The notes beneath the pieces are model-generated. The model saw only the letters and a program-made list of their open reading frames with translations, made no database searches and was not told the DNA's origin. Of a DNA stretch of 64,000 nt, positions 1 to 64,000 are shown one piece after another. The first letter of the stretch is position 1. Each line of letters starts with the position of its first letter. The stretch lies in NCBI GenBank assembly GCA_903813345.2, contig CAIIXF020000008.1, forward strand, positions 33,506,867 to 33,570,866. The letters run 5' to 3'. This DNA is from Owenia fusiformis (lineage: Eukaryota; Annelida; Polychaeta; Sabellida; Oweniidae). Both the position numbers and the translations under genes were made by a program.

Positions 1-1230
1 GAGCAGGCGATTGCAGAGGATGACATACGCCGAGCAATTCATGCTAATGAATGCACTACATTGGATAAGGCGATTGAGATAGCTCTAAGAGAAGAGGCTT
101 ATCTTGAATCAGAAAGAATATGGAAAGGGTCGAAGCCTCATTACAGCCATGTGAATGTTTTGGAAGAAAAAGAAGACCAATTAAAGAACATCACCCGGCT
201 GTTAGAAGAGTTATGTAACAAGCAGGAGGAAGATCGGAAAAATATGGAACAAGATCGCAAAAACTTAGAGAAAGATCGAGATAATTTTGAGAAAAGAATC
301 AAGCTACTTGAGCAACAGATCCAGTCAAATGAATCCAGAAGAAATGGCTTTAACCGACTTGGGTGCTTTTATTGTCACAAAACTGGTCATCTAATTGCCG
401 ATTGTTATACTAGAAAACGTGCAGAAGAAATCAAGGGAGCTAAAGAGAGGCAAAATCTAGTTGCAACAGTAAGGTTCCAATCGCTACAAGGAAAGGATGT
501 CAAATCTTTCAAAGATATTAAGAAGATTGTAGCTTCTGGAAAAGTTTGTGACACGAATGTTGAATTCCTTGTAGACTCGGGTGCAGTTAGTAGTGTATTG
601 AGTTTAAAGATCTACAGAGAGATCCCTGAAGGCATAAGACCCGAGCTTGAGCCACAAAAGAGGATCATTTTGCAAGCCGGCGGAGAACCTTTAGCTGTTG
701 CAGGTGTTATGCGCGTTGACGTACACATAGATGATCATAAACAAAATTTAGAAGTAGTCGTGGCTGACATTGAGTTTGATGGAATTCTGGGTAGCGACTA
801 TTTAGCAGCTTCAAGGGCAATATTGGACTATGGTAAATGTTCAATGACTTTTGGACCAGAGAGTTCAAGTGCTGCTCAGATAGTAGGAGATACCAAACCG
901 TCAACCAGCCTGCCGAGTAAAACCAAGAACAAGCGGCTTCTTGGAAAAAGAGCAGTAAATCCTTCAGGGAAAGGTACTCATCCACCAATAGCGTCCAAGA
1001 AGAGGACCTTGGATTTACCAGATGGTCACCCATTTCAGGAGCAGAGACATGGCAGGGACAGGAGATTGAACACAGTCCCTGGACACCGAGGTAACGACCA
1101 AAGTACTTCGAATCATGAAGGCATGCCAAGTACTCCAGTGAAGGTGCCTTTGGCTAGAGTATATCGTGGGAGATATCAGAGGCCTCGGCAGAGGAGCGAT
1201 ATAGATGCTAACTGGAGGAAGGGTTCCTAG
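1..1230 (+). CDS. LTR retrotransposon gag-protease ORF, 5' truncated by window edge
   Basis: The frame is open from base 1 to the TAG at 1228-1230, so the start lies outside the window. No ATG is implied at the edge; position 61 is an internal TTG. Order of parts: Gag C-terminal helix (about residues 1-55), a Lys/Glu-rich coiled coil (about 55-110), a CCHC zinc knuckle (C-X2-C-X4-H-X4-C, bases about 364-405), then a retropepsin-like domain with VDSGA near base 572 and ILGSDYL near 784. The tail is basic and Pro/Gly-rich. Gag packages element RNA and the protease matures the polyprotein. Reverse transcriptase, RNase H and integrase are missing between the protease and the 3' terminal repeat, so this copy looks internally deleted. 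The basic tail could be the end of an integrase joined by that deletion; this is inference. Confidence 0.85.
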   Translation, partial: EQAIAEDDIRRAIHANECTTLDKAIEIALREEAYLESERIWKGSKPHYSHVNVLEEKEDQLKNITRLLEELCNKQEEDRKNMEQDRKNLEKDRDNFEKRIKLLEQQIQSNESRRNGFNRLGCFYCHKTGHLIADCYTRKRAEEIKGAKERQNLVATVRFQSLQGKDVKSFKDIKKIVASGKVCDTNVEFLVDSGAVSSVLSLKIYREIPEGIRPELEPQKRIILQAGGEPLAVAGVMRVDVHIDDHKQNLEVVVADIEFDGILGSDYLAASRAILDYGKCSMTFGPESSSAAQIVGDTKPSTSLPSKTKNKRLLGKRAVNPSGKGTHPPIASKKRTLDLPDGHPFQEQRHGRDRRLNTVPGHRGNDQSTSNHEGMPSTPVKVPLARVYRGRYQRPRQRSDIDANWRKGS

Positions 1231-1692
1231 AACCAAACAGCAACTTTACAGCAGAGTTGTGAGTTAGACATTTTATAGCTAACTTGTTTATTTAGAGACG
1301 TGTGGTCTCATGTCAACACTCAGCTGAAAGTTGTAGTTTCTGTAAATAGTAGTTAGCATTTCATGTAGTTAGTTAGAGATTTTTGTTTTGGACATTTAAT
1401 AGTTTTAAGAAAGCATAAGATAGTACTAATGTGTCCAGGATTTCAAAATCTTACATGTACATGGTGCTAGCAATTAGTTATCAGTTTGTACACATTTTGT
1501 AAACTTTGCATTCGTGAAGTATAGTTAGATTTTCATGTACATACTTAGACATTTTGTAAGTTGTATTAGCAACTAGTTGCAAACAATTGTACAGTTGTAT
1601 TTTGTTAAGAACGCTAAGTTGGCAAAATTTTGTTATTTTTTTTGTACTTTAATCTTGGTGTTGTAAACACCAAAATCATTGGATTGGAGGAG
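1231..1692 (+). other. Retrotransposon 3' internal tail and polypurine tract
   Basis: No open frame of note follows the gag-protease stop. The segment is AT-rich. It ends with a purine-rich run (ggattggaggag, about 1681-1692) directly before TGTAAC, which is the usual arrangement of a polypurine tract primer and the first bases of a 3' LTR. Confidence 0.55.
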
Positions 1693-2470
1693 TGTAACAA
1701 AATTTTGAATTTTTGATTTAGTGCTGTGTACTCGTTATTGTACATTTATTACACTTGAGATCATTATGATCTTAAATTGTAGTATCGTTTGCAGCACTTT
1801 AGTTGTAGTTACAGGGGTGAAATAACGTTTTCCTGTTATCGAATTAAGATTTAGTTTATGTTGATCGGGTAGTCGATCGGGTACTTTAAATGGAGGTTGC
1901 TATTTTTAGAACTTACTTCCTGCTTTTGATTCTATCAAACCGAAGTAAAACTAGAGTAAGTAGCGATCAATTAATGTTAGATTTGTTGAGTCCTAATTAT
2001 AATCTTGTTGTGTGATCAATATTAAAGCGGGATATGGCGTCAATAACTTGTTATTTAACTTTGAATTCTTGTTCGAAAAGTGATGACGTCACCAAGCCTA
2101 TATAAGTATTTCGCCAATGTAAACTCGGCAGATTACAGCTAGATTTTAACCAATGCAGAGCTCCGTTCAATTTCACAATTGTGAATTGTGAAGTTGGACT
2201 TAGTCGTTTTTAGGGAGAAATATTCTGGACTTTGTCAATTTTCAGAAGAAAATTGTCGAGACTTAGAATATTTCTATAGGATACAAGGCTGCACATCGTT
2301 ACTGTGGATGATAACTTGGACATCTACCTGAAGTGAAGGATACCCACAAAGGAAGACTGATACACCCGGCTTTAATAGATGATAACTTGGCATCTATCTG
2401 TGTAGAGGAGACCTAAGCGGGAATATTCAACACTGTGTTCGGAGGCGGCGCGCATCAAGTCTATACCACA
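1693..2470 (+). mobile_element. Probable 3' LTR of the truncated retrotransposon
   Basis: Starts TGTAAC right after the purine tract at 1681-1692 and contains a TATA box with an upstream CRE. The 3' border is uncertain: I place it at CCACA (2466-2470) because of the TG...CA rule, without a second LTR in the window to confirm it. Diverged relatives of the downstream 90-bp satellite words (GAAGTTGGACTTAG, GACTTTGTCAAT) already occur at about 2185-2260, inside this LTR or leader. Confidence 0.5.
2084..2106 (+). promoter_or_regulatory. CRE plus TATA box, putative LTR promoter
   Basis: A perfect CREB/ATF palindrome TGACGTCA lies at 2084-2091 and a TATA box, CTATATAAG, at 2098-2106. Transcription would be expected to start near 2130. 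This is the only TATA box with a well placed upstream element that I can support in the window. Confidence 0.6.
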
Positions 2471-2722
2471 TTTGAGCTCTGCCAGTCACAATTTCATGTA
2501 TACATGAAGTTGGACTTTGGTGATTTTTGAAGTAGGAATTCGTGAACTTTGTCAATATTTAGAGAATAATTATTTCGACTTTGTTTATTTTTGGAGAAAG
2601 ACATATTGAACTTTAAAGATTTCAACAGTACCTGTAGCATTTTGAGGGCAAATATTTTAACTTATATATTTTGTCTGCCTTTGTGTACATGCTATATTTG
2701 TAGGTAGCTAGATTATTTGTGA
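2471..2722 (+). repeat. Diverged satellite-related leader sequence
   Basis: Holds imperfect relatives of the 90-bp unit: GAAGTTGGACTTTGGTGATT near 2505 and GACTTTGTTTATTT near 2577. No gene is seen. It looks like the degenerate edge of the tandem array that follows. Confidence 0.5.
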
Positions 2723-4794
2723 AGGAAGTTCTTGGACTTAGCAGTTTATTCAACGAGATATTTTGACTTTGGTGATTTCGCATCATTAAAGTTAGAATAT
2801 ACATCTACAGAGAGGAAGTTCTTGGACTTAGCAGTTTATTCAACGAGATATTTTGACTTTGGTGATTTCGCATCATTAAAGTTAAGATATACATCTACAG
2901 AGAGGAAGTTCCAGGACATAGCAGTTTATTCAACGAGATATTTTTACTTTGGTGATTTCGCATCATTAAAGTTAGAATATACATCTACAGAGAGGAAGTT
3001 CTTGGACTTAGCAGTTTATTCAACGAGATATTTTTACTTTGGTGATTTCGCATCATTAAAGTTAAAATATACATCTACAGAGGAGACGTTCCAGGATTTA
3101 GCAGATGAACCAGCGAGATATTTTTACTTTGGTGATTTCGCATCATTAAAGTTAAGATATACATCTACAGAGAGGAAGTTCCAGGACTTAGCAGATTATC
3201 CAGCGAGATATTTTTACTTTGGTGATTTCGCATCATTAAAGTTAAAATATACATCTACAGAGGAGACGTTCCAGGATTTAGCAGATGAACCAGCGAGATA
3301 TTTTTACTTTGGTGATTTCGCATCATTAAAGTTAAAATATACATCTACAGAGGAGACGTTCCAGGATTTAGCAGATGAACCAGCGAGATATTTTTACTTT
3401 GGTGATTTCGCATCATTAAAGTTAAGATATACATCTACAGAGAAGAAGTTCCAGGACTTAGCAGATTAACCAGCGAGATATTTTTACTTTGGTGATTTCG
3501 CATCATTAAAGTTAAAATATACATCTACAGAGGAGACGTTCCAGGATTTAGCAGATGAACCAGCGAGATATTTTTACTTTGGTGATTTCGCATTATTAAA
3601 GTTAAGATATACATCTACAGAGAAGAAGTTCCAGGACTTAGCAGATTAACCAGCGAGATATTTTTACTTTGGTGATTTCGCATCATTAAAGTTAAAATAT
3701 ACATCTACAGAGGAGACGTTCCAGGATTTAGCAGATTAACCAGCGAGATATTTTTACTTTGGTGATTTCGCATCATTAACGTTAGAATATACATCTACAG
3801 AGAGGAAGTTCTTGGACTTAGCAGTTTATTCAACGAGATATTTTTACTTTGGTGATTTCGCATCATTAAAGTTAAGATATACATCTACAGAGAGGAAGTT
3901 CCAGGACTTAGCAGTTTATTCAACGAGATATTTTTACTTTGGTGATTTCGCATCATTAAAGTTAGAATATACATCTACAGAGAGGAAGTTCTTGGACTTA
4001 GCAGTTTATTCAACGAGATATTTTTACTTTGGTGATTTCGCATCATTAAAGTTAAGATATACATCTACAGAGAGGAAGTTCCAGGACTTAGCAGATTATC
4101 CAGCGAGATATTTTTACTTTGGTGATTTCGCATCATTAAAGTTAAAATATACATCTACAGAGGAGACGTTCCAGGATTTAGCAGATGAACCAGCGAGATA
4201 TTTTTACTTTGGTGATTTCGCATCATTAAAGTTAAGATATACATCTACAGAGAAGAAGTTCCAGGACTTAGCAGATTAACCAGCGAGATATTTTTACTTT
4301 GGTGATTTCGCATCATTAAAGTTAAAATATACATCTACAGAGGAGACGTTCCAGGATTTAGCAGATGAACCAGCGAGATATTTTTACTTTGGTGATTTCG
4401 CATCATTAAAGTTAAGATATACATCTACAGAGAAGAAGTTCCAGGACTTAGCAGATTAACCAGCGAGATATTTTTACTTTGGTGATTTCGCATCATTAAA
4501 GTTAAAATATACATCTACAGAGGAGACGTTCCAGGATTTAGCAGATTAACCAGCGAGATATTTTTACTTTGGTGATTTCGCATCATTAACGTTAGAATAT
4601 ACATCTACAGAGAGGAAGTTCTTGGACTTAGCAGTTTATTCAACGAGATATTTTTACTTTGGTGATTTCGCATCATTAAAGTTAAAATATACATCTACAG
4701 AGAAGACGTTCCAGGACTTAGCAGATTATCCAACGAGATATTTTTACTTTGGTGATTTCGCATCATTAAAGTTAAGATATACATCTACAGAGAG
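2723..4794 (+). repeat. 90-bp tandem array, about 23 units (array 1)
   Basis: Units repeat exactly every 90 bp with only substitutions between them. Key words per unit are GACTTAGCAG, CAACGAGATATTTT, GGTGATTTCGCATCATTAA and ATACATCTACAGAG. In one frame every unit reads a 30-residue peptide with FGDFASLKL and YTSTE. Six units carry TAA in that frame (3467, 3647, 3737, 4277, 4457, 4547), all from the same GAT-TAA change. Open stretches of 245, 155 and 70 codons remain. Unit variants recur in blocks of about 9-10 units, which points to unequal exchange. Without a start codon or splice sites I do not call it a gene; it is a satellite derived from, or imitating, a coding repeat. Confidence 0.95.
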
Positions 4795-5378
4795 AAGACA
4801 ATATAGGAGAATTCAGATTCCAGAGAATCATTGACTTATCATTGAAGTTAGAATATACCACAACACAAAGAAGAGGTTCAGGAGATGACAGCATAATTGA
4901 ATATTTTGCATCCTTGAAGATTGAATATACATCTACCCAAGATTGGTAAACTGGGACTTAGTTATTTTTGAGGGTTATTTTTGAGGAAGAAATCATTTTT
5001 CTTTGTCAGTTTGATGTGAATGATAACTGGAACTTAGAATATTTCTACATTTATTCAAGAAACTTGGACTAAGTTATTTTTGAGGAAGAAATGATTTTAC
5101 TTTGTCATTTTGAAGTGAAAGATAACTGGGACTTAGAATGTCTTTACTTTTCGAGAATAGCAGAACTTAGTCATTTTTAAGGGAGAAATAATTTGACTTT
5201 GACACTTTGTGAAGTATAACTGACTTAGAATATTTTTATACACTTGCATTTAATGTTTTGAGTTAGTTTTGTAGAACATTAATCTGAAGAAGACATCTGA
5301 AGTTGGAGACTTGGCTGATTTGCAGTTTGAGCTGACAGTGACAACTACCAGAGAAGATACAAGTCAGCAGATTACAAA
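4795..5378 (+). repeat. Degenerate satellite relatives between the two repeat families
   Basis: No gene. Several imperfect units with the words TGGGACTTAG, TTATTTTTGAGG, GAAGAAAT and ACTTTGTCA occur near 4950, 5065 and 5110, plus ACTTAGAATAT near 5033 and 5226. They look like older copies of the neighbouring arrays. The same stretch recurs at 9970-10553. Confidence 0.6.
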
Positions 5379-5880
5379 GCCTGTTGTTTTGACTTTGGTG
5401 ATTTCACATCACTGAAGTTTAAACATACACCAGTTGGAGAACCAGAGCCGAGGATACAGGACTTAGGAGTTTTACAGAGCCTGTTGTTTTGACTTTGGTG
5501 ATTTCATATCACTGAAGTTTAAACATACACAAGTTGGAGAACCAGAGCAGAGGATACAGGACTTAGGAGTTTACAGAGCCTGTTGTTTTGACTTTGGTGA
5601 TTTCACATCACTGAAGTTTAAACATACATCCGTTGAAGAACCAGAGCCGAGGATACAGGACTTAGGAGTTTACAGAGCCTGTTGTTTTGACTTTGGTGAT
5701 TTCACATCACTGAAGTTTAAACATACACCAGTTGGAGAACCAGAGCCGAGGATACAGGACTTAGGAGTTTACAGAGCCTGTTGTTTTGATTTTGGTGATT
5801 TCACATCACGGAAGTTTAAACAGACACCAGTTGGAGAACCAGAGCCGAGGATACAGGACTTAGAAGTTTACAAAGCCCGT
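5379..5880 (+). repeat. 99-bp tandem repeat, five units (copy 1)
   Basis: GCCTGTTGTTTTGA recurs at 5379, 5479, 5578, 5677 and 5776 (a relic at 5875): spacing 100, then 99. Each unit has GACTTTGGTGATTTCACATC, CTGAAGTTTAAACATACA and GAGGATACAGGACTTAG. It shares GACTTTGGTGATTTC and GGACTTAG with the 90-bp unit, so the families are related. The identical array in the second duplicate is at 10554-11055. Confidence 0.93.
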
Positions 5881-5952
5881 TGTTTTGTTTTGATACAAGT
5901 GTATCGCTCAAGGGCATCAGTGTTTGAGAGCAAGACCCAAGACAGTTGCTGA
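5467..5952 (+). pseudogene. Uninterrupted 161-codon frame made of 33-residue repeats
   Basis: From the base after a TAG at 5464-5466 the frame is open through four and a half 99-bp units to TGA at 5950-5952. Each unit reads about 33 residues with CCFDFGDFTSLKF, then EPEPRIQDLG. This peptide aligns in the same frame with the 30-residue peptide of the 90-bp array. There is no ATG, and a one-base insertion (TTTT instead of TTT near 5470) takes the first unit out of frame. It could be an internal exon, a decayed gene, or a chance-open satellite. The copy at 10642-11127 is the same. No function is claimed. Confidence 0.4.
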
Positions 5953-5963
5953 GTTTAAGGTTT

Positions 5964-6170
5964 ATGGAATTGGATGTTCCTTTTATCATATTGGTCTTGG
6001 GTGGAATATTATTTGTAATTATATGCTTTATGATCGTCATATGTTCCCGTGTGTGTATGAGAATAAGGGACGAAGAAGCCTCCGTTTCATCAGTTCAAAT
6101 ACCACCTACAACAGTTCCTGGTTTAGAATCTACCCTAGGCTTCAGCATGAACACTATGAATTTTGTGTAA
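5964..6170 (+). CDS. Small single-pass membrane protein ORF (copy 1), hypothetical
   Basis: ATG at 5964 opens a 68-residue frame. Residues about 5-28 are a strong hydrophobic segment (VPFIILVLGGILFVIICFMI), followed by a basic Arg-rich stop-transfer and a Ser/Pro/Thr tail. It could be a free-standing micropeptide or the last exon of a membrane protein whose ectodomain is the upstream FGDF repeat; the two frames differ, so a splice or shift would be needed. I do not recognise a family. An identical copy lies at 11139-11345. Confidence 0.35.
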   Translation: MELDVPFIILVLGGILFVIICFMIVICSRVCMRIRDEEASVSSVQIPPTTVPGLESTLGFSMNTMNFV

Positions 6171-7432
6171 AGATAGCTGTTTCCTACAATTAGAAGATAC
6201 AAGACTTACAATCATATATGAACATTTTATATGGCGGATAACAATGGTGTGAACAAGTTTCAACAGTGATCGTCAATAATACATGGACTTTTGAGTTATG
6301 ACAAGTGATGATGCAGAGAATTGTTCTTTGATTATATGAACTCTGGATATTATTATATACAGCATTAGTGATAGTGATAATTCATTTCGTTATATGGACT
6401 CTGTAGTTTTTAGGATAGAATCAAGAAAATAACTTCATTACATACTTGAAATTAAATGTACTTTTATTTGGGCTTATAAACGCCACAATATATTGTTTTG
6501 TATTATATATATAAAATTATATATTCTGTTTAATTCTTTAGGGACAAAGCACATTTAACGTGTGCCGTGCAATCCACAAGTAAACACCGTTTACTAAACA
6601 GTGGTCTTTTTATTAGCCACACTACCACATATTCACAAAAAAGGCCAAACTGTTACAGTACCTTAACACATTGACACGACTCTCTATGTAATGTAATAGG
6701 CTATTTATGTGTTGCCAGATGTCAATTGATATCGAATGTATCTAGGAATTAACGTAATGATATTGCAGATCTCTACGACGGCGATGGATGGTTTTTTCTC
6801 CTCGCATTTGCTGGTAAGGCCAGCATTTTTGCTAGGATCATTATTGTATTTTGGCTCCGAATTCGAATCACAAAGAACCTCAATTAATTGAGTATCAGAT
6901 ATTAATGTTATAATCTTTTCTTATAGTATTAGAGACTATGCGCGCTTACTTTTCACTTTGTCTCCAAATAAATACACGTAACGTATTCGTCCTTCGATTG
7001 ACACTTCGATTGACACGGGTATAAACAGTTTCTAAACAGTTCTTAGAAGTTTGAATCACGTACGCGTTGATCGCTTCTTCGAAATGAAACCTTTGGCAAT
7101 ATAAAAAACACAATCGCCTAGCATTTCATTCAGAGCAATCGTGCCTTAATCAAGGTACGCGACGAACCAACTGCTTTTGGCGATAGGAAAAACAGAAATC
7201 TGCTAAAATATACTTTCGCCTTCTTTGTTAGATAAATAGAAGGAATATTTACATTCTAGATTCCTCGTAGCTCTTTTCCGTATATAAACTTTGTGTTACT
7301 CGCTATCGCGGGTTGTATGGTAGGTTTGGTCGGTGCATCGGAAGCTAGGAATGTGTTATTGCCTAAATATCACCTTTTTACTACAGTACATGAGAATCTC
7401 ATTTTTGTCATTTTAAAAAAAGAAGAGACAAA
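6171..7432 (+). other. AT-rich spacer, no gene seen (copy 1)
   Basis: Both strands lack convincing frames. It contains a small hairpin (TGCTGGTAAGGCCAGCA, about 6809-6825) and a doubled word TTCGATTGACAC near 6996-7015. It is repeated at 11346-12607. Confidence 0.6.
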
Positions 7433-8604
7433 ATGGAACTAGACAAGTTCACTTTAAGACTCCAGATTTCAAACTTTTTTTAAGCTGAGTCATCCTGAAC
7501 TTGTAAGCTGAGTCATCCAGAATAAGCTGAGTCAGCTAGAATATAGACATTTAGACGACTCTTAAGAATGTTATCTTCGACTCCATTGGCTTAACATGGG
7601 GATATCATCATATCAACTTTTCGAGACTTAAAACCGCTATAACTATCTAACCAAAAGTTGGAGTGAAATTTGGTTTAAAGAATCGGATTCCTGAGGAAAC
7701 TCTACCCTTAATTCATAACTCATAAGTTAAATTTGGAGAACCTTTCATGTTGACCTACTTTTCGGACACTATATCTCAAAAGTGGGTCAAAATACTTTCT
7801 GACGGCAAAAGGCTAACACTATAAGCACACTCTTTGCTACCTGTATACAAAATTTTGAAGCAAATAATTTAAGTGTAGTGTCAGAAATATAAAAAATAAG
7901 TTAAAACTATAAATTTGACCTAGATTTTGACCTAGGCATCTTGGTGTCCAAATTTTGAAGCTAGATAGCTTTTGAGGTCCCTTTCTTTTATAGGCTTTCA
8001 TTACCCAGTCTATATCTCGTATTTTACACTTCAAAAAAATCTTTTTTCCCATTGCCATAACATGGGGCACCAAATTTAGCGATTTTTGAGCTGTCAAAAC
8101 GCAATAACTTCCGAGCCAAAAGTCGGATTGAAATTTGGTTTGCAGATTCGGATTCCTGAGAAAATTCTACCCTTTATTCATAACTCATACGTTAAATTTT
8201 GAGAACTTTTAAGTTTGACCTACTTTTCGGACACCATATCTCAAAACTGGATCAAAATACTTTCTGACGGCAAATGGTTAACACTATTAGCACACTTTTA
8301 GCACACGCATTTTGGTGTCCAAATTTTAAAGCTAGGTAGCTTTTGAGGTCCCTTTCGTTTATAGGCTTTCATTATCTTAAGCTGTATTCAGTCTATATTT
8401 AGTATTTTACACTTCAAAAAAAACTTTTTCCCATTGACTTAACATGGGGCACAAATTTAGCTATTTTTGAGCTTTCAAAACACCATAACTTCCGTGATCG
8501 AAATTTGGTTTGCAGATTAAGATTCCTGAGAAAATTCTACACTTATTTCATAATTCATATGTTGAATTTGGAGAACTTGCTGTTCTGACCTACTTTTCGG
8601 ACCC
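7433..8604 (+). repeat. AT-rich repeat block with three unit copies (copy 1)
   Basis: Modules of about 370-460 bp recur. Shared words are AAATTTGGTTT, GATTCCTGAG, TTCATAACTCATA, TTTGGAGAAC, GACCTACTTTTCGGACAC, TTTCTGACGGCAAA, TTGACCTAGATTTTGACCTA and TTAACATGGGG. Copies begin near 7620, 8090 and 8460; the last is cut by the duplication junction. A triple TGAGTCA cluster leads the block at 7486-7534. No protein frame is conserved, so the repeat looks noncoding. Confidence 0.85.
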
Positions 8605-8608
8605 CATA

Positions 8609-9969
8609 TCTACAGAGGAGACGTTCCAGGATTTAGCAGATGAACCAGCGAGATATTTTTACTTTGGTGATTTCGCATCATTAAAGTTAAGATATACATC
8701 TACAGAGAAGAAGTTCCAGGACTTAGCAGATTAACCAGCGAGATATTTTTACTTTGGTGATTTCGCATCATTAAAGTTAAAATATACATCTACAGAGGAG
8801 ACGTTCCAGGATTTAGCAGATGAACCAGCGAGATATTTTTACTTTGGTGATTTCGCATCATTAAAGTTAAAATATACATCTACAGAGGAGACGTTCCAGG
8901 ATTTAGCAGATTAACCAGCGAGATATTTTTACTTTGGTGATTTCGCATCATTAACGTTAGAATATACATCTACAGAGAGGAAGTTCTTGGACTTAGCAGT
9001 TTATTCAACGAGATATTTTTACTTTGGTGATTTCGCATCATTAAAGTTAAGATATACATCTACAGAGAGGAAGTTCCAGGACTTAGCAGTTTATTCAACG
9101 AGATATTTTTACTTTGGTGATTTCGCATCATTAAAGTTAGAATATACATCTACAGAGAGGAAGTTCTTGGACTTAGCAGTTTATTCAACGAGATATTTTT
9201 ACTTTGGTGATTTCGCATCATTAAAGTTAAGATATACATCTACAGAGAGGAAGTTCCAGGACTTAGCAGATTATCCAGCGAGATATTTTTACTTTGGTGA
9301 TTTCGCATCATTAAAGTTAAAATATACATCTACAGAGGAGACGTTCCAGGATTTAGCAGATGAACCAGCGAGATATTTTTACTTTGGTGATTTCGCATCA
9401 TTAAAGTTAAGATATACATCTACAGAGAAGAAGTTCCAGGACTTAGCAGATTAACCAGCGAGATATTTTTACTTTGGTGATTTCGCATCATTAAAGTTAA
9501 AATATACATCTACAGAGGAGACGTTCCAGGATTTAGCATATGAACCAGCGAGATATTTTTACTTTGGTGATTTCGCATCATTAAAGTTAAGATATACATC
9601 TACAGAGAAGAAGTTCCAGGACTTAGCAGATTAACCAGCGAGATATTTTTACTTTGGTGATTTCGCATCATTAAAGTTAAAATATACATCTACAGAGGAG
9701 ACGTTCCAGGATTTAGCAGATTAACCAGCGAGATATTTTTACTTTGGTGATTTCGCATCATTAACGTTAGAATATACATCTACAGAGAGGAAGTTCTTGG
9801 ACTTAGCAGTTTATTCAACGAGATATTTTTACTTTGGTGATTTCGCATCATTAAAGTTAAAATATACATCTACAGAGAAGACGTTCCAGGACTTAGCAGA
9901 TTATCCAACGAGATATTTTTACTTTGGTGATTTCGCATCATTAAAGTTAAGATATACATCTACAGAGAG
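8609..9969 (+). repeat. 90-bp tandem array, about 15 units (array 2)
   Basis: Same 90-bp unit as the first array. From 8896 on it copies array 1 at +5175. It begins mid-unit at the duplication junction (8601-8615) and has one unit more or fewer than array 1 near its left edge. The in-frame TAA variant again interrupts the 30-residue reading. Confidence 0.95.
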
Positions 9970-10553
9970 AAGACAATATAGGAGAATTCAGATTCCAGAG
10001 AATCATTGACTTATCATTGAAGTTAGAATATACCACAACACAAAGAAGAGGTTCAGGAGATGACAGCATAATTGAATATTTTGCATCCTTGAAGATTGAA
10101 TATACATCTACCCAAGATTGGTAAACTGGGACTTAGTTATTTTTGAGGGTTATTTTTGAGGAAGAAATCATTTTTCTTTGTCAGTTTGATGTGAATGATA
10201 ACTGGAACTTAGAATATTTCTACATTTATTCAAGAAACTTGGACTAAGTTATTTTTGAGGAAGAAATGATTTTACTTTGTCATTTTGAAGTGAAAGATAA
10301 CTGGGACTTAGAATGTCTTTACTTTTCGAGAATAGCAGAACTTAGTCATTTTTAAGGGAGAAATAATTTGACTTTGACACTTTGTGAAGTATAACTGACT
10401 TAGAATATTTTTATACACTTGCATTTAATGTTTTGAGTTAGTTTTGTAGAACATTAATCTGAAGAAGACATCTGAAGTTGGAGACTTGGCTGATTTGCAG
10501 TTTGAGCTGACAGTGACAACTACCAGAGAAGATACAAGTCAGCAGATTACAAA

Positions 10554-11055
10554 GCCTGTTGTTTTGACTTTGGTGATTTCACATCACTGAAGTTTAAACA
10601 TACACCAGTTGGAGAACCAGAGCCGAGGATACAGGACTTAGGAGTTTTACAGAGCCTGTTGTTTTGACTTTGGTGATTTCATATCACTGAAGTTTAAACA
10701 TACACAAGTTGGAGAACCAGAGCAGAGGATACAGGACTTAGGAGTTTACAGAGCCTGTTGTTTTGACTTTGGTGATTTCACATCACTGAAGTTTAAACAT
10801 ACATCCGTTGAAGAACCAGAGCCGAGGATACAGGACTTAGGAGTTTACAGAGCCTGTTGTTTTGACTTTGGTGATTTCACATCACTGAAGTTTAAACATA
10901 CACCAGTTGGAGAACCAGAGCCGAGGATACAGGACTTAGGAGTTTACAGAGCCTGTTGTTTTGATTTTGGTGATTTCACATCACGGAAGTTTAAACAGAC
11001 ACCAGTTGGAGAACCAGAGCCGAGGATACAGGACTTAGAAGTTTACAAAGCCCGT
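10554..11055 (+). repeat. 99-bp tandem repeat, five units (copy 2)
   Basis: Exact counterpart at +5175 of the repeat at 5379-5880, including the one-base insertion that breaks the frame after the first unit and the open frame 10642-11127. Confidence 0.93.
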
Positions 11056-11138
11056 TGTTTTGTTTTGATACAAGTGTATCGCTCAAGGGCATCAGTGTTT
11101 GAGAGCAAGACCCAAGACAGTTGCTGAGTTTAAGGTTT

Positions 11139-11345
11139 ATGGAATTGGATGTTCCTTTTATCATATTGGTCTTGGGTGGAATATTATTTGTAATTATATG
11201 CTTTATGATCGTCATATGTTCCCGTGTGTGTATGAGAATAAGGGACGAAGAAGCCTCCGTTTCATCAGTTCAAATACCACCTACAACAGTTCCTGGTTTA
11301 GAATCTACCCTAGGCTTCAGCATGAACACTATGAATTTTGTGTAA
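11139..11345 (+). CDS. Small single-pass membrane protein ORF (copy 2), hypothetical
   Basis: Unchanged 68-codon copy of the frame at 5964-6170, with the same hydrophobic segment and basic stop-transfer. Identity between copies says nothing about selection because the whole duplicate is nearly identical. Confidence 0.35.
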   Translation: MELDVPFIILVLGGILFVIICFMIVICSRVCMRIRDEEASVSSVQIPPTTVPGLESTLGFSMNTMNFV

Positions 11346-12607
11346 AGATAGCTGTTTCCTACAATTAGAAGATACACGACTTACAATCATATATGAACAT
11401 TTTATATGGCGGATAACAATGGTGTGAACAAGTTTCAACAGTGATCGTCAATAATACATGGACTTTTGAGTTATGACAAGTGATGATGCAGAGAATTGTT
11501 CTTTGATTATATGAACTCTGGATATTATTATATACAGCATTAGTGATAGTGATAATTCATTTCGTTATATGGACTCTGTAGTTTTTAGGATAGAATCAAG
11601 AAAATAACTTCATTACATACTTGAAATTAAATGTACTTTTATTTGGGCTTATAAACGCCACAATATATTGTTTTGTATTATATATATAAAATTATATATT
11701 CTGTTTAATTCTTTAGGGACAAAGCACATTTAACGTGTGCCGTGCAATCCACAAGTAAACACCGTTTACTAAACAGTGGTCTTTTTATTAGCCACACTAC
11801 CACATATCCACAAAAAAGGCCAAACTGTTACAGTACCTTAACACATTGACACGACTCTCTATGTAATGTAATAGGCTATTTATGTGTTGCCAGATGTCAA
11901 TTGATATCGAATGTATCTAGGAATTAACGTAATGATATTGCAGATCTCTACGACGGCGATGGATGGTTTTTTCTCCTCGCATTTGCTGGTAAGGCCAGCA
12001 TTTTTGCTAGGATCATTATTGTATTTTGGCTCCGAATTCGAATCACAAAGAACCTCAATTAATTGAGTATCAGATATTAATGTTATAATCTTTTCTTATA
12101 GTATTAGAGACTATGCGCGCTTACTTTTCACTTTGTCTCCAAATAAATACACGTAACGTATTCGTCCTTCGATTGACACTTCGATTGACACGGGTATAAA
12201 CAGTTTCTAAACAGTTCTTAGAAGTTTGAATCACGTACGCGTTGATCGCTTCTTCGAAATGAAACCTTTGGCAATATAAAAAACACAATCGCCTAGCATT
12301 TCATTCAGAGCAATCGTGCCTTAATCAAGGTACGCGACGAACCAACTGCTTTTGGCGATAGGAAAAACAGAAATCTGCTAAAATATACTTTCGCCTTCTT
12401 TGTTAGATAAATAGAAGGAATATTTACATTCTAGATTCCTCGTAGCTCTTTTCCGTATATAAACTTTGTGTTACTCGCTATCGCGGGTTGTATGGTAGGT
12501 TTGGTCGGTGCATCGGAAGCTAGGAATGTGTTATTGCCTAAATATCACCTTTTTACTACAGTACATGAGAATCTCATTTTTGTCATTTTAAAAAAAGAAG
12601 AGACAAA

Positions 12608-15388
12608 ATGGAACTAGACAAGTTCACTTTAAGACTCCAGATTTCAAACTTTTTTTAAGCTGAGTCATCCTGAACTTGTAAGCTGAGTCATCCAGAATAA
12701 GCTGAGTCAGCTAGAATATAGACATTTAGACGACTCTTAAGAATGTTATCTTCGACTCCATTGGCTTAACATGGGGATATCATCATATCAACTTTTCGAG
12801 ACTTAAAACCGCTATAACTATCTAACCAAAAGTTGGAGTGAAATTTGGTTTAAAGAATCGGATTCCTGAGGAAACTCTACCCTTAATTCATAACTCATAA
12901 GTTAAATTTGGAGAACCTTTCATGTTGACCTACTTTTCGGACACTATATCTCAAAAGTGGGTCAAAATACTTTCTGACGGCAAAAGGCTAACACTATAAG
13001 CACACTCTTTGCTACCTGTATACAAAATTTTGAAGCAAATAATTTAAGTGTAGTGTCAGAAATATAAAAAATAAGTTAAAACTATAAATTTGACCTAGAT
13101 TTTGACCTAGGCATCTTGGTGTCCAAATTTTGAAGCTAGATAGCTTTTGAGGTCCCTTTCTTTTATAGGCTTTCATTACCCAGTCTATATCTCGTATTTT
13201 ACACTTCAAAAAAATCTTTTTTCCCATTGCCATAACATGGGGCACCAAATTTAGCGATTTTTGAGCTGTCAAAACGCAATAACTTCCGAGCCAAAAGTCG
13301 GATTGAAATTTGGTTTGCAGATTCGGATTCCTGAGAAAATTCTACCCTTTATTCATAACTCATACGTTAAATTTTGAGAACTTTTAAGTTTGACCTACTT
13401 TTCGGACACCATATCTCAAAACTGGATCAAAATACTTTCTGACGGCAAATGGTTAACACTATTAGCACACTTTTAGCACACGCATTTTGGTGTCCAAATT
13501 TTAAAGCTAGGTAGCTTTTGAGGTCCCTTTCGTTTATAGGCTTTCATTATCTTAAGCTGTATTCAGTCTATATTTAGTATTTTACACTTCAAAAAAAACG
13601 TTTTCCCATTGACTTAACATGGGGCACAAATTTAGCTATTTTTGAGCTTTCAAAACACCATAACTTCCGTGATCGAAATTTGGTTTGCAGATTAAGATTC
13701 CTGAGAAAATTCTACACTTATTTCATAATTCATATGTTGAATTTGGAGAACTTGCTGTTCTGACCTACTTTTCGGACCCCATATCTCAAAATCGGTAAGA
13801 GTAATCAAAAAACGATTTGCCTTACGGAATTAGCGTTTTTTCAAAGGAACATGATGAAAAAAACCTGGAGCGAAAATACTGAATGACGACTGAGAAAACT
13901 GGCAAAATAGTAAAAACACAAGATTTTGACCTAGTTCTTGACCTTTGACCTAGATAAAAATTTGACCTAATTTCCCAGAAAGCCGGATACAGTCCTTAGT
14001 TAACCATGTAAGTTGGATTAAGTTAGCTGTTATAGTTGACGAGAAATTTGGTGAGGAGGAAGAAAAAAGAATAACTAGACATGTAAATTGAACAAGTTCA
14101 ATTTAAGACTCCAGATTTCAGACTTTTTTTAAGCTGAGTCATCCAAATACTTGTAAGCTGAGTCATTCAGAATAAGCTGAGTCAGCTAGAATATAGACAT
14201 TTAGACAACTCTTAAATATGTTATCTTCGACTCCATTGGCTTAACATGGGGATATCATCTTATCAGAAGTTGGATCGAAATTTGGTTTAAAGATTCTGAT
14301 TCCTGAGAAAATTCTACCCTTAATTCATAACTCATACGTTAAATTTGGAGAACTTTATATTTTGACCTACTTTTCAGACACCATATCTCAAAAGTGGGTC
14401 AAAATACTTTCTGACGGCAGAAGGCTAACACTATAAGCACACTCTTTGCTACATGTATACAAAATTTCGAAGCAAATCATTAAAGTGTAATGTCAGAATC
14501 GCAAAAATAAGAAAAACTATATATTTGACCTAGATTTTGACCTAGGCATTTTGGTGTCCAAATTTTAAAGCTAGATAGCCTTCGAGGTCCCCTTCTTTTA
14601 TAGGCTTTCAGAATGTTAAGGTGTACTCAGTTTATATCTGGTATTTTACACTTCAAAAAAATCTTTTTTCTCATTGACATAACATGGGGCAACAAATTTA
14701 GCGATTTTTGAGCTTTCAAAACGCCATAACTTCCGAACAGATTCGGATTCCTGGGAAAATTCTACACTTAATTCATAACTCATATGTTAAATTTGGAGAA
14801 CTTTTTATTTTTACCTATTTTTCGGACACCATATCTCAAAAGTGGGTCAAAATACTTTCTGACGGCAAAAGGCTAACACTATTAGCACACTCTTTGCTAC
14901 CTGTATACAAAATTTTGAAGTAAATTATTAAAGTGTAGTGTCAGAATCGTAAAAATAAGGAAAAACTATGAATTTGACCTAGATTTTGACCTTGGCATTT
15001 TGGTGTCCAAATTTTGAAGCTATGTAGCTTTTGAGGTCCCCTTCTTTTATAAGCATTCATTATGTTAAGCTGTACTCAGTCTATATCTTGTATTTTACAC
15101 TTCGAAAAATTTTTCCCATTGACTTAACATAGGCACCAAATTTAGCGATTTTTGAGCTTTCAAAACGCCATAACTTCCGAACCGGAAGTCTGATCCAAAT
15201 TTGGTTTCCAGATTCGGATTCCTGAGAAAATTCTACCCCTAATTCATAACTCATATTCTACACTTATTTCATAACTTACATGTTGAATTTGGAGAACTTT
15301 TTGTTCTGGCCTACTTTCCGGACGCCATATCTCAAAATCGGTAAGAGTAATCAAAATTCTGATGTCATATTTTTGATTCGCCTTTTCC
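12608..15388 (+). repeat. Higher-order AT-rich repeat block (copy 2 and extension)
   Basis: Repeats the block of 7433-8604, then extends. A second higher-order unit starts near 14092, again led by a triple TGAGTCA cluster, with module copies near 14265, 14715 and 15170. The spacing of the two leaders is about 1.48 kb. A perfect AGGTCA DR1 element lies at 13939-13951. No coding frame is conserved. Confidence 0.85.
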
Positions 15389-15391
15389 TAA

Positions 15392-17801
15392 TGCCTGGGT
15401 CACATAGCCGCCGGGCGTCTTGATCTAATCGTGAGTATGGTCATATTAGTACAGGCATCGTACGGCGCCCGCAATCAATTGAATCTGAAAGACATCGCAC
15501 GGGTATCGCAAGGCTATCTGCCGATGGCCGTACGGCACCCGCCAGGACATCGGTCGATTTACAGGCCTCTAGATTTATACTTAATCCCTGTATGACCCAG
15601 TATGACTGTTCCACATGGCGTGAATGCAAGATTTGAAAAAGAAATACACCGATTGACAGGACTTCCAGGATAATAATGTTTTCATGCAATAAAAATAAGA
15701 AAAAGAAGATCCTCTTTAATGAGTAAATAGGTTCAATATTTAGAAAAAATGCTGACATGGAGTCCCTATTCATAATTTTTCAAATTGTTTGATTGATATT
15801 TTTACTATCATTGGGTACTTCACTTGAAAGAAAACGTATTGTTTCAATAAAAACACTGTATTTATGCCCAGAAAGTACTCATGGTGAAATATATGAGCGT
15901 CTAAAATCACTTGCCATACTGCACGTGGTCTTTTCATCAAAGTGCACCCTGACCTTAATTCATTTTTAGATCTTTCATATAAAAACAAATTACTATGTCT
16001 ACCTGTCCACCCGATGCTATTAGCAAAATTCAATATTTCTGTATCATTCTTTTGTCTGTTCTCGTAATGAGAATTTGTTTGGTCATAAAAAGAAAGTTCT
16101 CAAATAAATTGGCAATTTTTTCTTCTATTTCAAGTGGAGTACCCTCTTCCCTAGACACATCTAAATTTTAACGTTTGAGTGTAACGAATCAGTTTGAAAA
16201 TTACTTTAAGTATTACGGAAGGCGAAATGTTTATTGCGTAGCATTTTTATTAGGGTGATCGTAGGTGGTAAGTGAGTAGGGTATTCACGCTTGGAGTATT
16301 TCATTTGGACATGTGATTTATGTATGTAATGTAAGGTCATTCTCGGTTTTCACGCAAGCGAGGTATGACAAAGTTACACAGGCAAATGTTTTTAAGATAT
16401 TTCATATTTGTTAAAATTTTCAAAATGCCAAACATTGTATTGTTAAGAACAGGTGTATCGTTTATCGAAGTCCTCGTATGTAACTCTGCTTCATTTCGGA
16501 TCACGGGGCCGACTTTAAGTCGAGTACCTCCTCCCTCCTTAAAAAGGGGGTTAAGGTTGGGTCACCGGAAGTTGAGAGATTTTCGATTTCACCTAGTTTA
16601 TTTCATGTAAGAATAACATTTGTTTTATTAATATTAAATGTTACGAGCTTACCGTAAGTTCAGGAATGATAATAGCTTACCAATCATTTTAGAATAAATG
16701 TAAGGCTGTCTCTGTTACTAAGGGTATTTACACAGTAAAAAACATTTAGATATTATGTTAGAACTGATTTGAAAAAGTACACTAACGCTGTCGGTCAGCT
16801 TAGTATAACGCTGTCGGTCAGCTTGGCTACTACGCCTTTACTTATTGCTCAGAGCAAATATCGAGATTCACAGTTTTTCATAGAGTGTAACGCTGTCGGT
16901 CAGCTAGGCTACTACGCCTTTACGTATTGCTCAGAACAAAATATTATGATTTATAGATTTAGAGTTTAACGCTGTCGGCCAGCCTGACTGCCGAGCAAAG
17001 CGAATATTAAAGAATTTGATATTGACATTGTTCATGTACGATGCTGTCGGTCAGCAAAAATGTTGCTCAGAGTAACATTCAGATGTTGAGATTTGTCATA
17101 TGGAACGGGATGTATAGTTGCTTGGTGTAAATGGACTGATGAATAAATGTCATACTCGCCCACAAGGCCATTACTATTTGAAAGTTAATTTGGTAGTTGT
17201 GTTCTATGTTTTTGGTAAACGTGGAGTTTAGTTTACTTAAGCATAAAAATGTATCACTCTATTCAATGTGTATGACAGACATACACGATTAATGTCAATA
17301 TAAGAACAACTAGATCAACCCACCCACCCAGCCATTCAAATGTGTGTCATTGTTTTACAGTAAGCCTAATCATTCCATTTATGTTTTATAAAAAATCTCT
17401 GACAGTGTGTAGTAATTATAATTCCTTACCTCATTATTTTTAAAACCTTTATATCACTAAAATGAGTAATCATTATTAAGATTTATCAAACAAATCAGCA
17501 CGCAAAGTCCCAAGATGACCGTGCGATGCCACCGGGCGCCGTAAGATAATCGTACGATGACCGGACGGGACACGGCCGGTAAGTACCGATGAGTTTGGTT
17601 GAGAAAAAATCGCCAAGACATCGGCAACTTTTATCTCCGCGATAAAACTCTGCCGGCGCCCGTGCGATGTCAAAAAATAGGCCGATGAGTGGCGATCATC
17701 GCCCGGCGCCCGTACGATGCCCGGGCTCGCCGGCCGATTTTGAACAAAATACTCATCGGCCGGGCGCCGTAGTAAAAATCGGAGCCTATGTGACCAAGGC
17801 A
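15392..17801. mobile_element. Harbinger-like DNA transposon (2.4 kb), probably non-autonomous
   Basis: Terminal inverted repeats TGCCTGGGTCACATAG (15392-15407) and CTATGTGACCAAGGCA (17786-17801) are flanked by TAA at 15389-15391 and 17802-17804. A 3-bp TWA target duplication is the mark of PIF/Harbinger transposases. Both ends carry GC-rich subterminal copies of words like GGCGCCCGTACGATG (15405-15550 and 17510-17775), far richer in G+C than the surroundings. The interior has only short frames on the minus strand near 15441-16033 that I cannot match to a transposase. The element interrupts a copy of the AT-rich repeat, whose text resumes at about 17876. Confidence 0.75.
16787..17055 (+). repeat. 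Five short copies of GCTGTCGGTCAGC with hairpins
   Basis: GCTGTCGG(T/C)CAGC occurs at 16787, 16810, 16892, 16971 and 17043, mostly preceded by TAAC. Each can fold as a GCTG/CAGC stem. Several are followed after about 30 bases by TTGCTCAGAGCAA-like palindromes (near 16844, 16927, 17064). All sit inside the Harbinger-like element. Confidence 0.8.
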
Positions 17802-17875
17802 TAAGCTACACGATGAAAAAAAGATGAAGGAGTTACGAAGAATGTTGACGAAGATATGATGAAGAATGTTGAAAA

Positions 17876-18055
17876 TGTAAGATTTCACCTAGCTCTTGAC
17901 CTTTGACCTAGATAAGAATTTGACCTAATTTCCCAGAAAGCCGGATACAGTCTTTAGTTAACCTTGTAAGTTGGATTAAGGAAGATGTTATAGTTGGAGA
18001 GAAAATCTGTCAGGAGGGAGAAAGAAAGAAAGAAAGAAAGAATGAAAAAGAATAA
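17876..18055 (+). repeat. Resumed AT-rich repeat and GAAA microsatellite
   Basis: The text around TTTCCCAGAAAGCCGGATACAG matches 13970-14060, with a second perfect DR1 at 17897-17909. It runs into a GAAA-type microsatellite at about 18020-18045. Confidence 0.75.
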
Positions 18056-18059
18056 TAAG

Positions 18060-18218
18060 AAAACAGGCAAAAACAATAGACTCCAGATTTTCAATCTGGA
18101 GTCTAATAAAAATAATAATAAGAAAACAGGCAAAAACAATAGACTCCAGATTTCATCTGGAGTCTAATAAAGAAAACAGGCAAAAACAATAGACTCCATA
18201 TTTTCAATCTGGAGTCTA
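18060..18218 (+). repeat. Three tandem perfect or near-perfect hairpins
   Basis: AAACAGGCAAAAACAA followed by a 12-bp stem (TAGACTCCAGAT / ATCTGGAGTCTA) recurs three times. Hairpins are at 18077-18105, 18140-18166 and 18190-18218, with loops of 3-5 bases; the third has one mismatch in its stem. The stem word ACTCCAGATTTC is also part of the AT-rich repeat leader (near 7459, 12634, 14107). They end about 200 bp before the dehydrogenase start codon. Confidence 0.9.
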
Positions 18219-18416
18219 ATTATTAATAAAGTTAATGAAAAATAAATAATATATAGACAAGAAGGATGTTTGTATTTGCTTTGTGATGTATTTCAACATA
18301 TCAGACATATGACAAATTGGTTTCATATATTTATGTATAATACATATAATTTATATGATTTAAGATACGTATTTCTGTTCATGCTCTCATAACCGTTTAA
18401 AAGCTTGGGCAAGGCT

Positions 18417-21400
18417 ATGATGAGTGCCTTCGTTTTCCTATTGTTATGTTTCGCATCTTGCCATGCGGGAAAACCTGAAATTGAGGAAATGAACAAGAAA
18501 TGCAATGGGATGCAACATTACGAGATACAGAAAGGTGATCGAATGTGGAAAATGTGCAATTCTGTGAGTAATCTGTAGTTTCATCATAAATCAGATAATG
18601 TTTGTTATTTCTTTTGCGTTATCTAAAAAGACAAAAGCAGCATATGCAAGTTGGAAATCCTATTTTGATCATCTTATATAAGTATCTAATATGATAATGG
18701 TATTCTAAATGGATTTAACATTGCTTTCTATGCTTTAGTACTAAACTATATTATCAAATCTGCATGCCGTACTTAGCTATGGTATGAACATGGACTACCC
18801 CTTAACTTGAGTTACTAACCAAATGAAAAAAGTAATCTTTATTTTTTCAGGAAAACTATTGTTATTTAAACGATATCATTAATATTTAGGTTAAAGATGA
18901 TTATCAAGCGAGATACGGTCGCCTTGGTCAATGGAATTGTAAATTATATGTCAAAAGTGGTGATGCTTACACTATAAAGGTAACACGTATATAAGACGTG
19001 TGCTTGTTCTGTTGGTATTAGCGCATAATTTTAAATTGAAATTAAGCCGATGCAAATCTACTTATAGTAATGAGATATCAAAAAAATTGTTTTCTAGTTT
19101 GGAAATCATAAGTCAATCTGGTATCCGTTAATCTTGACCTTAACTTTGGAACCAGAATACTCATTTTATCATGAATGCCACCATTTTATATAAAACTATT
19201 TCCTAACTCAATCCTACAAAATAATTCACTAGGTCAAAATTATAACTATGAAGAAACGAAGAATGTTCATCCACATTTTGATTGACCACGAAGGCAATTT
19301 GATTGGAGAACAAAAAGGACCATTTAGGAGAGACACGTGTATCAGTTTGAGTGGTACGTGTAGCCTTTTGATTTATAAACACGTTGATATATTTACAAAA
19401 GTACTTTTATTGATTTTGAAAATTATTTATCGTCTTCGTTTTTCTTGTTAGAATATTGGGAGAACTACGGAAATCCCGTTGGCGGCACTCGCTACTCGCC
19501 TTTACTCGACATTAATGTTAACAACGTCAAAAAACTGAAGTTAGCTTGGACTTACCGATATGGAACAGGCCACGAGAGATATGAAGCTGAAAAGTTTAAT
19601 TTAGACGACCAATCAACTCCAATTATGGTGGAAGACGGCTCGAAACATAGTAAAATACTTTCCATTATTGTGAATAAAATGGAGTCTATAAAGTTGAATA
19701 TGGCATTGATTGACTAATTGGTTCATAAGATTTATATTAGCCTATATTGAAGGTTGACAGGTCATTTGTCAATAATATGCCTCAAATATCTTGTCATGCT
19801 AAAATTATTATCTAATCATAAGTGGACGCGGATCGGTAAAAATGGTAGAGATTAAAAGGTGGATTGGATCGAGTGGATTGGATTCATGTAAAAGGTGGAT
19901 TGGATCGGGAATCTTCAAAATGTGGGATTTCTTATAAAAAAAATTCCGTTGATCTCCCTCTAAACAATTTCTCTCTACAGTATTACAGGTCCCTTTTGAG
20001 AAATCAGAACAAAGTAATGACAAATGCATACTCCAATTAGTTCATGGACACTCTTAAGTATTTAACCGCTTTCCCTTGTAAATCAACTTTTGTAAGACAT
20101 AGATCTTTAGAAAAAGAAAACCTGTCATTCAAATTGATGTGTGAATGTTCACAAAACATTTCTGGTATGTTCAGTTTGGATTGAAAACAGATGATATGGA
20201 TCTTCAAACCAGTCTGCCTTATGATTTATGAAATGTCTCAAATTACACTTGGAATGAATAAGATCGTGTATCAGAAAGCGGGTACCAGGTCATCCTCCTA
20301 GCCCACCTAAGCAAAATAATATTACATCTATTATTTGACATTGTGCAAGTGTAGAGAGCACTAATCTTCCTAAAGGGAGATCAATAGAATTTTTTAAAGG
20401 AAAAACCATATTTTGAAGATAGCCAATCCAATCCACCTTTTACATGAATCCAATCCACTCGATCCAATCCACCTTTTAATCTTTACCGTAAAAATAGCCA
20501 CAGTGTAGAACTGAAAGTGTATCCTCACTACATACAGGGTGCTTCATATGTATGCACCCCATCTAAAATTATGTATGAAGCATTGCCACCCTATTATGTT
20601 ATATACCATTTTGTTCCTCATAGAAGGTTACATAAAAGTGCAAAGTTTCAGGATCCAGGGTTGCCCTTGAAAAAAGATACAATGTACCAAAGTATGTGGG
20701 TACGGGGTTATTAGGGGCAATTTCTGGTCATTTTGAGGGCAATTTAAAGGACAATTTTTTTTTTTTTTTTAAAATCAAATGTAACATATTTGCAGGTTTA
20801 AGTGGCTACAACTTCCATGAGGGACTATTAGGTGCCACATAATGGTATCAGGGTGGTCAAAAAAACGGCAACCCTAGTTTTTCCTAATATCTTTGTCATT
20901 CTAGGAAATAACTCCCTGATATTTTACACATTTGTACATCATTCAATTTCCTACCAACCTACCATATTTCATGACCACCAGACTGATAGTCACACTATTA
21001 CTGCATTTTAAGCAACATACCCCAGATGGCCACTTTCGAGCTGTCTGAGCTGGCCTGATATCCAAATGAACTCCATTTCCAACTTGATTCACTGGTAAAC
21101 TCTAACAATTATGTATTCTTGGGGAGCCAAGCACTTTATGAAGTAGTGGAAAGCCACCTTCACACAAACAGGTGCACAGTTTAGTGTGTCCTCAGAAGAT
21201 AGGGTCCTTTACCTTTGAGGATGCTAACGGATATGCAATAACTGTCAACATCAAACTCTATTTTGTGATTCCCATGGAGTTCTTGGGGACTTTAGGTGAA
21301 CCCAGGGGGTTAAAAGGCAGCAACAGTGGTTCCAACAGGAAGGAACCATACCACATACACCAAATGATGCACAATAATGTCTTTGGGACCACTTCAATGA

Positions 21401-24400
21401 CCACATTATCAGGAATATAACAGACAATGAATGGGCACCCCATAGCCCAGATATTGCCCCATTTAATCTTTACCAGTGGGGATACCCCAAAGATAGACTG
21501 TAGAGTAATAACACAAGAAAGACATTTGACTTTAAAATAGAGATCACATGTGTCATTCAGGCCATACTTGCTGAGGAATGCTGTTATGTCATTGACAGGT
21601 TTGGAAAACATGTGCAGGTTTGCCTACAGCACGATATTGGAAAACTGGGGCACCTTGTTTAAAGTGCTGTAACATTGCGACTACCAGTCCAATGTTCATG
21701 AAATGATACAGTCTAGTATGAAATTGAATGATGTACATGTGTGCAAAATATCAGGGCAAAATTTCCAAAAATGACAAAGATATGAGGAAAAATTAGGTTG
21801 CAGTTTTTTTTTGACCACCCTGTATTTACAATGATTTATAAATATTATAAAAAGTGTACATGTAATTTCTTGTACATAATTGAGAAAATAAAGTGATTTA
21901 ATGAAAATGATTAAAGGTCTCTTCTACAATAACGGGTGCAACAATAAAATGTGTAGAGTAAGAGAAAATATAATATCAAAATTTAGTTCCTGTATTGCAC
22001 ATTTCTAGCAATTGTCATCCTGAAAGAGTTGTCGGGTAGTTGTTCACAAAGAATATATAGAGACTGGATTCATGTCAGTGGCTTATAAGAAGGTCAGAGG
22101 CCATGGAAAAGCTTTATTACAAAGAATTGGTAACGGACAAACTAAACAGATCGCCATACTGGGTCCAAAATTGCTTACAAAATTGCTTATAAATTACAGC
22201 GCACCAGCATACTTTTTGATACATTGTTTCTTTTTTCAGGGACGCCCTTTGATTTTGAAATTTTGCAATCTTATGTAACTTTTCATGAGATACACAAATC
22301 AGAGTTTGATAATGTCAATTTAAGTAATTTCCGGGGGTACAACTCGCTTCGCCCGCAGTGATGCAAACCAAAAAACCCCGCACCCTTCCTCCCCATTGAA
22401 AATTGCTGGCTACGCCCACGATGCTCTTTACCTATTCTTCCAACTACTTTATCTAGGAAACGATGTATTGATATCCTGTACTCCTTTGCGGGAAATGTAT
22501 GCTCTAGACCCATCAACTGGTGTCGAGATTTGGAGAAACAGCGATGGGATAACTCCATATATTAAAGATTCAGGGAGGTAATTTTAATAAAATGGTCGGT
22601 TTATCGATATATCAACGCCAAATTAATTTTTGAGGATAGAGAGGTCTGGGATATACCTATTTGAACAATCAGTAGGCTAATGCAGCCATTTTGAATTCCC
22701 TATACTAATGATGGGGAAGTAAGGGTTGACAATCGATATACAGGGTCTCTAGTTACGCTTCACACATACTTTGTATTATGATTGTCTAATAAACGTACCC
22801 ATTGTGTTCTTTTCTATTTTTGCCGACAATATGTTTAAATTGCAATTGCCATTTCTTCTTATGTCACGTGATATCATTCCAAAATTTTGATTGGTTATTT
22901 TTAAATGTGTACGGAGATGGATACAACAGAAAAGATTCGAAAAGCTATAGAATTAAATTGATACTTAGTACATTGATGATATTCTTATAGATTGACTTGT
23001 CGGGGAGTCGCAACATGGTTAGACCCACTGAAGAAGCGTGGTTCATTGTGCAAACGTAGCATATATTTGCCTACGGTAGACCATAGGCTGATAGCAGTTG
23101 ATGCAGCAACTGGAAAACGCTGCACTAACTTTGGTGTTGAGGTAAAGGCATTTGTCGTTACGACTACGACTAAATTGTAACATATCGTTTAGTTTAAGAT
23201 TATGAGTTGAAGAAATTGGTTGTACAGGGTGTCAAATAAGTCTGTTCTCCCCCCTTAACTTTTTATCATTAAATTTATCATACTTTCCCATTTATCATTT
23301 TGAAGCTTATGGAAAATGCTGATCACCCTCAAAAAATCAATCATAAACTCCTCCTAATAAAATTGCTACAATGTTTCTTGTAAGGTTGTAGTTTACCTTT
23401 GATTACATCAAAACAAGTAATATTACCAGGTAATAGTGATTGAAAAATGAAAATGATACTGCGGTGACAATGCCAACATTGGGTGATTTCTATGTTTCTC
23501 AATATCGTTACAGAGTAAATTGTGTTACATTCAGGGGAGCTTTTGAAGCAGGGGCATCTTTCATCACAAAATAGTTGATAACAGCCAAAATAAAACGTTC
23601 TGTATGATTTTAACGGAATCATACCCTTGTAGAATTGAGGCCATCCGGGCTGCTGGGGGAGACATACAGACTATTAAAAAAGTGAAATATGGACATCACT
23701 AAAAATACTCTAAAAATTGGGGAATTTAACCAATCACTCTGAAATTTGGTGTGTGATCAGCAAATTGAATTCCCTAAGATGGTATATACCAACCTTATGT
23801 TATTTCTGAAATTAAAAAGTTAAGGGGGAGAACAGACTTATTTGACACCCTGTAATCTACCGTTGACTCGATGGGTTACCCTTATTCACTTACCAGGGGA
23901 ACAAGTGTTAATCCCAGTGACCATTCGTTAAGTCTTCTCACAAAAATTATACTGTACACTATACTGTTGATAGATTGTTGACATTGCAAGGGTCTATTGA
24001 TATTTTTTAATACCGTTCACATTTTATAGGGCTTTGTCGATTTAAAAGTTGCTAGTCCTGATGTACATTGTCTGACGTATATGTACGCACCTGCAGTTGT
24101 GATGGAAACACTAATTCTTGGGCAAAGTAAGTTGATGTTAAATTCTTGTTGCGTCATATTTTTAATTTTTAGTTTCCTTATTTTTAATTCATGTAATTTG
24201 TTATGCCGATATATCAATATTGTGTGAATGCAAAGTATTGCCAATGCCGATACTACGAAACTACTAATTCTTGTGGTTACCAGAGCATTTTTATTTTACC
24301 TGTTTGTGCAATTTAATTAGTTACTTCAAAAACGTCAGGAGAAGTGTATGTACCATTTTGGCTTATAATGTAGTCTTACCCAATCATTATAAAATGTGAC

Positions 24401-27400
24401 ATAAGCAATAATCTACACACCACCGATGGTTAGCGTGCATCATCCAAAGTGGGTCGGATAAAGTCATTTTAAAACTCTCAGTTTTTATTACTAGTTTAAA
24501 TTATAAGTTATTGAATGCTTTGAGGTGCAATACAGGATATATTCTGCTTGAGAAATTCTGTATTGGAACGAGACGAAGTCGAGTGCCAATACAGAATATC
24601 GAGATAGAATATATTATGTATTGCACTTCAGATCATTCAATAACGTTTTTATCGTGTGATCCTCTGTATTTCTACTGAGATTGTCCCCTCCGTACCAATA
24701 TTTTTCTGTATTGCGACGGAGATGATCAATTGGGACAATCTCAGTAGCAATACAGATTGGTACAGCACAAGAACTGACCAATCAGAAGGCTTCATTTCAC
24801 AGAGCATATCATACGATAATAATATTTATTAATTTGCCAATCACTTTTTAAACAGTGGCACAATGGAAAAATGCCAATGTGGTATTACATACAACAAATA
24901 ACATCATTGACATAAAATACAAAAAAAGATAAGTAAAATATTATGTTCAGTTGTACAAGTGGTTTGACTTTAACATATTGTTATTAATAGTCAATAAACA
25001 TTGTTTACCACTCCTGTCAAATAAGCAGCCTTGTAGTACCTTACCCCCATATCACACCAAACTAGTTCTTACCCGTTCTTGCCAGTCCTACGAAAACGTC
25101 GTCAAACGGGCTCAATCTGGCTGTGGTCGGGAAATATGTCTGAAATAATTAGCTTCTTCGTTCTTAAACAGTCTTCAATACGTCCATCTCGTTTGCAGTT
25201 CGTTCAGGTCGCACCATGTCGGAGTGCAACGTCGTAGAACGCGTCCCTTAGTCTAGAAGGTCAACATGACCTGATTACAGAACGGTATGGTCGTCATCGA
25301 ATTTTGAATCGATTCAAAATTCTAAAATCACATTCCCGTCTGAAAACGTTCATAAAGTTCGTAAATAGACCTTAGAAAGTTGCAGCTACGTTCATTCCGT
25401 TCGCACACAGTTTAAAACCAGTTTTGAAGAACGCAGTGGCAACTTGTTTAGTGTGATAGCTATATTTTTGCTAACTCGTTCATAAGCAGTGTTAAATACG
25501 TTCTTAATCAGTTTAAACCCGTTTCAAATTAGTTCTACCTCGTTCTAAACACGTCCGCAGACAGTTCAACTCGTTATTAAAACGTCCCTAGTAGGATTGA
25601 ACTACGACGGTTCCGTTCGTAGTAAGTCCAGCTCGTCGTTAGTACGTTGTCACTCGTTCTAATTGTAGAACGTGACGACCACGAGAACATTTTGAGCATT
25701 GTCTAAGTTCTAGAGGACCTACCCGTTCGAGTACGTTCGATGAAGTTTGTAAATAGATCCCAAACGGTTCTTAGTAGGTCCAGTCCGTTCGTATACAGTT
25801 GAAGCCCGTTTTCGAGAACGCAGTGAGAACTAGTTTGGTGTGATAGTAGGGTTAACAACTTTATTTACAATGCATGCATCTTATAATTGAAGGAATATCG
25901 GATGATTGTGGATCCGATGCTCCTAAAGGGCTTGCCCCAGCCTTTCATGCAAGGACCGGGAAGTTTATGTGGAAGTTTATGATTATTCCAACTGATCCAG
26001 ACGACCCTGCTATGAAAACGTACCGTAATGGCACCAAATACGTGGGATCAGGCAATGCGTGGGCTCCTTTAAGTGGCGACAACGAGCTCGGTGTGAAATA
26101 TTTTTTCTTCAAGTCTTTCAATGTAAAAATAGTTACGAAGCACAACAAGATAAATCGATACAGTACTTTAATTTTTAAAAAAGTATCATTTATATTATAG
26201 GTGTTCCCTCACATTGAAGTTTCAAGCTCAAAGATATTTGAGTTAAATTTTGTTCCTCATCTGTGTTTGCTATGTACAAAATGAATGTCTATTTGTATTG
26301 TTGTTAGGTTTGGTTTACATGGCAACGAGTTCAGCTAATCTTGACCACATGGGAACTCATAGAATTGGTGACAATCACTACTGCGACTCAGTTGTTGCTT
26401 TGAATGCCACCGATGGGAAACTAGTCTGGTTCAGGCAACTTGTACACCATGATGTGTTTGACTATGTAAGTTGAACACCATGATTTTTTAACTTTTGTTT
26501 GTCATATCATGTATCTGCCTATGTAAGTTGTGCACGGCATTGTGTAATTGACCACATAAGTTGTACACTTTTCAGTGCTTTTGAGGTGCACACTGATTAT
26601 ATTGGTATTAGGGTTACATTGCTTCCTTCTTAAGAATTTTTCAAAAAAGTTTCGTAACGAAGCATTTTGTGTGCGTGTAACACCTCACTCCTTCATATTG
26701 TCTTACAAAGATTTTTTGTCAAAATACTTCATAACGAAGCAATGAGTAATTCATATGAATAACAACTGTGATTTGCAATTATTCACCTCTATTCCAAGAC
26801 TTTCAAATTTTCTTAAAAAGGTATCAAACAACCGCATCACTAGTATCCCTACTCCGGACTATATTCATAGAAGAAGCTTTGAATAGTATTCAGTGATTGG
26901 TTTTGTGTCGTTTCGTCGATTTTATTCTTTTTTATATCTTGACATACCTCTCAAACCTATCTTGCTAAAATTTGTAATAATATTTGAAGTTCCTTTTAAA
27001 TGTCTAATGTAAATTGTTTTCTCTTTCAAGGATTTAAATAATCAGCCTGTCATTGGCGAAATCACACGTCGCGGCAAAAGACAGAAGGTGGTTTTGCAGG
27101 TAACCAAGGACCATAACCAGAAATTTCATAAAGTTAAGAACTCCTAAATTTCTTGTTGTAACCATGGATATAAAGTCGCCATGGTAATAGCACAATTTAG
27201 CTGAGAATACCTTACTGTACTGAAGTTTCTGATGATGGCACCTTGATTATATTAGTATTCTTACCAACTCCAATGCTACTCCTGTATGTTTATGTGCAAA
27301 AACAGTACCGAAGAATTTAAAATTTTCTAACTCATGTCAGGTCAGTATAGGTACGTATGTACATGTAAGTAATTTATAAGTAAGTATTGTTCAGAATAAA

Positions 27401-30400
27401 AATGAATTTATAATATAAATGATAGTTATTTAGTTCATTCAATGTGAATTTTGCTATGAAAGTTTGATGATCTATCAAATGGGTGAACAACTACAGAGCT
27501 CCAAATGGGCAGATCCAAAATCACCTTCGAATCAATAGGGACCAATGATTCCATGTTTGTGTATTGCAAAACCCAGGCAGTGCATTTTTCAGAATGCAAT
27601 GGATGCTGGATCACGTCTTCGGGAGGATGTAATTATAAGCCCCAGTAGCAGCTGAAATAAACTTGTCCATTCAAAAAGAAATGTGTGTAGAAGGGTCATC
27701 AACAACTTCGTGCGCCAGATTCCATTGTGCATAGAGAGGATAAGTGCCCACTTTGAGCATGTTTTGTAAAGTGCTGTAATTTTTGACTCAATGGGCAGAT
27801 TACCATCAAACTTTCGCAACAAGTTCACATTGAATGGACTAAATAATTCTGACATTTTAAGGCAGAATATGCAAAATTGACCTAGTAACTATTCTTCGGT
27901 CCTGTTTTTTTAACTCTGTGGTTATATCATATGTATATTTCATTGTATCAAGGGAGTGTGGTGGAAATCTTCTCGGTCGGTGATAAAATATCCTTAAGTA
28001 TTACTATATTTCTGTACGTTTAGTCGTATTTTGATGATTTGACACATCAGATATTGATGTTGCAGTAGATGGACAGCAGTTTTCACGATGTAGCCTATGT
28101 GTAATTGCAGGGCACTAAAATGGGATTCCTGTTCGTATTAAATGCTGAAACTGGTGATCCAGTATTTGGTATTAAAGAACATCCAGTGCCATCTATTTCA
28201 GAAGTATGTATTGCGTTTGTTTGTTGATTTGATCAAGGTTTTTTGAGATTCAATCTTTGCATTTTCTCCCGGTGTAGCAGAAGTACAGTTGATGAGAAAC
28301 TAAATTATTTCAAACGGGCATAAACTTAAAGTCGCTTAGCAAGTGATCTAAATGTTTTTGATACATATTCCTGCCAAGGAGAAGTTCGGCAGAATTCTCT
28401 TACCTTTCTAGAAAGGCAGGCTTTGTCCCCTAATTCTAGGGATAAACGGGGAATTCTCAATTTAAGTTGAGTATTTATTTTCAGATAATTTACCACAGAA
28501 ATTCCCTGTTCTCCACTACACAACTTTTGATGACATCACATTAAAGGGGAATTCACTCTCAGTTAAAATTTATGTTAGACTTACCAAATTAATATTCATA
28601 TTATGAGACTAAGGGACATTGCCATGTTAGCCAAAACCAATGGCAGGAAAGGGAGGATCTAGAGTCCATGAGAAAAGCAAATACACTGCTACAAGCTACC
28701 TAGTTTTTGCGATAACATGACTCGAATTAGAAATCACAGATTAACTGCTTCAGGAATTTCCCTTTCTCTCTTTTTGCCAGATAAAATCAGGTATTTACAA
28801 CACATCTGGGCCTTCCTGTACATGTATTTATTTGCCCAGTGATTGATTTAGTAACTCATTTAGGGAGAAATAGTTCCACATAATATTTGCTAAGCAGCTT
28901 TAAGATCATGGAATTGTGATTCTGAATGCCCTATAACACATCTGGGCCTTCCTGTACATGTACAGGGTGTTAAAAAAACGCAACCCAAGGAAATCGCTTT
29001 ATCTTGGAAAATACTCATTCAATTATGTTCATATTTTCAGGAAAGAAAGAAGAGACTATGTATGTATAGCCCCTGATGTTAATTAGTTGCAAAACATGAT
29101 GTCTTGGACACTTGCTCAAAAGACAGTTGTACTAGCAAAATACGAAAAACGCAAATGGAAAATCACTATATCTTGGAAAATACTAATTCAATTCATTTCA
29201 TTTTTTCAGGAAAAGAAATAAGAGACTCCGTATGTATAGCTTCTATTGTCATGAAGTTGTAAAACATGATGCCTTGGACACCTGCTCAAATGACAGTTGT
29301 TCTAGGAAAATAAGAAAACGCAGTCAGAATGCGAAAATATGGAAATCAAAATCACTCCAGGGACTTCACAGTCATGGTCAAAATGGCTTCTTAAGTCTCC
29401 CTGAACCAGGGCGTTTCACTGCGATTTGAAAGCATTTCAACCATGACTGTAAAGTCCCTGGAGTGATTTTGATTTCACTTTACGGATTTACCATACAGTG
29501 AATGAAGATAACTTGTGCCAAATTTGAAGAGCCAAAACACTATGGTTGGAAAGTTATTTAGTTTTTTTGAGGTTGCAGTCACCCCTGACTGCGTTTTTCG
29601 TATTTTCCTAGTACAACTGTCTTTTGAGCAAGTGTCCAAGGCATCATGTTTTACAACTAACCATTTACAGGAGCTATACATACACAGTCTCTTCTTTATT
29701 TCCTGAAAATATGAACATAATTGAACCAGTATTTGTCAAGATATAGCGATTTCTTTGGGTTGCATTTTTTGAACACCCTGTATTTATTTGCCCAGTGATT
29801 GATTTAGTAACTCATTTAGGGAGAAATAGGTCCAGTAACATTTTGCTAAGCAACTTTAATATCATGCTGAATGCCAGGCAGTTTCTACTCTAGTTTTTGA
29901 ATGACAGGTATCGGAATTTTATAAATGGGTTGCATTATAGAATCACGCCCGGTGATCGTGAATATGGGACGGAGGGGGGGAGCAGGCAATTTCTGCTAGG
30001 AAATTCGACAAATCTGGAAGATTTGTTTTTTCAAGAAAAAGTTTACTATTGAATTGCTAAATGGATAGGCGCACGGTATGGTAGAATATGTTAGGTTTTC
30101 TGGGATTTTTTCTGAAACGATACGCATCTAAGGTATGAGATCTATTAAAAAAGGCGCAAGGCCATCAACAGGCACAAATCAACGTTTTTGCTATAAATCA
30201 AGCAACAATGGTCTGGACGACCTGTAATAAATACTTGTAAGTGATGTTATCATAACTAAATTAATGTCATTGCTGAATTTATAAAATAAGTTTCCATATG
30301 TGAAATAAAAAATAATCGAAAATTATGAATTTGGGACGGAGGGGGGAGGGGACGGAGGGGGGGAGCAATATGTATATAAGACATGATTAAAGATGTTTCG

Positions 30401-33400
30401 CGACTTTAAGTCCTTTTACTCCAAATGTCCTCATTTTTCAGTCTCCAGGGGTATATCATCCAGTTTCTTACTAAGTTAATGAGTTCATTTTTCAAATACA
30501 AGAATTCGTGTGACGTTGTTTCACTTTATAGAATTATAACTCCCCCCCCCTCCGTCCCCTACCCCCCCCCCCCCCCCCCTCCGTCCCATTTTAATTATTT
30601 TCGATAATTTTTTATTTTACGTATGGAAACTTATTTTATAAATTCAGCAATGACATTAATTTAGTTATGATAACATCACTTACAAGTATTTATTACAGGT
30701 CGTGTAGTCCATTGTTGCTTGATTTATAGCAAAAACTTTGACTTTGCACGTTGGTTGCGTTGCGCCTTTTTTAATAGATCTTATATCTTAAAAGAGTATC
30801 GGTTGAAAAATAATCCTAGAATACCTAACATATTTTATCATACCGTGCGCTTATTCAATTTGCAATTCAATCGTAAACTCTGTCTTAAAAAAATAATTTT
30901 ACCAGATTTGTTGAATTTTCTAGCGGAAATTGCCTGCTCCCCCCCCCCCCCTCCGTCCCATTTTCACGATCACCGGGCGTGAGAATAACAATTAGCATAT
31001 GTGAATAGCACTTCACCAGCTCTCATTGCGCAAACATAAAAATATTGCTCTTGCAATGAAATTATGACATCGAAATACCTAAAAAATATGAAAACGTGGA
31101 AATTTGGGAAAATAAAACAACGATTGTCTTTAAGCACCCATTATATTTATTTGAACAATAGAATTTATTTCATATTGTAAAAATCTTAACAAATGTGAAG
31201 CCTATTTCTTGAAAGACTAAAGAAATTAAAAAGAATAAACTTAGACGTACATGTACCTGATATCACACGTTAGGGTCCAAAATCTTCTCTCAACATATAT
31301 TGGGCAATCTGGGCAACATTACCGGGTATTATTTTTTTAATTTTGGGCTTTTTTCTCGGAAATTGGGCTCAAGATTTGTACATTTTTCATTATTATTGCA
31401 TTGGTATTCTTTCAGAGCGTGCTGACTTTCGTTATATTGAATTGTGTGTAATTATATTCCTTGAGAAGATCACTCTTGTTAAACTTGGGTACATGTAGTT
31501 TGTAGTAGTTGTTACCAGGATTAAGATAAACCATTGGATGTAGTTACGTGATTCTGTTTATGAAGGTACACTCCCCTCCATAAGTTTGGCAACCTTTTTT
31601 CACCATTGAACTACGTGTTAAATCCTCTTTACGTTTGAATTTTTATTTATTTAACCGGCGATGAAATAACTTATAATATTGGTGGTAACGTAACTTGACT
31701 TTATTTCCAATACTTCCAAATTTTCTCAATTTTTTTCCTCAGTTACAATAGGTCGATAATTGATGATAAATTTGATGAATTTTTGAAAATCGTCATCCCC
31801 ATGTAATCCAATGGGAAATGGAGGGTTCGGGGCAAATCAGAAATCAGGATATTTTTTCAGTAAAAGATTCAGCAAAAAATATTTTTATATAGAAAATTGA
31901 ATTGTCTAACTTTTTTTAACACTAAGTGTTTAGTTTATTTGATGAATCTTAAAGTTACAGCGCTTCAAACTCATAATTCAGAGTAATTTTTCGCCTCCTG
32001 TGTTATTTCAACGGGAGAGGTTTTTTGAAAAACAATTTTGACTTTAAAGCCCTATAACTTTGTTGAACCTGAAGAAACATATCAATTTTATGTTAAATAA
32101 AGTTAGCAAATTCAATTGCCTGCCTAACTCGTATTTTTTGCAAGGACTCGAATGGATGGGTATTCTGTCATATGACTTGCGGCAAACCTACCATTTCCCA
32201 TTGGTTAACATGGGAATGTCGATTTTCAAAAATTCATCAAATTCATCATCAATTTTCGACCTATCGTAATTGAGAAAAAAAATTGAGAAAATTTGGAGGT
32301 ATTGGAATTAAAGTCAAATTACGTTTTCATCAATAGTATAAGTATTTTCATCGCAGGTTAAGTAAATAAAAATTCAAAGGTAAAGAGGCTTTAACACGTA
32401 GTTCAATGGGGGAGCTAAGGTTGCCAAACTTATGGAGGGGAGTGTAGATGTATTCAATTATACTTAATTGGTGCATTGTATTTCCCAGATTCTGTTTCAA
32501 TTTTAGGATCGGTTATTAGTAAATATGCACAGTGGAGTACTATTTTTATTCAAAGCTATGGAGTACTGTTTATTGAATATTCATTGAATATATATTTTAA
32601 AAGATGACCTCATAAAGTGACGCATACAAAATAACCCCTTCCTATTATTGCTTCCCGTTAGCTACCAGGGGAGATCATAAGTCCAACACAGCCCTTCCCT
32701 GTTGATGACTTCTTAAGATTAGCAAAGGAGACAGTGGACATGCGACCTGGGAAGGACTTATGGGGAAGAACGCCTGCTGATGAAGAAGCTTGTATTGAAT
32801 ACATGAACAATTCTGGAATCGATCCAATTGGGGAGGTTTGTCTTAGGTTTGACATAAAGGTTGACATGTTATATATTGGTCACTCTGCTAGTGATTGTCA
32901 TTCACCTCTTGCCGTAATACACTTTACATATCAACCCAGGCCCCTTTCGTGAAGACCAAGGCCTTAATATAGTTGACATGGCAACCAAGGAAATGAGAGG
33001 AAAAATAACCAAATCCACTATATAATAACATCAATTTTAATTATTCCAGGATACTTTTCATTAATGTTTATATCACTTAGAACACTCTTTTTCTAAAGAT
33101 GAGTTTAAATTTACCACAAATAATTATTATTTTTAGGAGTGGCCAAAGTAAAACTCGAAAATGTCATTATTCTAAAACGTAAAATTCCAGAGCTAAATCT
33201 GTTCTTCAGACAATCTTTGATAGGTTTTCATTACCACAGAACAGGGATCTTTCCACTGGTATCCCCAATTCCATGAGATGATACACGTGAAAGGGGAACT
33301 ATGTAATAGTGTTTAAATATAGTCAAAACACGTTATGCTAAAAACGTAAAAGGGCTATTTTTGCACTGCTCTTGATGAAAAGATTTCTGTGGTTCAAGAT

Positions 33401-34654
33401 TTCGTTATGTTACATTCGAATTTTGCTGATCTGCTTGTAACAATGATACATAAGAATGATTAATTTAAGTTAAGCAAATCTAATCCATTTCTCAATTTTC
33501 AGATATTTATGCCAGCGCGTTTTAGTAAAGCCTCGCTATGGGTCCCAGGGGTCCTTGGTGGTATGATTTTTGGTGGAGGTGTGGCGTTGGACCCCACAAG
33601 AAGTATTGCCGTGGCAGCAACACAAAATGATTATTGGAGTAAACATATTAAAATTTTATAGAAAAACATATGTATTTTAGTGATACATATTTTCGATACA
33701 ATGCTAATATATTTCTTCTGCACCAACTTTAGGTGATATATTTGATCGGTAACACACATCGTCGTCAATACGTAGCGTTTGGATTTTGTCGACATTTTAC
33801 TTCATTAATCTAAAATTTTAAATTGAAAGTTGATTGCTTTCTGATTAAAACTTAATTATCAGATCATCAGTCCATGCCTATCTTAAATATCTGTTTCATT
33901 TAGTTCACCAGTTGTTTCACAAAAACAACACGTCACCGCTGTCACCATGGTGTAAAATTTTCATGTACAATGACAGCATCACCATCCCATATGCCGATTG
34001 CTATGGTTTCTCGAATACCTTACAAAAATGTAATAAACCCCCATGGGCCATGTTGCATGCCATTGACTTAAATAATGGCCGTAAGCTTTGGACCGTTCCC
34101 AATGGTTTGGAATTTGACCCCAATGATCCATCAAACGAAGAGAGACGAAGGTAAATAATCCTACACTTACATTTTCATATGCGGTAATATTGGTATGTTT
34201 GGTTTGGCGTTATCTGAAAATGTCATGTGGCATAAGTTTTTCCCTGTTATGATAATATTCTACATATAGCATACATCAGAACTGAGATACAGGCCTTCGA
34301 CGTTTGTCTCTAAACTTTTCGCGATCCTTTTCTTTTTGGTAAGATTGCTTCAAAATGACATGTTTTATGACCTTTTCAAGTTGGTCTTCTGGAGGCATAC
34401 TTCTAACTGGAGGGGGATTAGTAATAGCTGGTAATACAGATGATCGCTACCTTCGGGCATTTAACATCGACACAGGAGAATTACTTTATCAATCACAAGA
34501 ACCAATGATTGCTATGGCTGTTGGGAACCCTATAACGTACAGGACCAGTGGAAAACAATATATTGTCATTACCGCAAGCGGCTACAAATTGCAAGGATTA
34601 TATCCAGAAGAGGCGAGAAGTGATCATGTTTACGCATTTGCATTATTAGCATGA
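18417..34654 (+). CDS. Secreted PQQ-dependent dehydrogenase, 15 exons, 757 aa
   Basis: Exons: 18417-18563, 18890-18979, 19233-19353, 19452-19649, 22457-22577, 22991-23141, 24030-24126, 25893-26090, 26308-26465, 27031-27099, 28111-28203, 32662-32835, 33503-33638, 33904-34150, 34381-34654. Every junction is GT-AG and every phase agrees, giving 757 codons plus TGA. Residues 1-17 are a signal peptide; 18-119 a four-Cys domain (C29, C47, C66, C115) I do not recognise; 120-757 an eight-bladed quinoprotein propeller. Blade motifs include ALDPSTGVEIW, AFHARTGKFMW, ALNATDGKLVW, AIDLNNGRKLW and AFNIDTGELLY. TCRGV, VHHDVFDYD, GTKMGFLFVLN and SPTQPF are typical of the glucose/quinate/shikimate group of membrane quinoproteins. 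D426 and K453 match the catalytic Asp and PQQ-binding Lys. No CXXCH heme site is seen. Substrate unknown; an extracellular sugar or alcohol oxidase is inferred. Confidence 0.9.
19834..20488. mobile_element. Inverted-repeat element (about 655 bp) in dehydrogenase intron 4
   Basis: Arms of about 115 bp face each other: 19834-19960 and 20370-20488. Each arm has three GGTGGATTGGAT words separated by GGATTCATGTAAAA and extends to GATCTCCC. The middle has no frame. A target duplication is not clear. Confidence 0.8.
20849..21822. mobile_element. Mariner-family element with decayed transposase, intron 4
   Basis: Ends CAGGGTGGTCAAAAAAA and TTTTTTTGACCACCCTG form inverted repeats that extend for about 100 bases (GAATGATGTAC and AATTTCC words on both sides). 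Read on the + strand, 21320-21620 gives transposase-like text: WFQQEGTIPHTPND, WAPHSPDIAPFNLYQWGYP, corresponding to the second and third catalytic-Asp blocks of Tc1/mariner enzymes. In-frame stops break it, so it is dead. A separate end-like word CAGGGTGCTTCATATG at about 20535 may be a truncated neighbour. Confidence 0.8.
23225..23852. mobile_element. Mariner-type MITE, family A copy 1, intron 6
   Basis: CAGGGTGTCAAATAAGTCTG at the left and CAGACTTATTTGACACCCTG at the right, with TA on both sides (23223-23224 and 23853-23854). The inverted repeat continues through a GGGGGAGAAC/GTTCTCCCCC stretch and TTAACTTTTT. A second copy lies at 46458-47069. No transposase is recognisable. Confidence 0.88.
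24505..24770. repeat. Nested palindromes in intron 7
   Basis: A foldback at about 24509-24645 pairs TTATTGAATG with CATTCAATAA and GGTGCAATAC with GTATTGCACTTC; its centre pairs TTCTGTATTGG with CCAATACAGAA. A second small foldback at about 24678-24765 pairs GAGATTGTCCC with GGGACAATCTC. No frame. Confidence 0.75.
25050..25845. mobile_element. Inverted-repeat element with CGTTC-rich interior, intron 7
   Basis: Ends TATCACACCAAACTAGTTCT (25050-25069) and its complement (about 25826-25845). A third, internal end-like word (TTGTTTAGTGTGATA) sits near 25445. The 800-bp interior has many GTTC/GTTCGT words and a base composition unlike the AT-rich introns. No transposase frame. The element ends about 45 bp before exon 8. 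Confidence 0.7.
27303..27904. mobile_element. Mariner-family remnant in intron 10
   Basis: Short inverted ends CAGTACCGAAGAAT and ATTCTTCGGTCCTG. On the + strand at about 27675-27765 the text INNFVRQIP...ISAHFEHVL followed by TAA resembles the extreme C terminus of mariner transposases. The rest of the transposase is lost. Confidence 0.65.
28797..28962 (+). repeat. Host repeat pair, one copy empty and one with an insertion
   Basis: ACATCTGGGCCTTCCTGTAC begins at about 28801 and again at 28938. The first copy runs straight on as ATGTATTTATTTGCCC. The second is split by the mariner element 28963-29780 and resumes at 29781 with the same text, through TTAGTAACTCATTTAGGGAG and beyond. Confidence 0.9.
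28963..29780. mobile_element. Mariner-type foldback element, intron 11
   Basis: CAGGGTGTTAAAAAAACGCA at the left pairs with TGCATTTTTTGAACACCCTG at the right; TA is duplicated (28961-28962, 29781-29782). The inverted arms extend over about 200 bases each, with an inner foldback (CCAGGGACTT...AAGTCCCTGG, about 29357-29461). An empty paralogous site 28801-28850 confirms the borders. No intact transposase. Confidence 0.92.
29944..30981. mobile_element. Long foldback element with G-tract arms, intron 11
   Basis: CACGCCCGGTGATCGTGAA at 29944 is mirrored by TTCACGATCACCGGGCGTG at 30963-30981. AGAAT flanks both ends (29939-29943, 30982-30986), a 5-bp target duplication. Each arm is over 400 bp and holds GGGACGGAGGGGGG runs and C13 or longer tracts. 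No transposase. The Pro-rich frames here are products of the C tracts. Confidence 0.88.
31569..32444. mobile_element. Tc1/mariner-type foldback MITE, intron 11
   Basis: CACTCCCCTCCATAAGTTTG begins at 31569 and its complement ends at 32444; TA flanks both sides. The arms cover almost the whole element, including ATTTCCCATTGG words around the centre. No frame of note. Confidence 0.9.
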
Positions 34655-35111
34655 TATGTATATGATAATTAAATGTACGTAAAATTAGACTGCAAACAAT
34701 ATACATTAAGTATGAAAACATAATGGATGTTCCATTTTCTCGAATTTATTTAGAGATGAGTATTTTTGTCTGTTGAAAGCATATGCGACTCCCTTGAGGA
34801 TCCACTATATAGAATTGCACTCCTTGCTCGCTGTGAATCAAAATCTAGTTCGATATGCAACTTTTTTTATAATGAATTCAAAGGTATTGAGTTTGAAATA
34901 TTCTATTTACATAATATTAGAGATCAATGGGAAAATGACATAATTTGAATTATTTTCAAACGAAGCGGCGTGATTTTCTTGAAATTGATAGATATTATGG
35001 ATAATGGTAAATAGATTGTTTTGAGCGAAATAAAGAAACTTCATCGTCCTTTATACGCAATATATAGAAAAATGTGATATAATTAAAATCCGTGATTAAA
35101 GATTTAAGGGT
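34655..35111 (+). other. Dehydrogenase 3' region
   Basis: No frame beyond 60 codons of merit. AATAAA at 35029-35034 is the first canonical poly(A) signal after the stop codon and would give a 3' UTR of about 400 bases. Confidence 0.45.
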
Positions 35112-35290
35112 GTGAAACTCGGTATAACGTTTTCCAATTTCAGTGTTCCCGAAAAGATAGAGTCTGATAATGGTCGTGTTTCACAAGCGAGGAATTCACT
35201 AAATTCTGTGAAGAAAACTCATATTCACAATTATATCATGCTCGTTCTGGGAATTCAAGATGGGTGCTCTTGTTTGTTCATTGAACTTTG
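35112..35290 (+). pseudogene. Ty3/gypsy integrase fragment, frameshifted
   Basis: The first part (about 35136-35184) reads SVPEKIESDNG, matching the SDNG block around a catalytic Asp of retroviral-type integrases. From about 35183 the match continues in another frame with FTSEEFTKFCEEN. No LTR or other part of the element is seen next to it, so this is an isolated, dead fragment. Confidence 0.65.
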
Positions 35291-35299
35291 CTAAAGGTC

Positions 35300-37547
35300 T
35301 AAAGTAACGTACATTATTTCATGATTTTTTTAACTGGAACAGTTCTAGCTCGATCAGTGAAACAGTTCCCAGTGTTCACTAAAGTCTTGTCTACAAGATA
35401 CTAATGGCCTAAGTACACAGTTAGAACAGACAATGTTAACCAATGCACCATCGTACGAATTTGAATTTATATATTTCTCAATCCAAGATTTCAGAAAATA
35501 AACCACATATACCATGTTACATGGAACAATATGTCCCCTTCCAGTGATAAAAATTTGAAAAAGATTTAGTCAAAGAAATCAAAAGTTCTGACCTACCGTT
35601 CCCGCCATCTATTCTAATTTCTTTGAAATTGGCGTATGAATCTGGTCAACAAGTGCATGTCACAAGGTTACAATATTCCTTAAAACATGTTTATTTTCAT
35701 GATTATTCTTTCACAATACATATCTACCCATAACATGTCAACAATTCTTTCAGGAACTATATTCACAGTTTTAAACATTGATTTCTCGTCCCCTCCATTT
35801 AGCGGGTTCTAACTGTGTTCTTAGGCCGATACGGTGACCAAATGGATTTTGAGATAAATGAACCTGGAGAGATCTAGCAAAGTAAAGCTATCTGTTTCAG
35901 TTTATTCTGCTCTACAAAGTCTAGAAAATCATTCCGCCATCTCTAGAAATTCTGTTTGTAACCAAACTTGGAAATGTTTCCTGTTAGAATAGTACTATCG
36001 GGAATAAACATCGATTATGAAACCCTAGGTGGCGCTGTGCTCGGCCAGAAAAGGAGAAAGGGCTTTTGTAGGAAACCAAATAACCAACAACAGGCCTCCT
36101 AGACTAGCCACATAATGAAGAAAAGCCGAGGCAAAATAAAACAGCGACGGAGAAAAGATTTTGACTTTTGACCTGGATAGACACTTGAATTTGGAAAACG
36201 TTGAAATTTGACCTCTTCCCGTTATTTAACTCTGATATTTCTAGATATACGCGTTTTTTAAGAAAAGGGTAGATATGACGTGCACGGACCTGGGGACAAT
36301 TCGGGAAATACTGGCTGATATCAGCTTTGAGCGTTAATCGCTGCCTTATTTTAAACGCTAAGTATGTGTTTTATATATCATTTTGAAGTATTTTTTATTC
36401 GCATTTCAGTGAAATTATTTTTCCCCCAAAATTTTGATGGGATCCAACATATTTTGTAAGTTAAATATATCCCGACATCGTCAAATACGCTGTAAGACGT
36501 AACACTTTGCTCTTACAGGGCTCGTTGAAATTGGGATAACTTATGAAATTATGATCAAAATCCCACTAAAATTTCGCAATTTATTCATTAGAACATGTGC
36601 ATTTATGACGTCACAATTGCTTAACGGCTACAGTTCAAATTATCGTATATGAACGCTTTTTAAAATTTTCAAAAGTGTGTAAGGTTTTGAAGGCGAATGG
36701 CATGAGCAATAAGTTTACTTTCATTTAACCTTCTAATTTAGGTCTGATTTGAAAGAAAAATTAACTGCACAATATTGCCATGGCGAAATTTACAAAACAA
36801 TAACCAGTTTGTTTATTTTGCAAATAATATTAAAATGAGAGCTGGTTTTCGAGACTTGAAAAAAATGTGACGCATCGATTTTTTACCACAAATTCCATAC
36901 ATATCAATTTTTACTAACGCCCCAAGTGAATTTCTTGACCGTTTTTTAAAATTCAAAAACATTTTAGAAATATTGTCCTCGAGATCTTGCTACCCTGTGA
37001 AGTTTGTCATGATTAGATAAGGATAAAGTATTTTATTTTTAGGTTGACTAAACTTGTAAAAAATGTGACGCTTGTCGTTTTTGACGTTGTAAGGCTGTTT
37101 GCGCCCTATCCCGCTCATTGTTTTGTCTTGGTTTTTGACGCTATAATGTTACGCTAATTGTCCCCAGTTTCGTGCGACGTGTAAGATAGTTTTTGGTCAT
37201 CAAGTGTTATGTACATGTAGTTTGACGTTTGACCAAATACTGGGCTTGGCACCGCGCATTAAAGAAGCACGTGCATTAGGAACATTTTTTTACATTGAGT
37301 AGTTGGTAGTCAAATAATGTTTATTTACTGCCCAATTCGGACCATTGTGTGGAAGGTGTTAATTAATTGGCTTAAAAAACAGTCTTTTATTTAACTAGCG
37401 GCTAAAAAATTCATTTAGTGTTGATTTTGGGTGAACTTATTAATACCGTAAAAACTGTTAGTACAACATAAATATTTAATTACAAATAACTAATGTAATC
37501 AACGGTCAAGGAACCCGCGCCGGGGCAAATACACTGTTGCTCATAAT
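35300..37547. other. Intergenic, no gene seen
   Basis: Both strands are stop-rich. A short inverted pair CTGGGGACAATT / AATTGTCCCCAG at about 36291 and 37158 may mark the ends of an old 0.9-kb element, without further support. Loose GACCT-containing words near 36165-36215 recall the AT-rich repeat of 7433-15380. Confidence 0.5.
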
Positions 37548-37549
37548 AA

Positions 37550-37985
37550 CGCAGATGCGAGTAGGTAGTTACCACTTGCACCACCAGGTGGCTCGCTCGG
37601 GTCAGATAGCATGGCGGGTATAGTAGAAAGTTCCCTTTAACTTAAATTACATCTGTTTTAGTGGTTCAGTTTTCATATAACCCTTATGTATCTAATAGTT
37701 ATGCAAATCAAAATATGTCCAGTAAATGAATATGTTATCTGACCAATACAAGAAAAGATATTTTACTTTTTGTGATTTTGTAACATGGGCTCTATGGAGA
37801 ATCAACCCGAACTAGAAGTCACACTTTCAAAAATAATTAAATTTTCAAACTTGATAAACAAATTTCGAAACCATATTTCTAGATGCACTTTTACATGTAG
37901 ATTTCAAATATAACATCGCTTTGACTGAATTTAATATATTGAATGGCGTAAATCAAGATTTTTTCTACTCGCATCTAGTCTATTA
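37550..37985. mobile_element. Inverted-repeat element, family B copy 1
   Basis: AGATGCGAGTAGGTAGTTAC at the left and TACTCGCATCT at the right (about 37968-37978). The left part, including CACCACCAGGTGG, GTCAGATAGCATGGCGGG and GTAGAAAGTTCCCTTTAACT, recurs at 46125-46210 with the same right end at about 46407. No frame. Confidence 0.75.
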
Positions 37986-38255
37986 TATGGAATATTTTAT
38001 AGATACGAACTGTTTGATGGGATTTCTACAAAATGATAACATTTTGATGACAATTTGCAATGTGTTCTCATTCCCTCATCAGTTTTGCATATAAAACTGA
38101 TTGGTATGAAAAGTTAAAATATTTATGGTTGATTAAACTTGTATTCACTCAAGTGACTCCATGACCTCGCGATATTGGTAACTTGAAAGAGGTGTCCAAA
38201 TCTTAGTTGTAACCATTGTGCACATTTTATAAAACTTTAATTTAGAGTTTGAAGA

Positions 38256-39290
38256 GTTTTTAGAAGGCATGCCCCATAAAACAATCGAAAAAAAGCATAG
38301 CAGGTCATAGGGATGGCGCTCTCTGGCATGAAACAAACTGCCATTGCCAGGACCCTAGGGGTGTGTCAGGAACAGTCTCTAAAATTCTGCAGTGGTACCA
38401 AAGGCATTGGAATATGACTCCAGGTCACAGCAACAGTAACCCTAGAGAGAATAATGTAAGAAAAGACCACCACCTGCTGCATCAAAATCGCTTTAAGTCA
38501 ACCAGTAGTCTACGAGATGAATTGCTGTCTCACCTCAAAACCTGTGTTCCAGAGCTATAGCCAACCAGTGATTTCTTTAGAACGGGTGCAAGGCCATGAG
38601 ATCTTTAAAGAAACCACAGCTAACTGATCATAACAAAGAAAGGTGCCTTCAATGGGCAGGAAAGCACTAAAACGTTGCACCTAATCTTTTGTGTCATATG
38701 ACAGCATGTGAAGAAATAAGATGTGTCCTCCACAAAGTTGATAAGTGTGTTCGTTTCTGTCGTAGACCAGAGGAAAGAGACAATAAGGACACTTACTGAT
38801 GTGGCAGTCCACGAAGGTGACCCTATTTATGTTTGGAGCAGTATTACAGGGATTGTTTGGAGCAATACTACAAAGATTGCACCCCCTTGGTGATTCCCAA
38901 ACATAATTTCAGAGTGAATTGACCTTTTGAACCTCCATCAAGTATCACATGTAAGCAGAGTGTTTTGGGGCAACATTCATCTGCAGAATGATCATGCTGT
39001 TGCATATGCTAGTGGCATCGTGTTGGATTACATCAGGGCAGGCAATGTGGACCAGCTACCATAGGCACAAAAGTCAGCCAATCAGGCTAATGCAGAGCAA
39101 ATGTGGGACGACCTTGGTAATGAGATGCGTGACTTGGACCCCAACATAAAAATCTAGACACGTTACGCACTGCTCAAATTGAGGAATTGGGCCTTATTTC
39201 ACTTAAAAAGGTCAGGTGTTTCATTCAATGCTGGTCCCGCAGGGTTAATGCTCTGATTGCAGCACAAAGAGGACATACCGCATATGTGCT
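38256..39290 (+). pseudogene. Tc1-like transposase pseudogene
   Basis: Pieces in three frames line up in order with a Tc1 transposase. A helix-turn-helix region lies near 38314-38400 (MALSGMKQTAIARTLGV, then TVSKILQWYQRH after a shift). A DDE part follows, with RRPEERDNKDTY near 38766, DHAVAYASGIVLDYIRAGNV near 38991 and an EQMWDDLGNEMRD block near 39097. Several stops and frameshifts make it inactive. Inverted ends were not found. Confidence 0.8.
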
Positions 39291-39950
39291 ATCATTGGAT
39301 AGAGGACACTTCAATCGTTATGACCAGATGTTTATTTTGTTTGATCTGTTTTACATGACGATTTGGATCGGGGTGTTTTGAAAATGCAAAAATTCTTAGC
39401 TTACCCCTGTTTAAATAAGAGTAATTTTCTAAATTTAAATGTGAATATTTTTTCTCTAAAAGATGTTGATTTGTAGATGAAATATGTTGTTATAATTTGC
39501 CTAGAAAATAAATGTCTGAACCGACTCCAAATAAATATTCTCTTACTCCAAAATTTGAATTTTGAGCTGCCAAATCTAATATTCCATATTTATGAGCAAC
39601 AGTGTAGAATCACCCTTCCTTACAATATCACCCTATACGAAGATATCAGACCATTTTTGCATGGCTACGGTAATTGACGAAAAATTGCATGTGTTTTCAA
39701 TGTTATGAAACGCAAAGTGTCGATGGGGCAGTCTTTTAAAGACGTTATAAAATGACAGGGACTTTTTGATCGAAAAATTGTGAATTTATTCAAAACTAAC
39801 TTTTAGAGGTCACGCGTATCTTTTCATAAGCGATAATTCATACCAATGCATAGCATCATCCTCATATGTTTTTTGCCGAAAAAATTAGAAAATCGGTTCA
39901 TAAATAAGCGAGAAATGGCCTCAACAACACATGAAAATGGTTCAGATTTT
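39291..39950. other. Spacer with one inverted dispersed word
   Basis: No gene. About 39600-39685 (ACCCTATACGAAGATATCAG and following) is an inverted relative of about 44520-44610, suggesting a small dispersed element. Confidence 0.5.
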
Positions 39951-40112
39951 CATAGAAACCAAACGAAAACGCTAAGCGAAGTTCCAATCAACATGGATCG
40001 TACAAGCCAACATATGCATCTGAAGAAAGCGCCAAACACTTAGCAGACTTTTACCGGAGGTGAAGTTCGGCATTTTAGGCGCTCTCTGGCCGATGAGCAC
40101 GATGTCCAACGC
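39951..40112 (+). pseudogene. TMEM53-like pseudogene fragment
   Basis: Matches the functional copy from about 42956 to 43266 with three kinds of damage. A TAG replaces the TGG codon at 40039-40041. About 158 bp (43054-43211 of the intact copy) is missing, which joins TTTACCGG to AGGTGAAG. The rest of the gene is absent after GATGTCCAACGCA. The upstream text (39900-39950) differs from that of the intact copy. No poly(A) tail is visible, so a segmental copy is more likely than a processed one. Confidence 0.9.
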
Positions 40113-42901
40113 AATAATATCTTACATAATATATTCTTCCTTTTGACCTGATTAGACAAACAACATTGGTTTATGCATATTTGATTGACAAATTTTACAT
40201 AAGAATAATTCCAGTTGAAAGAACACTGCAAAACTATTCATCACAAATACAAGAGGTTGATTGAAATACATATGTTAGACTGTTTATCGATGACCAACGG
40301 CATTCTGATACTCTTAGCATCTTTCTGTTTCACCTGAAACATCTCAGGGCAGAGAAGAAATAAGACATTTTGTTGGTTTAGTTTAAATTCCAATAATGGA
40401 AAAACCTTGCGTAATAATTTATAATGAACTGATGACACTGTGTTTCTGCATACGCGATTTACCTCCAGCTCCCATCAACTGGCAACACTGCCCTTTGACC
40501 ACATATCGAACAGTCACTTTTTGGATATAGACAAGATCAAAGAATTGTCTCAATTTTAAAACAAATCAGTCTTACGCTTGTCAGTGTTAACGAGGATGTA
40601 ATTGCTTTCACCTTCTGACTTCATTTGAGTCATATTTTAACTTTTTTTAATTATTCAGAAAAAAAGATTTCAGAAACGTTTAATAGACGGTGATGTCTTT
40701 CGACATTTTTCGATTGGATGTGTTTGAATTATGTCACGAAGTCGTATGCGATATATACCTCTCCTAAGCTATTCTGTGCCCATTTAAGTTTGACTCGCCT
40801 ATTTAACTTTGTTTCGCCTATTCTTGAACCCTGAACTTATTTTCCATACTTTGAGCTTTGTCCATTGCACAGTGCACAATTTTAGCAATAGAGCAATATT
40901 CTTCAAATAAATTGTTTTCAGTTAGTCTTAGACTCAATAATTGAGTCAAGTTCCCATTGATTTTTAAAATGAAAGTTCGTAACTTTTTAATGACCTTATC
41001 ATTGAAACATTTATTCTGCCTGGGCGTAGCCAATATCAAAGAGACGAGGCGATTGTAAACATGAGAAGCAGAACCAAGAGCAAATGAGAATATTTTACTC
41101 ACAGCAATACTCGAAGAAATTAACGTTTCGAAATTTGTTTTTGGCATGGCAGTTGCATCGGCTGCCTCAAAGCCAAAGTGTACCTACCCTTGAGCAAGGA
41201 GTGATATAAATACAAACACGATTTGATAATTTGATACAACTTGGGAAACATAATATGCACAAAATAACAACCAAATCAAATGCAAGTCTTTTTTTATCGT
41301 CTGCATCAGATTTTGGCCATGAATGATCAAACAATCAAACATGACCGTGGTCTTTGAATATTTCTCAGCCAATCAGATTGCATGTGGCCGTTCTCAATTT
41401 CTCTAAACATCAGACCACCCGGGAATGGCCAATCCTTATGCAGTAATATATTGTGTGACATCACTTCCTATTGGTTCTTTTGAATAAATAAATGTTCTTT
41501 ATTTTGATTTTTGAAACTCTGGACACAGTGTTAGTACAAACATCCTCTCTGTTGGTGTTACTTCTGCAATCAAACTTGAGCTCACTGTTAGCCTATCAAC
41601 CTGGGCCTGTTTTCCAACAAACTTGGTTAAACTATTACGATACCATTAACTCCGAGTTATAATTTCTACGGCGACCCTGCGGCCTGTAATCTGCATTCGC
41701 CGTACGGAGGCCGCAAGGCGAGCGTAGTTTTTCTACGCTCGCCGCAGAAATTCACCGATTTAATTGATCTGCGGTCGACTTGCGGCCGCCGTGCGACAAA
41801 TGTGACTGGGGTGTTAGATACAGAAAAATAATCTGTGATGAATATATTGTTATTGTATAATGCCATGCATGTAAATCCTATGACAAAACGTTCTTACTCG
41901 AGTACTTTCAATATTTCTTGATGATTTTTTATGTTTTTTCTTTATCTCATTTTCGACTCGATTAAAAAGAATCATCAGAGCTCGTCAAGAGTATTCGATC
42001 TCAAACAGATTCTCATGCAGAACCTCTTCATAAAACAAGAGTTCATATGATAAACTCAAAGTTATTGAAAATAACTTTCAAAGAACATATAGAGATCTTA
42101 AATTTATAAACAGACTTACAAAAGACATGCAAATTAAAGCAATTACACAGTACTAAAATACTTAAAGTTAAAATAACACTAGCAATAACAACAGAAACCA
42201 GTAACCGTAAACCTATATTACCAATTCTACAAAAAAATGTGCGAAATGTTTAATATTTGATCTTGAATTGAATAAAATATCTCGAGCAAACAGCATTTTA
42301 AATCGAATTGAAGTAAACGTAAATGGCATCGCAAATGGATTAGACCTTTGCTGAGAGAGGCTAAATAAATATTGTCCATAGTGGAATATCTTAAATGAAT
42401 ATCTAAAAAAAGGACATTGGCCTATGTCAATAATATTGAATCCTTTCCATGGTGAAATGCATAATGCAAAATAACTCGAATTTACTTTTAACGATCAATA
42501 AGGAATATGATTATGATGGAGTCACATACAGAAAAAGATTTGAATTAATTTTTTCGCTCATACGACATAAGTTTATAGACAAACCTTAAATAGAATATAC
42601 AGAAATACAGAAAGTGTGTATTATATTTGACAATCTGTATTTATTTGACATTTGCATCTATGATCAATCGTATGGAACCAATTTTTTCGTCATTTAAAAG
42701 TTACATTTTAGTAAATCATTTGCAAATGATTGGAAATTAGCTCGGGACAATTTGGAAAATAGTTCAACCAAGCCGAAGGATTTTTGCCGATACATTTACA
42801 CAGCAAACAAAACCAGATACCCACTTTCTTTATCCTGACCTCAGTTTGTCTAGAGATTTTCAGTTTATTTGTTCCGCTTTTGTTAAACGTGATATCTACC
42901 T
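40113..42901. other. Intergenic, no gene seen
   Basis: The frames here are short and unrecognised. A GC-rich patch at 41668-41800 contains a perfect hairpin (GGCGAGCGTAG, T5 loop, CTACGCTCGCC; 41717-41743) amid CGGCCGC words, in otherwise AT-rich DNA. It may be the core of a small GC-rich element like the ends of the one at 15392-17801. Confidence 0.55.
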
Positions 42902-43882
42902 ATGATGTTGTGTTTGAGATACATAGCATCCAGGTGTACTCAGTTAAGACAGCAACACACGAAAACGCTGAGCGAAGTTCCAATCAACATGAATCGTACA
43001 AGCCAACGTATGCATTTGAAGGAAGCGCCAAACACTTGGCAGACTTTTACCGGCCAGAAATCTGATGATAGTTTCACAATGAGCCCAACAAACACGGAGG
43101 TATCAATATACACGGAGCCGTTGTGTATTTTGTTGACGTGGTTCATGGCGAGGCCCCGTCACGTGGAGAAATACAAACACATGTACGAATCTCGAGGATT
43201 CACCGTCAAGGAGGTGAAGTTCGGCATTTTAGGCGCTGTCTGGCCGATGAGCACGATGTCCAACGCAAAAACGCTTCTCGAAGAGCTGATTAGCGAACAC
43301 AAAGGTCGCCCTTTGGTGTTTCATATTTTCTCTGCGGGACTCGTCACTCACCAAAGTATCTCACGTTTAATCAAACAATCGTCTCGTTATGAAGAGATAA
43401 AAGACCGCATTTGTGGACAGGTGTTCGATAGCCCAAATATAGGTGGCGCAGATGTATACACATCGGCAATGGTCCCGGGGATAACTTCCAACGTCTTCTT
43501 ACAATATTTTCTCCTCTTCATTTACAAATCATACGCCTTGCTGACATACAAGTGGACGGTGAGATTTTTAAACACTGGTATCAAAATGATAGAATCTAAC
43601 CCGTTCCAAGGACCAGTTCTATTTTATTATTCTTTGAACGACAAAGCCACCTGTAAAAAAACATTGGGCGAGCTAATTGATAACTGGAAATTGATAAAAA
43701 ATGGCGACGTGTTGGTGAAAATGTGGGAAGATTCGCCACATGTGCAGCACCTTCGGAGTAACCCGGACGACTATATCCGATTCTTTGATAGTTATTTTGC
43801 GAAGGTTGTTAACTTCCATGCGAAGAAGGTTGGACTACGAACTTTCGGCCCAAAGAAGATTGAAACACTCATGTACGGATAG
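42902..43882 (+). CDS. TMEM53-like protein, DUF829 family
   Basis: A 326-residue frame in one exon, ATG at 42902 to TAG. Residues about 70-320 carry DUF829/TMEM53 marks: EPLCILLTWFMARPRHVEKY near 71-90, FHIFSAG at the nucleophile-elbow position, GQVFDSPN, VLFYYSLND and EDSPHVQHL. The fold is alpha/beta-hydrolase-like; vertebrate TMEM53 is a nuclear-envelope protein, but enzyme activity is not established for the family. The first 25 residues are Arg-rich without acidic residues and could be a mitochondrial presequence, or the exon may really start at a 3' splice site and the N terminus be different. Similarity to the pseudogene at 39951 begins only at the TKTLSEV region, which leaves the start open. 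Confidence 0.8.
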   Translation: MMLCLRYIASRCTQLRQQHTKTLSEVPINMNRTSQRMHLKEAPNTWQTFTGQKSDDSFTMSPTNTEVSIYTEPLCILLTWFMARPRHVEKYKHMYESRGFTVKEVKFGILGAVWPMSTMSNAKTLLEELISEHKGRPLVFHIFSAGLVTHQSISRLIKQSSRYEEIKDRICGQVFDSPNIGGADVYTSAMVPGITSNVFLQYFLLFIYKSYALLTYKWTVRFLNTGIKMIESNPFQGPVLFYYSLNDKATCKKTLGELIDNWKLIKNGDVLVKMWEDSPHVQHLRSNPDDYIRFFDSYFAKVVNFHAKKVGLRTFGPKKIETLMYG

Positions 43883-44175
43883 AAGAATAAGTCAGCACTG
43901 TATGATAATCAGTTACTGATTTACTGAATGAACATAATCTTGAAGGAGTAGTTGTAAAGGTACAGCATTAACTGTTTGAATATGAGCTCAGTTATGTTGT
44001 CAACTTCCATGCGAAGAAGGTTGGACTACAAACATTCGGCCCGAAGAAGATTGAAGCACTCATGTACGAATAGAAGAATAGCACCGTGTGATAATCGGTT
44101 ACTGATTTACTGATAAGTGAGGAGTTGTACACGTGTTGCATTTACTGTTTGAATATGAGCTCATTTATGTTCAGG
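43808..44175 (+). repeat. Tandem duplication of the TMEM53-like gene 3' end (period 191 bp)
   Basis: GTTAACTTCCATGCGAAGAA at 43808 recurs as GTCAACTTCCATGCGAAGAA at 43999. The copy includes the last 25 or so codons, the stop and about 110 bases of 3' UTR to TTTGAATATGAGCTCA. Several base changes and small gaps separate the copies. Only the first is in frame with the gene. Confidence 0.92.
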
Positions 44176-44758
44176 TTATTACCACAGTCATTGCTGTTTC
44201 TCTTAAAGAATCATTCCCGATTGTGACTTAAATTGGGGAAAGGATAACGCTACGATTATGATATAGTTAGGTTCATAAATAATCATAAACTGCAATATCT
44301 ATGAATTTGACGCAGAAAATGGAATTATTTTTCTTTGGAAATAATCGAAAAGAAAACATGCGAACTTCTAGATTTTTTTAATTTAATTTTGTATCGGTTT
44401 CAATTTGAAGTACGAATCTTTCTAACATTATAAAATCTAACCATATGGGTAATTCTTACATTAGTGCACCAAGTTAACTCCTAGAAAATCTACGTTGGTC
44501 TGTCATCGTCAATTTTGGCACCGTGTCTCGTCCGTTACCGTATCCATATATGGAAATGGTCCGATCTCTTCGTATAGGGTAGATTTGCTACTCTGTGGAG
44601 TCGTCGTTTTTTTTAGTTTATTATATAAATGTCAACAGTCTTATGGTTATATAAATAAAGTCTGAATGTGTTTTAACTAAGAATCTAGATCTAAAATAAT
44701 ATGGCAATAAGTTTTGGCCTCTATGAATAAAACTTGCTTTTGGAAATACAGGGTGACC

Positions 44759-45741
44759 GGAAAAAAAGGAGACCATTGAAGTAATCAATTTCTCCTAAAC
44801 TAGACAAGTGCCATCAATGAAATTTTGCATACACTGGAACAGTTATATGGAAATTTGTTACTGAAGGTTTCAATACAAGCATTCAACTGGTTCAGGAGCT
44901 ATGATCATTTACATAACATGCTCCAAATAGGCACAATTGAGACCAACGCAGAGTTGGATTCATATGGCAAACTACCCTTACATGTTCTGCCCTCTATGGC
45001 ATTATTATGGCATTACATATAGCAGTGATTGCCTTCTTTAGGTCAACAATAGTCTGAGGATTGTTTTGGTATAGATTGTCTTTCAAATATCCATACAAAA
45101 AGAAATCAGCAGGATTCAAGTCTAGGCTGTAATGGCAATGAAGGGTTATCTGACATGTGGTTCATCATCCTGTTGCCAAAGTGCTGATTTACCAAATCTT
45201 AAGAGTCACTTTAGGTATTGGGCATAGTGCCATGTTACTAAAACCACTATATGGCACAATTAAATCCCATATGAAAACCAAGGGCTGCCCAAAACCTCCT
45301 TAGGATGATACTGTAACTGAGTGGGACCACTGAGTCAGAAGCCATAGGTCAGATAAGCTTCGTCTCCATACACCTCAAATTTGAATCCACCTGATTTCTT
45401 TTTGTGGGGCAATTTGAAAGACAATGTGTACCAAAACAATCCTGAGACAATTGCTGACCTAAAGGTGGCAATAAATGCTAAATGTAATGCCATAACAAGG
45501 TCGGAATATGTTAGGGTATTTGCCAAATGTATCCAGCTCTGCGTTGGTCTCAATTGCGCCTATTTGGAGCATGTTATGTAAATGATCATAGCTCCTGAAC
45601 CAGTTGACTGCTTGTATTGACACTTTCAGGAACAAATTTCCATAGAACTGTCCTGATGTATGCAAAATTTCATTGATGTCACTAGTCTATTTTAGGAGAT
45701 ATTGCCTATTTCAATGGTCTCCTTTTTTTCCGGTCACCCTG
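44759..45741. mobile_element. Mariner-family element with decayed transposase
   Basis: CAGGGTGACCGGAAAAAAAG and its complement end the element, flanked by TA (44757-44758, 45742-45743). Arms run for about 100 bases. On the + strand at 45381-45581 a frame reads PPDFFLWGNLKDNVY and ends near LNCAYLEHVM, the catalytic-Asp and C-terminal blocks of a mariner transposase. The front part is broken. Confidence 0.88.
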
Positions 45742-46116
45742 TACAATAATTTCATCATGTTTACTCATTTCACTTTTTAGAACTGCCCGCGGCGCAAGTC
45801 AGTTGCTTAATATTTAGGCTGTATTTTTGCATGCGCGCGGTGCTAGTAAATTGCGTGATATTTCAATGAGTTTTCGCGCCAGGTATCACTAAAAAGAACA
45901 ATAAGCCCTACAGTGCAAATTACATGCTCATGTGTTTTCAACAAAAATAGCTCATCCAAGCGCACTGACACTCACAAAATATTTATGAAAGACATCACGG
46001 TTTATTCCAATCGAACAATTGCACTTAAAACTAGCCGACGCGGTTGACACACGCGGTTAGTCGACACGATTGACACATTGCGATCTGGTTCTATAGAGTG
46101 AAAGCAATACAATAAC

Positions 46117-46420
46117 TCAGATGCGAGTAGGTAGTTACCAGGTTCACCACCAGGTGGATGATTCGGGTCAGATAGCATGGCGGGTGTAGTAGAAAGTTCC
46201 CTTTAACTTGAAAATTGTATCTATACTATGCAATTTAAAATACATCTCCAGTAAAAGAGGTCTATGAGGAATTTCAGAACTATAAGTCACATTTTCAAAA
46301 AAAATTAATATTTCTATATGTACTTTTACAATCATGTAGATTTCAAATATGACATCACTTTTACTGAATTTTGAATATTTAGTGACGTAAATCAAGATTA
46401 TTTTTACTCGCATCTAGTCT
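46117..46420. mobile_element. Inverted-repeat element, family B copy 2
   Basis: Same ends and left arm as the element at 37550-37985, shorter in the middle. TACTCGCATCTAGTCTATT closes it at about 46405-46423. Confidence 0.75.
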
Positions 46421-46457
46421 ATTGTAAGACGAATATTTTCGAATATTTACGTATGTA

Positions 46458-47069
46458 CATGGTGTCAAATAAGTCTGTTCTCCCCCTTAACTTTTTTATT
46501 TCTAAGGTTATCATACTTTCCCATATATCATTTTAAAGCTTATGAAAAATGCTAATCACAGTCAAAAAATCAATAATGCCATCTTCTTAAATAATTCTTA
46601 CAATGTTTCTCGTAAGGTTCTAGTTAAAATGTGATTACGTTAAATCAGGTCAAATAACCAGTATAGTTAATGAAAGGTGAAAAGTTGATACTGCAGTGAC
46701 AATGCCAACATCGGGTGATTTTGATATTTTTCAAGATTTGCCTTTCTCAGGAGAAACGTCATAGCCATTAAACATTGCTCAAATGCTCTTAGAAGCCTTG
46801 AAAGTGCAACCTCGCCGTTTGTGAACATTTTGGAATCGTATCCCTGTAGATTCCGAGGGAGTCCGAGCTGCAGGAGAGAAACATACAGATTATCAAAAAA
46901 GTGGAATATGGATATCACTAAAAATGCTCTTTAAAATGTTGATTTTAACCAATCACTCTGAATATGTGTGATCAGCAAATTAAATTTCCATTAAGATAAT
47001 ATATAGTAATCCTATGTATTATCTAAATTAAAAAAGTTAAGGGGGAGAACAGACTTATTTGACGCCCTG
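46458..47069. mobile_element. Mariner-type MITE, family A copy 2
   Basis: CATGGTGTCAAATAAGTCTG to CAGACTTATTTGACGCCCTG, flanked by TA. It aligns with the element at 23225-23852 along most of its length, including TCATACTTTCCCAT and CAATGCCAACAT words, with many differences, so the two insertions are not recent duplicates. Confidence 0.88.
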
Positions 47070-49950
47070 TAATGTACGTTGTCTTACATTATTTCATTGG
47101 CGTAACCGGTCATGGGGCAAATATTGACGCAGATATTTTTCAATTGAAGCTGTGAAAAAGAAGTTTATTTTATATCAAAAAATAGTATAATATCTCGTCC
47201 ATATTAAAGCATTTCAGTATTTTTTAGTCAAGCAAGCTTGCATAAATTATAATGAACATGTATATATGTCAATCGCCAAATGGGGTTAAAGACATTGCTG
47301 AATAAGTGAGGCAATATGATTATATGGTACAATCGCCTATTAACTACTTTTTTTAGATTAGTGGAAATATGAACGTATTTTGCTTAGGTTTTAGATGATT
47401 TCGGGATGTTATAACAGGAAGTGACGTAATCTAAGTATTAATTTGCATATTGTATCAATATATTGAAAACAAATCAGCTAGAAAAACATTGCTTACGATT
47501 TAAATTCACCTCGCATGTCATAGCCCTTTTCATATTTTCTCATATTAATACGATTATAAATAATTGGTTGTCGCAACCATAACAAGATTGTAACAGGGTC
47601 TTGAAGAATATACCTTTAAGTTGTACACGTCTAGTATGCACATATAGCGTATATTACTTATGAAATACACTTATCACAATAAACATTTTGGGGACCGTTA
47701 ACGGGAACATAAAGTTAAGAATTCCTATATCAATTGTTATAACTGCCTTCGATATAATGAGGGCATATAGAGAGAACATTAGACTAAGGAATTCTTAACT
47801 TTTACGTAGTGTCTGTTAATTACCCCCTGATTGAAAACGTATATAGATATTTGTTTGATATTGAGCTCGTACATTCTAACGTGTTACTCCCCCGTCAGAC
47901 CAGAGTGGTGTCCTCACTGTGCTGCCGCGACCGTAGGGCGACCAGAACCCTCGGCGCTCTAGCCACGGCCACATGCATTCTACGTGTATATCGGTTGCAC
48001 CGCGGCCTCATGACGTTTTTACCACGTGGTCACGACATTTAGCAGAAACACGATGTCGAAGAAACACGCTACTAGAAGCCGAAACATGGTGATGGCCGAG
48101 ACAGATCTTCATCTCGGATCGCGGATAGTATCCACCTCACCTAAAATGTTACAATTTTATTTTCGCAGCATCTTTGCCACGTGTATACTGCGCCAGTACT
48201 ACATTCCCGTTTCTCTCAAGAGCTTCGTGATCGCAACGCGTTCCTACAACGTTCCATGTCAAATCGTGGAACCTTGGCGTTTGTTTTGAAGATTCTTTAT
48301 TAAATCAAACGCCGTCACTCGGCGGTATCGGCGACCATGGAGAATGAAGCACGGTGCTTTAACGACGCTTATGATGATCTTGGCGCGCTCTAAGACCTTT
48401 TTCGTCGTCTGAGCAGCGCACTTAGGACGCTACTCAGGTTTGATGGGGGTATTAGTGCATGGCCTATTGAGCCTCTGTTACCAAAGTGAATGCAGTTGCA
48501 TACGTCCTTGATACATTGTTCACAATATTTTCAAACGCCTGAGTTCAGAAAATTTCATCAGTAGAAAATCTTTTGGAATATTCATGTCCAGTTTTGTAGT
48601 TTTGGCCTTGACCAGATTTTCACATTCTTTCAGAAATACCACATTGCGGACACCTCAAACCCGTCCAAGTATATATGGGATAAATATATAATACTGTATT
48701 TGTAGTGAATGGTCAGGGGAACCCCTTGTGTTTTCCCAATGCATTAAAAAATCAACAAGAAGATATATTGAAAAATACTTTGCAGTTCAACTTCCATTGC
48801 TTTATTTCATTTGTAAATCGTTGGGAAATGATTTTAAACTTAAATCCGCTCAGATTTATGTTTAAAAGGTAAAGGACGATATATACATTAATTTCTAAGG
48901 CATCAAAAATCAAAACAGAGTAGATTGTGTTGGACAGCTACAAGCGCCCCGTTTACAGTTTTAGCTGCTTTGGAAAACACAAATTATTTTTGAGCATTCA
49001 CTACTTAGCACATTCCTTCGAACTTGTAGAGAACACAATCTCTTCTCTATTGTGTCAAAAAAATAAAAGTTGAAAAATTTTGATTTTCATGACGAGAAAA
49101 TGTGATGTTAAAATCACTTAATCCAATTTTTAACTGTCAAAAAATGGCCGGGTTTGTAGTCTGTTTAAATTGGGGCAATGACGTTTAACATTGAAAAACA
49201 TGTTAACGTTCCCCTTTGTAAACTACATGTTATAGTTTATTCAATTACAAAGAAACGCCCTCTTGGTAGCTCTTATTTCTATGTTTAAAACGATTGACCA
49301 AGTTACTGTTTACCTTTTACCCCGTTCTTACTATTACTGTTTTCCTGTTTCAATTTAAATGCAAAGATTTTTTGTAGCAAAGTCAACATTTGGATAATTT
49401 TTTTCTTTACAATTGTATTGGTGCAAGCAGTTGAATAAACTAATAACCTTGCTTGCGTATAGAAATTATGGCTTTTCTATACGAGCTTGCGTGTTAAAGA
49501 CCTTTTTACACCAATTTTGAAAGAGCTGTAATTAAACCTCTTGACAAAGATTTTATTGTCAAATGTTGACTGTCGACCGAGTCTTTTGTTAACATGTTAA
49601 GGAAGCTAAAATGCTATGGCGTTGATTGGTACAAAAATCTATATCTATTTAGTTATTATATACTTATTTTTCACAAAAAGATATAGAGGGGGCAAGGTGT
49701 GTCCAATTCCAGCCAATCAGAACATAGTTTTTCATATGAGTGCAATGCATTTAACTACTCCAGGGAGATTAAAGATGACCTACGTTTCTGATTGGTCAAG
49801 AGTTATAATCATGTCTGTTATCTCTAAGTTCTGGGGCTTTCCCTCCTCTTATACTACTCTACTAGACCAGGGATATCTTTAGATAACATCAAATTCACAA
49901 TTTCAAGTTGGTTGTCAAGTTGGCTTCTCTGTTCACCAAAAGTATAGTTA
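47070..49950. other. Intergenic, no gene recognised
   Basis: An 80-90 bp hairpin pairs AAGTTAAGAATTCCT with AGGAATTCTTAACTT at 47712-47803. A patch at about 47880-48300 is richer in G+C and has two overlapping frames of 77 and 87 codons that I cannot assign. A small hairpin CGTATAGAAA / TTTCTATACG lies near 49457. Confidence 0.5.
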
Positions 49951-49951
49951 A

Positions 49952-50622
49952 TACTACGGCCAAGGCCATTCGTGTCCAAAACACCTAGATTCAATTTGAC
50001 TTTAAGTTCTTGTAGGGGACCCCAAGGCATGTAAGAAAAGTTTGTGAATACTTGCAAAGCATGCTCAAAAGCGCTGAGTCAGCAAATTTTATCATTTTCT
50101 AGTCAGAGTTTGACCATTTGCTTGAAACTATTTAATATCTCATTTGAGAATGTTGCAATTATAATGAAACATTGTTAATATATCAATAAGGCATGTATGA
50201 AGATTTCCTGAAAGTTTGGGTCTTATCAAACAGAATTTGGTAGAGATATAAGATATTTTGTCCCTAAAAGTACACAATTTCTCTTCAAAATTTATTAATC
50301 AGTCGATAGTTAATCAGTCATTTAAAAAACAGTAAGGGCCTATGGTGTATAAAACCTGAATAAAAACTTCACTGATGATGTTAGCAAATATTTCTTGCAT
50401 AAGTTTCAATAAAAAGTGCATGCATCTATTTTTCTGATTTTTCTCTTGGTATGGACAAACTCCGACTAGAAAATGATAAAATTTGCTGACTCAGCGCTTT
50501 TGAGCATGCTTTGCAAGTGTTCGCAAACTTTTTTTTACATGTCTTGGGGTCCCCTACAAGAATCTAATATCAAATTGAATCTAGGTGTTTTGGACACAAA
50601 TGGCATTGGTCGTAGTACTAAG
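49952..50622. mobile_element. Inverted-repeat element with 165-bp arms
   Basis: Arms 49952-50112 and 50456-50622 face each other. Shared words are CCATTCGTGTCCAAAACACC, CCTAGATTCAATTTGA, TGTAGGGGACCCCAAG, GCATGCTCAAAAGCGCTGAG and TCAGCAAATTTTATCATT. The roughly 340-bp centre has no frame. No clear target duplication. Confidence 0.85.
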
Positions 50623-53600
50623 TACACTGTGCGTAGCGTCATACATAGCGTATATCACTGGCCAGTATCAAGCGAAGCTTACGGCCGTCACCTTCGCATT
50701 CAAGATGGCGGACTGGAGGTGTCGATTTCGATTTATAGTTGACCGTTTACGTAATGCTTTGATATTTGAAGTAAACCAGGCTTTTATGGCTTGGAAACTC
50801 TGGAGTATGATCAATTGTTCATATATTGTGCGTAGACGCCACAGTTCAACGATATCTTCCACCGCTTAGGGAAGGTTGCATGGATTTTGGTATCATGACC
50901 ATTACCGTATCATACATACATTTTACAAAAATCGTATTCACCTCCCAATGAATACCTCTTGCGAGAATCGTATTCACCTCCCAGAAATATTTGCCAAACA
51001 ACACTTTCTATTACGGATTCAGATCGGTCGGTATAGCGACCAATAGTGTTCTCACCTTTTTGGTTTTTTCAAAGAATATCTCCAAACGAAGGTGTGTAGT
51101 GTGAAGTCATGTATAAGCCTATTAAACACAGGCCCTATGAATAAAATCAATATTCAATCCCTCCAAATAAATGCCATCTATTTATTCGGGAAATACTTTG
51201 AGGCACCGATACCATTATTGTTATATGAATTACTATGGCATTATTTTTGCTTCTTTATTCATTAAATTCAAATATATTCGATATATGAAACATTTATATT
51301 CGCTAAATCATTTTTCCATTCGGTAAAAACGTTTATATGTTTGTTACAGCAAATTAAGTTTTCAAAATAGCCAATCACTTAATACTATGTGCATTAAATT
51401 ACATATTTCATTCGTTAAATTATATTTTTGCGTAAATTGTTATGGTATTCCTTAAGAGTAACACATTATATGCACAATATTGAATTTCTATTTGAACCCT
51501 ACCGAAATAAGTTTGCCTATATTTACCAAATGGTTTATTTTTCTATGACATAGTTAATGCATTTTACCGAAAGCTAATTTGCTATTTACCGAATGCAATA
51601 AAGTAATATTCGATAACTTGCGTTGTTGTTCGATATTTTGTCACATGACTTCGAGATTTGCAAAATGGTCGCGCAGCTATTCTACATCGTACAAATATAT
51701 CACGTGACTGAAAGTCTCGCAAATTATCGAAAAATAACGAAATTTATCGAATGTGGCATTCGGTATTTACCGAATATAAATAATTAAAATACCGAATGTA
51801 CAAATAATTAATTGAATTATACGTGCGTTAAGGAAAACAAATTGATTCGCTGCATCACACAAATACATGTATAAATATCAAATGTGAATGTCAATACAAA
51901 GAACAAGTGAAACTATTTAGCGAATGTAAATTGTTTAGATTATTACATTTGATAAAATAAAAAAAACATTCGATAGATTGGGTAAAGGTTTGGTAAATTG
52001 TTTGTTTTATTTGGTATTTATGGAATATTAATGTACCGAATAAAGAAGCAGTTTAAACACCATAAATTACTGAATGAATAATAAAATTACCTGTCATACA
52101 ATTTTGAGAATAACTTATATGTACCGATTTGCTATATGCACTTTAAATTAGAGTACAGCTTGAAATTTACCTCATTTTTTAAATCAAGGCCATGTTTTTG
52201 CTTATTTCGTCACGACTGGTAAATATTGATTCATTTACATGACATTTGCCTGGCCTTGATTAAACACTTAGCTTTGATTGCCCGTAGAATAGGTGGACAT
52301 TCAACATAGTATCACTCTATGTGCAGGTTTTTTAAAACGGTTAAAGGAACAAAATGGCACACGTGGTCATCGTTTGTAAATATTAAAACTATAGTATTTG
52401 TTTCATAAATAAAAACATACATAAATTCCTCATGATACCTTTCTATTTGCTTTTACTTTTCGATATAATCTAGACTCCCATTTTGGTTACACTTTTTTGC
52501 AAAAATATTTCTGTTGTACTCGCAATTTTCGATGTAGTTACTAATTCTTGCTAGTAGCACATTGTGTGAACATTGGTACCATAATAGCGAGAAAAAAAAT
52601 AAATAAAGAGATACTAATTTTAATCCCTCGTATAATAAAGTAATACAACTTAAGTTCAACATGCCCATAGATGAAGTCATTGAACCCGTCAGCGATTTTT
52701 GCTGGGAGGTTTAAATTCCAAAATCAACATTAAAATGAATTTGTACAATCAAACCAAAAAGAGACTGTTTAAGTCAATAAATTAACACCTTTACAAGAGT
52801 CTGAATCTGGCAATTCGAATACATACAAATAAACATTATTTGAATACGGCGATCTCCTTCCAATGTAAAGATATGAAGAATATACAATGCTTCTTTAAGC
52901 GCGAGTTCAACCTCAGTATAGGTCAAATTGTAACATCATTTTTAGACAAACATTAACATTAAAAGAGACGTATAGCTTATTCTTACAAAATCTAAAATTC
53001 CAACAAACTCAGCTGTTCCTAAGCAAGAGTCCTCTTAAGTACATTTTACAGTGCATTGAAAAAGTAACTTAGACATTAAAATGTCTGTGCCAAATCTTCA
53101 AAACAAATTTAAAAATATACAAATCAAATCAATAATCAAATATAGATGTCGTTGTAGTCATACTGTCAAGCTTTACTTTTTCAAAAGGAGTGGTAGCGAT
53201 ATGGTGAACAAAATTGAAAACATTTTTCTGTTAATTAAACCAGCCCTAAAATTCTGAAAATACACAACATCAATGTAATGGTCATCTTTTGAATGGTATC
53301 AATTTAATTTGAAAATATTGATCTCCTTTTTATATATTGTTTTTGGAAACACATCACAAAACTGTCTTTTGTTCTTAGAACACCATGTTTGGAATGAAAT
53401 GAAACGTCTATCCGAACCTCGTTGGAAGAAAGTGACATATACACGCCGTATTTGGGTTTCTCAATATTGTACTTATCCCACCGAATGAAGTTCGAGGGGG
53501 GTATAGGAAAGCCGTCAGTTCGTCCATCCGTCCGTCCGCCCGTCCGTCTGTTCGTTCGTCTGTCCGGGCGCCTTAAGCGTCGGACAGCTGGTCATTATCT

Positions 53601-53816
53601 GGTTACTTTTGATACTGACCAGTTGATTTTTTCACTAGGTATAGGAAAATAACATTGCAACTGGTCAGTAATGCCTTTTTGACCAGCAGCTCTGGAATCC
53701 TTAGGGCATACACTGGATAGCTCGAACATCGGCTGATGGATTTATAGGCTTATGTCTTATGAGTCATTGCACAGAATTGGTCGAATAGCCGATAGATGTC
53801 ATTCATTGATTAAACA
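50623..53816. other. AT-rich spacer
   Basis: No gene. AATCGTATTCACCTCCCA occurs twice (50931, 50967). Between 51280 and 52060 the words ATTCGGTA/TACCGAAT and TTCGATA are unusually frequent, including a foldback near 51759-51800. A CCGT-type tetranucleotide microsatellite lies at 53518-53568. Confidence 0.55.
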
Positions 53817-53905
53817 TGACGTCATATTTGAGATCTTAAGATAAATCTGACGTCATGACGTCAGTGCCATAGAAACTGAGATTGTCTTATTTTATTTTGA
53901 CGTCA
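53817..53905 (+). promoter_or_regulatory. Cluster of four perfect CRE palindromes
   Basis: TGACGTCA at 53817-53824, 53848-53855, 53856-53863 (the last two abut) and 53898-53905. This 8-bp CREB/ATF site is rare by chance. Possibly an enhancer or part of a promoter; a repeat origin is the alternative. Confidence 0.5.
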
Positions 53906-54337
53906 TTCCAATGTAATGAACCAGTTATATCACCAAAAGTTATCATATTTTGTTTGAAATTGGCCGAAAAGTTAAAGGTATGAGGATTCTAATCTCAACG
54001 GAATCAAACAGATCTACCTTCAAAGTTACAGAAACCTGAGATGACTAAGATACCATATGATTTTAAGTACCTCTACCAGACCGTTGAATATCCTCATTTC
54101 ACCATTTTGACGCCATTTCTAATGGATTTCAATGGAGTCATGCATGAATTCCTCATGATTTTTTCAAAACAAATTGGCCGAAAAGTGTGCATGTGTACAT
54201 TGCTTAAAACATGTTAAATCAGTAAAGGTTGATGTCTAGTTATAGAAACCTGAGATGACTAAGCTGGCAAATCAATATCATTCGCACAGTAAGCGTTCGA
54301 AAAATGTCTCCATTATAAATCCCATAGGCTTTGGAAA

Positions 54338-54366
54338 ACCGGAAGTAATGGTTCTGCGCATGCGCA
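54338..54366. promoter_or_regulatory. ETS site next to NRF-1 palindrome
   Basis: ACCGGAAGT at 54338-54346 (ETS consensus) and TGCGCATGCGCA at 54355-54366 (NRF-1 consensus), 8 bases apart. This pairing marks TATA-less metazoan promoters. The next + strand gene is the Gln-rich one 1.2 kb on, which has a plausible 5' UTR acceptor. The surrounding text belongs to a short repeat (CAAAATGGCCACC), which weakens the call. Confidence 0.4.
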
Positions 54367-54399
54367 GTGAAATATTGGACAAATTTTGTGCAATGGTGA

Positions 54400-54870
54400 A
54401 GGACCTCTATTCGAGAAGTAATTTTCAATACGGCAGCTCAACTCAAAATGGCCACCTTTTTGGTAAAAATGTAATCTTTGATAACTCAAATTCTAGCTAG
54501 TAGACGGATTTGGTTCAAATCTTATATGCTGATGCTAAAGGACAAAAGAGCTAGCTTTGCCCACGATGAGATTTCTTAAGATAAGATCACCACTGAATTT
54601 CAAAATGGCCACCCTTTTTAATGGAATAACGTTATATTCGTGGTTGGTCCTATGGTGTAGTGGTTAAGAAGCCTGTCTGTAAATGCCAAGATGGAAAATT
54701 CAACCCCTACAAAAAGAATAAGATGTGGAAATTCAATTTTTGTAAAAATTGAATCTTAGCGACCTGAGGCAAATCGCCTAACAGCTATAGTAACCGAGGA
54801 AGATGATGATTTGATAACTTAAATACCAGTGAACTGATTTGGTTATTTTATATGCTGATGCCTTGGGACA
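54400..54870 (+). repeat. Two copies of a short host repeat flanking a SINE
   Basis: CAAAATGGCCACC, TGATAACT, GATTTGGTT and TATATGCTGATGC recur in the same order at about 54444-54545 and 54600-54870. The second copy is split by the SINE at 54646-54812. Confidence 0.7.
54646..54812 (+). mobile_element. tRNA-derived SINE
   Basis: GGTCCTATGGTGTAGTGGTT is a tRNA 5' half with an intact A box. AATTCAACCCC about 45 bases later stands for a B box. The 3' part is unrelated to tRNA (GACCTGAGGCAAATCGCC) and ends in GATGATGAT. The anticodon arm does not fold, so it is not a functional tRNA. The empty counterpart of the host repeat at about 54480 supports an insertion. Confidence 0.72.
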
Positions 54871-55552
54871 CATGTGTTCTGCTAAAGAGGGGGTTGTTTC
54901 AGTACATATTACTTTGATATCGTTTTGTTATTGTATGGTTTTAATTTCCGTAAAAGTACTACTGAATTCTCGGACCTGTGTTTACCGGTGTTAGGGGAGA
55001 ACAATAAACACAAGGACGTTACGATCGATTCAGTGAAAGTAAGACATTTGTGTATTGTTCTGCGATTTCATTTAATCCATTTACTAGTTTTAAGCCAACT
55101 ACTTGCGTAAATTTAGAAAAGGTCAGTTCAAACCACATATTTTTGATTACGAGATCACTAACAATTTTTAGTTTTTGATCAATTAAAAACGGATTCAACC
55201 ATTGTTTGGATAAAGTTATTACAAGCTTGGTAAGGTGAGTAGCAGTACTGCAGATCTGACTAGATAATAAACCAATCTGAGTTTGTTGCCAATTACTTGA
55301 TGAACAGCTAACTTGGTTCAAACTTTAGAACAATAAAGAAATGAGTAACACTTACAATAAGCGATACAATAATAATGATGCTTCTCCTAAATTACATAGT
55401 TTTGCTAGTATATCCTTAAGATTAAAATAACTAAAATTGAAGTTTGTGAAATAGATATACGATCATAATATGCTGTGAGGCATCACCACAAAACCACATT
55501 ACATTTATACAGGCATATGAAGTTATATCATTTATGTTACAGGGATACAAAG

Positions 55553-56287
55553 ATGGGATCAAGTGTAAGCGTTGGCCCTAAGGACAGAAGCCGGGTTCGT
55601 TCAGTTACCACAAATGCACCCTCACAGAAAGGACGACTTGGCACAAATCTCGGTAAGCAGACACCGACAACACAAGTAACCGTTGTTCAAGCGGCTCCTG
55701 ATCAACAACAGCAACAACAATACTACCAGCCTCCTCCCCAACAGGTACACCATCAGCCACAACAGTATCATCAGTCGCAGCATTATCAGCAGCAATATCA
55801 GCAACCAGTTCAGCATTATCAACAACCTCAATATCAACAACAGAATGGTTATTATCAACAACAGCAGCCGCCAGATTACAATCAATCTCAAGCCGAGTAT
55901 CAACACCAACAATACCAGCATTCACAACAACAAACCCAATATCAACAACCACAACAAACCCAATATCAACAACCACAACAAACCCAATATCAACAACAAC
56001 AGCAAACACAGTATCAACAGCATCAACCACATCAACAAGCACCTGAACCTCAACAACAAACAAATACAGGTGACGTTCCCGGAACACCAAGCAGCTCCAA
56101 AGAGGCAAGTGACCGCAAAACGCCAAGCGATTCCAAGGAGGCAGGTGACCCACAACGCAAAGTAACTCCAGAGGCAAGTGATCGCACAACGCCAAGCGAT
56201 TCAAAAGAGGTAGGTGACTCCACAACACAAAATGAACCCAAAGAGGCAGGCGACCCCGCATTAACAAGCAACTCCAGAGAAAACTGA
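55553..56287 (+). CDS. Gln/Tyr-rich protein with N-myristoylation signal
   Basis: I start at ATG 55553 (244 residues) because it gives MGSSVS, the N-myristoylation pattern M-G-X3-S. A 3' splice site (TTTATGTTACAG, ending 55541) lies just upstream, so earlier in-frame ATGs are probably intron. Residues about 45-180 are Gln/Tyr/Pro/His-rich with repeated TQYQQPQQ, a prion-like composition. About 185-244 hold four copies of a SDSKEAGDP-type repeat, rich in Ser/Thr/Asp/Lys. There is no folded domain I recognise. A membrane-tethered disordered protein is inferred. In the +1 frame the text after 56275 continues as EKTETPEQVQETF to TAG at 56316-56318, which suits the repeat better than the present end, so a one-base shift is possible. 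Confidence 0.65.
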   Translation: MGSSVSVGPKDRSRVRSVTTNAPSQKGRLGTNLGKQTPTTQVTVVQAAPDQQQQQQYYQPPPQQVHHQPQQYHQSQHYQQQYQQPVQHYQQPQYQQQNGYYQQQQPPDYNQSQAEYQHQQYQHSQQQTQYQQPQQTQYQQPQQTQYQQQQQTQYQQHQPHQQAPEPQQQTNTGDVPGTPSSSKEASDRKTPSDSKEAGDPQRKVTPEASDRTTPSDSKEVGDSTTQNEPKEAGDPALTSNSREN

Positions 56288-56319
56288 AACTCCTGAACAA
56301 GTACAAGAAACATTCTAGT

Positions 56320-57116
56320 TCAGGAGAACAAGCAATATTCTGAATGTTGGGTTATCAAAGAAAACAAAAGAAGATTTGCCTAAGGCTGTTATGCAGAATT
56401 GGTCAAGGCAGATGAACGATTAATGATGCATAGTGTTAATGGTGAACCGGAAGAAGAGACTGTCAAACAATGAGAAATAAGATGGGAAAGAATCGAAGCT
56501 CTTAAGCATCCATATGGATGGGTGCATTTGGACGCATCTTTCAAGCGCTATAGGCCCACATGCCATTTTAAATTCGATTTTAAAGCCTAATACAAACATG
56601 AAATAAGAGATCCATATTTTATATCAACGATTCAATTCTCTCAAGAAATTAAGTTTTTGATACTCGACGACCAGATTGGGATTGGTGGTATTAGGGAGAA
56701 ATAACTCTTGATTTTTGAGAACACATTATGTAGGCCTATCTGGTAATGGGACTTATATAATTTGTACTCTTGGATATACTGCACTATTGTTTCCCAAGCA
56801 ATACAAATATTTTTATTGAACTCCTAAAGGCATATATAAGAGCTCTATTGACTTCTGAAATATGTAGGGCCTAATTAATTTAGAAACTGTTAACGTAGAA
56901 AATTTTGCGATTTTCAAAAAAAGTTTCAAATAATTAAAATGTATTTGCCCGTATTTTAGTTTTTGTACAATTAAGGGGGTCGAAAAATACCCGAGCCATT
57001 AAATGTCATTACTGAGATAAATTCATGATCATGTATCTATATGAATTCAAAAATTTTGAGATTAGCAGTATTCTAGGCTCAAATATTTTTAAAAAATTAA
57101 GTCTTAAATCATCATA
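56320..57116. other. Spacer after the Gln-rich gene
   Basis: No convincing frame. The text is AT-rich with no repeat that I can pair elsewhere in the window. Confidence 0.45.
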
Positions 57117-57117
57117 C

Positions 57118-57280
57118 AGAGTGATCCAATAAAAATGCAACATGTCTCTTTTAATATACTCGCAATTCATATTTGTAATACCGTTTGCTCGATTGAACTC
57201 TTTTTAAAGAACATAAATCGTGAGGATTCTCTGATTATATTTTTTTCCGTGAAGGATGGTTGCATTTTGGTCACCCTGTT
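57118..57280. mobile_element. Small mariner-type MITE (about 163 bp)
   Basis: CAGAGTGATCCAATAAAAATGC at the left pairs with GGTTGCATTTTGGTCACCCT at the right. TA precedes the left end; the right side reads TTA. The interior has no frame. Confidence 0.6.
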
Positions 57281-57399
57281 ATCAGCTGTATTTATCCATG
57301 ATGTTGATTTTGCAGAAAGTGTAAAAGTGTGTGCAATGAAGCACTCTATAATATACTGTTGTGACATCCTAATGTCCGGTGGTATATCATGAAGAGGAG

Positions 57400-57900
57400 A
57401 TATGAACCAGATATGAACAAAATTGCTCCACTACTTTTCGAGTTATAGTAAAATACGTTAAAATGGCGGCCATTTTTTCAAAATGGCCGCCTTCTACCAA
57501 AAGTGTCATTGGACAATGTGTCATTCTTATAGTATTCACATATCAAATATGAACAAAATCGCTCCACTACTTTTCAAGTTACAGCAAAAATCGTAAAATA
57601 ACGAGTAAAGACCGCCATTTTTCAAGATGGCTGCCATGTGCTTCTTTTATATCTACATTTCTAGCTTTATTAATGTCCTATATAATTTTTTTCATTTAAA
57701 ACATATTGCTACTACAGTTTTACATATTGCACCTAAATTACTGTAAAATCAGAACTAAAATGGCCGCCACTTTGAAATGAGCGTGCATTTTGAAAATCGG
57801 CTTTCGAGCAGAACTTCTAGCCCCATAGGGTATATGTGTTCAAAATATGAACAAAATCGGGCCAACGGTATTTGAGTTATTGCCCGAACGGACGTACGTA
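57400..57900 (+). repeat. Repeat block with AAATGGCGGCC palindromes
   Basis: AATATGAACAAAATCG recurs at about 57547 and 57846, with a related copy at 57410, each followed by GAGTTAT- or AAGTTACA-type text. Between them AAAATGGCGGCCATTTT (about 57461-57477), AAAATGGCCGCC (57480-57491), GACCGCCATTTTTC and AAAATGGCCGCCAC (57758) recur. These contain YY1-type cores (AAGATGGC/AAAATGGC) on both strands. No gene. Confidence 0.65.
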
Positions 57901-57904
57901 CAGA

Positions 57905-58718
57905 CGATTTAGCTTTAAGATCTCAATGAAGTCTCATTTTTAAGTTGTTCCATTAAGTTACTGATAATACAAGATATATTATTAATTTTATTATATTATT
58001 TTTTGATGAAATGAAGAAACAACGAAAACAAATAGTATGGTAAAAATGGACGGAAGTCCAAATTTCAAAACATTGTATTTTTAAAAACTTTCTTCAACAA
58101 TTTTACACACTGGAGACTTTAAGCTGGCGGTGTTTTTTTACAACGTAATCGTGAACGCAAATCAATACAGTAATGTGTATGGCGAACAAACAAAACAAGC
58201 GCTAATAAGTGTACTTCAGATTGGTGGATCAACTCCAGTTCACAGTTTGTGTTTAGAATGGGAGATTTGCACTTTCGCGTTTCAATGGGAATCATTATAC
58301 TCATGTCTAATGATTACTATGCTGGCAATTTTGATTTCAATGAATAGTATAATGCTACCTGAAGAAAATGCTGATTATCATACATGTTTTAGCTCCAAAT
58401 GTCTAAGGAACAGCTTGTTTAAAATATGTATCATAAAAAACACCAGCTATATAACTATCATTGGTATATTGCACAATGCATTGTGGTCTAAGTAACGGAC
58501 TAAGTAAACACTGTAAGTCTGGAACCAAACGATTATTTATATGAGAAATCTACATGCATTTGTATCGAGTGATTTCATACATACAGGTTGCCGTTTTAAT
58601 TTAAGATGGCATGGTAATCGATCTGTGTTCTCTTCTGTTGGTGCTGCCATCTTTATATCGGCCTAGAACCTATGGTTGAAGTATGTGGTAACAGTGGAAT
58701 CAAACAGTATATTACTTT
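57905..58718. other. Spacer downstream of the zinc-finger gene
   Basis: One + strand frame of about 121 codons (58130-58495, GTG start) lacks recognisable features. I see nothing else. It faces the 3' end of the minus-strand zinc-finger gene. Confidence 0.45.
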
Positions 58719-60476
58719 TTATGGGCAAATATCTATATTTGAAGCATTTGATTGGAGAGATACAATGTTTCCATTCTGTAACAGCTCTGTGATTTCATGC
58801 TCTGTAATAACTAGTGTTTCTACAACTGGCTTTGGGTCTTTTAACCTTATATCTACTCTACAGTCCCTGGAGGTTGGGATTTTGTCTTGTTCTATATCAT
58901 GAAGTTTTATTAAATGTGTCCTCAGGGGTCTGGGATCAGAATACATTTTTCCGCATATATCACATGCATAAGGTTTGATTCCATCATGCGTTCGTTGATG
59001 AGACTTCAAATGGGATAATCGTCCAAATCTTTTACCACATTTTTCACACTCGTATAATTTCTTATGTGACTTTCTATGTCGTTGCAAATAAATTGGACTG
59101 ACGAATTTCTGTCCACATTGGTCACAATCAAACTTTGGCATATCGCCATGAACGAAACGATGCTCCTTTAAACGCTGTCTATCTTTGAAAGACTTTCCGC
59201 ATATGTCACATAAATGGAGCTTTTCACCAGTATGGATCCTTCTATGTCGTAACATTGAGTATTTGTTGTTGAATTTCATACCACAATTAGGGCAGCTGTG
59301 ATTCTTCTCTCCAGTGTGAACGTCCATGTGTTTGCTGAACTGGCTAAAATATTTGCCTGAAATAATATTTTGAGGATAGTTAGATATTTGAAATAAACAA
59401 TATCCATTCAATAACATAACATATCATAACAAGGCATTAACATGACAAAATGTCACCACTTAGTTGCTCACAATATTATGAGTTCAATCTGAAGTCAGAT
59501 TTGAATTTCTGAGAACTTGTAGATGACTTTGAAAAAATAAATTAGTCAATTTGAAGCAAGTTGAAAAAGACCTTTTTGACCTTCAAAGGTCATTGAAGGT
59601 CAAATCTTAAATATAAAGTCAGATTTGAACTTCTGAAAACATGTAGATGATTTTGAAAAAATTGAAGTTCGTCTAAACAGTATTTGTTAAGTTATTGGGA
59701 GTTATTGGGAGAATTTGTTACAGACACCGATCACCGATCACCAACTGCCAACCACTGTCAAAAAAACGGAGACCACAACAATATGTCACCACTTTTTGGT
59801 TGTGACATAACAAAATGTCGCCACCTGGCAAAAATGGTTCTAAAAGTTTCAAACAGATGACAAACACTGATTGTCCGTCACGAAAATGAAAGGCATAAAA
59901 ATATGTCACCAGTTCTTGGTGGCGACATAAAGTATATCGAGAACTTGCATATGTTGGGCAATTAGCCTGTTATGCATATACATCATATTTCAGATCTCAG
60001 GCCAATTAGTATACAAAACAGCAAAAACCCACTTTCTACAAAAAGCATTGTTAACAAGTTTAACAATGAGTTGCACTGTAACAAATACTTTAAAGTTAGG
60101 GTGTCTACTTGAACTCTACCAATTACGACAGAGGGTAAAATTACAAAAACACATGCAATGCAAACCATTAACAAATAGAAAGGGCTTTGAAAACCCTGTA
60201 GCCAGATAATCACTGCATTACATGACATTTTCTGCCATTAAGTTCATTTTCACATTAACTACACTTTCAAAGGATAGATTTGCCAGCTGATGTTGATCGA
60301 GTGTATTTGAAACTTACATGAAGTACTACAGTAGGGACACCTTAGGGGTTTATGGAGATTATGGCTGAGTTGCATGTGTTTGAAGAAATTTGTAGAGGTC
60401 CTGAATTGTTCACCACATATGTCGCACTTGTATTGTTTCTCACCTTTGGTTGTCATGGTAATGTATGGATTGTCAC
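58719..60476 (-). CDS. C2H2 zinc-finger protein, two 3' exons (5' part not found)
   Basis: Minus-strand exons 60476-60318 and 59356-58719. The splice (CTTCAT|GTAAGT to TTATTTCAG|GC) joins in phase and rebuilds a finger split by the intron: CPYC at the end of one exon and KHMDVH in the next. Seven fingers result: CDICGEQF, the rebuilt CPYC finger, CPNCGMKF, CDICGKSF, CDQCGQKF, CECGK-type CEKCGKRF and CDICGKMY, mostly with TGEK-like linkers. The acidic 50-residue tail after the last finger has no known domain. It should be a nuclear DNA-binding protein. The 60476 end is a 3' splice site (CTTTGCAG) in phase 1, so more exons lie upstream; I did not find them before 62306. The neighbouring receptor gene is divergent to it. 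Confidence 0.92.
59357..60317 (-). other. Zinc-finger gene intron with hairpins and a doubled segment
   Basis: Two hairpins with TATGTCACCA / (T)GG(T)GTGACATA-type stems sit at 59782-59809 and 59902-59929. A direct repeat (GTCAGATTTGAA, GTAGATGA, TTTTGAAAAAAT) occurs at about 59495 and 59619. Around 59575-59605 the words GACCTT/AAGGTC are clustered. Confidence 0.7.
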
Positions 60477-60729
60477 CTGCAAAGAATCAAGTATTGGTGA
60501 TTAAAAGAATCAAGTTCTTCATCTTGGATAAAGATCTCACCCATTTTTAAATTTTTCAAAAAACAATTAGATTGAAATTATACGCCAATGTCGCAGTAAC
60601 CCCATGTTGAAGTTCTACACATCACCCTTTTAGTGAGAAAACTGGATTTGACAGAAAAATTTAGAGTGGTCGCAAGAAAAAATCTCTTATGGAGAATTAA
60701 ATTAGAAAATTAAATTGGAAATTTTTCTA

Positions 60730-61040
60730 GCAATACTTTCCCACATGAATCTACTTATATTGAGACGTGATCAACTTGAGCTCTTCCGAGAAATTGAGGA
60801 TTTCAGCAATGTTGCATTAATTGACTTAACATGGGGATATACACTATTGACTAATGACTGGGATATCATCTTGTATGTCACCATGGGGATAGATGCACTT
60901 AACATGGGGATATACACTATTGACTAATGACTGGGATACCATCTTGTATGTCACCATGGGGATAGATACACAATCCTCATTTTCTCAGAAGAACTCAAGT
61001 TTATCGAGTCTCAACAAGTAGATTCATTTGGGAGAGTGAG
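60730..61040. mobile_element. Small foldback element with internal 73-bp duplication
   Basis: Arms of about 65 bases (CACATGAATCTACTTATATT...GAGGATT and its complement at 60970-61037) enclose two tandem copies of a 73-bp unit starting AACATGGGGATATACAC at 60828 and 60901. The frame of 70 codons here is a by-product. The word TTGACTTAACATGGGG is shared with the AT-rich repeat at 7433-15380. Confidence 0.8.
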
Positions 61041-61294
61041 AATATGAGTTCTTAAACAGGACATTAAGCCTGTTTGAAATTTTTGGTTAACTCTATATAG
61101 ATCATTTAAGGCTTAATTGCTACTCTTTAATGGAATATGAGATGAAGAATGAAAATCAAATTGCATCCATTAATCGTTCAAAGAAAGTAAATCAATTATT
61201 AATTTCACTAATTGCTGTGTCTTATTGTTCAAAATCCAACATGACCTCATCCAATAAGTGAAGTACTATATCTAGTATCATAAATAGCTATGTA

Positions 61295-62305
61295 CAGGAT
61301 GAGCCAAAAAAGTAACCCAAACACATTTTGCCAAGTAAAAACTGATTTGTACAGCTGAATAATAACATGAACTGCAGGGATAGACAACTTCTAATAGATA
61401 GACATCCATCCAGAAAATAACAACATTTTGACGTTTTCATTGTTGGAAAATATCGAGTTTCCATCCTGGGAGCCAATACTTCTTGACCAGAGCCAGAAAG
61501 GTTTCAATGCAAGAAGGCAATATGAAATAAATATAAATGATATTTGCTATTAGTTTTCCCTGGAGTTTCAGACTAATACAATCATACAGGGTGAGCCAAA
61601 AAGGTAACCCAAACAATGTTCTTTTACTCTGACAAGTTTCATTGGTCTATTCCAAATGGTCAAGATTTGAGACCATTTGCTCAAAACATGCTCAAAATGC
61701 CGTTCTTGTTTTTATTGGCAAACTAGAACACATCGCATGTAGTCTTTGACTACACGCTCACACATTATCTCATTATCCTTCTAATCTCTTGTTTCAACTT
61801 TCTAATGCTTCTAGGATTGTTAGTAATTATCTTTGAAATAGCCCCAGAAATACAAATCTGGGGGTTCATATTGGGTGATTTTGATATGTTTTAGCATTTG
61901 GAGCATGTTTTGTAAAATGGCCATAAAATCCTGGCCATTTGGAATAGACCAATGAAACTTACATTGAACAAGGTTTAATTGTGCCAAATATGACTTAAAA
62001 CCCACACCGGGTGACTGAGTTATTAAGATTTGTTTGGGTTACCTTTTTGGCTCACCCTGTATGATTGTATCAGTCTAAAATTCCAGGAAATCTAACAGCA
62101 AATATCTTTTATATTTTTTCATATTGACTTCTTGCATTGAAACCTTTCTGGCTTTGATTCAATAGCAAATAGTGATTAATCAAATATGAAAAGCTCTCAT
62201 TGGTCAATTAATAATTAATAGTGGGTGTCTATCTATTAAAAGTTGTCTATCCCTGCAGTTCATGTTATTATTCAGCTGTATAAATCAGTTTTTACTTGGC
62301 GGTTG
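61295..62305. mobile_element. Nested palindrome: outer foldback around a mariner element
   Basis: Outer arms 61326-61408 and 62223-62302 pair (AAAAACTGATTTGTACAGCT, GCAGGGATAGACAACTT). Middle arms 61497-61586 and 62060-62162 pair (AAAGGTTTCAATGCAAGAAG). The inner element 61587-62059 has ends CAGGGTGAGCCAAAAAGGTA flanked by TA. The outer left end (61295, CAGGATGAGCCAAAAAAGTA) is a related mariner end, but its right partner is missing. On the minus strand, PPDLYFWGYFKDNY near 61820 is a transposase remnant. Confidence 0.88.
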
Positions 62306-62481
62306 GTCGACTCAATAAGGATCATTATTTATATAATCTGGCCAAAATCAGAATTAAACTGTAAGTTGGACTCTATAAACAGACAGAAAATATGCAGACA
62401 GCAAACTATTGTAACAATCAGCATGAAGTACCATCAGCCTATAAAAATTTGAACAAAGTACATTTATGAAGTAGGTCTAAA

Positions 62482-64000
62482 ATGAAGTATGTTGTCATTT
62501 TCATATTAAGTATTTTGTTACTTGCCAATGGATACTTTAGAATTCCAAATGAACTCTCAACCAAAACATTCAACCAAGATGGTGATTTACTGCTAGCGGC
62601 ACCATTTAGTATATCAGGCCCAGGTTACGGTAGAGAAACACTTTGTAGTGATTCATTTTACTACATTGTATCAATGCAGTATGTCGAAGCAGTTGCTTTT
62701 GCAGTGAATGCGATTAATGAAAGGAGTGATATTTTGCCAAATGTAACTTTGGGATTCGATGCATTTGACATATGTTTACGGACATCTGCCAGTCTCGCAG
62801 GCATGCTTCATTTTATACCAATGCTTGAAGAATCAAAGAAATGTAAGGGCATTCCACAAGATGTTAAATCCCGCTTCAAAGAAACTATTGGACTGGTGAC
62901 ACAGATTGGAAGCCAAAGAAATCAACTGATAGCCAACTTTTTAAACATTTTCTCGATTCCACAGATTGCATCTGTGTCTACAAGCGATATACTCAGCAAC
63001 AAAGATGACTATCCATACTTCAGCAGGGTGGTACCACCAGATAGGTTCCAGGCCCAAACCATGGTAGACTTAATGTTACACTTCAACTGGAGCTATTATT
63101 CTATGGTTTACTCTGAAGGCGCATACGGAGCCAATGGTATGTCTCAAGTGAAACGAATTGCAAAATCTAAGGGTTTGTGTAATGCTTATCTTGGTAGTGT
63201 CCCCTTTGATTTGGGCGACGAATCAATATATGTTGAAATAATACAAAACTTGAGGCGTAATAAAAAGGCAAAGGTAGTTGTTTTGTTCTTAGAGCCAATA
63301 CACATTGAGAAACTTTTGGCTTCAATTGATAAATATAACGCTGCAAGGGAATTCATATGGATTGGGTCAGACACATTCGAAGAGCCAGATGTGGAAAATA
63401 TTCCAAAGACCCTGCATGGAGCTTTTTCAGTGCAACTCACATCCAAATATGACAAAGCCTTCATAGAACATTATCGTACCCTGACTCCTTGGAATAATCC
63501 AAATAACCCATGGTTTTCAGAATATTGGACGCTGGCATTCAATTGCACATGGGAAACTAATAGCACTGACCCCAGACCACCATGTGACACTTTTAAATCT
63601 CTCACAGAGTCAAAGAAGCATAAGGATTCCCCTTGGATTTCTCTGCTTTTGGATACAGTGTATGCATTTGGATATGCATTGGATAATCTTATCCAAAATA
63701 ATTGTCAAGACCATGTTGGTGAAAAAACGGCAATGTTAAGATGTGTCCAGAGTGTTGGCCTCACTTCATATATTCGGCAGGTGCAGTTTGAAGGTAGCTC
63801 TGGTCCAATATCATTTGATGAAAACGGCGATGCATTTGGAGGCTACACAATCAAACATTTCATACCAAGTGATTTAGGTTATGCTTCAATTCAAGTTGGG
63901 TCTTGGAATCGGTCAACTGAATCACTCAAGCTTAACGAAAGTGACATATACTGGAATACTAATGACACTATACCACTGTCCAAATGTAGCGAAGAATGCA
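62482..64000 (+). CDS. Metabotropic glutamate receptor-like class C GPCR, 5' part
   Basis: ATG 62482 opens a frame that stays open for 506 codons to the window end with no intron. Residues 1-19 are a signal peptide. The rest is the Venus-flytrap ligand domain of class C receptors: YVEAVAFAVNAIN near 66, QIASVSTSDILS near 163, YFSRVVPPDRFQAQTMVDL near 180, EGAYGANG near 212, FIWIGSD near 290 and an ISFDENGDA block near 440. KCSEEC at the end starts the Cys-rich linker, so the seven-helix part lies beyond 64000. The EGAYG Tyr and the GSD Asp sit where glutamate-contacting Tyr and Asp are in mGluRs, and STS where the Ser/Thr backbone contacts are, so an amino-acid ligand is likely. Seven N-glycosylation sequons are present. 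It is divergently oriented to the zinc-finger gene. Confidence 0.92.
   Translation, partial: MKYVVIFILSILLLANGYFRIPNELSTKTFNQDGDLLLAAPFSISGPGYGRETLCSDSFYYIVSMQYVEAVAFAVNAINERSDILPNVTLGFDAFDICLRTSASLAGMLHFIPMLEESKKCKGIPQDVKSRFKETIGLVTQIGSQRNQLIANFLNIFSIPQIASVSTSDILSNKDDYPYFSRVVPPDRFQAQTMVDLMLHFNWSYYSMVYSEGAYGANGMSQVKRIAKSKGLCNAYLGSVPFDLGDESIYVEIIQNLRRNKKAKVVVLFLEPIHIEKLLASIDKYNAAREFIWIGSDTFEEPDVENIPKTLHGAFSVQLTSKYDKAFIEHYRTLTPWNNPNNPWFSEYWTLAFNCTWETNSTDPRPPCDTFKSLTESKKHKDSPWISLLLDTVYAFGYALDNLIQNNCQDHVGEKTAMLRCVQSVGLTSYIRQVQFEGSSGPISFDENGDAFGGYTIKHFIPSDLGYASIQVGSWNRSTESLKLNESDIYWNTNDTIPLSKCSEEC

Follow-up and report, generated by a model that had tools for sequence, protein, structure and literature searches.

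Whether any animal enzyme needs PQQ is an old dispute, and we know of no animal that synthesises this cofactor. The window analysed here, i.e. the whole stretch of 64,000 nucleotides from the annelid Owenia fusiformis, contains a gene of the PQQ-dehydrogenase type. It raises the question of where such a gene came from and whether its product could still be an enzyme that uses PQQ.

The gene was rebuilt from its splice signals. On the + strand, between 18417 and 34654, 15 exons are spliced in phase into 2274 nt (757 codons and a stop), and GT-AG borders are found at 14/14 introns, so that the fifteen exons, single frame and 757 codons described in an earlier note on this DNA are borne out. The features of the gene and two other reading frames of the window are the following:

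18417..18563, + strand: exon 1, signal-peptide-like start MMSAFVFLLLCFASCHAG, then the first part of the orphan N-terminal region
18890..18979, + strand: exon 2, orphan N-terminal region
19233..19353, + strand: exon 3, orphan N-terminal region
19452..19649, + strand: exon 4, beginning of the quinoprotein propeller; R155 = Gcd R201
19650..22456, + strand: intron 4, 2807 bp, containing transposon-like inverted repeats
22457..22577, + strand: exon 5, propeller
22991..23141, + strand: exon 6, propeller; TCRG motif
24030..24126, + strand: exon 7, propeller; M294 in the probable MxaF Thr159 column (T in 77/85 rows)
25893..26090, + strand: exon 8, D312 (25901-25903; metal-ligand column, Gcd D354), N363 and W365 (26060-26062; Gcd W404)
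26308..26465, + strand: exon 9, HHDVFDY including D426 of the catalytic column (26460-26462)
27031..27099, + strand: exon 10, opening with D428, the +2 Asp (XoxF lanthanide-ligand column)
28111..28203, + strand: exon 11, GTKMG including K453 (28117-28119; Gcd K493, XoxF Arg354 column)
28204..32661, + strand: intron 11, 4458 bp, containing several long inverted repeats
32662..32835, + strand: exon 12, PTQPFP motif
33503..33638, + strand: exon 13, I561-F562 replacing N-W; A578 in the Gcd N607 column
33904..34150, + strand: exon 14, propeller; C601 and C617 (0/85 other rows)
34381..34654, + strand: exon 15, last part; D688 (Gcd D730), Y735 (Gcd H775) and stop
42893-43882, + strand: intronless DUF829 reading frame
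58719-59423, - strand: C2H2 zinc-finger reading frame

The DYD catalytic motif is interrupted by an intron: D426 and Y427 close exon 9 (26460-26465) and D428 begins exon 10 (27031-27033). A database search showed that the rebuilt protein is identical to a deposited 757-residue "unnamed protein product [Owenia fusiformis]" (P0001), located on a 39-Mb contig and automatically named pyrrolo-quinoline quinone repeat protein in UniRef. Thus the gene was already present in the public annotation. By tblastn against the window, two other Owenia proteins (P0003 and P0002) together match exons 4-15 (12/12): P0003 matches 11 of them, exon 7 missing, and P0002 matches ten, 6-15. For exons 1-3 no homologue was found, and only the identical gene model of the public annotation supports them. 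When the window was searched with P0002, P0003, P0004, P0005 and the E. coli membrane glucose dehydrogenase (Gcd), the matches were exons 4-15 and no second gene copy was found.

Repeats are present both within and outside the gene. The part of intron 11 from 28961 to 32409 holds several long inverted repeats resembling inserted foldback elements, four of them with arms of 188-249 nt that are 83-90% complementary. A 63-bp tandem repeat in 3 copies (18045-18220) ends about 200 bp upstream of the start codon. Further upstream, the region 2725-11127 contains frames with the same translation lying 5175 bp apart (3740-4279 and 8915-9454; 5467-5952 and 10642-11127), together with 90-bp and 99-bp tandem arrays; a Pfam QueF match in this region is probably due to chance. 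A glutamine-rich reading frame (55469-56287) has no Pfam match at E up to 0.01, and no Rfam match at gathering score was obtained anywhere in the window.

P0001 is a PQQ-type propeller protein, as had been proposed. It matches PF01011 (glucose/ethanol/alcohol dehydrogenase propeller) well above chance, with E 1.7e-169 and 565.8 bits (cut-off 26.7) from position 1 to 595 of a profile of 595; its predicted fold is that of the eight-bladed quinoproteins. The closest named subfamily is TIGR03074, the membrane-bound glucose/quinate/shikimate family, the curated score of which is missed (410.2 vs a cut-off of 832.65 bits). Soluble relatives also miss this cut-off (P0005, P0006 and P0016 with 777.4, 698.6 and 667.0 respectively), while Gcd scores 1194.5. 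The match of P0001 starts at profile position 154 of 783, i.e. the N-terminal membrane part of TIGR03074 is absent. The curated scores of the methanol/ethanol family TIGR03075 (193.2 vs 480.05 bits) and of the acido-empty-quinoprotein group A TIGR04528 (187.7 vs 650 bits) are missed as well. Neither a haem c domain nor an electron-acceptor domain was found in P0001.

Gcd, translated from NC_000913, was aligned with the four Owenia proteins and 55 others; residue counts are those of an alignment of the 4 Owenia and 85 other rows. The motifs and numbers previously read from the DNA are exact: HHDVFDYD starts at 421 and GTKMG at 451, and the Gcd alignment puts D426 on D466 and K453 on K493, which are 27 residues apart as the earlier note had stated. 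This spacing is a family rule (84/85 non-Owenia rows, the remaining row having 23). P0001 has the catalytic Asp and the Lys/Arg partner of PQQ-dependent dehydrogenases, D and K being found in 85/85 other rows. Likewise R155, D312, N363, W365, D428 and D688 correspond to Gcd R201, D354, N402, W404, D468 and D730, and the columns of D312, N363, W365, D426, D428 and K453 are invariant in 85/85 other rows. By alignment to the XoxF 6dam profile, D426, D428 and K453 lie opposite D327, D329 and R354; excerpts of PMC8028316 give the two Asp as metal ligands and the Arg as their second-shell partner. Since D428 keeps the XoxF lanthanide-ligand column, a rare-earth-bound form may be possible, although this Asp is common to 85/85 other rows and Gcd.

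The statement that active-site residues are retained is correct for D426, K453, D312, W365, N363, D428 and D688 but not for six other columns: those of the probable PQQ-contact Thr (M), Trp 562 (F) and Gcd N607 (A), and those of Gcd T424 (N), H775 (Y) and H262 (R). The Thr column corresponds probably to MxaF Thr159; it was placed 18 residues before the metal-ligand Asp (in MxaF, counted from Glu177) and by the 6dam alignment, MxaF itself being absent from the alignments. It is T in 77/85 rows and M/H/L/L in P0001/P0003/P0002/P0004. According to excerpts of PMC8028316, Thr159 of MxaF bonds PQQ and its counterpart in XoxF is not listed as a contact; because another contact, Gly196, is listed for XoxF, Thr159 is no universal PQQ contact. 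Column 562 (Gcd W592) is W in 85/85 rows and, in the same order of Owenia copies, F/L/I/L, and column 578 (Gcd N607) is N in 55/85 rows and A/S/A/A. Among the putative PQQ-contact columns of P0001, W365 is kept and these three are changed. Among the metal-binding columns D312 is kept, the Gcd N355 column is D, and column 385 (Gcd T424), S in 82/85 rows, is N/S/N/N. Column 735 (Gcd H775) is H in 75/85 and Y in 9/85 rows, with Y/H/N/N in Owenia. Column 561 is N in 68/85 rows and in the other three Owenia copies, and I in P0001 alone. At the Gcd H262 column P0001 has R226, and G is found in 27/55 rows. Gcd positions 426 (D) and 776 (G) correspond to D387 and K736; positions 275, 307, 343, 591, 609, 742 and 771 were likewise mapped. 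The S308 column (S in 82/85 rows, Q in Owenia), a candidate for MxaF Ser174, was left out of the count because the 6dam alignment shifts it by one position. As far as the alignments go, the catalytic pair of P0001 is intact and the surroundings of the cofactor are partly changed, some of the changes being present in all four copies.

The gene is one of several in Owenia. P0002, P0003 and P0004 are 66, 55 and 66% identical to P0001 over the aligned parts. P0002 (535 residues) and P0004 (463 residues) are both on a 36.7-Mb contig, with models that begin within the propeller, and P0003 (668 residues) is on a 40.8-Mb contig. P0002 is without the catalytic Asp, the D466 column being S and the D468 column G in this copy, and by its sequence is a natural, catalytically altered sister copy. 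Columns conserved in at least 90% of the 85 rows are kept at 116/148 positions by P0001, 118/148 by P0003, 97/131 by P0002 and 84/115 by P0004; P0001 keeps 34/231 of the columns conserved in less than 50%. Such a retention suits the same kind of constraint as that acting on the bacterial proteins.

Secretion of P0001, proposed in the earlier note, appears likely: its N-terminus is hydrophobic and followed by six N-glycosylation sequons in the protein, no membrane part was found in it, and it has cysteines peculiar to Owenia. C400, C601 and C617 are present in all four Owenia copies and C314 in three, all with 0/85 in the other rows; C290 is present in all three Owenia copies covering that column and in 7/85 other rows. 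Between the signal peptide and the propeller lie about 100 residues with four cysteines (within residues 1-118, window 18417-19353), absent from P0003. Residues 1-118 have no relative at E up to 10 (9 candidate sequences compared) and no Pfam family at E up to 10, and their predicted model is mostly below pLDDT 50. A weak match of the N-terminal region to PRK14125 (NCBIfam, E 0.21) is not believed.

Two trees bear on the origin of the family. The quick tree was built from 102 rows, namely the 4 Owenia proteins and Gcd, 80 loci of named genome records and 17 database proteins; the Owenia proteins form a single clade in it (SH-aLRT 100, stem 1.44). In the careful tree, made of 59 chosen rows and rooted on Gcd, the Owenia clade (100/100, stem 1.85) is nested among bacterial rows with a support of 97/95, a placement within bacterial sequences of the kind expected from horizontal transfer, Owenia being the sole eukaryote in both trees. 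The Pseudomonadota neighbourhood of the clade receives only 84/72, and its long stem adjoins different bacterial groups in the two trees; the placement has to be read with this stem and with the unusual residue make-up of P0001 and P0003. The nesting, the long stem and the diverged paralogues agree with the ancient bacterial acquisition previously proposed, and one transfer followed by duplication would be the simplest account. The intron count by itself gives no date for the transfer.

Could the gene instead have been inherited vertically, from a quinoprotein of eukaryotic ancestors that Owenia retained and almost all other animals lost? The 14 introns and the orphan region fit a long stay in animals, and the same origin with loss in animals is argued, in excerpts of PMC13384848, for a propeller protein of T. 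cruzi. But Owenia is nested in bacterial rows (97/95, in trees made without other eukaryotes), and no other named eukaryote is found among the best 120 of 1,534 and the best 120 of 1,786 matches, two overlapping sets in which many rows carry no species label; we regard vertical inheritance as quite improbable. Bacterial contamination or a chimeric gene model, to which exons 1-3 without homologue might point, is close to refuted. All 14 introns have GT-AG borders, and two contain long inverted repeats. The contig of P0001 measures 39 Mb and those of its paralogues 36.7 and 40.8 Mb, the non-Owenia matches listed are only 35-40% identical, and DUF829 and C2H2 zinc-finger reading frames lie in the same window. 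That this is an animal gene, as the earlier note held, is well founded on the introns, these neighbouring frames and the contig.

The reading towards which we lean, with a confidence slightly above even, is that Owenia horizontally acquired a soluble eight-bladed bacterial quinoprotein dehydrogenase, which is now secreted and uses environmental PQQ. The donor gene would have been a relative of the membrane glucose dehydrogenase without its membrane part, transferred into the Owenia lineage. There it would have acquired introns, new cysteines and an animal-type signal for secretion, and its copies would have increased in number. The product would be a soluble secreted protein because neither haem nor membrane part was found. 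By analogy with the quinoprotein family, the substrate, a sugar, polyol or alcohol, would be bound above the cofactor and would lose a proton to D426 acting as general base. The cofactor would accept the electrons, polarised by the metal ion and by K453 beside its carbonyl, while D312 would contribute to the binding of Ca2+ or a similar ion, with W365 stacked on the cofactor. A small diffusible acceptor would reoxidise the reduced cofactor, and PQQ would be supplied from outside by food, sediment or microbes, in line with the scavenging active enzyme suggested by the earlier note. What the sequences themselves show is the gene, its predicted fold and relationship, the kept and altered residues and the multiplication; secretion, PQQ use, catalysis and the roles of residues, substrate and acceptor are inferred. 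In a stricter version, the protein is a PQQ-dependent secreted eight-bladed enzyme of bacterial descent with a remodelled pocket, and PQQ a true environmental vitamin for the worm; this we hold only tentatively, at somewhat less than an even chance.

The propeller scaffold might also have been kept and the PQQ chemistry not. The protein would then be a secreted binding protein that recognises sugars or microbes, or else an enzyme using a different cofactor, Asp and Lys being there by history or structure. This alternative is a real one because the pocket is changed and one copy is without the Asp: all four Owenia copies carry other residues at the probable PQQ-contact Thr, at Trp 562 and in the N607 column, and P0002 has lost the D466 and D468 columns (S, G). 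The added N-terminal region without known relatives and the absence, to our knowledge, of PQQ synthesis in animals are also in its favour. Nevertheless P0001, P0003 and P0004 all keep D426, D428, K453, D312, N363 and W365, a set that a mere scaffold would not need, and on balance we find the alternative less likely than not. Under the preferred reading, that of an acquired PQQ-using dehydrogenase, the Owenia family is a concrete candidate for a PQQ-needing animal enzyme with intact catalytic residues. If true, the eight-bladed quinoprotein joins the bacterial oxidoreductases domesticated by animals, and the PQQ-using family also includes a sister copy without the catalytic Asp. Owenia is, from paper titles, a worm of developmental work, and its four copies offer a built-in comparison through their differences in the catalytic Asp and the Gcd H775 column.

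The nearest known systems are soluble bacterial quinoprotein glucose or PQQ-dependent dehydrogenases (P0005, P0006, P0029 and kin), 36-40% identical over about 84% of P0001. They share with it the propeller family, the D-K pair and the lack of a membrane part before the propeller. They differ in having continuous reading frames and no orphan N-terminal region; C314, C400, C601 and C617 are found in 0/85 of them, and they keep the Thr (77/85) and the Trp (85/85) lost in Owenia. E. coli Gcd (TIGR03074) is matched at D466, K493, W404, N402, D354, R201 and D730, whereas H262, T424, W592, N607 and H775 differ and the match of P0001 starts behind the N-terminal part of Gcd. Compared with quinohaemoprotein and methanol/ethanol dehydrogenases (1kv9, 1kb0, 8gy2, XoxF 6dam, MxaF 1w6s), P0001 is without the adjacent-cysteine pair, and a haem c domain was not found in it.

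Among eukaryotes, the earlier view that well-characterised enzymes are bacterial or fungal has to be extended by two cases, both taken from excerpts: a T. cruzi protein for which six nine-bladed propellers are predicted and which has an activity in vitro that depends on PQQ (PMC13384848), and the two GDH genes that centipedes acquired from bacteria, which are likened to PQQ-sugar dehydrogenase and have their expression in the venom gland, the gut and the leg (PMC9151784). The fungal pyranose dehydrogenase CcPDH, assigned to AA12 by the title of PMC4332668, is, as proposed for P0001, a secreted eukaryotic PQQ enzyme for which the source of PQQ is a question, but excerpts of PMC4133262 and PMC13384848 describe it as six-bladed, with cytochrome b and cellulose-binding domains. 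In the open-access literature on PQQ in annelids, on horizontal transfer in Owenia and on PQQ across metazoans or eukaryotes, the Owenia gene is unreported among the matches listed, the centipede paper PMC9151784 being the only one on point for PQQ and annelids; PMC7864903 does not mention GDH, glucose dehydrogenase or PQQ, nor do excerpts of PMC10192322 mention PQQ or quinoprotein. The centipede genes resemble those of Owenia as PQQ-type glucose dehydrogenase genes transferred into an animal, so that, on the excerpts of PMC9151784, an animal quinoprotein gene of bacterial descent was already known. The centipede protein differs in being likely six-bladed, as deduced from the soluble GDH structure cited there and not from sequence comparison. 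What is new here is an annelid family of eight-bladed quinoproteins that has multiplied and has an orphan region and an altered pocket.
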